37,964 nt of DNA from Candidatus Micrarchaeota archaeon (GTDB taxonomy: Archaea; Micrarchaeota; Micrarchaeia; Anstonellales; JAGGXE01): positions 1 through 37,964 of the forward strand of contig JAGGXE010000015.1 of assembly GCA_021163225.1 (NCBI GenBank). Reading direction: 5' to 3'. The notes beneath the pieces were generated by a model. The model was not told the origin of the DNA. It worked only from the letters and a program-made list of their open reading frames with translations, and ran no database searches. Shown here piece by piece: positions 1-37,964 of this stretch; position 1 is the stretch's first letter, and every line of letters starts with the position of its first letter. The position numbers were made by a program, and so were the translations under genes.

Positions 1-79
1 CTCTAAATCTATTCACTTGTTCTGTTCCATCCTTCAGTTCATCCCCTAGCAGGTTCAATATATCTTTTATCTCAATCAT
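1..79 (-). CDS. N-terminal part of an unidentified protein (runs off left edge)
   Basis: An open frame reads from an ATG at 79 to the window edge (26 codons, beginning MIEIKDILNLLGDELKDG). A clear Shine-Dalgarno sequence, GAGGTGAT, lies on the minus strand at 90-83, a few bases before the ATG, which makes this a real start. An AT-rich TATA-like stretch lies near 172-186 on the same strand. The visible peptide is amphipathic and charged. It is too short for a family call. Confidence 0.6.
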   Translation of the reverse strand, partial: MIEIKDILNLLGDELKDGTEQVNRFR

Positions 80-125
80 TTCATCACCTCTTTTTATGTT
101 TCATGGAAATTTCTGACAACTTCAA

Positions 126-147
126 TTTCCCGAAATGTTTTCGGAAA
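126..147. promoter_or_regulatory. Imperfect inverted repeat, possible operator or leader hairpin
   Basis: TTTCC, a one-base bulge, GAAA, loop TGT, then TTTCGGAAA give a 9-bp stem. It sits between the TATA-like stretch (about 172-186, minus) and the start at 79, near the expected transcription start of that gene. A DNA operator and an mRNA leader hairpin are both possible. No function can be read from the sequence alone. Confidence 0.3.
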
Positions 148-272
148 ACTTCATGAATATGATTAACATGTGAAATATTTTAAATTCTCCTTTTCCATGT
201 TGTAATTGATGCAAGAAAAACTAAAAAACTAATAACTATGAACTTATTGGCAAATCAGTTGAAAAACTGAAA

Positions 273-509
273 CTCAGTAAATACTCTTATAGAGCGGGAA
301 GAAAAAGCAGAGATTATCGGTGGTTCTTAACAGAAAACGAAATCCGAAAACCGTTTGAAGTTACAACCTATTAAACACACTGTTGTTTTGGCTTCGGTTT
401 ACTGCGTTGGTTTGTATTTGATGGGATAAGAAATTTAAGATGGCAGGATATTGGTTTTGAAAGAAAAAATCTAACGCACATTAGGGAGACGCAGCGCACA
501 GGCAGATAA
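273..509 (+). pseudogene. Decayed tyrosine recombinase (integrase) fragment
   Basis: One frame reads WFLTENEIRKPFEVTTY, then a stop at about 372, and after an interruption GIRNLRWQDIGFERKN ending in a TAA at 507-509. The +1 frame between them reads KHTVVLASVYCVGLYLMG. Joined, the pieces follow the start of a tyrosine-recombinase catalytic domain: the L-T-E-x-E-I segment, the G-L-R-x-x-E box (here GLYLMG, so the catalytic Arg is lost), then the L-R-W-x-D-I-x-F-E stretch. Two frame changes and an in-frame stop mean it cannot work. The His-x-x-Arg and Tyr part is absent. The call is by eye from family knowledge and needs a translated search. Confidence 0.45.
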
Positions 510-554
510 TGATTGGATATCATTTTTAAATCTATTATGCTCTAAAGAAGAGGC

Positions 555-1451
555 ATGGAAGAAGATGCAGAACTGATAAAAAACTTCAAGGAAGCGGGAA
601 GGATTGCAGAATTGATAAGAAAGGAAAGTTTGAAACTCGTGATACCTGGTCAGCCGGTGCTCGATATTGCTGAGACGTTGGAGCAGATGATTGTAGAAAA
701 CGGGGGGCGTCCGGGTTTTCCGGTGAACGTGTCGATAAATCACATAGCGGCCCATTACACTCCTTCATCGGATGAGACAACCACGATAAACGATAACGAT
801 ATCGTGAAGATAGATTTTGGTGTGCACATAAACGGGTGCATATCGGATAACGCGATCACCATAGATTTGAGCGACGAACACGGTGACCTCGTCGAAGCGA
901 GCAAACTTGCCCTTGACAACGCATTATCAACGATGCGGGCCGGCAAAACTGTCGGTGAGATAGGCAAAGTTATAGAGGATACCATCACTTCAAAGGGGTT
1001 CAAACCGATAAGAAACCTAACGGGTCACATGATAAGACCGTACCAACTTCATGCCGGAGAGATAATACCCAACGTCGCAACAGAGGACGGGTACGTGCTG
1101 AAGGAGGGGGACGTGTTTGCAGTTGAACCGTTCGCAACTACCGGTGAAGGACGTGTAAAGGATAGCAATCGTATCGAAATCTACTCTATAGCAGAGATAA
1201 AAAACGTAAGATTGAGAAAGAGCAGGGAGATCTTTGCCTACGCATTTGAACACTACTTTACCCTTCCGTTTGCCCGACGTTGGCTCGATAAAATATTCGG
1301 TTCTAAGGTGTTGGTTTCACTGTCATTAAGAGAACTGGTCAACGCGGACATGTTGTATCAGTACCCGGTTCTTGAAGAGGTGAAAGGCGGTCTCGTATCG
1401 CAGGCGGAACGCACCGTCCTGATCGAAAAGGATTCGGTAACACTTCTGTGA
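555..1451 (+). CDS. map: Methionine aminopeptidase, type 2
   Basis: Cytosolic metalloprotease that removes the initiator methionine from nascent proteins. The 298-residue length is usual for archaeal type-2 enzymes. The dimetal site is complete: Asp87 (KIDFG), Asp98 (SDNA), His158 (TGHMI), Glu191 (EPFA) and Glu285 (AERTVL), with substrate-binding His67 in AAHYTP. The roughly 60-residue insert between the last two ligands (about 205-265) is the helical domain typical of type 2. No Shine-Dalgarno sequence precedes the ATG and a TATA-like box lies about 28 bases upstream, so a leaderless mRNA is likely. It stands alone, between the integrase relic and two tRNA genes. Confidence 0.95.
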   Translation: MEEDAELIKNFKEAGRIAELIRKESLKLVIPGQPVLDIAETLEQMIVENGGRPGFPVNVSINHIAAHYTPSSDETTTINDNDIVKIDFGVHINGCISDNAITIDLSDEHGDLVEASKLALDNALSTMRAGKTVGEIGKVIEDTITSKGFKPIRNLTGHMIRPYQLHAGEIIPNVATEDGYVLKEGDVFAVEPFATTGEGRVKDSNRIEIYSIAEIKNVRLRKSREIFAYAFEHYFTLPFARRWLDKIFGSKVLVSLSLRELVNADMLYQYPVLEEVKGGLVSQAERTVLIEKDSVTLL

Positions 1452-1520
1452 AAAAACAGGGTTAGGTTCGTTTTATCGATCACCTATCTTCACACGAATC
1501 AGTTTTAATTAAATAAAATG

Positions 1521-1530
1521 TTTTAAAATA
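1521..1530 (+). promoter_or_regulatory. TATA-like box upstream of tRNA genes
   Basis: TTTTAAAATA in a very AT-rich stretch (about 1501-1550), some 30 bases before the first tRNA. The position and composition fit an archaeal promoter driving both tRNAs. It is inferred from sequence only. Confidence 0.4.
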
Positions 1531-1557
1531 AATCAATAATAAAAATCACATAAACGC

Positions 1558-1631
1558 GCCCCCGTAGTTTAACCTGGATAGAATGCGACCCTCCGGAGGT
1601 CGAGATTCGGGTTCGAATCCCGGCGGGGGCA
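1558..1631 (+). tRNA. tRNA-Arg (anticodon CCG)
   Basis: The cloverleaf closes fully: acceptor GCCCCCG pairs with CGGGGGC, anticodon stem CGACC/GGTCG holds loop CTCCGGA (anticodon CCG), and the T arm carries loop TTCGAAT. The discriminator base is A. CCA is not encoded and no intron is present. It reads CGG arginine codons and lies two bases ahead of a second arginine tRNA. Confidence 0.95.
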
Positions 1632-1633
1632 TC

Positions 1634-1708
1634 GGGCCCGTGGCGTAACCTGGACAGCGCGGCTGGCTTCGGACCAGCAGGTTGAGGGTTCGAATCCCTC
1701 CGGGCCCG
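1634..1708 (+). tRNA. tRNA-Arg (anticodon TCG)
   Basis: Acceptor GGGCCCG pairs with CGGGCCC. Anticodon stem GCTGG/CCAGC holds loop CTTCGGA (anticodon TCG). The T loop is TTCGAAT and the discriminator base is G. No intron and no encoded CCA. It is probably co-transcribed with the preceding tRNA-Arg(CCG). The two are diverged in body sequence, so they are not a recent duplication. Confidence 0.95.
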
Positions 1709-1737
1709 TTGGACGAAAAGAAATAATCAGTGATAGG

Positions 1738-2565
1738 ATGAACAGGTCGCTCGCCCTTATCACGGTAATTCTTCTGTTACCTCTCGCATATAGTTATCGG
1801 TTAGAGGTATCGAACGAAACGACCGTCGGCGGCCGTATACATATCCTACTCGTTGAAGATAATGGATCGCTCATCGACGATATAATCGTGTACACCACAC
1901 CTTCCGGAAGGGTAGGGTCTGTAAAAACCAGGGATGGACTAGCCGAGATAGAAGCAACAGAACCGGGAACATGGAAGGTTAGGTACGGCGTGTTGGAAAA
2001 GCGAGTAGTAGTCAAACGACCGACAAACGTATCGGAAGAAACACCTCCTGTAAAGACAGAACGTGTCGAATTCAAGTACGATAAAAGAGATGTCATCATT
2101 ACGGTAACGGGTTTATTCCTCATTCCTGTTATCGGAATAATCATCTTTCTGGTTCTTCGCACCAAACCTGACATAAAGTTCTCGAAAAGTTACAACGGCA
2201 AAGAGGTGGTCATCAAGATAGAAAACCTGACCCATGACCTGGTAGACGTTACACTCGAAGACACGTTACCCAACGATGTTGTAGAAGTCACGGTGCCTAA
2301 GGAGAACCTGGAAGACAACGTCGTACATTGGAACTGGCCGTTCATACGTAAAGGTTCAACTGTGGTAGTGAACTATGGTCTGACCGTGAAAAGTGGACGT
2401 GTCGACACGGTTGCCAGGTTGACGGCAAAACTGAAGGACAGGAGAGACCTTCTGCTCATTGCGTTCTCAAACGGCAAGGTTAGAAAGAAGAGGGTAAAGG
2501 CAGAGGGGAAGAAACCTGAGAAGAAGGTCAGACGGTTATCCAGATACCGAAGGACGGGTAGATGA
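1738..2565 (+). CDS. Exported single-pass membrane protein with beta-rich domains, function unknown
   Basis: 275 residues. Residues 1-19 form a signal peptide (short basic start, then a hydrophobic run ending LAYS). Residues 20-105 look like a small beta-sandwich of the Ig or carboxypeptidase-regulatory type. A TM helix spans about 119-140. A second beta-rich segment (about 145-235) with a V-x-W-x-W-P pattern recalls DUF11/CARDB-like folds, and the last 40 residues are strongly basic. With the N-terminus exported, the second domain and the tail would be cytosolic, which is unusual for such a fold. A GTGATAGG stretch just before the ATG may serve as ribosome binding site. No family is firmly recognised. 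Confidence 0.75.
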   Translation: MNRSLALITVILLLPLAYSYRLEVSNETTVGGRIHILLVEDNGSLIDDIIVYTTPSGRVGSVKTRDGLAEIEATEPGTWKVRYGVLEKRVVVKRPTNVSEETPPVKTERVEFKYDKRDVIITVTGLFLIPVIGIIIFLVLRTKPDIKFSKSYNGKEVVIKIENLTHDLVDVTLEDTLPNDVVEVTVPKENLEDNVVHWNWPFIRKGSTVVVNYGLTVKSGRVDTVARLTAKLKDRRDLLLIAFSNGKVRKKRVKAEGKKPEKKVRRLSRYRRTGR

Positions 2566-2575
2566 ACAGGTAACA

Positions 2576-2920
2576 TTATATCAGGTCGGAACGGATCAAC
2601 ATGTAGAGGATAAACAGGTCGACGGCTATCACGACCAACCATACCTCCACAGCATCCATCACACTGCAGACAAACAGTTCTATCCCGATACATAGAACCA
2701 GGTTCCATCTAACCATGGTTTTCAAACTCTTCCTGGCAGCCAGGAGAACCGTGATCAGGAATACGCCTCCCACTATGAGAGCCCTCAGCCACACGGACAC
2801 CTGGAATGATATTATCACAAGCGTACTAAGACAGAGGGTCAGGGTTAGAGCTATCAGCACGCTGGCGATAAACCTGAACGATTTCAACTCTTCACGTTTC
2901 CAGTCGAAGAAGATCTCCAT
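2576..2920 (-). CDS. Small integral membrane protein, function unknown
   Basis: 114 residues with about four hydrophobic helices (roughly 16-38, 44-61, 70-87 and 90-109) after a charged cytosolic start. GGTGGTGGG lies a few bases before the ATG. The start overlaps the end of the rsmA frame by 37 bases, so it is the last gene of the L21e-RpoF-DUF655-RsmA operon. It converges on the gene ending at 2565, leaving only 10 bases between the stops. I do not recognise the family. Confidence 0.7.
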   Translation of the reverse strand: MEIFFDWKREELKSFRFIASVLIALTLTLCLSTLVIISFQVSVWLRALIVGGVFLITVLLAARKSLKTMVRWNLVLCIGIELFVCSVMDAVEVWLVVIAVDLFILYMLIRSDLI

Positions 2921-3672
2921 CGACCCACCACCTTGGCAATCTGTATCAACTTATCGATGCCGAGTTTAAAAATCCTTTCCTTGAGCAGTTCCTTTGGAAG
3001 CGTTTCCACGAGTTCGGGTGACACACCCAACGACCCTGCAACCTCCATCATACCCTTACGCAGCGTCTTACGTCTCCTTTGGAACAACAGATTAACGAGT
3101 TCGTCAAAACACGGCGGCACTTCTGTCTCCTTTTTCCGCAGACGAACAACCGTTGATTCCACCTTCGGTCTGATCTCGAACATGCCTGGTTTAACGTTCA
3201 TCAACCTTTCCACACTGAAATAAGTTTGCGTCATCACTGACAACCTGCCGTAGTTTCTATCGCCGGGTTCGGCCATCATCCTATCGGCAAACTCCTTCTG
3301 CACCATTATCACTGCCTCGTCAAACTTTGCATTCTTAAGCACGTTGAAGATGATGTACGATGAGAGATAATAAGGAATGTTCCCTATGATGACATCCACC
3401 GGCGGGATCTCGTAATCCCTGATATCGCCGTGCACAAGTTCGACGTTTTCGAACTGTTTTGTGAAAAACTTTGCCTTCTGATAAAGAGACTCGTCTTTTT
3501 CTATGGCGATAACCTTTCTCGCGTTAAGTGCCAGACGTTTCGTCAGCCTACCGTCACCCGCACCTATCTCAAACACTACCTTATCCTTCACATCGATACG
3601 GTCCATGATAAGGTCCAACAACCGATCCTTGGCAAAGACCCTACCTCTTCTCCTTAAACCGATGCGCACCAT
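2884..3672 (-). CDS. rsmA: 16S rRNA dimethyladenosine transferase (KsgA/Dim1 family)
   Basis: SAM-dependent enzyme that dimethylates two adjacent adenines in the 3' hairpin of small-subunit rRNA. Motif I is visible as FEIGAGDGRLTKRLA, the acidic end of strand 2 as IAIEKD, and the catalytic N-x-P-Y motif as GNIPYYLSS. The C-terminal helical domain (with QRRRKTLRKG) is complete. I chose the ATG at 3672 (262 residues, MVRIGLRRRG) because the family usually starts shortly before the Q/G-R-x-F-x-x-D segment. In-frame ATGs at 3678 and 3687 are possible. The gene overlaps the end of the DUF655 gene by about 30 bases, the usual archaeal pairing. Confidence 0.93.
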   Translation of the reverse strand: MVRIGLRRRGRVFAKDRLLDLIMDRIDVKDKVVFEIGAGDGRLTKRLALNARKVIAIEKDESLYQKAKFFTKQFENVELVHGDIRDYEIPPVDVIIGNIPYYLSSYIIFNVLKNAKFDEAVIMVQKEFADRMMAEPGDRNYGRLSVMTQTYFSVERLMNVKPGMFEIRPKVESTVVRLRKKETEVPPCFDELVNLLFQRRRKTLRKGMMEVAGSLGVSPELVETLPKELLKERIFKLGIDKLIQIAKVVGRWRSSSTGNVKS

Positions 3673-4243
3673 GGACATCAGGGACATAAGGCGGTTTAAC
3701 GAACAGGTAATACTTCGTTTCCCCTTTGACCTCTTCCTCAACTCTGTTCGCTATTATGAGTACGGGGTTGGGAAGGAGAGGGATCCGTTCGCGGATATCT
3801 GCAAAGGATTTGAACGGTGATTTTTTCCGTTCTTCCAATATGTCTTCCATATGCCTTTTACCTATGCCCGGTAGAAGTTCGAGTTGATGGAGTCGGATGT
3901 TGACCGGTCCGCATTCGTTAAAAAACCTGACAAAATCCTGCTCACGTTTTTCGACGATCTTGATAAGTACTGGGTGCAACTGACTCTTTGCAGTGCTTGT
4001 CAAATCCTGATAGGAGATCCTTCCACGTATCTTGGTGATCTCGGGGCGTTCACCCTTACCCACATATATCCGTTGCTCCAGAGTAAGTGAAACGTTTGGT
4101 CTAACCACTACCTCCAACAATGTGAAATAGGATTCGCCTACGACTTGGGCGATCGGCTGCTTATACCTATCGGTAACCTTACCGGTGGGAAGATAATCAA
4201 GGACCCATGCATACTCTTCCATACCTATCGGCATCATACACAT
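3641..4243 (-). CDS. DUF655 family protein (predicted RNA-binding, HhH-containing)
   Basis: 200 residues. The start (EEYAWVLDYLPTG) and the first part (about 1-100) match the archaeal DUF655 OB-like region. The helix-hairpin-helix signature LELLPGIGKRHMEDILEER follows at about 120-138. Members are conserved between RpoF and RsmA in archaeal genomes, as here, and are thought to bind nucleic acid in translation or rRNA maturation. The precise role is not established. Several ATGs lie at the start. The one at 4222 is also plausible and better matches the usual family N-terminus. Confidence 0.88.
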   Translation of the reverse strand: MCMMPIGMEEYAWVLDYLPTGKVTDRYKQPIAQVVGESYFTLLEVVVRPNVSLTLEQRIYVGKGERPEITKIRGRISYQDLTSTAKSQLHPVLIKIVEKREQDFVRFFNECGPVNIRLHQLELLPGIGKRHMEDILEERKKSPFKSFADIRERIPLLPNPVLIIANRVEEEVKGETKYYLFVKPPYVPDVHGAHRFKEKR

Positions 4244-4257
4244 CCCAACGTCTTAAG

Positions 4258-4674
4258 TTACTTCTTATTAGAACCTTCTTCTTTATTTCCCTCTTTTTCT
4301 TCGGTGCTCTTACCCTCCTCCTTGGTTTTTGAACTCTTTCCAGGTCGGTCGGATACGTACGGTTTAAGCAGGTCCACCACCTTCTCGGCCGTTGCATCAT
4401 CGATACTGTTGTTACATATCACCTTGACCTGCACCTCATACTTAGGAAGCACATCGACCAGAACCTTTGCATGGTCCTCCTCAATACCGAGATTTACAAG
4501 TTCGTTGACCAGTTTGATACACGTCTCCTTATCAAGGGTTTTGAACCGTTCGCAATAATCGTAGGACGTCTGCTGTTCGTAACCCAACGGACCGCGTTTT
4601 TTGCGTTCCTCTAACAGTTCGTAAACCTCTGTAAGAGTAAGACGTCTGGAAGAAACGATCTCCTTACCGATCAT
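4258..4674 (-). CDS. rpoF: DNA-directed RNA polymerase subunit F (Rpb4)
   Basis: 138 residues. Residues 1-112 match archaeal Rpb4, the partner of RpoE (Rpb7) in the polymerase stalk: a short beta tip (MIGKEIVSSRRLT), then helices with GYEQQTSYDYCERFKTL and an HRDC-like end (DATAEKVVDLLKPYV). The last 25 residues are an added low-complexity Lys/Glu tail that ordinary Rpb4 lacks. It lies between L21e and DUF655 in the expected order, 12 bases after L21e ends. Confidence 0.93.
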   Translation of the reverse strand: MIGKEIVSSRRLTLTEVYELLEERKKRGPLGYEQQTSYDYCERFKTLDKETCIKLVNELVNLGIEEDHAKVLVDVLPKYEVQVKVICNNSIDDATAEKVVDLLKPYVSDRPGKSSKTKEEGKSTEEKEGNKEEGSNKK

Positions 4675-4686
4675 ACAAACACCCCG

Positions 4687-4974
4687 TTAAGCAGCCGCCT
4701 TCAGATGGACCGGTGAAACTATAAGGGTCTTATACTTACCTCCGTCACGCACTTTCACAACGCACGCCTTACCCTGATGGTCGATGACAACACCTCTCCG
4801 GCCCCTGTACCTCGGATGCGGCATACCTTTATGATAATTAGATTTTATATCGATGATCACACTATCGCCAATCTTGAAATCTTTGATCAGATCGTTAACA
4901 GTAAGTCTGCGTTTATGCTTGAATCTACCTATCAACCTACTCCTCCTTGCAAGTTTCCCTTTAGACATCTTCAT
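4687..4974 (-). CDS. rpl21e: 50S ribosomal protein L21e
   Basis: 95 residues, the usual length. Typical features are the basic start (SKGKLARRSRLIGRFKHKRR), the DLIKDFKIGDSVIIDI strand pair and MPHPRYRGRRGVV. It is the first gene of the minus-strand operon running to 2576. The ATG at 4974 begins MKMSKG, and an internal ATG two codons later is possible. The promoter lies in the 130-base gap shared with divergent tbp. Confidence 0.95.
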   Translation of the reverse strand: MKMSKGKLARRSRLIGRFKHKRRLTVNDLIKDFKIGDSVIIDIKSNYHKGMPHPRYRGRRGVVIDHQGKACVVKVRDGGKYKTLIVSPVHLKAAA

Positions 4975-5107
4975 ACGTATCCCCTCGCAGTGTCATCCGC
5001 TCCCGATACCGACCGTTTGACTATTGAAACTAAATTTTGTTTACAAAGGTTTAAAATACTTTACTTCTTCTTTTTAAATGGTTTTTAAATATTTGGGGTG
5101 ATCGCGA
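4975..5107. promoter_or_regulatory. Divergent promoter region between L21e and TBP
   Basis: This gap holds several TATA-like stretches: TTTAAAATA (about 5050-5058, usable on either strand), TTTTTAAAT (about 5071-5079) and TTTTTAAATATTT (about 5082-5094). GGGGTGATC at 5095-5103 is a strong Shine-Dalgarno sequence for tbp. Because that site must be transcribed, one of the two upstream boxes is more likely for tbp. TBP acting on its own promoter is possible but unproven. Confidence 0.55.
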
Positions 5108-5692
5108 ATGGCCTCACGTAAACGTGTAAGGATCAAACCTGTTTACAAAATCGAGAACATTGTGGCAAGTGGTGACCTTGACCTCGACCTTGACCTTTAT
5201 GTGCTCGCCTACAAACTCAGGGATATCGAATACGAACCGGAACAGTTCCCTGGTGCCATACTGAAACTTAAACAACCTAAAGCATCGCTGCTCCTCTTCA
5301 AAAACGGTAAGGTTATATGTACGGGTACCAAAACCGAGAAACTGATATCAAAGGCGTTGAGGGAAACGTATAAGATGGTTTCTAAATATTCAAAAGGACC
5401 TGTTAAAAAGGTGTACAGACCGAAGTTTACCGTGGAAAACATAGTGGCCTCCGGGTCCCTTGGTGTAAAACTGGACCTTTACAAACTGGCCATCAAATTC
5501 AACGAAATCGAATACGAGCCGGAACAGTTCCCTGGTGCCATACTGAAACTTAAACAACCTAAGGCATCGCTGCTCCTCTTCAAAAACGGTAAGGTTATAT
5601 GTACGGGTACCAAAACCGAGAAAGATATAAAGAAGGCTCTCAGAGTCACTGCAAAGATGTTGGAACCTTATGCCAAACCGCTTGACGAATGA
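5108..5692 (+). CDS. tbp: TATA-box-binding protein
   Basis: 194 residues, the usual archaeal size, with the two TBP half-repeats (about 12-92 and 106-186). Both halves carry ENIVASG, EPEQFPG and LLLFKNGK, which supply the DNA-contacting Asn and the kinking Phe residues. It recruits TFB and RNA polymerase to promoters. The two halves share an identical block of about 38 residues, encoded by a 117-bp direct repeat with two mismatches. TBP halves are normally far more diverged. A hexamer run at 5174-5197 encodes Asp-Leu four times. The stop overlaps the ATG of the next membrane gene by four bases, so tbp appears to lead the long surface-protein operon. Confidence 0.96.
   Translation: MASRKRVRIKPVYKIENIVASGDLDLDLDLYVLAYKLRDIEYEPEQFPGAILKLKQPKASLLLFKNGKVICTGTKTEKLISKALRETYKMVSKYSKGPVKKVYRPKFTVENIVASGSLGVKLDLYKLAIKFNEIEYEPEQFPGAILKLKQPKASLLLFKNGKVICTGTKTEKDIKKALRVTAKMLEPYAKPLDE
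5225..5341 (+). repeat. Internal direct repeat of tbp, copy 1
   Basis: 117 bases matching 5507-5623 with only two differences (A5236/G5518 and A5281/G5563), both silent third positions. It covers the stirrup and following strands of the N-terminal TBP half. Confidence 0.97.
5507..5623 (+). repeat. Internal direct repeat of tbp, copy 2
   Basis: Second copy, offset by 282 bases, covering the same structural part of the C-terminal TBP half. Flanking sequence on both sides diverges normally, which marks the edges of a likely conversion tract. Confidence 0.97.
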
Positions 5693-6978
5693 AGGTGGGC
5701 GGGTTGGAAAGGGTCGTTCGATATTTAGTGTTCATACTTGCCCTTTCATTCACTGTCATACATGCCGGATTCTTCGATTTTCTGAACTTCGAAGATGCAC
5801 TTGTCCCAACGGTTTCCCTGGGTTTGATCGGAGCGGTAATATCGTCGGTATTGATAGCGGTTGCGTATATGCTCGGGTCCGCTCTGAACATGCCCAACCT
5901 GACAGGATGGGCCAAGGAACAATCGGGAACTCTTGTTACAGGTGCTGTGATACTGGTAGTTGTGGTCATGATAATACTTTCATTGGGCCCGATAGCACGA
6001 CTCATAACAGGTAACGAGTCGATTACCACGTTTTTTGATTACCGCGATGCTGCGTTAGACACGATAGATAACATGATGAGTTATGTAAAAGGTAGGGTGC
6101 CTCCGCTCGTTGAAGGATACTACATATTATCAAAATACACTACGTTCTCAAGGTCTACAACGTACTCTGCATTGAAGTACATAGTGTACTTCACCTCCAA
6201 AGCTCCTAACGCAGGTTTATCGCCTCTCCAGATGACCATCTCAAACGCGATCAATTGGCTGATGCGTAGCATGGTTTGGTTGGCCTCTATCAAAGCCGTT
6301 ATCAAAGCAATATTCTCTCTCGGTCTCCTTCTGTTGATTACGGGTATAACGTTGAGGTTTATACCGTTCACCGTCAAACTTGGTAACACGTTGATCGCGT
6401 TCATGTTGGGTATGATACTGATGTTCCCTATGAGTATATTGATAGGCGGTAAGGTGTGGGAGGCGGCGCAGCCGCCTCCCACACATCTGAACATACCTGA
6501 CCCGGGCACACCGCCTCTGTTCTCAGTGGTATGCAGTCCTGTCATAGGAACCTTCTTCGGAACGACCGAATACGGATGGTGGCTCGTCATCTGCACACCT
6601 GTATGCACAGGGTTATGTGCGGCCAGCGGCCCGGCATTCTTTTCGTGTTTCTGGGATTGTTGGAGGCCTGGCGTGGACGACATCGTAGAGGGTGGTTTCT
6701 GTTTCGAAATGGTCGAAACATGGTACTACTACATACTCATCACATGGCAACTCACATATTCGGCAATACTGTCTTCATGGGGGAACCTGTCTCAGGCACA
6801 GGTCGACCAGATCACTGAGACCGTTTATCATGACGGCTTCTATCCTGCAGTGTACACGTTCATAACTATAGCGCTGATAACCTTCTACAGTATCATCCTA
6901 ACGATAGGTGCGATACGGTCGATATCGATAGCGTTGGGCGGTGAGGTGTACTTCTACGGTCTGGTCAAGATCATCTGA
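5689..6978 (+). CDS. A1: multi-pass exported membrane protein, VirB6-like topology
   Basis: 429 residues, first of six tandem related proteins. Signal peptide 1-26 (ends VIHA). TM1 about 41-63 and TM2 about 82-105 are joined by the loop YMLGSALNMPNLTGWAKEQS. An outer segment (106-190) contains PNAG (173-176). TM3 about 195-223 and TM4 about 233-258 are joined by TLRFIPFTVKLG. A second outer loop (260-390) holds about nine cysteines around two W-rich stretches. TM5 about 393-415 is followed by the tail ALGGEVYFYGLVKII. Topology outside-5TM-inside is inferred. The ATG overlaps the tbp stop by four bases with no Shine-Dalgarno sequence, suggesting translational coupling. A 14-bp perfect palindrome lies at 6454-6484. 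No known family is certain. VirB6/TrbL-like is the best guess. Confidence 0.8.
   Translation: MKVGGLERVVRYLVFILALSFTVIHAGFFDFLNFEDALVPTVSLGLIGAVISSVLIAVAYMLGSALNMPNLTGWAKEQSGTLVTGAVILVVVVMIILSLGPIARLITGNESITTFFDYRDAALDTIDNMMSYVKGRVPPLVEGYYILSKYTTFSRSTTYSALKYIVYFTSKAPNAGLSPLQMTISNAINWLMRSMVWLASIKAVIKAIFSLGLLLLITGITLRFIPFTVKLGNTLIAFMLGMILMFPMSILIGGKVWEAAQPPPTHLNIPDPGTPPLFSVVCSPVIGTFFGTTEYGWWLVICTPVCTGLCAASGPAFFSCFWDCWRPGVDDIVEGGFCFEMVETWYYYILITWQLTYSAILSSWGNLSQAQVDQITETVYHDGFYPAVYTFITIALITFYSIILTIGAIRSISIALGGEVYFYGLVKII
6454..6484. repeat. Perfect GC-rich palindrome inside A1
   Basis: Arms GTGTGGGAGGCGGC (6454-6467) and GCCGCCTCCCACAC (6471-6484) pair over 14 bp around a GCA loop. It is in frame in A1, right after TM4 at the start of the cysteine-bearing outer loop. 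Confidence 0.95.
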
Positions 6979-6995
6979 AGAAGATAGGGCGGGAT

Positions 6996-7982
6996 GTGTT
7001 GAAGATGCAACCGATAGAGCACAGGTACGAAAACGGTATCGATGAACACGGGGTAATACGCAATGTTGCGGTTCTGCTAGTATTACTTGTTTCGATAACC
7101 CATGCAGAAAGCATATGCAGGATAGCCCATATGACTTGGGTGGTTACGGCGCTCTTCATAGCAGGTGGCGCGGTGATAGTTGCATACATGATAGGTAGGG
7201 GAACGAACAACCCAAAACTTCTGTACTGGAGCAAAAGCGAGGTGGGGACAATCGTAACAACAGTGATATTGGTAGGTGTAATACTGGGTACGTTTTTCGT
7301 TCTCTGCAGACCTGACATACTACCCGTAGCAGGGGAAGGGTTTTATGATGCAGTGCACGGATACCTCGACGGGTTAAGGACGGATGCGATGGAAACCGCA
7401 GAAACACTCGTACTCCAAGGGTTCAACGACCAGTTCGAAGCCACCGCCTACTGGTTCGTAGGATATCCGATACTCGGTGGTGCCGGAGCATCACATACCG
7501 CATACAGATTGGCTCTGAACGCAGAACGTCAATCACTGTTCAACTATGTAATGATCGCATTGACATCTCTGAACATCCAACTCTTACTCATGGATTTCCT
7601 CGTCAAGGTAACCTTAGAATACCTGTTACCGATAGGGATAATAGTACGTCTCATCCCGCCGGCGAAGGATGCGGGCAACTTTCTGATAGCGTTCGCGCTC
7701 GGTGTTGTACTCGTGTATCCGTCAGCGTACTACCTGTTCATGAAAGTGGATGAAAGGATGGCCGGTGGAGACGGATTTCCGATACCGCCGAATGTGATTA
7801 ACGGATTCATCAAACCGATAAACATACCCGATGATGTAGGTGTGGCATGGGTCGACCCGCAACCCGAGATAGACAAAACCGCCAAATACCTTTACTACGG
7901 GATATTCATGCCCAACTTCGTGATAGTTTTAACTTCAACGTTCGTTGTATCGCTGTACTCGGCTATGAGAGGTGCGATGTAG
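6996..7982 (+). CDS. A2: multi-pass exported membrane protein of the same family
   Basis: 328 residues from the GTG at 6996 (TTG 6999 and ATG 7005 are alternatives, and GGGCGGGA just upstream is a weak ribosome site). A hydrophobic signal segment (about 23-37, ending THA) is followed by TM1 with AYMIGRGTNNPKLLYWSKSE and TM2. After an outer loop come TM3, the loop IIVRLIPPAKDAGNFLIAF, TM4 ending VLVYPSAYYLF, a short outer loop and TM5. It is the shortest member: the second outer loop has no cysteines and the protein stops straight after TM5, without the conserved Gly-Gly-Glu-Val tail. It lies 17 bases after A1 and abuts A3 (TAG-ATG). Confidence 0.78.
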   Translation: MLKMQPIEHRYENGIDEHGVIRNVAVLLVLLVSITHAESICRIAHMTWVVTALFIAGGAVIVAYMIGRGTNNPKLLYWSKSEVGTIVTTVILVGVILGTFFVLCRPDILPVAGEGFYDAVHGYLDGLRTDAMETAETLVLQGFNDQFEATAYWFVGYPILGGAGASHTAYRLALNAERQSLFNYVMIALTSLNIQLLLMDFLVKVTLEYLLPIGIIVRLIPPAKDAGNFLIAFALGVVLVYPSAYYLFMKVDERMAGGDGFPIPPNVINGFIKPINIPDDVGVAWVDPQPEIDKTAKYLYYGIFMPNFVIVLTSTFVVSLYSAMRGAM

Positions 7983-10691
7983 ATGAATAAACAGACAACG
8001 ATGGCATTGGTGTTCATCTTCATAACGGTTAACTTGCTCCATGCAGAGGTACGTATCGATCAAACGAATATCACAACAACTGTTGAACAGGCAACCTTAC
8101 CGACGGCACCAATCTATTACCCGTGGCTGGTACATTGGCGCATTATTGCCATCATACTGATGTTCATCTCACTGATAATCCTCATCGCAGTCAGATGGTT
8201 GTCGAAGATAGCAAACCTCCCCCAGGTCACGGCATGGGCAGATGTCGAGATCGGTCAGGTATTCGTATCCGCTCTGATCCTGGTCTTCGTGATAACAGTG
8301 CTCGGATTCTTGGATTGGTTGATGTTACAGTTTTCGGAGTACATCATCGATGTAACCGGCGGTACGGAATCGCCTTATGCGCATCTGTGCGATTCGATAA
8401 ACACCACCTGCGGACTGCAACTCTCGGTTGAGTACGTGCGCGAACTGGAAGATTTCGGTGAACGTGCCGTCAAGGATATAATGAAGAGTAACAAGGTGAT
8501 AGGGGAGGCGGCAACCACAAGTCGCGGTGTAACTTCCAACACGATACTCCTCGGGTTCCTCGGGAGTTCTTACATGCCCAACGCGGGCAAAACCGTACTG
8601 ATGGAGAGGAACAGTAAACTCGTAAGATACTATAATATGGTGCTGGGGGGACTCGGTGCACAGGAATTCTTCCTGGACAAACTCATATACATCATCGCAC
8701 CGTTTTCGATCATACTCGGCATCATACTGAGGTCGTTCTTTGTCACAAGACGGGTAGGCGGAACGTTGATAGCGTTCGGAAGCGTGCTGTTGGGTGTGGT
8801 ACCGCTTCTCTACATGTTCGCATGGTACACGTACGCGAACGCGGCCTATGGCGGGTTGGAAGGAGTGACACTGCAAAAAGCGAACGTTTCATGTCCTGAG
8901 GAATGTCTGCTGACACCGCCGAAGTACGTCGTCAAAACCAACGAGTCCGTCTACAACGTTCTCAACGATGTCGAACTGAACGATACGCTCGAAACAATAG
9001 AGAACGAAGGGGAGGAATCGGTGGAAGAGATAATAAACTGCAGTTCTGCATGCGAAGGGTGTAGTTACGAATGTCGTGTTCTGCCGATGCAACCGGCACA
9101 GTGTAACTGTAACGAGACGGCGTGCGCAAACTGTCCTATGGAATGCAAGATCTTCAGAAACAGAACCGATTGTGAGACAGGTTGCAATTGTCCTGACTTC
9201 TGCAAAGCAGATTTCAGCGAGTTTCTCAATCCTGAAAACAACTGTTCAACATGCGAAGGTTGTCCCACACATTGCAGGTACTGGTACAGGGACCCTTGGG
9301 GAAATGTGAGACCACCATCTGAGATGTGTAACATTACTGCATGTCAGAATTGCGAATGTAAGGTCTATCTTCCCGATAAGAACAGTATAGATTGCGATTA
9401 CGCATGCAGGGATTGTCCGGAACATTGCAGGGTCATCTACGCGGGCGGGTCAACGGAAGACCTGTTACCTCCAGACTGTAATTCTTCGGGTTGTCAGATA
9501 TGTCCGGACTACTGTAAGGCAACGTATTCGGCGGGCGAAGGATGTGCAGAACCGTTACCGCCTATGGAAAGTGCACCATGGTATATAGACTGGTGTTACG
9601 AATGTCCCGCATCGTGCAAGATGACGGCACTGTTTGACGAGGATAACTCAGCCAAACCTAATCTGTGCACGATGTCACCGTTCTCGGAGTACTGTGGAAG
9701 TTGCAGTGATGAGATCAACGAGATACCGCCGATCTGCGAACCTTACGACCCAGCGCCCACTTCAGCAGGTAACTGCCGTGCCTGTCCCGAAGAATACAGG
9801 GTGCTGTTGCGCGCACCGGACGGCGAAGTTCTGCGCCCGAACACGTTCCTGAGGCCGGGGGAATGTGGGTCCGACAAGTGTCCGGAATCCTGTTATTCGG
9901 TCGTGGACGTGGTTGTAAACGAGATGTGTCCGCCGTACAACTCTTCCGCATCATCGGGTTGCGAAGCGTGTCCGTACGAGTGCAGGTTATCCTATCCTGG
10001 TCGCGGATTGTCTTGTCCTGATGCGTGTGACGAGTGCGACAGATCATGCATGCTCAACCTCTCTACCGTTCATGTGAAGATATGTATGGAGTACAACGAA
10101 TCCGTTCCTCCGGAGAACTGCGCCGGATGTCCCATGGCTTGCAGGATAAACAATTCGGTGACTGTGTGCGACATGTTAAACACAGGGAACTGTTCCGATG
10201 CAGCGTGTCCTTCGGAATGTAAGATCACCGTTAACGCATCGCATTACCTCCAGGAAACCGAGAACCTCGGGTGTTTCGGATGTCCGTTGTACTGTCGTCT
10301 CGCCTCCGGACCATTACCTGGATGCCCTGCAACGTGTTACGTATCATCCCTGCTCCCCTGCCCGGAATACTGCAAATTCGAACCGCCGAAGAAACCCTGT
10401 GACGTATGCCTTGACTGTCACCCCGATTGCCTCAACAAACCTGCGTTCAGAACGGATTGCGGAGAGGTGTGCGGAGGAACCAACGAGTACCTGGGCATCA
10501 GTATGAGCGATCTGATAAGTTCAGGGTTCGGTGCACAAGGTAGAAAGGATACAAAGACGTTGGGTCTGCTGATAATACCTGCTCTCGTTCTGCCCGTCAT
10601 CGTCATAATAGTTGTGTTATCGTTTACACAAAAACTATCGTATACGTTGGGTGGTGACATTGAGATACCTGGAATCGGTAAATTCTTATAA
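7983..10691 (+). CDS. A3: family member with giant cysteine-rich ectodomain
   Basis: 902 residues. Signal peptide 1-21 (LLHA). TM1/TM2 are joined by WLSKIANLPQVTAWADVEIG. Outer loop 1 contains PNAG (about 199-202). TM3/TM4 are joined by IILRSFFVTRRVGGTLIAF. The second outer loop is expanded to about 540 residues (300-840) with roughly 70 cysteines in about 15-17 copies of a module of the form C-x2-C-P-x2-C-K/R, often preceded by C-x3-C, plus many N-x-S/T sequons. TM5 and the tail TLGGDIEIPGIGKFL close the protein. The modules should form disulfides or bind metal outside the cell, giving a stiff stalk or adhesive domain. The exact fold is unknown. Confidence 0.82.
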   Translation: MNKQTTMALVFIFITVNLLHAEVRIDQTNITTTVEQATLPTAPIYYPWLVHWRIIAIILMFISLIILIAVRWLSKIANLPQVTAWADVEIGQVFVSALILVFVITVLGFLDWLMLQFSEYIIDVTGGTESPYAHLCDSINTTCGLQLSVEYVRELEDFGERAVKDIMKSNKVIGEAATTSRGVTSNTILLGFLGSSYMPNAGKTVLMERNSKLVRYYNMVLGGLGAQEFFLDKLIYIIAPFSIILGIILRSFFVTRRVGGTLIAFGSVLLGVVPLLYMFAWYTYANAAYGGLEGVTLQKANVSCPEECLLTPPKYVVKTNESVYNVLNDVELNDTLETIENEGEESVEEIINCSSACEGCSYECRVLPMQPAQCNCNETACANCPMECKIFRNRTDCETGCNCPDFCKADFSEFLNPENNCSTCEGCPTHCRYWYRDPWGNVRPPSEMCNITACQNCECKVYLPDKNSIDCDYACRDCPEHCRVIYAGGSTEDLLPPDCNSSGCQICPDYCKATYSAGEGCAEPLPPMESAPWYIDWCYECPASCKMTALFDEDNSAKPNLCTMSPFSEYCGSCSDEINEIPPICEPYDPAPTSAGNCRACPEEYRVLLRAPDGEVLRPNTFLRPGECGSDKCPESCYSVVDVVVNEMCPPYNSSASSGCEACPYECRLSYPGRGLSCPDACDECDRSCMLNLSTVHVKICMEYNESVPPENCAGCPMACRINNSVTVCDMLNTGNCSDAACPSECKITVNASHYLQETENLGCFGCPLYCRLASGPLPGCPATCYVSSLLPCPEYCKFEPPKKPCDVCLDCHPDCLNKPAFRTDCGEVCGGTNEYLGISMSDLISSGFGAQGRKDTKTLGLLIIPALVLPVIVIIVVLSFTQKLSYTLGGDIEIPGIGKFL

Positions 10692-10692
10692 G

Positions 10693-11778
10693 ATGACAAA
10701 GGTTGCCTTAACCTGTCTGCTACTCATCATAATGTTAGTGCAAGATGTACGTGCTACCGAACTTCCGGAAATCGAGAACTACACGGGCATCCCCTTCCAT
10801 GAAGGTAGTGCAGAAGAGTTTGTCAAAGCAGCGGTGAGACCATGGATACTGCCGTCGCTCATAGCGTTGATCATAGCAGCAATCCTGCTCACAATCTTTA
10901 CAATCGCCGCTTACATAACTGGTTACAGACCCTGGTTAGCGAACGCGAAAATAGAATGGTACCAATACGCCGCCACGGTAATCCTTCTTGTGTTGATAAT
11001 CTTCATAGTGAAATCCGCGAACATAATAGGTGTTGTGATGGCGGGCGAGATGGGGTACGATGTAACCGGAAGCGAAAGCAGGGAACTGTGGAAGATAGCG
11101 CTCGGTAGAACTTCCTCGGAAATAATAAGGATGTACGGACTGTTAAACGATACCTTGAGCGTATCACACTATGTAGGGTACGAAGGGTCGAAAGGTGCCT
11201 CGTGCAATTTCCTGTCCGTAGGGTTTTCGCTCTCCTTATGTTCGGCGATGAACTCTCTACAAATGGCGACAGGTACGCTGAGTTCTACTGTTTACACCAA
11301 CCTGTTGAGCGTTTACAGTATACTGCATATCATAGTCCTGGGCGGAACGGTGTTCATGAGTGTGTTGATGCCCATAGGGTTGTTCCTGAGATGTTTTCAG
11401 ATAACGCGAAGGTTCGGTGGTGTGCTCGTAGTGGTTGCATTGGCATTCTACACCGTCTATCCGTTAAGTGTGCTCGCGGCGTATGCGGTAGCGGACAATG
11501 CAGACATACCCAACTATGTATCGTTGGATGACGTTGTTAAAGATGATTCCGGAGACCTGATAGAATGTAACCCTCTCGACCCGGAACAGGCCCACAACGT
11601 AACCATGACGTTCGCCGATAACGTAATGGATAAAACCGATGAGGTCGTAGAATACGTGATGTTCCGCGGGATCATCACACAGGTGTTTGCATTGACTATT
11701 ACCTTGGCAATAGTAAGATGGGGTCTCAGCGCAATCGGTGCGGTCGTTAACATATTCACGTTGACACGGTTGATATAG
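10693..11778 (+). CDS. A4: multi-pass exported membrane protein of the same family
   Basis: 361 residues from the ATG two bases after the A3 stop. An upstream in-frame codon exists inside A3, but the signal peptide (MTKVALTCLLLIIMLVQ, cut near VRA) fixes this start. TM1/TM2 are linked by AYITGYRPWLANAKIEWYQY. Outer loop 1 has two cysteines. TM3/TM4 are linked by GLFLRCFQITRRFGGVLVVV, with VYPLSVLAAY ending TM4. Outer loop 2 is short and acidic with one cysteine. TM5 is followed by a diverged tail, SAIGAVVNIFTLTRLI. It abuts A5 (TAG-ATG). The function is inferred only from the array. Confidence 0.8.
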   Translation: MTKVALTCLLLIIMLVQDVRATELPEIENYTGIPFHEGSAEEFVKAAVRPWILPSLIALIIAAILLTIFTIAAYITGYRPWLANAKIEWYQYAATVILLVLIIFIVKSANIIGVVMAGEMGYDVTGSESRELWKIALGRTSSEIIRMYGLLNDTLSVSHYVGYEGSKGASCNFLSVGFSLSLCSAMNSLQMATGTLSSTVYTNLLSVYSILHIIVLGGTVFMSVLMPIGLFLRCFQITRRFGGVLVVVALAFYTVYPLSVLAAYAVADNADIPNYVSLDDVVKDDSGDLIECNPLDPEQAHNVTMTFADNVMDKTDEVVEYVMFRGIITQVFALTITLAIVRWGLSAIGAVVNIFTLTRLI

Positions 11779-12963
11779 ATGGTACTCGAAGAGAAGACAG
11801 TATTGGTGTATGCGTTCCTCGCGCTTGCCGTCGTCACGGGCGCGGCTAACGCCGCGCCCTGGGACGACATAGCCGACAGAAGGGGTAACATCGACCGTCT
11901 GACGTGTGACGTGCTCGGGTTTAACAACGATTGGGTTATACTGTCCGTCATCGCGTTAGGTATAGCGGCAGGTATAATAACTGTAATATACATGGTAAGC
12001 AAACTCATCGGTTCTGCGCAAGGTGTGGCGTTCTGTCGTGCCGAGATAGGTCAACTCGTGTTCAGTGCTATCATAATAATAGCCACTTTCACAGTCGTGG
12101 ACACATTCATATGCAGCGGTTTTCTAACAGGGGCGGTACTGGGTTTAGATTTTTGCGACAATCCGTTAGACTGCACACAAGTGTACGCAAAAACGTCGAT
12201 CCTGTACTCGCATTTTCTCACCCAGATCTACCGTTACAACCAAGGTGTGTTGGAGGTAAGAGCTTCGCAGAACCGATGGGACCCATATTTTGCTTTCGTC
12301 TTCTTTGGAGGAGGGATCGGGAAATATTTCACTCCGAATGCGGGCGATTTTGGGTTCTCAGGCGTGTACTCTTCAGGAATGATGCTGGCTCTCGGTTACC
12401 TGTTCAACTCCTACTTGATATGGTACGTGCTATTGTTCGGTATCTATGCATTCCCGTTCCTGTTTCCGATCGGAATCGTGTTAAGATGTATACCTGCACT
12501 CAGACATATAGGAGGTGTGTTCCTGGCATTGTCCATAGTATTCCTTGTGATCTATCCGTTCGCCTTCTCCATAGGTGAATCAACCGTGGGATGCGGCGTG
12601 TATAAATGCATATCATACTGTGCTGATTGGCCCCCGCGAAACGTTACTGAGATGTACAGTACAATGTACGGAAAGGAGGGTTCTGAAGGATGGTACCCGT
12701 GGACGGTTCCGGATTACGACCCCGGTGAAGAAACCGATAGAATTGCAGGTATGGAAGGACCTGAGAAATACAGCCTACCCATTCTCGTAGACCTAACTCC
12801 TGAGGGAGGGAAAGGTAATGTAGCGGGTATACATGTATGCACATTCTTAAAGGCAGTGTTCATACCGATCGTTGTATGGATCGTGATAATAGTGGCCGTC
12901 AGAGAGTTATCCAGATTACTCGGGCAGGAAGTAGATATCAGCAGATTGGGTGAAATGATATGA
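11779..12963 (+). CDS. A5: multi-pass exported membrane protein of the same family
   Basis: 394 residues. Signal peptide about 1-25 (ends ANA). TM1/TM2 are joined by IYMVSKLIGSAQGVAFCRAE. Outer loop 1 includes TPNAG (about 186-190), also present in A1 and A3. TM3/TM4 are joined by GIVLRCIPALRHIGGVFLAL and end VIYPFAF. Outer loop 2 has a small cysteine cluster (GCGVYKCISYC). TM5 is followed by the best example of the family tail, LLGQEVDISRLGEMI. A 9-bp GC palindrome lies in the signal-peptide codons (11838-11859). The stop overlaps the A6 start by four bases (ATGA). Confidence 0.8.
   Translation: MVLEEKTVLVYAFLALAVVTGAANAAPWDDIADRRGNIDRLTCDVLGFNNDWVILSVIALGIAAGIITVIYMVSKLIGSAQGVAFCRAEIGQLVFSAIIIIATFTVVDTFICSGFLTGAVLGLDFCDNPLDCTQVYAKTSILYSHFLTQIYRYNQGVLEVRASQNRWDPYFAFVFFGGGIGKYFTPNAGDFGFSGVYSSGMMLALGYLFNSYLIWYVLLFGIYAFPFLFPIGIVLRCIPALRHIGGVFLALSIVFLVIYPFAFSIGESTVGCGVYKCISYCADWPPRNVTEMYSTMYGKEGSEGWYPWTVPDYDPGEETDRIAGMEGPEKYSLPILVDLTPEGGKGNVAGIHVCTFLKAVFIPIVVWIVIIVAVRELSRLLGQEVDISRLGEMI
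11838..11859. repeat. Perfect GC-rich palindrome in A5 signal-peptide codons
   Basis: Arms GGGCGCGGC and GCCGCGCCC pair over 9 bp around TAAC. It overlaps the codons of the predicted signal-peptidase site about 60 bases into the gene. Confidence 0.9.
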
Positions 12964-14144
12964 TAAAAGATGTTGTGAATGGATGGTGTAGAGATACCAA
13001 ATCGATGTTGTGCATAATCGCGTTTGTAATCCTTGGGTCACTCCTATTTGCCGGATGCATAAACGTACCGCATACACTTCCGGAAGGGTACGAAAGCGAA
13101 TATATCGAATATATCGAAAAGGTAAAGGTGATGAATCAGACAACCCTTGCAGGCGGGACAGAAGCGCCGGGTGGTGTTTCGTGGCTCGTGTACGCTATAA
13201 CCGCTGTGTTTCTCATGGGTACGGCGGCTATCGTACTGTACATGTTAGGGGCAGGATTGAACATCGAACCGCTCAAAAGGTATGCGACCAGCGAACTGTT
13301 GCAGACGGTAGCATCAGCGATATTGATCGCGTTCATTGTTGCTTTACTCTACGGGTTGTACGTCTTCATCATAGATTCGTTCATGGGCGGACCGGAGGCA
13401 ATGGTGTTGTGCGGGGCACAGACTAACAGGATGACCGTGAAGGATCCGATCAAGTTTGCAGAATGTAAGACACAGGAAAAACTTGACCGGCTGAATGAGA
13501 TGTGGGACACGGTCTACCGTGCCAATGAAGGCATGGAAAGGTTAACATCTACGTGTATCATGTTGCTGGGGATAAATGTGTACTGCTTCGACTGGTCACC
13601 GGGACTGAGAAAACAGGTGGGTATGGCGCATACGTTGGCAGACCGTATCACAACGCTCGAAGTAATCCTGCACATGGAGTACGGTCTGCTTCAATACGTG
13701 TTTGCTAACATGTTGGTATGGTTCCTTCCGTTAGGGCTTGTGCTGCGCGTTCTGCCGCCGACGCGCGGTGCAGGCGGTATGCTGATCGCGTTAGCCATAG
13801 GGTTCTATTTCGTCTACCCGACATTGATATTCGTGATGGACCCATCTTACGCGCGGCCGGAACTGAACGCACCGCTGACGTTTGACGAGGGTGATATGAC
13901 CGAATGTTATCAGGGATTCAGAGGAGCGGTCGCGCTTGCAACCAATACGTTCCTGATAGACCAGGGCGGGTTGAGCATGGTCAGTTACGAGACCGTTGCA
14001 AACAGGTTGACATATCTGACCATGGAGGCGATATACATACCGTTCGTGGCGTTTGTCGTAACTCTGCTGTTCGTCAAAACGTTGTCCGCGCTGTTCGGTG
14101 CAGAACCGTCGCACATGATGAGATTGGTTACCAAACTAGGGTGA
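12960..14144 (+). CDS. A6: family member with lipoprotein-type signal
   Basis: 394 residues. The N-terminus differs from its siblings: a lipobox LLFAGC (Cys33) ends the hydrophobic signal, suggesting a lipid-anchored mature N-terminus. TM1/TM2 are joined by YMLGAGLNIEPLKRYATSEL. Outer loop 1 has cysteines. TM3/TM4 are joined by GLVLRVLPPTRGAGGMLIAL, with YFVYPTLIFV ending TM4. The second outer loop is short. TM5 is followed by LSALFGAEPSHMMRLVTKLG, a diverged form of the family tail. The ATG overlaps the A5 stop. A GGGTGAT at its own 3' end serves as ribosome site for the next gene. Confidence 0.8.
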   Translation: MIKDVVNGWCRDTKSMLCIIAFVILGSLLFAGCINVPHTLPEGYESEYIEYIEKVKVMNQTTLAGGTEAPGGVSWLVYAITAVFLMGTAAIVLYMLGAGLNIEPLKRYATSELLQTVASAILIAFIVALLYGLYVFIIDSFMGGPEAMVLCGAQTNRMTVKDPIKFAECKTQEKLDRLNEMWDTVYRANEGMERLTSTCIMLLGINVYCFDWSPGLRKQVGMAHTLADRITTLEVILHMEYGLLQYVFANMLVWFLPLGLVLRVLPPTRGAGGMLIALAIGFYFVYPTLIFVMDPSYARPELNAPLTFDEGDMTECYQGFRGAVALATNTFLIDQGGLSMVSYETVANRLTYLTMEAIYIPFVAFVVTLLFVKTLSALFGAEPSHMMRLVTKLG

Positions 14145-14150
14145 TAACCT

Positions 14151-17100
14151 ATGGACAAGAGAAAGCTCGTTGTAACGGTTACATTTGTTTTCCTGTTGAT
14201 GCTCAGCGGTTGCGTTACTATCGGCCAAACTACCTACGAATCGAACACTAGCACGATGGAGGAGAGGAGTAGATGCATCAACAACTGCATCGCCATGGTA
14301 TGCGGTGAGGCTGAATACTCACGGAAACCGGAATTTTCTCCGTGCGAGATGGTGTTCAACCAAACAAACAACGAAACGATAACACCTGATGATTTCAGCA
14401 TGGAAAGGACTGCAATCAACCTGTACAATGCAAAGTGCAGTTTCGAACGTATGGATGAAAAACTTGCCAGAAAAATGAAGATGTCCCAGGGGAACCTGTG
14501 GATCAATACATTCAGGTTCGGGATAGGTGAAAGTTTCTCGGATTACGAAGAATCGAGGTTGTATTTTCCGATAACCGATAAATTCTGTATGCTGAACCCG
14601 AAAGGAACAAAAGACAGATACATGAACTATCTGAACACCTCGGGAATAGGCGGGCATTGTGTGTACAACGACACAGCGGAAGGTTGGGTGTGCATAGACC
14701 CCACGGGTGAAACTGTCGGAGATGTGTACACAGTGCCGAGAGGAAGGGTTGACGCACCGGTCATAAACCTCAGCGCTAAATTGAATTGCGAACATGCCTG
14801 CGATGTTGTATGGGCATCCGAACTCGGAATTTGCACAACTCCGGAACATCATCCTGCGTTCCTCGATGAAAACGCTTCCTACAAAATGAGCAACGTAACC
14901 TTCTACGGATACACCCATTGTAAAAATCCGGAAGAGGGGGCAGGTGGGTACGGTGATAAATGCGTCAACTGTGTGGATGCGGGCATCAGCGGTCTTCCCA
15001 CATGCACCGCACCGTCGGTCGGTTGCGGATGTATGACGCCTTTCAAGGATGCAGGGTGTTACAACGAAACCAACTATTCACAGATGGTCGAAACCGCACA
15101 ATTGAAAACGGTTGATTGGAGATGGTACGCTGAACAGTTGTACAACCAGTACAAGCACGAAATCGCAACCGGTTACGGCGGTGTTACAACACCTGAACCT
15201 TCGACATCCGAATCCTACTCACTGTCCGGATTCATCGTGGACCCTGACGACATAAATATCGATGATTTTGACAGCAGTTGTCTGCGTAATGAGTTCTATA
15301 ATCGATGTGAAATATACGCGATTGAGAACGAACTCGCCGGTTCAACGGACGAGGCAAGACATTGGTGCGAAGGGTTTGCGGACGAACATTGGGATAACTA
15401 TACGGACTGTCTGAAGTACACATATCTGACGTACTTGAACAATACAATACCTTATTGGGAAGATGTGATCTTACATAACTTCTGCGACCTGCCGGACAGT
15501 TGTACAGATGCCGGATTAGACCTCAATGATGTTTCTGAATACATATATCGAGGAAGCTTTGACGATTGGGTAGACGAAAACGGAGTACACCTTGAACACG
15601 ACCCCGATGGTCATCACCACTATTCCGATGAAGAGTTGTACTGTATCTACGAAGTGTGCAGCACGTATTTCGGAGGAACCAACGATGTATGCAACGGTCT
15701 CATACCTGAGATGTCGGATTTCCCGGGTGAATCAGTGGAATGCCAGAGGTGTTATGAAGAATGTGTTAATAACATAGATGATTGCAGAGGTTGGGCGCGC
15801 GAAAATGTAATGTGCGTTGATGAGCGTGTGCTTTTGGAAAATGCACTAGGATATGCCATAGATGATTTCGATAGCCATCGTTGCGATTACAACGACACGT
15901 TCTACAGATGTATGAAACATGTGATGGACGCGGTCGTTCACGGCGAAGAAACCGTTACCCTCCATAATCCTTATACAGGGATGGAGTTCGAATGTCAGAG
16001 CAGTGCTGAATGCATGTCCGGACTGTGCAGTAAGGATAAATACCATGCAGTCCGATGCGTGAACATGACAAGCCCGGGTCACGTTGGTGAGATAGAATGC
16101 GGACTCACCGGGTCCTACAGGTTCAGGCCCGGTTACCGTGACCACCAGAACATAAGCACGGAAGTGATATGGAATGTGGGATGGTACGTTGGTAAATGGG
16201 TGGTTGATACAGATTGCGATTCAAGATGGAAAAAGGAGACAAAAGAAGTTCCTGTGTTCGGTGAGGTGGCGGACGACGGGTCGCTGGTAGTGTTCGCATC
16301 TCCAGAGGTGTTCGATGAGTTGACCTTTGTCAAAGAATGTAACGTACCGGCCGGAAGTTACGAGGTATTGGAAAACCTAACAATATCTGACTTAACCGAG
16401 ATATTGGAAAGTAACGGGTATGAAGTGGGCGGCAGTGATGATTTCCCACTCATCATATACCGAGGTTTGGGCGGCCAGGATGACCGCTATTCCGATGTCC
16501 TGCCGACCGTTGCAGATATCACAAAGGACGGAATAAATTTCTGTATCGGTGCTCTTGAAACCGCATATGCTACACACAAATGGACATGGGACGATATAAT
16601 ATGGCGGGATGACCCGAGATGGAACCCTGGGCTGAAATGTGTTGTTATCGCAACACATGCTCTGAAACTGACAGATACGGGAATCTGCGGGAACGCTTCC
16701 AGAGTAGAATACAGGGATTACGGATGGTGCGAACCGTGCACATACGAAACGATGGCTGTCCAGAAGGTCAGTACCATCGAACCCTATTGTCCGGCAGGAA
16801 GCATTGACGAGTACGGTAACAAAAAAACCTTCTGCGTCTTCAAACAGGGTGACAGATGCGATGAGGATGTCCTGGGGTCGTCCGTTGAAGGATGCGGTGA
16901 CAACGACGGATCAGATGCAATGTGTACTGATTGCAGATATGCACCGAAAGAGGATTACGGATGCTGGAGACATAGAGATGAAAAATGGCCGAACATCTAC
17001 CCTGGCGTCACATACCTTTACAATCAGATTCAGTACTACCAGAAGAACAACATCATCCCTGTTCTGGATTTGAGATATTTACCTGACAGTGCGCTCACAA

Positions 17101-19160
17101 GAAACGTGCCCTGTGCAAGAAGACCTCGTCGTAGAATAAGTGATTGGGAGTATTACGATGGTTACGATGAATCAAACTGTAACGAAGACATACCTGGCGC
17201 ATACATAGATGGCAATAAACTGTATGTTCCGTCGTTCAAAGGGTCTGACCTGTACGAACCGTTGACCACAGGAGTAACGATAGACATTGTAGATTCATTG
17301 GGCAAAGCAAGAGTGCTTAAGGAAGGATGCGACAGTTGTCTCGTTGCCCTTTATGTACCGTCTACGAACGATAGCACCTATGAAGATGAGTTGGAGTGGT
17401 TGGAAGATCAGTTCAGCATGTATCCGGGTGCGCCTTATTACATGGTCAACGAAACAGAACTCGGATGGGTGGACCTGTTCGCCTACTCGTTCACACCTAA
17501 CTACCTGCCTCCTGCATGCAAATCTGACGGTTCGCAGTACTGGGATTGCACAAACACCGAATCGATAGACAGCCCGATAGAATTCAGCAGGGAACTGTTG
17601 AGAAGGTATCATAAACCGAGCCTGATTTACGGTCTTAACGTTCGGGGGAACGTAGAAAGCGACCTAATTGCAACCGTAACGTTTGAAATGGGACATGATG
17701 CTGTTGCAGATGAAGATCTTGATCACGACAGATGGGATGAGTACGGATATCATCGATTTAGAGATGAGGTGTGGTTAAGAAATTCTTCAACTGCTCCTTA
17801 TCACATCATTCCTTCCATAAGAAAAGGACATCAATATCACGGTAAATCAGAGGGTTGTAGTTCAGGTTTGGATACAGAGTCTATAACATGGGTTGATCTG
17901 TTTGCCACGATAAACTTTACACCTGTTATAGAAGAGGGAGGAAGGATCAACTCTATAAAATTGAAGAAAGTGCGTGGAGAGGATATAATAGGTTCACAGG
18001 AGAACGATGACGGAAATAAGTTTGGTAAGTTCTGGCATGTAGTCTCTGAATCAGGAGCAGACACAGGCATACCCCCAGTCGGAGAAGTCGGAGGAAGTTG
18101 CGGGGGGTCACATATTGGAAAGATATGTGAGGGGAGCGGACATACCACGTGTTGGTGTAGCACCGGAGATGTAGAAAACAGAAGTATTCACTTCAACGAA
18201 GGCGATAGATGGGTAACGCTGAAATTCGTTCTCGGCGCCGGAGAGGGATGGGATGATGAGAACAGTGTAAACACCTGTGACGAATGGACGGCCACCGAAG
18301 AGGCTAACAACGCTCATGGGTTGATAGTTGTGGAGATAAATTATACACTAGGAAGTGGAGAAGGTGATAACTGTTCTGCTATCTACAGATACCTGTTCAC
18401 CCATCAGAGGAAGTTCACAGATGTTGGGATAATAGGAGTGATATACTTAGATTGGCATTCTTCAGAACCTACTGCACTGACGATAGACACAGACAGAGGT
18501 GTTGTAAGAAACAACAACTTCTGCGCTCTGCAGAAATGGAGCAGGAAACTGTTAGGGTTTGAAAAGGTGAATACATACATAAAGGTCTATGCAGATGAAA
18601 GGGAGGATGCGTGCAGATGTCAGCCATGCACAAACGAGATGAAACGGTTGGGTCTGTGCAACCCGATATGCGCGGACGGACAACCGTGCACCGGATACGA
18701 TGAATCCGAAGGGGAAGACGTAGCATGTCCGATGATGTGCGCGCGTGCAGACAAGTGCAGACTGTGTAACGATTCGAGTAGTTTGGGCGGAACGATGTTC
18801 AACTGCACAAAGTACTATTCGGACGGTTCAACAGAACCCGGACCTGTCGGAACAGTAGAAGACCTGATGACCGGGATGTACCCGGATGTGGTGAGCGAAC
18901 TGGGATGTTGCATCCTTGAAAAAGTCGGGAGTAACCCATTCCACGGACCCGTATCGGTCAGAGAAAACGATACCGTGAAGATTACCTATGTGAAGGTGTC
19001 AGGGCTTAAATCGCGTAACGAACAGATAATATATCCTTACGACGGTTCACCGTACGTGGACTGCAAAAACAGACCCGAAGATGTTGATATCTGTCCGGGC
19101 ATAGGTATACCTATACATGTTGAGGAAGGTGATCTGGTATGCACGATAGAATCATCTTGA
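14151..19160 (+). CDS. Giant cysteine-rich secreted lipoprotein (1669 residues), function unknown
   Basis: The signal ends in a lipobox, LMLSGC (Cys21), so it is probably a lipid-anchored extracellular protein. There is no later TM helix. Cysteines are spread over the whole length, with a dense block near 1480-1560 (CRCQPC, CNPIC, CPMMC, CRLC). A His-rich stretch (HDPDGHHHY) lies near 483. WVDLFA-x(4)-TP segments occur near 1105 and 1246, and SREL and SRKL helices are each followed by a strand, which hints at an alpha/beta domain, possibly glycosidase-like. I cannot support that assignment. Sequons are frequent. GGGTGAT lies just before the ATG, and the end overlaps the next gene by 22 bases. 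It is presumably an outer component of the A1-A6 machine. Confidence 0.8.
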   Translation: MDKRKLVVTVTFVFLLMLSGCVTIGQTTYESNTSTMEERSRCINNCIAMVCGEAEYSRKPEFSPCEMVFNQTNNETITPDDFSMERTAINLYNAKCSFERMDEKLARKMKMSQGNLWINTFRFGIGESFSDYEESRLYFPITDKFCMLNPKGTKDRYMNYLNTSGIGGHCVYNDTAEGWVCIDPTGETVGDVYTVPRGRVDAPVINLSAKLNCEHACDVVWASELGICTTPEHHPAFLDENASYKMSNVTFYGYTHCKNPEEGAGGYGDKCVNCVDAGISGLPTCTAPSVGCGCMTPFKDAGCYNETNYSQMVETAQLKTVDWRWYAEQLYNQYKHEIATGYGGVTTPEPSTSESYSLSGFIVDPDDINIDDFDSSCLRNEFYNRCEIYAIENELAGSTDEARHWCEGFADEHWDNYTDCLKYTYLTYLNNTIPYWEDVILHNFCDLPDSCTDAGLDLNDVSEYIYRGSFDDWVDENGVHLEHDPDGHHHYSDEELYCIYEVCSTYFGGTNDVCNGLIPEMSDFPGESVECQRCYEECVNNIDDCRGWARENVMCVDERVLLENALGYAIDDFDSHRCDYNDTFYRCMKHVMDAVVHGEETVTLHNPYTGMEFECQSSAECMSGLCSKDKYHAVRCVNMTSPGHVGEIECGLTGSYRFRPGYRDHQNISTEVIWNVGWYVGKWVVDTDCDSRWKKETKEVPVFGEVADDGSLVVFASPEVFDELTFVKECNVPAGSYEVLENLTISDLTEILESNGYEVGGSDDFPLIIYRGLGGQDDRYSDVLPTVADITKDGINFCIGALETAYATHKWTWDDIIWRDDPRWNPGLKCVVIATHALKLTDTGICGNASRVEYRDYGWCEPCTYETMAVQKVSTIEPYCPAGSIDEYGNKKTFCVFKQGDRCDEDVLGSSVEGCGDNDGSDAMCTDCRYAPKEDYGCWRHRDEKWPNIYPGVTYLYNQIQYYQKNNIIPVLDLRYLPDSALTRNVPCARRPRRRISDWEYYDGYDESNCNEDIPGAYIDGNKLYVPSFKGSDLYEPLTTGVTIDIVDSLGKARVLKEGCDSCLVALYVPSTNDSTYEDELEWLEDQFSMYPGAPYYMVNETELGWVDLFAYSFTPNYLPPACKSDGSQYWDCTNTESIDSPIEFSRELLRRYHKPSLIYGLNVRGNVESDLIATVTFEMGHDAVADEDLDHDRWDEYGYHRFRDEVWLRNSSTAPYHIIPSIRKGHQYHGKSEGCSSGLDTESITWVDLFATINFTPVIEEGGRINSIKLKKVRGEDIIGSQENDDGNKFGKFWHVVSESGADTGIPPVGEVGGSCGGSHIGKICEGSGHTTCWCSTGDVENRSIHFNEGDRWVTLKFVLGAGEGWDDENSVNTCDEWTATEEANNAHGLIVVEINYTLGSGEGDNCSAIYRYLFTHQRKFTDVGIIGVIYLDWHSSEPTALTIDTDRGVVRNNNFCALQKWSRKLLGFEKVNTYIKVYADEREDACRCQPCTNEMKRLGLCNPICADGQPCTGYDESEGEDVACPMMCARADKCRLCNDSSSLGGTMFNCTKYYSDGSTEPGPVGTVEDLMTGMYPDVVSELGCCILEKVGSNPFHGPVSVRENDTVKITYVKVSGLKSRNEQIIYPYDGSPYVDCKNRPEDVDICPGIGIPIHVEEGDLVCTIESS

Positions 19161-22100
19161 GAAATCGGAGAACCATCGGAGTAATCGTTTTCATGCTGCT
19201 GGTCATTGCGGCGGGCATGCCGCTTGCGGCATGCCCGCCTCTCACAGAATACAGTAGCGGCATAATACTTGCAACCGATATCGGAGACGGCTCGTATAAG
19301 ATCGGGTTCTATGAAGAAGTGTTCAACTCTTCGCTCGGCGGATACCAACGCACACCCGTAGAGAACGCACTACTTTACATGTACGCACCTGATTCTCACG
19401 GTAACATAACGATGTGTTACGCTGTCACCGGAACGAACGGAACTGTTTACATTAACATTCCGGAGACGTTCCACTCGAACTGCACGACCCTCACGACTGT
19501 TTACTGTTACAACGTCTGTCCGGACGACCCAGATTTTGCAGAAAAGATCTTCGAATGCACCGGTATCAATATAACAGAACTGAGTCGTCCTGTCAGGTCA
19601 TGCGGCACCGGCGGTGGTACGCTGTCCTGTCCCTACTCGGTAAACAGAACGATATACGCACCGTCCAAGGAGGTAAGGTACTGTAAACCTGTAGCCGCAT
19701 CTCTGGAAGAATGGTTGTGTCTACCGGTATTTCTGATTATCGGGTTGTTGGCCGGTGCACTGTACCTCTCGGGTGTCAACCCGTTCAACATGTTCGCCGT
19801 GCGGGGCGGGCCGAGGTTCAAAACAGGCACGTACAGAATGCGTAAGAGAAGGGGTGCTTCTTTCTCCGTATCTTCGCTCATGTACGCAGGACTCACAGCC
19901 AAAGAAACCGCTAAAGGGATAAAAGAGGCAGGCGGCCTCCGTAAATACCTTGAATACGAATGGAAAGGTGTAAAGGATTTTCTCAAATCCGCGTATGTTG
20001 AACCTTTCAGCAGAACGAAGGAATTGGCTAAAGAGTACAACATCGGCCTGAAGAAGTTGGGACGTAAGACGTTCGGCAGACGAACCGTCCGGCCGTCAGA
20101 AGGGGCGGAGGAAGAAAGCAGCCAACCGCAGGAACAAAGTTTTGCAGTCACCCCCGGCACAAAAGGGTCTGGTCCGGCCGTTGTAGCAGGAGCCTATAAA
20201 GGTACGGTTCATCGGGCCGTGAAAACGTTCGCTAAAAAGACAGGGAAAGACTGGTTGGCCGTTACTTTAGGTATCGCGTACGCAGTGTTCGGAGCACCTT
20301 TCCTGAATACGATAGCACCGGGCATGTCAACAGTTGTACTGAGAAAGATAGACAAAAGTAATGCGAGAAAACTTGCAGATGCGCTTATTACAGGTAGATT
20401 CAGAGGCAAAAAGATAGATTGGGAGAATACCACTGCTGAGAACGGGAACAGGGTCGCCGTCACGTTGGTGTTCAGGGATGAGGAGGGCAATGTGATAGGT
20501 AAACTTAGGGTAGGTTGGGACGATATCCAAACCGTTGATGCACGGTTTAGTGAACTGACGAACGCCATGCCCGGGATATTACCCGACGCCATCGGCAATG
20601 TAGCATGGTCGAAACGGTTAGCAGACGTAATGGCAAAAGCAAAGGAGAGCGGTAATATACCGAGATGGTTAAAAGACGTTGTAGGCATGGCGCGTGAAGG
20701 GTCCGATAGAGATGAGATCATCAAAGCAATCATGAAGGTTATACCTAACAGAACGGCAGCACGGGATCTGGCTGACGAAATCATCAAACTTGCAGACAGA
20801 ACGGATGCGGAGGTCATAAACCAGTTGTACAGCTGGTCCGTTTTGCATCAGAACGAAGCGACAAACGTAATGAAACAGGTGATGGGCGTCTTCGGCGGAT
20901 CGATAATGTTGGCGTTGTACCCTGCAACCGTAGGACCGAACATAGAACTACCTGACTGGTATATGAAGATATCTGAAGAAATCGAGAATAAGAAGAAGGA
21001 ACTTGAAGAACTGGAAAAGTCGGGCGCGTCACAGGAGGAGATAAACAAGAAAAAGGCCGAGATCGTGGAACTCATCCGATTGTTCGAACAGAGATACGAC
21101 AAAGAGAAGGAGAAGCTTAGGAAAGTGATCGCAGACCTGGCAATAACAGAGGTGAAGACAATAGGTTACATGAAGAAGCTCGATAAAGCCTTAAAAGCGC
21201 AACTCGAACTGGCAGCGTTGGAGAAGGCGCGTATGGAGATGGAGGGTAAGGTGACAACGGTACATATTACATATACGCAGGACGGCGAGACCAGGACATC
21301 CGAAATAGACGTTGTGGACCTTGCACATTCGACGGGCGCGCAGGCAGCAAGGTTGAAACTGTCGCTCCTGAGCCAAGGGTACTGGATATATTCCAACGGA
21401 GGGATGGACGGGCTCCAGTTTTCCGGTTTCATAGATAACACATTGTCAAAGGTTACCGTTCCATCGCTTGCAGACGAATCCGATATCTACAACCCGGTGC
21501 GTGTCACCGACTGGGCGTTGGACATGAAATCGGCATCGGTCAGGTTCGGTGCCGCGCTGGGCATGATGGAACCGTTCAACAAACTGACTTCTCAAGAGAG
21601 AAATGTCATAGCAGAGGACGAAAAAACCTTCGCTGAGTATAAAAAGAGGGTCATACAGATAGGCAACTGGGTCAACTCGTTCGATGACAGGTTCGTCTCC
21701 GGTCTGCCGGAACATCCAGAACCCGAGGTCAGTGAAGCCGAACGATCGCTGAACGATGCGGTAAGAAGGTATTCGGAAGCGCGTGAAAGAGGGAACAACG
21801 AAGAAGCGGCTATCGCATTGACGGAGATAAGGGATGCACAGAACCAGATCCAAAAAGGGATGGGAGAAGACGAGAATTACCTTGAACAGAGCACGGAGTA
21901 CGTCAATGAACTTCGGAAGATGACGGACAACGTTAACGAAGAGACGAACTTCCTCGTTTCCGGAATGGCAGCCACGGTTTCCTTCTTCAGAGGGTACACG
22001 GTCGAACCCTACGATGCCGAATCGAAAGACTTGTATCAGAAGATGGAGGAAGACTATTGGAAGGCAAGCGGACAGTTTGATATGTTGTACAACTCATATC

Positions 22101-23080
22101 TGACAAAGGATACATACACTCCGATACCGGATAATCAACTTAACGATTATTATTCAACGGCAAGCGAATCTATCCTTACAAGCATCGAATACCACGCAGC
22201 CACATACGAAACCTGGAGAGAAGAGGTCCAAGGCATAAAAGGTGAACAGAAACCCTATGAAAAGGAGGTTGCGGGTGCGGTCGGTGAGATGGTAAAAGCA
22301 TTGAGAGAGATGAAACTCTCCGGACGCGAGGAATACTCGCATGTAAGCGCTCTGCACAACCAATGGATGACTGTGGAAGGATTACTGATGGAAAGAGGGA
22401 TAAAACCTGACAAAAAAGTAATGAGGGATTGGAAGGAGTTGGACGAAAACACAAAGAACAACATCAAAAATACAAAACGGTTAAACGAACTGTTCAATGT
22501 ACGGAAGGATTATGTCAAGAGTAGGAATACTGCTGTTGATTGGATGAAGAAGAGAGGTGTGTACGACCGTTACGAAACACATGTCAACGCGATCTCAAGA
22601 TACGCAGATTTCTATTCCGAAAATCCAAGCGAAACCAACATCAAAATGATGAGATGGATAGCCGACAACATCAACACAGTATCCGAAAAGGTGAAAAAGG
22701 GGGAGATGGATGAAGAAACCGCCGGCAAAAAACTGCTGAGCCTTGAAAGAACTCTGGAACGTGCACAGGAGGAGAAAGACGTTCTCATGCTCGGTGGTAT
22801 GTTAAGCGGTGAGATAGCCGTGTTGCCCGCTCCTTCAGAACTCGAAGCCATCTACGGCAAAGATGACCCGGACGTAAAAGAGTACAGGAAAACCTTCGAA
22901 GAACTGATGGGCGACACACGGATCAGTGACCCACTGATACCGGTGTACACATTACCCGGGGACCCGAGCATCTGGATGCGCACGGTAACGAGAACAGGTA
23001 GAAACCTCACACCGTCGAAGGCACGGAGAACGATGAAACGGTTGAAAACGTTAGCAAAAAAGATCACAGGTAAGAAGTAG
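19139..23080 (+). CDS. Exported single-pass protein with giant coiled-coil cytosolic part (1313 residues)
   Basis: Signal peptide about 1-31 (ends PLAAC). A cysteine-bearing, sequon-rich ectodomain (about 32-188) has a beta-sandwich-like start. One TM helix spans about 191-212. A basic Arg/Lys segment (222-240) follows, then about 1,070 residues of mostly helical soluble sequence: a region with a short beta part (about 420-470), a coiled coil about 606-705, more helices, and a basic C-terminus (ARRTMKRLKTLAKK). Two further weakly hydrophobic stretches lie near 375-400 and 580-600. A strong Shine-Dalgarno sequence, GGAAGGTGATC (19124-19134), fixes the ATG, 22 bases inside the lipoprotein gene. 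It may link the surface complex to the cytoplasm. No homologue is recognised. Confidence 0.8.
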   Translation: MHDRIILRNRRTIGVIVFMLLVIAAGMPLAACPPLTEYSSGIILATDIGDGSYKIGFYEEVFNSSLGGYQRTPVENALLYMYAPDSHGNITMCYAVTGTNGTVYINIPETFHSNCTTLTTVYCYNVCPDDPDFAEKIFECTGINITELSRPVRSCGTGGGTLSCPYSVNRTIYAPSKEVRYCKPVAASLEEWLCLPVFLIIGLLAGALYLSGVNPFNMFAVRGGPRFKTGTYRMRKRRGASFSVSSLMYAGLTAKETAKGIKEAGGLRKYLEYEWKGVKDFLKSAYVEPFSRTKELAKEYNIGLKKLGRKTFGRRTVRPSEGAEEESSQPQEQSFAVTPGTKGSGPAVVAGAYKGTVHRAVKTFAKKTGKDWLAVTLGIAYAVFGAPFLNTIAPGMSTVVLRKIDKSNARKLADALITGRFRGKKIDWENTTAENGNRVAVTLVFRDEEGNVIGKLRVGWDDIQTVDARFSELTNAMPGILPDAIGNVAWSKRLADVMAKAKESGNIPRWLKDVVGMAREGSDRDEIIKAIMKVIPNRTAARDLADEIIKLADRTDAEVINQLYSWSVLHQNEATNVMKQVMGVFGGSIMLALYPATVGPNIELPDWYMKISEEIENKKKELEELEKSGASQEEINKKKAEIVELIRLFEQRYDKEKEKLRKVIADLAITEVKTIGYMKKLDKALKAQLELAALEKARMEMEGKVTTVHITYTQDGETRTSEIDVVDLAHSTGAQAARLKLSLLSQGYWIYSNGGMDGLQFSGFIDNTLSKVTVPSLADESDIYNPVRVTDWALDMKSASVRFGAALGMMEPFNKLTSQERNVIAEDEKTFAEYKKRVIQIGNWVNSFDDRFVSGLPEHPEPEVSEAERSLNDAVRRYSEARERGNNEEAAIALTEIRDAQNQIQKGMGEDENYLEQSTEYVNELRKMTDNVNEETNFLVSGMAATVSFFRGYTVEPYDAESKDLYQKMEEDYWKASGQFDMLYNSYLTKDTYTPIPDNQLNDYYSTASESILTSIEYHAATYETWREEVQGIKGEQKPYEKEVAGAVGEMVKALREMKLSGREEYSHVSALHNQWMTVEGLLMERGIKPDKKVMRDWKELDENTKNNIKNTKRLNELFNVRKDYVKSRNTAVDWMKKRGVYDRYETHVNAISRYADFYSENPSETNIKMMRWIADNINTVSEKVKKGEMDEETAGKKLLSLERTLERAQEEKDVLMLGGMLSGEIAVLPAPSELEAIYGKDDPDVKEYRKTFEELMGDTRISDPLIPVYTLPGDPSIWMRTVTRTGRNLTPSKARRTMKRLKTLAKKITGKK
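19210..19239. repeat. Perfect GC-rich palindrome in signal-peptide codons of the 1313-residue protein
   Basis: Arms GGCGGGCATGCCGC (19210-19223) and GCGGCATGCCCGCC (19226-19239) pair over 14 bp around TT. It lies about 70 bases after the ATG, at the codons of the predicted signal cleavage region. Confidence 0.95.
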
Positions 23081-23090
23081 GACCTTAATG

Positions 23091-23099
23091 GTTTATAAA
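23091..23099 (+). promoter_or_regulatory. TATA box for RNase HII
   Basis: GTTTATAAA is centred about 27 bases ahead of the rnhB ATG, with no Shine-Dalgarno sequence between. This suggests a leaderless transcript separate from the upstream operon. Confidence 0.6.
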
Positions 23100-23121
23100 C
23101 GAAGATATTCCAATTATCTCG

Positions 23122-23787
23122 ATGAACGGTATCAAAGCAGGCATAGATGAAGCAGGAAGGGGTTGCGTTATAGGTCCGTTGGTAATGGCCGCTGTGGAGT
23201 GCGATGAAGAGATACTGAAAAGATTGAGGGTCAAAGACTCGAAACTTCTGACACCTAGTCGTAGGAGGGAACTGTACCGAGAGATAAGGAAATACAGTAG
23301 AAAGGTGTCTGTTGTAAAGATGAGTGCCGAGGAGATCAACGAAGCTATGAAACAGAAGATAAATCTTAACGATATAGAAGCGATGATGGCGGCGCGTCTT
23401 CTCAAACGCATCAGAGCTAAAAAGGTGATAATAGATTGTCCTGACCCCACCGCTGACCTGTTTTCAAAGAGATTGTTGAGACTTGACGGTAGGATACTGG
23501 ATGACCGGGACATACTGCTCGAACACAAAGCAGATGTTAATCATCCGGTGGTCTCTGCGGCGTCGATTATAGCGAAAGAAGTCAGGGAGAGGGAGATCAG
23601 AAAGATAAAGAAGGTCGTAGGCGAAGATTTTGGGTCAGGTTATGCTCACGACCCGGTAACCCGGGAATTCCTTAAGAAACATATGAAAGATGAGAAGGTC
23701 AGACCGTTTCTCAGGGTCGGGTGGAAGACGTTGTCCAACATACGCGAAGAGTTGGCACAGACCAAACTTGAAAGGTTCATACAATAG
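23122..23787 (+). CDS. rnhB: Ribonuclease HII
   Basis: 221 residues, the usual archaeal size. It cleaves RNA in RNA-DNA hybrids and at ribonucleotides embedded in DNA. The four acidic catalytic residues are in place: Asp9 and Glu10 in GIDEAGRG, Asp105 in VIIDCPDP, and Asp138 in HKADVNHPVVSAASIIAK. The GSGYAHDP segment and the C-terminal helix (HMKDEKVRPFLRVGWKT) are also typical. It has its own TATA box just after the 18-kb operon. Confidence 0.96.
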   Translation: MNGIKAGIDEAGRGCVIGPLVMAAVECDEEILKRLRVKDSKLLTPSRRRELYREIRKYSRKVSVVKMSAEEINEAMKQKINLNDIEAMMAARLLKRIRAKKVIIDCPDPTADLFSKRLLRLDGRILDDRDILLEHKADVNHPVVSAASIIAKEVREREIRKIKKVVGEDFGSGYAHDPVTREFLKKHMKDEKVRPFLRVGWKTLSNIREELAQTKLERFIQ

Positions 23788-23843
23788 CACAATCTCCTTT
23801 CATCCGTATTTGTTTCTGTTCGAATTTTTGATAGGTATGAAAG

Positions 23844-23884
23844 TTTTTTAAATGTGATAATATATAAATAAAAATGGTGATGAG
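23844..23884 (+). promoter_or_regulatory. TATA boxes and ribosome binding site of the 209-residue gene
   Basis: TTTTTTAAATG (23844-23854) and ATAATATATAAATA (about 23857-23870) are candidate TATA boxes. GGTGATGAG (23876-23884) touches the ATG and is a strong ribosome site. The first box gives a transcription start that includes this site. Confidence 0.5.
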
Positions 23885-24514
23885 ATGTTCAAGAAGATAG
23901 AAAAACGGAGAAAGGTGAAACGGCTCGTTAAAACATATCTCACAGCATCCGGAGAAGAAGCACCATCGAAACGGCGTGAAGCGTTTATAGAACTTCTGCA
24001 GATGGCAGGTAACCCCAACAGAAAAACCTTGATCAGAAGACTGTTGGAAAAGAAAAAGGATGAGATAGACAGAATGCTTAACGAGTTTAATCCAGAACTC
24101 CCTCCAGACTCATTACTCCGTTTTGACAGAGTGGGAAGAACAAAGAAAAGGTTATCAGTCCTAGGGATGGCTGTCTCTTTCCTGAGCGGTTTTGTGGTTC
24201 CGGGGAGCCTGCTGAAAATGGCTGCCGGCGGTGTGACCGTTCAACTGTTTAATATATACGTGCGTCTTGATGAAAGATACGAAACGTTAATACTGCCTAG
24301 ATACATAAGAAAGATGATAAAGAAGAATGTGAAAAACACCTTTGAAGAGGTGATCGGATACCTGAATACCCCTGCCGGTCTGTTCGACTACTTGGACGAA
24401 GAGAAATTGAAAAGCGGGTTGGAAAAAGAGGGTTTGGGACAGAAAGACGTGTGTGAAGAAACGGCGACGGAAACGACGGACGAAGTGAGAGGAAACGGCA
24501 AAAACGGACTTTAA
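23885..24514 (+). CDS. Unknown basic protein with central hydrophobic hairpin
   Basis: 209 residues. A Lys/Arg-rich helical N-terminus (1-85) is followed by a hydrophobic segment of about 45 residues (LGMAVSFLSGFVVPG to VTVQLFNIYV, about 92-127), then another basic helix region and a charged tail. The hydrophobic part could be one or two membrane segments or a buried helix pair. The gene has its own promoter and converges on thiI, with stop codons overlapping. I do not recognise a family. Confidence 0.7.
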   Translation: MFKKIEKRRKVKRLVKTYLTASGEEAPSKRREAFIELLQMAGNPNRKTLIRRLLEKKKDEIDRMLNEFNPELPPDSLLRFDRVGRTKKRLSVLGMAVSFLSGFVVPGSLLKMAAGGVTVQLFNIYVRLDERYETLILPRYIRKMIKKNVKNTFEEVIGYLNTPAGLFDYLDEEKLKSGLEKEGLGQKDVCEETATETTDEVRGNGKNGL

Positions 24515-25653
24515 ACATCTATCTCTATTTCGGAGACCTCTAGATCCCTATCGAACTCGCCGACCTCAGCCACCAACCTGTCCACCGTCTCAGGTTTCGC
24601 TCTGAGGACGGGATGTTTGGGCACCATATACGTGCAACATTCAAAATAAGGCTGCAGAGACAGGTCATACGTACCGATGGATTTAGCATAACCGATTATC
24701 TCCTCTTTATCGTAGGCCAATAAAGGACGGAACACAAGTATGTCCAAACCGTGCGTGATCGCGTACATGTTCTCCATCGTCTGCGATGCCACCTGCCCCA
24801 GACTTTCACCTGTGGTAATGGAACGTATTCCCAACTCATCGGCAACCTTCTTAGCGATGATAAACATAAGCCTCCTGTACACGACCATACGATACTTCTC
24901 CTTTTCCCTGCTCTTGGTGAGTTCGACTATCCTTTTCTGAACCGGTAAGAAATTTACACCGATGAGTTTTGTCGGATGATACTCTGACAACTTACGCGTT
25001 ATATTGATTATCTTGTCTTCGATAATGGGTGTCCTGTAAAAATGAAGAAGGGTTACTTCGCAACCGCGTTTCATCATCATCCATGCCGCCACAGGCGAAT
25101 CTATACCTCCGGACATCAGACACAACGTTCTTCCGGACACGCCCACCGGTAACCCGCCCAAACCATGGGACTTCTCGGTATAAACGTAAGTGCCATGTTT
25201 CGTAACCGTTACAAAAATCGTAACATCTGGAGTTTCCATATCTATCTGATGACCGTTCTCAGCAAGGTATCGACCAAGGGTTGCGTTCAGTTCTGGTGAT
25301 GTGTAAGGCACATTTTTAAAAGACCGTTTTGTCACGATACGAAAGGTCGTTCCCAAAGGTGCGCGCGAAGCCACGTCAAGCACCGCTTTTTTTATGTCGT
25401 CGAGCTTGTGGGTTGTTTCCTTGACGAACATGAAATTCGATATACCGAAGGTTTTGCTGAGAACGCGCGTAACGTCCTCCCTTGAAGCATCCGAAACGAG
25501 AAAAAGATGGTCCCACCGCCGAACCAACCTGTACTCTGATATGCCTGACCTATCGAGTTTCATCTTAATATTATCGATGAGCCGACGGATGAACAGATCC
25601 CTGTTCTTCCCCTTCAACCAGATCTCGTTAAACCTTATGACACAGGATTCCAT
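24511..25653 (-). CDS. thiI: tRNA uracil 4-sulfurtransferase ThiI
   Basis: 380 residues. The N-terminal ferredoxin-like and THUMP region (about 1-165) binds tRNA. The PP-loop pyrophosphatase domain follows with CLMSGGIDSPVAAWMM for ATP binding. This enzyme makes 4-thiouridine at tRNA position 8 and in many organisms also takes part in thiazole synthesis. There is no C-terminal rhodanese domain, as usual in archaea. A Cys-Cys pair in YFECCTYMVPKHP near the end may serve in sulfur transfer. It follows the thermosome gene on the same strand after a T-run. Confidence 0.94.
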   Translation of the reverse strand: MESCVIRFNEIWLKGKNRDLFIRRLIDNIKMKLDRSGISEYRLVRRWDHLFLVSDASREDVTRVLSKTFGISNFMFVKETTHKLDDIKKAVLDVASRAPLGTTFRIVTKRSFKNVPYTSPELNATLGRYLAENGHQIDMETPDVTIFVTVTKHGTYVYTEKSHGLGGLPVGVSGRTLCLMSGGIDSPVAAWMMMKRGCEVTLLHFYRTPIIEDKIINITRKLSEYHPTKLIGVNFLPVQKRIVELTKSREKEKYRMVVYRRLMFIIAKKVADELGIRSITTGESLGQVASQTMENMYAITHGLDILVFRPLLAYDKEEIIGYAKSIGTYDLSLQPYFECCTYMVPKHPVLRAKPETVDRLVAEVGEFDRDLEVSEIEIDV

Positions 25654-25673
25654 GGAGTTCCCCGAAAAGGATT

Positions 25674-25694
25674 CGAAAAAAATAAAAAAAGAAA
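25674..25694 (-). terminator. Poly-T terminator after the thermosome gene
   Basis: On the minus strand the thermosome stop is followed directly by CTTTTTTTATTTTTTTTCG, a typical archaeal T-rich terminator. It would separate the thermosome from thiI, though read-through is possible. Confidence 0.55.
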
Positions 25695-27347
25695 TTACAT
25701 CATACCGCCTGCACCGGACATACCGCCCTCGCCGTATTCGTTGCCGCCTTCTTTACGTGTCCCTTTTGCGCTGATGATATCGTCGATCCTGAGTATCATG
25801 TTAGCCGCTTCAGTAGCACTGGCTATCGCCTGTTTCTTGACACGTGTCGGCTCGATTACGCCTATCTCCTTCATGTCACCGACCTTACCGCCGAACACAT
25901 CGATACCGAAGGTTTTACCATCCTTCTCCTTGTGTTTGCTGCGCAGGTTTACCAACGCGTCGATCGCATCCATACCGGTACTTTCGGCAAGCGTTCTGGG
26001 TACGATTTCTAATGCATCGGCAAAGGCCTGGATGGCCAACTGTTCCCTACCGCCGACTTCTACCGCATAATCTCTCAGTTTCTGTGCAAGTTCCACTTCG
26101 GTAGCACCACCGCCGTACACGTACGAACCGTCTTCGATAGCGCTTGCAACGGCACCGATGGCATCGACAAGCGCCCGTTCAACCTCGTTCACTACATGCT
26201 CTGTTCCGGCACGGGCAAATATCGTGACCGCCTTCGCATCCTTACATTCCTCTATGAATATCATCTCTTCGCCCGCTACCTTTCTCTCCTCCACAAGCCC
26301 TGCTTCGCCGAGGTCCTCTGGGCTCAGACCGTCGAGTGTTGAAACGATACGTCCGTGCGTCGCACGCGAGAGTTTCTCCATATCGGACTTCTTAACCCTG
26401 CGCACCGCCATGATACCTTCCTTAGCCAGGAAATGCTGGGCAAGGTCATCGATTCCTTTCTGACAGAACACCACATTCGCACCGCTCTTCTTGATCTTAT
26501 CGACCATCTCTTTTATCATCTTCTCCTCCTGTTGTAAGAAGGCATCCATCTGCTCAGGTGATGTGATGTTTATCCGTGCATCCATCTCAGTCTTCTCAAT
26601 CTCCAAAGGACAATCTAACAGCGCTATCTTTGCATTCTTTACACTCTTAGGCATACCCGAATGGACCACCTCTTTATCTATGACCACACCCTTGATCAGC
26701 ATTGTTTGTTTAACGCTTTCGCCGGGTTTCTTCTCGATCTTTATCAGGTCGGTATCGATGACGTATTTACCGTCCCTTTTCTCGGCAATCATTCTAACAG
26801 CGTCGACGATCAGTGAAGCGATGTACTCCTTGGAATCGCCGAGTCCCAACCCTTTAGAACTCATGGAGATCGCCGCGATCTTCTTCAGCGTTTCCACATC
26901 ATCCAAACTCACCGGGTTGGCAAGCTCATCTAACAACTGATCACATTTTGTTGCAGCCATCCTGTACCCTTTCGTTATAGTACTGGGATGGATGTTCTGA
27001 TCGAGGAGTTCCCCCGCATTCTTGAGCAGGTACCCTGCTACCAACACCGACGTGGTCGTCCCGTCACCCACCTCCTCATCCTGAGTTTTAGCGATCTCAA
27101 CCATAATCTTTGCCGCAGGATGTTCTACGTTCATCTCCTCCAGTATGGTTGCACCGTCGTTCGTAATCACTATGTCACCGAGTTCGCTGACTAGCATCTT
27201 ATCCATACCTTTAGGCCCGAGACTGGTACGTATGGCGTTTGCAACAGCGTACCCTATCATGATGTTCGTCCGTTGCGCATCCCGCCCGATGATCCGGGTT
27301 GCTCCCTCAGGTAATACAAGAACCTGTTGACCTTCCAACCTTGCCAT
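25695..27347 (-). CDS. thsA: Thermosome subunit (group II chaperonin)
   Basis: 550 residues from the ATG at 27347, chosen because GGGAGGTGG lies just upstream. A frame extension to 27365 adds only six residues. It is an ATP-driven, double-ring, cytosolic folding chamber. Signatures include [32 protein letters not shown] for ATP binding, and the usual C-terminal Gly/Met-rich repeat ([10 protein letters not shown]) that fills the chamber. It is the only chaperonin gene in the window. Whether the ring is homomeric cannot be told here. Confidence 0.96.
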
Positions 27348-27488
27348 GTTACCACCTCCCAACAAATTCGATCATGACACAAGATAACGACTAAATAGTA
27401 TAAGATTTACTAGATATAATAATTGACCGGGTAAAATTTAAAAATCATGTGGAGGAGTGAATTCAATAAATTGAAGAGGGTTAAACCC

Positions 27489-27785
27489 TCACTCATACCC
27501 TTCTAAAAACGAAGAAGACGGTTGAGCCAATACCTTTCTATCAACGATGATGTAATCACCGATGGACATTACCGCGCTGTATGGAACGAGAACCAACCCC
27601 TCCTCTTTCTGTAACTGTCTGACGGTTACACTGTCAGGGTTGGGTTCGAGCAGCAGGTTTTCAAGTTTACCAGTAGTTTCTTGAATATAAACATCAACGA
27701 GTTTGCCCAACTCTTCACCTTCGTTAGATACGACCTTCTTGCCAGCGAGTTGCTTTGCGATTACGAGCTTAACCGGTTTGGCCAT
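27489..27785 (-). CDS. PRC-barrel domain protein
   Basis: About 98 residues (MAKPVKLVIAKQLAGKKV). The pattern KKVVSNEGEELGKLVDVYIQ, a central E-x-x-G-x-L-E-N-L-L-L-E-P strand and a final VPYSAVMSIGDYIIVD match the small archaeal PRC-barrel proteins, a beta-barrel related to the RimM C-terminal domain and often linked to RNA or cell-division partners. GAGGTGATA precedes ATGs at 27788 and 27785, and the second has the better spacing. It is a single-gene unit, and about 140 bases of promoter sequence separate it from the divergent epimerase gene. Confidence 0.88.
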   Translation of the reverse strand: MAKPVKLVIAKQLAGKKVVSNEGEELGKLVDVYIQETTGKLENLLLEPNPDSVTVRQLQKEEGLVLVPYSAVMSIGDYIIVDRKVLAQPSSSFLEGYE

Positions 27786-27894
27786 CATTATCACCTCAAA
27801 TAGTTCTAACGTAATTATATTTAAATACCTTTCGTTTGATCCCGTTCTTATAGTGTTTGTGGACGAATCACGTCTGCCCGGCTGTTTACTAACT

Positions 27895-27904
27895 TTTTTA
27901 AATG
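27895..27904 (+). promoter_or_regulatory. TATA box for the epimerase gene
   Basis: TTTTTAAATG ends about 20 bases before the ATG at 27925, and no ribosome site intervenes. It is consistent with leaderless transcription from the start codon. Confidence 0.55.
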
Positions 27905-27924
27905 TCTGGTTGAAATATTTTCAC

Positions 27925-28902
27925 ATGCTGTTGGTAACAGGAATGACTGGGAGACTCGGCAGAGCGCTGTATCCGATGTTGAAAAGGAGGAAACTGAGGG
28001 TCATCGTACGTGATGCCACCGAATCGGTAATGTTCGACAGAAACGTCGATGTTAGGGTTGCTGATATAACCGATGAAGACGCCCTTATCAAAGCATGCGA
28101 AGGTGTGGAAACAGTCCTTCACATGGCATCGGTGGTCGACTATTCCGCGCCTCGTTCTCTGATGTATCACGTGAACGTAAACGGCACTAGGTATCTTCGA
28201 GATGCATGCCTATCGAACAACGTGAAGAATTTCATATACATAAGTTCCACCGCTGTCTACGGTAAACACGTATTCGGAAGAAGAATGACTAAACCTATAA
28301 AAGAAACCGCTAAATGTCAACCCACCGATTATTACGGGATGACTAAGATGTATGCAGAACGGTTGCTGACAGACGTTTCTGACGAACTGAACACGGTGAT
28401 ACTACGACCATCGATGATCTACGGTCCTGAATTCAAAGAAGGTTACGAGTATGTGGTCGGAAGGATAAAACAGGGAAAGATGCCGATAATAGGCAGGGGG
28501 AACAACCGCATTCCGATCGTGCATTCAAAGGATGTTGCAACAGCGATTGTGAAAGTCATCAGGACGGTCGGAAAGAAAGACGTCAGTGGAGTGTACAACC
28601 TTTCGGTTGAGACTCCGCTGACTCAGGAACAGTTGTACCGTATCGTTGCAAACACGTTGGGTGTGGAACCGCCGAAAAAACATATCCCCTTATGGAAGGC
28701 AAGGTTAATGCTCAGGATCGGCTCTCTGTTTAAAGGGTATGATTATGAAAGGATGAGGAACTATATAGATAAACTCTCATCCGACAGGGTGTACGATATA
28801 ACCAGGATGAAGAGGGTGTTCGGTTACAGACCGAAAATCGATTACAATGTAGGGATACGCGAGGTTGTAAAACTGTTGGACAAACAGGACCGTGCACTGT
28901 GA
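27925..28902 (+). CDS. NAD-dependent epimerase/dehydratase (extended SDR)
   Basis: 325 residues. The Rossmann signature VTGMTGRLG at the N-terminus binds NAD(P). The catalytic Tyr-x-x-x-Lys is YGMTK with the matching SSTAVYG serine segment, and LRPSMIYGP follows. Relatives act on nucleotide sugars or on steroid/isoprenoid substrates, and the substrate here cannot be read. The frame continues upstream, but the ATG at 27925 is the only start that puts the Rossmann strand at the N-terminus, and it lies right behind a TATA box. It is followed after nine bases by GGGP synthase, so the two may be co-transcribed. Confidence 0.88.
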   Translation: MLLVTGMTGRLGRALYPMLKRRKLRVIVRDATESVMFDRNVDVRVADITDEDALIKACEGVETVLHMASVVDYSAPRSLMYHVNVNGTRYLRDACLSNNVKNFIYISSTAVYGKHVFGRRMTKPIKETAKCQPTDYYGMTKMYAERLLTDVSDELNTVILRPSMIYGPEFKEGYEYVVGRIKQGKMPIIGRGNNRIPIVHSKDVATAIVKVIRTVGKKDVSGVYNLSVETPLTQEQLYRIVANTLGVEPPKKHIPLWKARLMLRIGSLFKGYDYERMRNYIDKLSSDRVYDITRMKRVFGYRPKIDYNVGIREVVKLLDKQDRAL

Positions 28903-28911
28903 GGTGATAGA

Positions 28912-29673
28912 ATGAAAGTTAAAGAGTATATAGTTAATGAACTGGAAAATAAGGGGGCGTTGTTCTTTGCGGTGATCGACCCGATAGATTACGCATCGCC
29001 GGACGACGCCGTCAACGCAGGAAAGACCGCCTATGAAAACGGTGCTGACGCAGTTCTGATAGGAGGGAGTATAGGAGTCCAAGGGATGCTGCTGGAACAC
29101 GTTTCGCAGAGAATAAAAGAGGAGATAGACATTCCGTTGATACTGTTCCCCGGGAATCTTGCCACGCTAACCCCGAATGCAGATGCCGTCTATTTCATGA
29201 CCTTGTTGAACAGCAGAAATCCCTATTGGATATCCCAGGTTCAGACGTTGGCCGCACCGGTAATAAAGATGATGAAGATAGAGACGTTACCGGTAGGTTA
29301 CATCGTCGTCGAACCGGGAGGGTCGGTCGGATGGGTAGGCGACGCCAATCTCGTCCCGAGGAATAAACCTAAGATCGCGGCCGCGCTTGCAACAGCGGCT
29401 GAACTGATGGGTAACCAATACGTACTGACGGATGCTGGGTCCAACCCCGTTAATGGGCATATCCCTCTGGAAATGGTCGGAATGGTCTCCAGGGCTATAA
29501 GCGTACCCTATATCGTTGCCGGAGGGATCAGAACTCCGGAAGACGCTGAAAACATTGTTAAATCCGGGGCGGACATCATCCAGGTTGGTACGATGTTCGA
29601 ATCTGAATCGAGCAGACAACGAATCAGCGATATGATAAAAACGGTTCACAAGACCGGCAAATCACGGATATAA
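28912..29673 (+). CDS. Geranylgeranylglyceryl phosphate synthase
   Basis: 253 residues. It joins geranylgeranyl diphosphate to sn-glycerol-1-phosphate, the first committed step of archaeal ether lipids. Family marks are FAVIDPIDY near the start, ADAVLIGGSIGVQG, LFPGN, YIVVEPGGSVGWVGDA and the C-terminal phosphate-binding VAGGIRTPEDA and GADIIQVGT of the TIM barrel. GAGGTGATAGA precedes the ATG. Its presence says the cell can make at least this step of membrane lipid synthesis. Confidence 0.95.
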   Translation: MKVKEYIVNELENKGALFFAVIDPIDYASPDDAVNAGKTAYENGADAVLIGGSIGVQGMLLEHVSQRIKEEIDIPLILFPGNLATLTPNADAVYFMTLLNSRNPYWISQVQTLAAPVIKMMKIETLPVGYIVVEPGGSVGWVGDANLVPRNKPKIAAALATAAELMGNQYVLTDAGSNPVNGHIPLEMVGMVSRAISVPYIVAGGIRTPEDAENIVKSGADIIQVGTMFESESSRQRISDMIKTVHKTGKSRI

Positions 29674-29675
29674 TC

Positions 29676-29685
29676 ATTTATAAAT
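29676..29685 (+). promoter_or_regulatory. TATA box for ferredoxin
   Basis: ATTTATAAAT begins three bases after the GGGP synthase stop and about 40 bases before the ferredoxin ATG. GGGTGG at 29707-29712 is the probable ribosome site. Confidence 0.5.
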
Positions 29686-29717
29686 GTTTATGAAGATGTG
29701 TAGGATGGGTGGCTCAG

Positions 29718-29906
29718 ATGAAGGTAACTGTTGATAAGAACCTATGTATAGGATGCGGAGTATGTGCAGCATTGTGTCCAGATATCTTCGAACTCGGCCC
29801 GGACAACAAGTCCCATGTAAAAGACGGGGACCATTCAAGTTCCGCGGAATGCGCAAAGAAGGCTGCTAACGCATGTCCGGTAGCCGCCATTCATATAGAA
29901 GAATGA
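29718..29906 (+). CDS. Small [4Fe-4S] ferredoxin
   Basis: 62 residues from the ATG at 29718. A GTG three codons upstream is less likely. The motif C-I-G-C-G-V-C-A-A-L-C-P and a later C-A-K-K-A-A-N-A-C-P give one cluster site plus a spare cysteine pair, the arrangement of single-cluster hyperthermophile-type ferredoxins such as that of Pyrococcus, where the extra pair can form a disulfide. It is a soluble one-electron carrier. The acidic surface is typical. No redox partner gene is adjacent. Confidence 0.92.
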   Translation: MKVTVDKNLCIGCGVCAALCPDIFELGPDNKSHVKDGDHSSSAECAKKAANACPVAAIHIEE

Positions 29907-29913
29907 AAGAATG

Positions 29914-29944
29914 TCTTTTCTTTTTCTCGTTTTATTCTTTTTTT
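29914..29944 (+). terminator. Poly-T terminator after ferredoxin
   Basis: A run of TCTTTTCTTTTTCTCG and TTTTATTCTTTTTTTC follows the ferredoxin stop and fills the short convergent gap to ftsY. It is a typical archaeal T-tract terminator. Confidence 0.6.
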
Positions 29945-29947
29945 CGC

Positions 29948-31138
29948 TCAGGAGATGATGTTGTCAACGATACGTTGAGGTGAGAAAGGTTCCAGAGCGT
30001 CATAGTTTTGACCGATACCCACATAGATTATGGGTTTACCAGTTGCCCGACGTACCGATAACGCGGTCCCTCCCTTAACATCGCAATCCAGTTTTGTAAG
30101 GATAACACCGTCGATAGGAACCGCTTCATCAAACCCTTTTATCTGTTCGATTATCGCGTTACCGACCAGACTCTCACCGACGAATATGACATAATCCGCC
30201 TGTGACACACGTTTTATTTTACGCAACTGTTGAACAAGGTTCTTGTTTGTATCCTGTCTACCGGCAGTGTCCACAAGCACCACATCTATACCCTTAGATT
30301 TAGCATAGTTAACCGCATCGTAGGCAACGGAAGCGGGGTCGGCACCGTAACTCTTAGCGATCACAGGTATACCAAGTTTTTCACCGTGAACCTTCAGCTG
30401 TTCTATGGCTGCCGCACGGAAGGTATCAGACGCAGCCATCACCACGGTCAACCCGTTATTCTTGAGAAGATAGGCAACCTTAGCAATAGTGGTAGTCTTA
30501 CCTACACCATTGGGTCCGACGAACATGATGACTACTGGACGTTTCCCCAGTTCTTTAACAAAAGATGGTAAGGAGAATCCAGGTTGTTCGCCTAATACGG
30601 CGAGCAGAGATTCACGTATGGCTTCTCTGACCTCCTCTTCGATACGGTCCTTACGTATCGGTTTATTCAACAACCTCTCCTTGATCTCGGCGACGAGTTC
30701 TTCCGCCACCTCGTAAGCCACGTCACCTTCCAGCAGGGACAACTCGAGTTCGTCCAAAACGTCCTCGATATCCTTTTCGGAGAGACGGATCTCACGTGAG
30801 GCTATCGTTTTAACCTTTGTAATCAAAGAGAGACGGACCTGCGGTTTCTTCCGTTCTTTCCCGCCCCTTTTCTTCCCCAACGGTTCACTCCTCCCTATAG
30901 GTTCTGTAATCTGCGGTTCTTCCCCCGCCTTCTCGGGAGAGACCGATGGTTCAGGCGTTTCCGCAACATCCTTACCGGTTAACTCGGTCTCGACCTCCGC
31001 ACCCAGACCGGTATCCGAAGGACCGACGGTCTCCTCTATCTGTTCTGCGGGTTCGGTCGTGACAGTATCCTCTGAATCGGCATGTTTCTTCAGGCTGGAA
31101 ACAAACTCTTTAACCTTCTTTTTAAGGAACCCGAACAT
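29948..31138 (-). CDS. ftsY: Signal recognition particle receptor FtsY
   Basis: About 396 residues. An acidic, Pro/Glu-rich linker (about 20-110) precedes the N domain and the GTPase G domain: GPNGVGKTTTIAK (P-loop), SDTFRAAAIEQL, VDTAGRQDTNKN and LTKLDCDVKGG, ending in the family's GIGQNYDALEPFSP. It docks SRP-ribosome complexes at the membrane. I prefer the ATG at 31138 (MFGFLKKKVKEF). A GTG at 31147 would overlap the prefoldin stop. It is last in the S19e operon, the usual archaeal location. Confidence 0.95.
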   Translation of the reverse strand: MFGFLKKKVKEFVSSLKKHADSEDTVTTEPAEQIEETVGPSDTGLGAEVETELTGKDVAETPEPSVSPEKAGEEPQITEPIGRSEPLGKKRGGKERKKPQVRLSLITKVKTIASREIRLSEKDIEDVLDELELSLLEGDVAYEVAEELVAEIKERLLNKPIRKDRIEEEVREAIRESLLAVLGEQPGFSLPSFVKELGKRPVVIMFVGPNGVGKTTTIAKVAYLLKNNGLTVVMAASDTFRAAAIEQLKVHGEKLGIPVIAKSYGADPASVAYDAVNYAKSKGIDVVLVDTAGRQDTNKNLVQQLRKIKRVSQADYVIFVGESLVGNAIIEQIKGFDEAVPIDGVILTKLDCDVKGGTALSVRRATGKPIIYVGIGQNYDALEPFSPQRIVDNIIS

Positions 31139-31143
31139 CGTCT

Positions 31144-31500
31144 TCACTCATCAGAATTCATACTCCTCAACTTATCAACTACGGCGTTCAGGTTCTGACT
31201 CAGCACCTGAACATGTTTAACTTCTAAGTCCACGATCCTGTTGAGATGTTCAACGAGTTCATCTTTGCGCTTCTTTACCATGTATCCGCCGCCGACAGGA
31301 ACTATGAACGTGTCCGGGTCAGTAACCTTGGCATGTCCGTAGACGAGCCTGCCGACAGGAAAAAGTATATTCTGTTCCTTCATCGTTCGCACCGCCTCGA
31401 TCGTTACAATAAGGTCCTGAAGGAACGCCTCCCTTTGTTCGATCTCGTGCTGGATCTGCAACCCGTACATTTCATACATCTTCCTCTGATCATCCTTCAT
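31144..31500 (-). CDS. pfdA: Prefoldin alpha subunit
   Basis: 118 residues forming two long coiled-coil helices around a central beta hairpin (ILFPVGRLVYGHAKV to FIVPVGGGYMVKKR), the alpha-type layout. Prefoldin holds unfolded proteins and passes them to the thermosome, which is also in this window. It lies one base after the LX gene and ends next to ftsY, the standard archaeal order. Confidence 0.93.
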   Translation of the reverse strand: MKDDQRKMYEMYGLQIQHEIEQREAFLQDLIVTIEAVRTMKEQNILFPVGRLVYGHAKVTDPDTFIVPVGGGYMVKKRKDELVEHLNRIVDLEVKHVQVLSQNLNAVVDKLRSMNSDE

Positions 31501-31501
31501 C

Positions 31502-31687
31502 TCATGACACCTCTTCCTTTTTTACAACCTGTTCTATCTTAACTTCGGTTCTGCGTATCCCGTGTTGTGCACCCAACAGCGAATACACCAACTCTTTTGC
31601 GTGTTTCTCACTTTTTGCATCGACAACCTTGACGAACGGTCTTTTTTCAGAACCCAAACGCATCACACCTTTAACTTCGTAGAACAT
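31502..31687 (-). CDS. rpl18a: 50S ribosomal protein LX (L18a/L20a)
   Basis: 61 residues from the ATG at 31687 (MFYEVKGVMRLG). GGGGTGATC precedes it, and the frame's five extra upstream codons overlap aIF6. The F-x-V-x-G-x-M sheet start, KPF-like RPFVKVVDAKSEKHAKELVYS and the SLLGAQHGIRRTEVKI end are typical. Family members are about 60-80 residues. It lies between aIF6 and prefoldin, as usual. Confidence 0.92.
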   Translation of the reverse strand: MFYEVKGVMRLGSEKRPFVKVVDAKSEKHAKELVYSLLGAQHGIRRTEVKIEQVVKKEEVS

Positions 31688-31691
31688 CCGA

Positions 31692-32357
31692 TCACCCCTC
31701 AATATCCAACCCTTCCATCAACCGTTGCACTTCGATACCGGAAGTAAACATCCCTGTCACAATACCGAACGAATTGGCAATCACACCTATACCTACAAAA
31801 GGTGAACCCATGTTCACGGTACCGTTGATACCTTTGACATGTAATATTTCCTCCACCTCTTTTAAAACTTCTGGTGGAACGTCGTTATGGATAACAAACC
31901 CTTTGTTCGTAACCGCACACATCGTCCCTACGGTCTTATAATCCATTATCCTGTAAGGCACGAGTTCTATTCCGAGCACGTCCTCGAACCTCTTCAGTTC
32001 TTCCCTTTCAAACTCCTCGTTAACAATACCTCCTTTATCGTTCACAGCCATACACAGACCCATAGAAGTCAAGACGCTTTTACTTCGGTAGACGTTCAAC
32101 CCGGTTTTTTTGAAGAGGTTGACCTCACCATCGGTTGCAATATGGGGAAGGATTATCCCGTTGTCGTTCATTGCCACGTACACGCCTATAAGACGTGAAC
32201 CGTCTACAGAACCTGCAACCACTTCAACGTTCAACGCTTCTATGGACCTCTTAAACTTTTCGGGCATATCCTTAGGCACCACTACGAATTTATCATTAGC
32301 CTTTGCAAATATGCCAACAAATTCGTTACCGTAGAAGGTGGTCTTTGCTACTCCCAT
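31692..32357 (-). CDS. eif6: Translation initiation factor aIF6
   Basis: 221 residues, the usual length. It is the ribosome anti-association factor on the large subunit. The fivefold pseudo-symmetric pentein repeats can be followed through recurring G-V-Y-V-A-M-N-D-N-G-like, C-M-A-V-N-D-K-G-G and C-A-V-T-N-K-G segments, and the IGVYVAMNDNGIILP stretch is characteristic. The gene overlaps the frame of LX slightly and belongs to the S19e-FtsY operon. Confidence 0.95.
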   Translation of the reverse strand: MGVAKTTFYGNEFVGIFAKANDKFVVVPKDMPEKFKRSIEALNVEVVAGSVDGSRLIGVYVAMNDNGIILPHIATDGEVNLFKKTGLNVYRSKSVLTSMGLCMAVNDKGGIVNEEFEREELKRFEDVLGIELVPYRIMDYKTVGTMCAVTNKGFVIHNDVPPEVLKEVEEILHVKGINGTVNMGSPFVGIGVIANSFGIVTGMFTSGIEVQRLMEGLDIEG

Positions 32358-32385
32358 TCCTTGCTCTCCCCGCTATGAAACATCC

Positions 32386-32826
32386 TTATTTTCTGTCCTT
32401 CGCTTCTTCCGACGACCTCTTTTTTTGTTTTTCTTTAGACCCTTCTGACGACTCTTTCTTTGACACCGCCTTCTTTTCACCCTGTTTCTTCTCAGATTTC
32501 TCCTCGCCCTCTTTCGTACTTTTCTTCTCCTTCTCTTTCTTTGTCTGTTTTTCCTCCTTGATCACAGTAACCTCTTCATCCAGCGTGTAGACATAGACCC
32601 TTCCTTCATGACGCACTACCTTGACCTTCACCTTTCTTGGCGGTTTCTGTATACCGTGGCGCCAGACCTCTGCATTAACATTGTTGCTCAACCTGACATG
32701 GTCGATATCGGTTTTCATATGACGGGATACGAACCGTTTGATAAAACTGACCGCCTTCTTACTCCTTACACTTCTGGGATAATCGTAAACCTTTCCCAAA
32801 GGAATAGTATAAACACGTTCATCCAT
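32386..32826 (-). CDS. rpl31e: 50S ribosomal protein L31e with Lys/Glu-rich extension
   Basis: 146 residues. Residues 1-90 are the complete L31e fold (ERVYTIPLGKVYDYPRSVR, RLSNNVNAEVWRHGIQKPPRKVKV). The remaining 55 residues are almost only Lys, Glu, Ser and Gln. Archaeal L31e normally stops near residue 90, so the tail is an addition, compositionally similar to the tail of RpoF in this window. It lies between L39e and aIF6 with short gaps. Confidence 0.93.
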   Translation of the reverse strand: MDERVYTIPLGKVYDYPRSVRSKKAVSFIKRFVSRHMKTDIDHVRLSNNVNAEVWRHGIQKPPRKVKVKVVRHEGRVYVYTLDEEVTVIKEEKQTKKEKEKKSTKEGEEKSEKKQGEKKAVSKKESSEGSKEKQKKRSSEEAKDRK

Positions 32827-32839
32827 AACACATCACCTT

Positions 32840-33016
32840 CTAATTTTTCTTAAGTTTTGTCTGCATCTTTATCTTTCTTCTTCTCCAATTTCTCTGTCTG
32901 CTGTTCGTCATAACCTTCCGGTTCGTTTTCGCGACTACGAACACCGGTACACGCCTGTTCTGACGTTTTGCTTTCACAACGAACATCTTTTCTTTTTCGG
33001 ATTTTATACTACCCAT
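32840..33016 (-). CDS. rpl39e: 50S ribosomal protein L39e
   Basis: About 58 residues from the ATG at 33016 (MGSIKSEKEKM), with GGTGG shortly upstream. Family hallmarks are QNRRVPVFVVAKTNRKVMTN and the RNWRRRKIK end. The usual protein is 51 residues, so this one carries a few extra basic residues (MQTKLKKN) at the C-terminus. It lines the nascent-chain exit tunnel. It lies between the PDCD5-like gene and L31e. Confidence 0.92.
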   Translation of the reverse strand: MGSIKSEKEKMFVVKAKRQNRRVPVFVVAKTNRKVMTNSRQRNWRRRKIKMQTKLKKN

Positions 33017-33034
33017 ACAAACCACCATCTCTCT

Positions 33035-33361
33035 TCATTTCCGTTTGATTATTATCCTCGGTTCCCTCCTCTGAGTAAGGTTTTTCAGCAGGTTCAACAG
33101 TTCCGCATCGGTCAGTTTCCGGTTCATCTTCGGCCCATACATTGATATGAGGTTGACCACTTGGTAATACCTCTCCCTGTTGGAGAGTTTAACGTTCATC
33201 AACCTTTCATAGGCGTTCGGTTCCAGATATTTTCTGGCAATAGCATCCATCTTTGCTTCCAATGCAGCCTGCTCCTGAAGTTTGGCATACGCCTCCTCCA
33301 ACCGTTTTCTACGGATCTCCTCGATATCCTGGTCTTCGGTCATCTTTTCCACCGGTTTCAT
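33035..33361 (-). CDS. PDCD5-like DNA-binding protein
   Basis: 108 residues. A long N-terminal charged helix (EEIRRKRLEEAYAKLQEQA) is followed by a three-helix bundle with the family segment RKYLEPNAYERLMNVKLSN and a basic end (REPRIIIKRK). The archaeal members of this family bind DNA and are encoded next to S19e, as here. The role is poorly defined. Its start codon overlaps the S19e stop by one base (TAATG). Confidence 0.92.
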   Translation of the reverse strand: MKPVEKMTEDQDIEEIRRKRLEEAYAKLQEQAALEAKMDAIARKYLEPNAYERLMNVKLSNRERYYQVVNLISMYGPKMNRKLTDAELLNLLKNLTQRREPRIIIKRK

Positions 33362-33786
33362 TATTTCGCTTTCTTCTCGTTGAACACTTCATAAGCGGTA
33401 TTATCGAGCAGGGACCTTCCCTTCGGAGTTAGTACCCTACCTACCTTTTCCTTTTTTATAAGTTCGTACTTCTCAAGCATCTGTAAACCGCGCCTTATTA
33501 TCGCACCGCCTGCTTTATAATGATGTTCTTTTTTCCTTCCCCTATTCTTTCTACCGCCGTAATGGGTCCTGAGACTGTTAACACCCACCCTTCCTTTAAT
33601 GTATGCCTGTCTCAGCATCGAAGCCAACCTCAGATACCAAAAATCCTTCTGTTGAGGTCTTCTCTCGGCGTGAGCACCTGATTTAACGTACAACAAAAAC
33701 TCAGGTTTCGGGATACCCATTGCCTTGAGTTTCTCGGCAGTTTTCTGTATCAGGTCGTTTGGAGGGACATCATAAACAGTAACCAT
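33361..33786 (-). CDS. rps19e: 30S ribosomal protein S19e
   Basis: 141 residues, normal length. It starts MVTVYDVPPNDLI and has the winged-helix core with KDFWYLRLASMLRQAYIKG and GRKNRGRKKEHHYKAGG, then a GAIIRRGLQMLEK helix and GRVLTPKGRSLLD. It is the first gene of the minus-strand translation operon that ends with ftsY. Confidence 0.95.
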   Translation of the reverse strand: MVTVYDVPPNDLIQKTAEKLKAMGIPKPEFLLYVKSGAHAERRPQQKDFWYLRLASMLRQAYIKGRVGVNSLRTHYGGRKNRGRKKEHHYKAGGAIIRRGLQMLEKYELIKKEKVGRVLTPKGRSLLDNTAYEVFNEKKAK

Positions 33787-33968
33787 TTTACCACCTCTTT
33801 CTCAACATATCTGAACGAACCTGGTTGACCTTTGTAAAACCGGGACAACGGTCCAGTCCTGGCTGGAATCCTTATATTTAAATGAGGATGCCTGTTTAAA
33901 AACCTTTCTTATCAACTTCACAACCATTATTAAATAGTATACGCCAAACTTAGAAAGGTGGATGAAAG
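33787..33968. promoter_or_regulatory. Divergent promoter region, S19e operon and Cys-less thioredoxin-fold gene
   Basis: On the minus strand CATTTAAATATAAG (33884-33871) is a good TATA box and would give S19e a leader of about 60 bases. On the plus strand ATTATTAAATAGTAT (33926-33940) would start transcription near 33965. AAGGTGGATGAA (about 33955-33965) is the ribosome site for the ATG at 33969. Confidence 0.55.
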
Positions 33969-34316
33969 ATGGATAACGATGTAAAGAACAGCCATTTTAA
34001 AAGGTTGATAAATACTCTGGAGAGGGTCGGCACACACGTTAATATAGAGATCATATATTCAGAGCATGACCTCAATGAATCACCGCGGTTCGTGCAGAAC
34101 CTTTCACGCCTATCCGACAGGATAAAAGTCACCACTATATATCTCATGGGAGAAGAACTTGAGGAACTGATGGAAGAATTGGAAACCGTCGATACACCGA
34201 TCGTACTCATCAACGGACAGGTCAGTTTCATAGGCGAACCCAGTGAAAAGGAACTGGTGGACAAAATACTGAGCATGGTAGATAAAAACAGAGAACAATT
34301 TACAAGATACATGTAG
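33969..34316 (+). CDS. Thioredoxin-fold protein lacking cysteines
   Basis: 115 residues. The secondary-structure pattern and the end (VDTPIVLINGQVSFIGEPSE then ELVDKILSMV) match the second half of glutaredoxin/thioredoxin folds, including the cis-Pro position after Thr. No cysteine exists anywhere, so it cannot be a redox enzyme of the usual type. It may be a scaffold or sensor. It is divergent from S19e and 81 bases before the endA start. The fold call is inference. Confidence 0.65.
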   Translation: MDNDVKNSHFKRLINTLERVGTHVNIEIIYSEHDLNESPRFVQNLSRLSDRIKVTTIYLMGEELEELMEELETVDTPIVLINGQVSFIGEPSEKELVDKILSMVDKNREQFTRYM

Positions 34317-34318
34317 GT

Positions 34319-34349
34319 AGGTTGAAATGTGGTAGATATGCCTCTGGAG
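34319..34349 (+). repeat. 31-bp direct repeat, copy 1
   Basis: Identical to 34388-34418 over 31 bases, offset 69. This copy starts two bases after the stop of the thioredoxin-fold gene and contains an ATG (34338) that opens an 18-codon reading frame ending at 34394. Confidence 0.95.
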
Positions 34350-34387
34350 TTAAGTTCCGGTATTACTGCCAAGATCCCTGCCGGCAC

Positions 34388-34418
34388 AGGTTGAAATGTG
34401 GTAGATATGCCTCTGGAG
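34388..34418 (+). repeat. 31-bp direct repeat, copy 2 (start of endA)
   Basis: The second copy carries the actual endA start region: a GTGGTAGAT stretch, the ATG at 34407 and the first codons (Met-Pro-Leu-Glu). The 38 bases between the copies are unrelated to the sequence after copy 2, so this is not a simple tandem duplication. Confidence 0.95.
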
Positions 34419-35567
34419 ATCATCTTTGACCCTGAAAGAAAGAGGTTTACAGTAGAACAACCCGAATCGGTCAGTTCGCTCCTTAGAACCGCTTACGGAC
34501 GGTTGGTGAAAGGCAAAATACTTCTGCAACCTGAGGAAGCATTGTTCATACTGGATGCAAGGAACGGAAGATGTATAGACAAAAAGGGCAACCTGTACAA
34601 GATAACCGACCTTCTCCCTCTATTCTCCAGGAGAAAACGGTTCATCACGAGATATCTTGCATACAAAGGTTGGAGGGACAGAGGACTCATTGCAAGACCT
34701 GTCAACGAATGCAAAGGCCCTTACAACAGAAACCCTGTAAAGAAGTATCCCGAAGGTAGGATCGACCTGTCCGGATACGAAATCAAAGGATTGTTCAGTC
34801 GAGACGGGATGTACACAGTGTGCGAGAACGATGAAGATACCAAAGAACTTTATTACAAGTACTGGTTCGGTCAGTACGGTACATACAAAGCTGAAAAGAG
34901 GGGTAGTACAACCAAGTACGACATATTCGAAACAGTATTCCTGACGAAGAAAGGAGTATTGGACACGGGATATTCCGCCGAAGAAATAATAGAGATAGCC
35001 ACCAAGAAAAACAGGTTCTTTGAAATGATGTACAACGTCTATGAAGATTGGCGGGAACACGGATACGTTCTAAAGACGGGTTTCAAGTTCGGGACGCATT
35101 TCAGACTGTATTTTCCCGGTGCTTCCCCAGGTAGAAAGGGTAAAGAATGGATACATTCAAAACATGTGGTTCATGTGTTCCCAACAAACAAAAGATTGAG
35201 CATCCCCGAATGGGCTCGTGCGGTAAGGGTAGCACACTCAGTACGTAAAACGTTCATCCAGGCTATTCCGGGAAAACTGAAGAGGGAAGACGTTACGCTG
35301 GACTATCTGCTGTACCATAGAAAAAAGGGCGGGATCGAAATACCGGGTGAGGATAAACCGAAGTATCTGATGTTGGCACTCAATGAAGAAGACCATATCA
35401 CAGGCAGGATGTTGTCAAATGCGATAGAGGTCTGTAAAAGGGAAGGTCTCCAACTCCTCCTGTCGATCTGCGACAGAGAAACCGCTATCACATATTATCT
35501 GGTGAAACGGATCGAGATTCCGAACAGCAATCATGAATATTACGAGATAGAATGGGTGCTCCCTTAG
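34407..35567 (+). CDS. endA: tRNA-splicing endonuclease, three-unit type
   Basis: 386 residues from the ATG at 34407 (a GTG at 34398 is possible). It cuts introns at bulge-helix-bulge sites in pre-tRNA and rRNA. The catalytic triad is in the middle unit: Tyr235 in FRLYFPG, His250 in WIHSKHVVHVFP and Lys281 in AHSVRKTFIQ. An N-terminal unit (about 1-120) lacks catalytic residues, and a C-terminal beta unit (about 287-386) ends in TYYLVKRIEIP. This length and order match the epsilon-2 enzyme described from ARMAN-2 (Micrarchaeota), where three units are fused and two chains form the enzyme. The 3' end overlaps the convergent hydrolase gene by four bases. Confidence 0.9.
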   Translation: MPLEIIFDPERKRFTVEQPESVSSLLRTAYGRLVKGKILLQPEEALFILDARNGRCIDKKGNLYKITDLLPLFSRRKRFITRYLAYKGWRDRGLIARPVNECKGPYNRNPVKKYPEGRIDLSGYEIKGLFSRDGMYTVCENDEDTKELYYKYWFGQYGTYKAEKRGSTTKYDIFETVFLTKKGVLDTGYSAEEIIEIATKKNRFFEMMYNVYEDWREHGYVLKTGFKFGTHFRLYFPGASPGRKGKEWIHSKHVVHVFPTNKRLSIPEWARAVRVAHSVRKTFIQAIPGKLKREDVTLDYLLYHRKKGGIEIPGEDKPKYLMLALNEEDHITGRMLSNAIEVCKREGLQLLLSICDRETAITYYLVKRIEIPNSNHEYYEIEWVLP

Positions 35568-36091
35568 AGTACCAAATGCCCGGGACACAACAGTTTCACA
35601 TCCAAAGATTTCAGAAGTTCCACACTCCTCAAAAGGTCATCTTCGTTACCGCCCAAATCGGTTCTCCCGTACCATCCGTTACCGAACCATGTGTCTCCGG
35701 AGAAAAGGATCCTCTTATCTTCATCGTACAGTGCAATACTTCCTGGTGTGTGACCGGGAACGTGTAAGACAGTGAACGTAAAATCGCCGAACGAAAACAC
35801 GTCGTTCGGTGCGATGCTTTTCAAAGGTTTAGTGTTCTCGGGGACATATGAATAACTGTTGACAGAGGTTATATCGAGTTCATGCATGTATACGTTTTTC
35901 CAATTAGACGCACCCTTCGTATGGTCAAGATGGTTATGCGTGAGTATGCACAGGTCGGGCGGTTCCTCTATCCTTCCGAGTCCTGCATCGATGAAACATC
36001 TCCTCCCATCGTCATCGATAAGGATGTACACTAATGAACTTGCAGGGTCCGTAAACACCATGTAAAGGTTGTCGCATAACCGTTTGATCAT
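35564..36091 (-). CDS. Metallo-beta-lactamase-fold hydrolase
   Basis: 175 residues, a minimal family member. Metal-binding motifs are HNHLDH (H-x-H-x-D-H), His in LHVPGHTPGS, Asp in FSGDTWF and a final His in CPGHLVL. This points to a two-metal hydrolase of the glyoxalase II-like branch. The substrate is unknown. It overlaps the NFACT-R gene by four bases on the same strand, so the two are probably one transcript. Confidence 0.9.
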   Translation of the reverse strand: MIKRLCDNLYMVFTDPASSLVYILIDDDGRRCFIDAGLGRIEEPPDLCILTHNHLDHTKGASNWKNVYMHELDITSVNSYSYVPENTKPLKSIAPNDVFSFGDFTFTVLHVPGHTPGSIALYDEDKRILFSGDTWFGNGWYGRTDLGGNEDDLLRSVELLKSLDVKLLCPGHLVL

Positions 36092-36882
36092 TGTTTCACC
36101 GTATATTCAAGGACCGAGAAACCGCCACTCGGTAAAACTGAGAGAACGTCCGACTCATCGATCTGATGTTCATCGATATGTTTATTCAAATGGTTGACTA
36201 TCGCACGCGCGGCATCACCTTTCTTCATATCACCGGGTGTCACAACTACACCCAGCACTCCTTTTTTCCGTCCCGGAAAAACACGCACCGAACCGGTAGT
36301 TTCGTCCAAGTATACTGTGAGAACCAAAGGCATCGACCTGTACCAAACCCTTTCTCCGTGTATCATGAAACCTCCTTTACCAACGTATGCTCCCTGTTCG
36401 TATTTGGAAACCTGATCCTTCCGTACTGAGTACACATCCACAGATGAGTATCCCATCTTCCAACCCGATGAATAGACGGCTGCGAACTGTGCCGCCTCGG
36501 TTCGGTCCAACTCCGGAGCAGACAGACCGTTCTTTAACACCACTACTGAAGCACCGTGAACGTCCGCATGATAGAAAAGGTCGTTCGGTTCGAGGTATCT
36601 GGAATAAAGGATATCGTTCTGTTTGGCATCGCGACCCCCGAGAACCAGATAACCGTTTGTAGTGAAGAAAAACCTGAACCGTTCATACCATCTCTTCTCC
36701 CTTTTAACACGAACCCTCTTCTTCCTTGTCACCGGTTTTTGTTGCTCTTTTGCGATCAACTCTTTCGTTTTTTCGATCTCCTTTTCAAGGCGCGCGCGTT
36801 TAGCGCGCGCCGTTTTAGCTTTCTCGTAGTACAAGGCGGCAATCTCTTTCAACGTACGTCTTAAATCGAGCACTATCTTCAT
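36088..36882 (-). CDS. Stand-alone NFACT-R (DUF814) domain protein with coiled-coil start
   Basis: 264 residues from the ATG at 36882 (MKIVLDLRRTLKEIA). The frame extends to 36975 but the added residues look non-coding. A helical coil (about 15-60) is followed by the NFACT-R domain: RWYERFRFFFTTNGYLVLGGRDAKQND, DLFYHADVHGASVVVLKN and VGKGGFMIHGERVWY. In full-length archaeal RqcH/Tae2-like proteins this is the C-terminal half, which binds stalled 60S/50S-tRNA complexes or RNA. The NFACT-N half is missing here. A 9-bp GC palindrome lies in the coil codons. Confidence 0.85.
   Translation of the reverse strand: MKIVLDLRRTLKEIAALYYEKAKTARAKRARLEKEIEKTKELIAKEQQKPVTRKKRVRVKREKRWYERFRFFFTTNGYLVLGGRDAKQNDILYSRYLEPNDLFYHADVHGASVVVLKNGLSAPELDRTEAAQFAAVYSSGWKMGYSSVDVYSVRKDQVSKYEQGAYVGKGGFMIHGERVWYRSMPLVLTVYLDETTGSVRVFPGRKKGVLGVVVTPGDMKKGDAARAIVNHLNKHIDEHQIDESDVLSVLPSGGFSVLEYTVKQ
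36789..36811. repeat. Perfect GC-rich palindrome in the NFACT-R gene
   Basis: GGCGCGCGC (36789-36797) and GCGCGCGCC (36803-36811) pair over 9 bp around five bases. It encodes part of an Ala/Arg/Lys-rich coil (TARAKRARL on the minus strand). Confidence 0.9.
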
Positions 36883-37082
36883 ATCAAAGCACCGCATCAT
36901 CTTCAACGTCAAGTATTTACGAGAAGAGGAGTTCGGGTTATTAAACCTTTTGGTTCGGGGCTCTGTAGAAATCATTTTTAATTCTCTGGTAAAGGTTGAA
37001 TGTTCGGAGACCTGCTCCTGTATAGAAATGAGAATGAAGAAAGATGAGATTGGGGTGGGGACCGACGAAAGTAAGAAGAAAA

Positions 37083-37095
37083 CATTAAAAACTTA
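37083..37095 (+). promoter_or_regulatory. TATA-like box before the small membrane-gene cluster
   Basis: CATTAAAAACTTA lies about 25 bases before the ATG at 37115, with no ribosome site between. A leaderless transcript is likely. The rest of 36883-37114 holds no gene I can support. Confidence 0.45.
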
Positions 37096-37114
37096 ATCTG
37101 GGTTAAGGGAAACT

Positions 37115-37438
37115 ATGAACAGGGTCGAATCGGCTGTCGTTTCAGGGATTGCGCTCAGTCTTCTGATAACTTCTCTTTCAGACACCGTGCTTCTCGGTGC
37201 GATCCTAGGTTTTATATCGATTGTGATACTGACAAAACTCGCCGGGTTCAAAATCCACGAGAGTGTAACGGTCGGCGGGATCGCCATGCTTCTGTCATTC
37301 ATATTCATCACATTGGGATATGCCGATTCCCTGGGCACCACGGGCGGGTTGCTGGTCATGTTCACGGTCGTAGGGTACACGATGATAGGTGCGTTCGGAG
37401 GATGGTTGGGTTCAACGTTAGGAGGTGTTAGAGCATGA
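37115..37438 (+). CDS. Small four-TM membrane protein
   Basis: 107 residues, almost wholly hydrophobic, with about four TM helices (roughly 8-24, 26-45, 52-70 and 79-100) and very few charges. The stop overlaps the next ATG by four bases, so it belongs with the two following membrane genes. I do not recognise the family. A membrane scaffold of a secretion or pilus system is inference from the neighbours. Confidence 0.7.
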   Translation: MNRVESAVVSGIALSLLITSLSDTVLLGAILGFISIVILTKLAGFKIHESVTVGGIAMLLSFIFITLGYADSLGTTGGLLVMFTVVGYTMIGAFGGWLGSTLGGVRA

Positions 37439-37686
37439 CGTATATAGAAACGTTAATACTCGACATAAAGAACTCTCTGGCGAACATCGGTGCTGCGTTA
37501 TCGTTGATACTCATCATACTTGGCGGGATAGTGTACGGAATTTCCCAAGGCATGCCTGCGGAAACGAGAGGTAAATGGCAATCGATGGCAGTCGGCCTTA
37601 TCATAGGGGGAATCATAATGGCCGCGATAGTCGGGTCTGCAGAAGTGATAAGAAACATCGCCATGAAAGCCGCTACTGCGGAGTGA
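37435..37686 (+). CDS. Two-TM small protein resembling VirB2/TrbC pilins
   Basis: 83 residues. TM1 about 16-38 (ALSLILIILGGIVYGI), a short polar loop (SQGMPAETRGKWQS) and TM2 about 50-70 (GLIIGGIIMAAIVGSA). The Gly-rich helix pair, loop length and size fit the VirB2/TrbC class of type IV secretion pilins. There is no clear signal peptide, which those usually have, so the assignment is tentative. It is coupled to the genes on either side. Confidence 0.65.
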   Translation: MTYIETLILDIKNSLANIGAALSLILIILGGIVYGISQGMPAETRGKWQSMAVGLIIGGIIMAAIVGSAEVIRNIAMKAATAE

Positions 37687-37693
37687 TGCCAGG

Positions 37694-37964
37694 ATGGTAA
37701 ACCCAGGAGATTTCACTATTGCCGGAGCGGTTGCAGGGTTAACCATAACGTTGTCAGGCATAATAATAGGGTTAGGTATAGCGTTGGGAAGCAAAAAACT
37801 CCTGAACAGGGGTAAAGAAGAACTCATCCAGGGGATACTGAGCGCAGCGTTGGTCGGATTGTTCATGAGTCTGATAACGTCTACTGATACGGTCGCGTTA
37901 TCACTCCTTCCGCCGGTCGAAGGCGCAACAGGCTCTGTGTCATATCTGACGACGTTATTCTCGC
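37694..37964 (+). CDS. N-terminal part of a membrane protein similar to A1-A6 (runs off right edge)
   Basis: 90 codons are visible. TM1 (about 10-31) is followed by GSKKLLNRGKEELIQG and TM2 (about 47-63). This hairpin and its loop resemble the first hairpin of A6 (YMLGAGLNIEPLKRYATSEL) and A5 (CRAEIGQLVFSA): a Gly after TM1, a Leu-rich polar loop and an E-L/I-x-Q leading into a small-residue helix. Unlike A1-A6 it has no signal peptide. The relation is by eye and needs the rest of the gene. Confidence 0.6.
   Translation, partial: MVNPGDFTIAGAVAGLTITLSGIIIGLGIALGSKKLLNRGKEELIQGILSAALVGLFMSLITSTDTVALSLLPPVEGATGSVSYLTTLFS

What the first reader, a model, noticed from the sequence alone, without database searches (positions are those of the whole stretch)
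5689..14144. Six tandem paralogous membrane proteins with VirB6-like topology
A1-A6 share a signal or lipobox start, TM1/TM2 around a Y-M-x-G / W-A-K-x-E-like loop, TM3/TM4 around an L-R-x-x-P-x-x-R-x-x-G-G loop ending V-Y-P, TM5, and in most a G-G-E-V-x-I-x-x-L tail. The five-TM, outside-N, inside-C layout is that of VirB6/TrbL. Tandem extended VirB6 genes are known from Rickettsiales T4SS, but I know of no described archaeal array like this. It may be a new secretion or surface machine.
Basis: partly seen in the sequence, partly recalled or inferred. Interest (0 to 1): 0.88.

Follow-up and report, generated by a model that had tools for sequence, protein, structure and literature searches.

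The report
Six-part VirB6-like membrane channel, Micrarchaeota
Almost all members sampled of a group of tiny, probably host-dependent archaea carry a fixed row of exactly six related membrane-channel genes, which by fold and by neighbouring genes belong to the machinery that bacteria use to pass DNA and proteins between cells, so this is probably a previously undescribed cell-to-cell transfer machine.

Summary
A1-A6 (5689-14144) are six homologous five-TM proteins (mutual hhalign E 1e-36 to 1e-60). The window is a Micrarchaeota chromosome. 178 of 196 sampled genomes of the phylum carry the family. In 49 arrays flagged complete, 46 hold exactly six genes; the other three are two split genes and one truncated contig. 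Gene order is fixed by orthology: the nearest neighbour has the same position in 293 of 294 cases. The VirB6 idea is supported, though not by sequence: PF04610 and VirB6/TrbL profiles do not match. An AlphaFold2 model of A2 (pLDDT 85.6) has R388 VirB6 as its best hits among 350,542 PDB chains (ranks 1, 2, 3 and 5; top probability 0.99, E 0.06). In other families the six genes sit in one operon with VirB2-like pilins and a VirB4/TraG-type ATPase. In this genome a 13th, standalone paralog follows a VirB2-like pilin at the window's right edge (37435-37964), and C19, a contig with a 127-bp overlap, continues into the ATPase. Best reading: a T4SS-derived, Ced/Ted-like translocation machine whose VirB6 channel was expanded to six subunits. 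A heterohexameric ring and a role in host contact are inferred.

The parts
5689..6978 (+). A1 (position 1) VirB6-like, 429 aa, signal peptide + 5 TM
6996..7982 (+). A2 (position 2) VirB6-like, 328 aa, the minimal paralog; AF2 pLDDT 85.6, best PDB hits are R388 VirB6
7983..10691 (+). A3 (position 3) VirB6-like, 902 aa, with a 579-aa Cys-rich outside loop between TM4 and TM5 (75 Cys in the whole protein)
10693..11778 (+). A4 (position 4) VirB6-like, 361 aa
11779..12963 (+). A5 (position 5) VirB6-like, 394 aa
12960..14144 (+). A6 (position 6) VirB6-like lipoprotein, 394 aa, lipobox LLFAGC
14151..19160 (+). c1: giant Cys-rich (84 Cys) secreted lipoprotein, 1669 aa, no Pfam domain; follows A6 in type I arrays
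19139..23080 (+). c2: 1313 aa, signal peptide, about 160 aa outside, TM 193-211, about 1100 aa basic/helical cytoplasmic part; follows c1, and lies next to type II arrays too
37435..37686 (+). VirB2-like pilin candidate, 83 aa, two-TM hairpin
   Evidence: T4SS_pilin PF18895 E 3.4e-4, below the family cut-off; phmmer 5e-10 to a pilin of other Micrarchaeota
37694..37964 (+). start of the standalone (13th) VirB6-like gene; runs off the contig and continues on contig C19, followed there by the C2 protein and the VirB4-type ATPase

Best explanation
A1-A6 are the inner-membrane channel subunits of a type IV secretion-derived translocation machine of Micrarchaeota. Shown: six ordered paralogs with an ancient fixed order, a VirB6-like predicted fold, five-TM N-out topology, and operon linkage in related families to VirB2-like pilins, C2-type two-TM proteins and a VirB4/TraG-type ATPase. 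Inferred: VirB2-like pilins are extracted from the membrane with the help of the hexameric ATPase and assembled on a platform of VirB6-like subunits. The six paralogs occupy unique positions in that platform, possibly a pseudo-sixfold ring. The long Cys-rich outer insert of A3 and the lipoprotein c1 form an external collar through or above the S-layer, and c2 links the platform to the cytoplasm. The machine would move DNA, nucleotides or proteins between the symbiont and its archaeal host or other Micrarchaeota. No VirD4 coupling protein was found, so it probably works like the Ced/Ted DNA-import systems rather than like classical conjugation.
For: Mutual homology of the six and of the standalone paralog: hhalign E 1e-36 to 1e-60 and 1e-35 to 1e-47. 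Fold: the top hits of 350,542 PDB chains are R388 TrwI/VirB6, 8rtd_L prob 0.99, 7o3v_G 0.92, 8rt9_F 0.72 (7o3v, 8rt9 and 8rtd are TrwI entries; solved VirB6 has seven long helices, five hydrophobic, PMC9259494). Context: pilin - standalone paralog - C2 - DUF87/AAA_10 ATPase in seven loci of the families called f12/f13; those pilins match TrbC/VIRB2 4.1e-5 and T4SS_pilin 1.1e-5 at best. Six-array - X - Y - ATPase with AAA_10 and P-loop_TraG above cut-off. Pilins upstream of six-arrays: TrbC 1e-4 in L135, a genome whose hits are identical in place and score to those of Fermentimicrarchaeum. The ATPase set aligns to VirB4 at E 7.5e-11 over 271 columns, to VirD4 only at 9e-4. Near-universal in the phylum with invariant number and order.
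Against: No significant sequence-profile match to VirB6/TrbL. Foldseek E is only 0.06, TM 0.39-0.45, rmsd 7.6. The ATPase also matches HerA (DUF87) well. In the window's own order neither six-array has the ATPase or pilin as a direct neighbour. No VirD4, and VirB3/VirB8 were not recognised. A profile of the standalone paralogs hit two ABC transporters at about 1e-7 over a Ser/Leu/Val-rich stretch, which I take as compositional.
Confidence: 0.75

Rival explanations
1. The six paralogs do not share one ring: each forms its own homo-oligomeric VirB6-like channel or pilus base with a different substrate or partner, so the array is a toolkit of parallel channels.
For: Bacterial VirB6 is a homopentamer (PMC9259494), so self-assembly is the ancestral state, and a standalone paralog exists and presumably self-assembles. 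The outer inserts differ greatly between positions and species.
Against: Independent channels would be expected to be lost and gained separately, yet number and order are invariant across the phylum (46 of 49 arrays, the rest explained), and the whole set was duplicated as a unit (type I and II).
Confidence: 0.3
2. A surface or envelope scaffold, such as an S-layer anchor or adhesion platform, that descended from VirB6 but no longer translocates anything.
For: Linkage to a giant Cys-rich lipoprotein and a long basic membrane protein. In the window's own order the array is separated from the ATPase and pilin genes.
Against: Families f12, f13 and f17 keep the six-array and the ATPase in one operon, several with a pilin upstream, and the channel loop motif is the most conserved part of all six.
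Confidence: 0.15
3. An unrelated archaeal membrane-protein family that merely shares the five-TM layout with VirB6; the ATPase is a HerA-type DNA pump and the neighbourhood is coincidental.
For: No sequence match to PF04610 or to VirB6/TrbL profiles beyond decoys. Foldseek E 0.06 is weak by itself. DUF87 is the best Pfam hit of the ATPase.
Against: Four of the five best PDB hits are the same protein, VirB6. A VirB2-like pilin gene lies next to the standalone paralog in families f12/f13 and in the window, and upstream of several six-arrays.
Confidence: 0.1

Closest known systems
VirB6/TrbL inner-membrane channel of type IV secretion systems (R388 TrwI; PF04610)
   Same: Five hydrophobic helices, N outside and C inside, an alpha-hairpin start, best fold match in the PDB, same register of the P-x10-T-R loop in many profile alignments.
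   Different: No significant sequence similarity; six fixed distinct paralogs instead of one homopentamer; large Cys-rich outer inserts; found only in Micrarchaeota so far.
Ced and Ted DNA-import systems of Sulfolobales/Thermoproteales (CedA/TedA, CedB/TedB, CedA1/TedC; PMC9905601)
   Same: Minimal set of VirB2-like pilin, VirB6-like channel and VirB4/HerA-like ATPase, chromosomal and domesticated, no VirD4 found here.
   Different: One channel gene against six plus one; giant c1/c2 partners; direct homology to CedA/TedA could not be tested here.
Tandem extended VirB6 paralogs of Rickettsiales T4SS (rvhB6)
   Same: Several tandem VirB6 paralogs with long non-membrane extensions in host-dependent cells.
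   Different: Those are recognisable VirB6 homologs in a full bacterial T4SS (from knowledge; four paralogs expressed in Ehrlichia, cited in PMC12857230). Here number six and order are invariant over a phylum, in archaea, with no sequence match to VirB6.
SPEARE giant proteins with VirB4/TraG-like ATPase of Nanohaloarchaea (PMC10266531)
   Same: DPANN episymbionts, giant surface protein tied to a T4SS-type ATPase.
   Different: There the ATPase is fused to the giant protein and no VirB6 array is described.

Membership tests
VirB6/TrbL (PF04610) | sequence-profile match to the family | tested here: not met
   PF04610 finds nothing in the genome. hhalign E 0.04-0.7 against VirB6, TrbL and joint profiles, about the level of reversed and shuffled decoys.
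VirB6/TrbL (PF04610) | VirB6 fold | tested here: met
   AF2 model of A2: ranks 1, 2, 3 and 5 in the PDB are VirB6 chains, probability up to 0.99, but E 0.06 and TM 0.39-0.45. A poorer A6 model gave a chain of R388 entry 8rtd at rank 23 only.
VirB6/TrbL (PF04610) | five TMs, N outside, C inside | tested here: met
   hydropathy and loop charges, AF2 helices
Type IV secretion system | VirB4-type ATPase with the channel gene | tested here: met
   P-loop_TraG and AAA_10 above cut-off next to the six-array in f12/f17 loci; AAA_10 and DUF87 next to the standalone paralog on contig C19 of this genome
Type IV secretion system | VirB2-like pilin | tested here: met
   TrbC 4.1e-5 and T4SS_pilin 1.1e-5 at best beside standalone genes; TrbC 1e-4 upstream of a six-array; window ORF T4SS_pilin 3.4e-4. 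The candidates scored one by one are below the Pfam cut-offs.
Conjugative T4SS | VirD4 coupling protein | tested here: not met
   PF02534 finds nothing in the genome; relaxase not searched
Gram-negative T4SS | VirB3 / VirB8 homologs | tested here: inconclusive
   C2, X and Y proteins do not align to VirB3, VirB4-N or VirB8, but the comparison profiles held two sequences each
Ced/Ted system | homology of the channel to CedA/TedA | not testable with these tools
Ced/Ted system | DNA import activity | not testable with these tools
   needs experiments

The most novel reading that the evidence does not exclude
The VirB6 ring of this machine is an obligate heterohexamer of six different subunits in fixed positions (as MCM2-7 or the proteasomal Rpt1-6 are to their homomeric ancestors), forming a dedicated host-contact channel of Micrarchaeota. 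It could be the wide barrel seen in the envelope of the micrarchaeon Microcaldus at the docking site of host nanotubes (PMC11329633).
Probability: 0.3. Interest if true: 0.95.

Novelty: new variant of a known kind. Interest (0 to 1): 0.85.

Why it matters
How Micrarchaeota, a phylum of mostly host-dependent tiny archaea, exchange material with other cells is unknown. A T4SS-derived machine present in about 90% of sampled genomes, with a uniquely invariant six-paralog channel, gives a concrete candidate that can be tested in existing co-cultures. It also poses a general question: how a homomeric secretion channel became a fixed set of six different subunits. No paper found in the held library describes it (most subscription papers and preprints are not in that library).

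Tried and rejected
Pfam and NCBIfam on A1-A6: nothing above cut-off; weak hits such as Sdh_cyt 0.0019 are membrane composition. PDB sequence search with array profiles A1/A2: no hit. Standalone profile: two ABC transporters at about 1e-7 over a Ser/Leu/Val-rich stretch, not reproduced by the array profiles, judged compositional. hhalign to VirB6/TrbL: not significant; many alignments fall in the same register on the P-x10-TR loop, recorded as suggestive only. Pilin versus the N-terminal hairpin of the family (the CedA1/CedA relation of PMC9905601): right register in some, E 0.009-0.7, not significant. Foldseek on the first, poorer A6 model: nothing significant. Viral structure library: nothing. 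Plasmid tblastn with the standalone paralog: nothing. Neighbour cluster c3 beside some type II arrays looks like a class I aminoacyl-tRNA synthetase (sequence FPYPNSPxHIGH), an unrelated neighbour. First genome-contig scan with a single protein: nothing. MAGs named 'Candidatus ainarchaeum' at first suggested spread to Iainarchaeota, but their hits match Micrarchaeota genomes G054 and G150 in place and score.

Full report
OBSERVATION. The six tandem genes are real, on the + strand, almost without gaps. A4 is open upstream to 10612, but its first ATG with a signal peptide is at 10693. Iterating an HMM from A5 collects the other five at E below 1e-45. Profile-profile comparison of position-specific alignments (positions 1, 2, 4, 5 and 6, plus the standalone paralogs) gives E 1e-36 to 1e-60. 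Hydropathy and loop charges give a signal peptide or lipobox and five TM segments, N outside and C inside.

WHERE IT OCCURS. The window is contig C15 of an 880-kb archaeal genome. Related named records are Candidatus Micrarchaeota, including Fermentimicrarchaeum and Burarchaeum. The family is in 178 of 196 sampled genomes of the phylum and in 85 of 93 good-quality ones; families called f16, f18 and f20 lack it. In arrays flagged complete, 46 of 49 hold exactly six genes; of the other three, two have one gene split in two and one is cut by its contig. The order is fixed: the nearest tree neighbour in another locus has the same position in 240 of 240 and 53 of 54 cases, and the standalone paralogs form one clade. 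Between distant families the position mapping agrees in 46 of 54. Genomes of the window's order carry two arrays, type I (window) and type II (contig C48, L009); each position splits into two supported subclades, so the whole set was duplicated as a unit.

PARTNERS. Type I arrays are followed by c1, a Cys-rich lipoprotein of 700-1700 aa, and c2, a protein with signal peptide, one clear TM and a long cytoplasmic part. c2-like genes also lie next to type II arrays, in L018 followed by a c1-like gene. Neither has a Pfam domain in the window.

THE T4SS LINK. Other families carry one six-array plus one standalone paralog. The standalone gene sits in a conserved set: a small two-TM secreted protein, the paralog, C2 (two TMs plus a soluble part) and an ATPase. 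The small proteins match TrbC/VIRB2 pilin (best 4.1e-5, 6 of 7 members) and T4SS_pilin (best 1.1e-5, 5 of 7). The ATPase matches DUF87 and AAA_10 and aligns to VirB4 at E 7.5e-11 but to VirD4 only at 9e-4. In families f12, f13 and f17 the six-array itself is followed by two C2 homologs, X and Y (hhalign E 1e-27 to 1e-32 with each other and with C2), and a roughly 505-aa ATPase; the two of these that were scanned pass the AAA_10 and P-loop_TraG cut-offs. VirB2-like genes lie upstream of several arrays. In the L135 genome the order is pilin, pilin, array, X, Y, ATPase and further genes; L135 comes from G064, whose hits have the same coordinates and scores as those of the Fermentimicrarchaeum record.

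IN THE WINDOW ITSELF. The right edge holds an 83-aa pilin-like ORF (37435-37686; T4SS_pilin 3.4e-4; phmmer 5e-10 to a pilin of the other families) and then the start of a 13th paralog (37694-). The last 127 bases of the window are identical to the first 127 of contig C19, where the same frame continues to a 320-aa protein followed by C2 and the ATPase. The exact overlap is what a de Bruijn assembler leaves at a junction, so the join is likely but not proven. A second C2-ATPase module lies on contig C1.

FOLD. Sequence methods do not connect the family to VirB6: PF04610 finds nothing, and hhalign to VirB6 (10 sequences), TrbL (8) and both together stays near decoy level. A deep family alignment gave a good AF2 model of A2 (pLDDT 85.6, pTM 0.78). 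Its best PDB hits are 8rtd_L, 7o3v_G and 8rt9_F, with 7o3v_J at rank 5. These entries contain TrwI, the VirB6 of plasmid R388, and 7o3v and 8rt9 are described as VirB5-VirB6 stalk complexes; that the matched chains are TrwI rather than another subunit follows from chain lengths and lettering, not from a direct look-up. The E-value is modest, but the same complex taking the first three places among 350,542 chains is hard to explain by chance. Solved VirB6 has seven long helices, five of them hydrophobic (alpha 1, 2 and 5-7), and forms a pentamer on which the pilus is thought to grow (PMC9259494). The A2 model has the same order: hydrophobic hairpin, a soluble middle, three hydrophobic helices.

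MECHANISM. I propose a Ced/Ted-like machine (PMC9905601): pilin, channel and VirB4-type ATPase, chromosomal, without VirD4. What is new is the channel of six different subunits with invariant number and order. The simplest reason for such invariance is one assembly in which each paralog has its own place; a ring of six is inferred, not shown. The Cys-rich outside parts (A3 loop, c1) would reach into or through the S-layer. Direction and cargo are unknown; DNA import or exchange with the host are the best guesses.

LIMITS. Direct comparison with CedA/TedA was not possible. Distribution outside Micrarchaeota was tested only by pattern scans and a plasmid search. Individually scored pilin matches are below Pfam cut-offs. 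The literature library lacks most subscription papers and preprints.

Noticed in passing
window 37838-37964 and L038 1-127: The last 127 bases of the window equal the first 127 of contig C19, so the two contigs probably adjoin and one VirB6-like gene spans the break.
   Followed up: yes
L018 17539-19743: A c1-like 735-aa protein beside a type II array carries an SLT (lytic transglycosylase) domain above the Pfam cut-off, VirB1-like, odd for an archaeon without peptidoglycan.
   Followed up: partly
L039 4105-10262 (own genome, contig C1): Second module of C2-like protein, VirB4/HerA-type ATPase, small protein, coiled-coil/winged-helix protein and 835-aa membrane protein, without a VirB6 array beside it.
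   Followed up: partly
window 7983-10691 and 14151-19160: Extreme cysteine content (75 and 84 Cys) in proteins that are largely extracellular; likely disulfide-rich or metal-binding surface domains.
   Followed up: no
L019 and L022, near the type II array: Two adjacent genes that look like FtsZ (GVGGGGCN motif) close to the array in two genera.
   Followed up: no
L083, L088: MAGs named 'Candidatus ainarchaeum' at NCBI give hits with the same coordinates and scores as genomes in the Micrarchaeota set (G054, G150); the name looks wrong.
   Followed up: partly
window 37115-37438: Small (107 aa) multi-TM ORF just upstream of the pilin-like ORF, no family match; may belong to the same operon.
   Followed up: no
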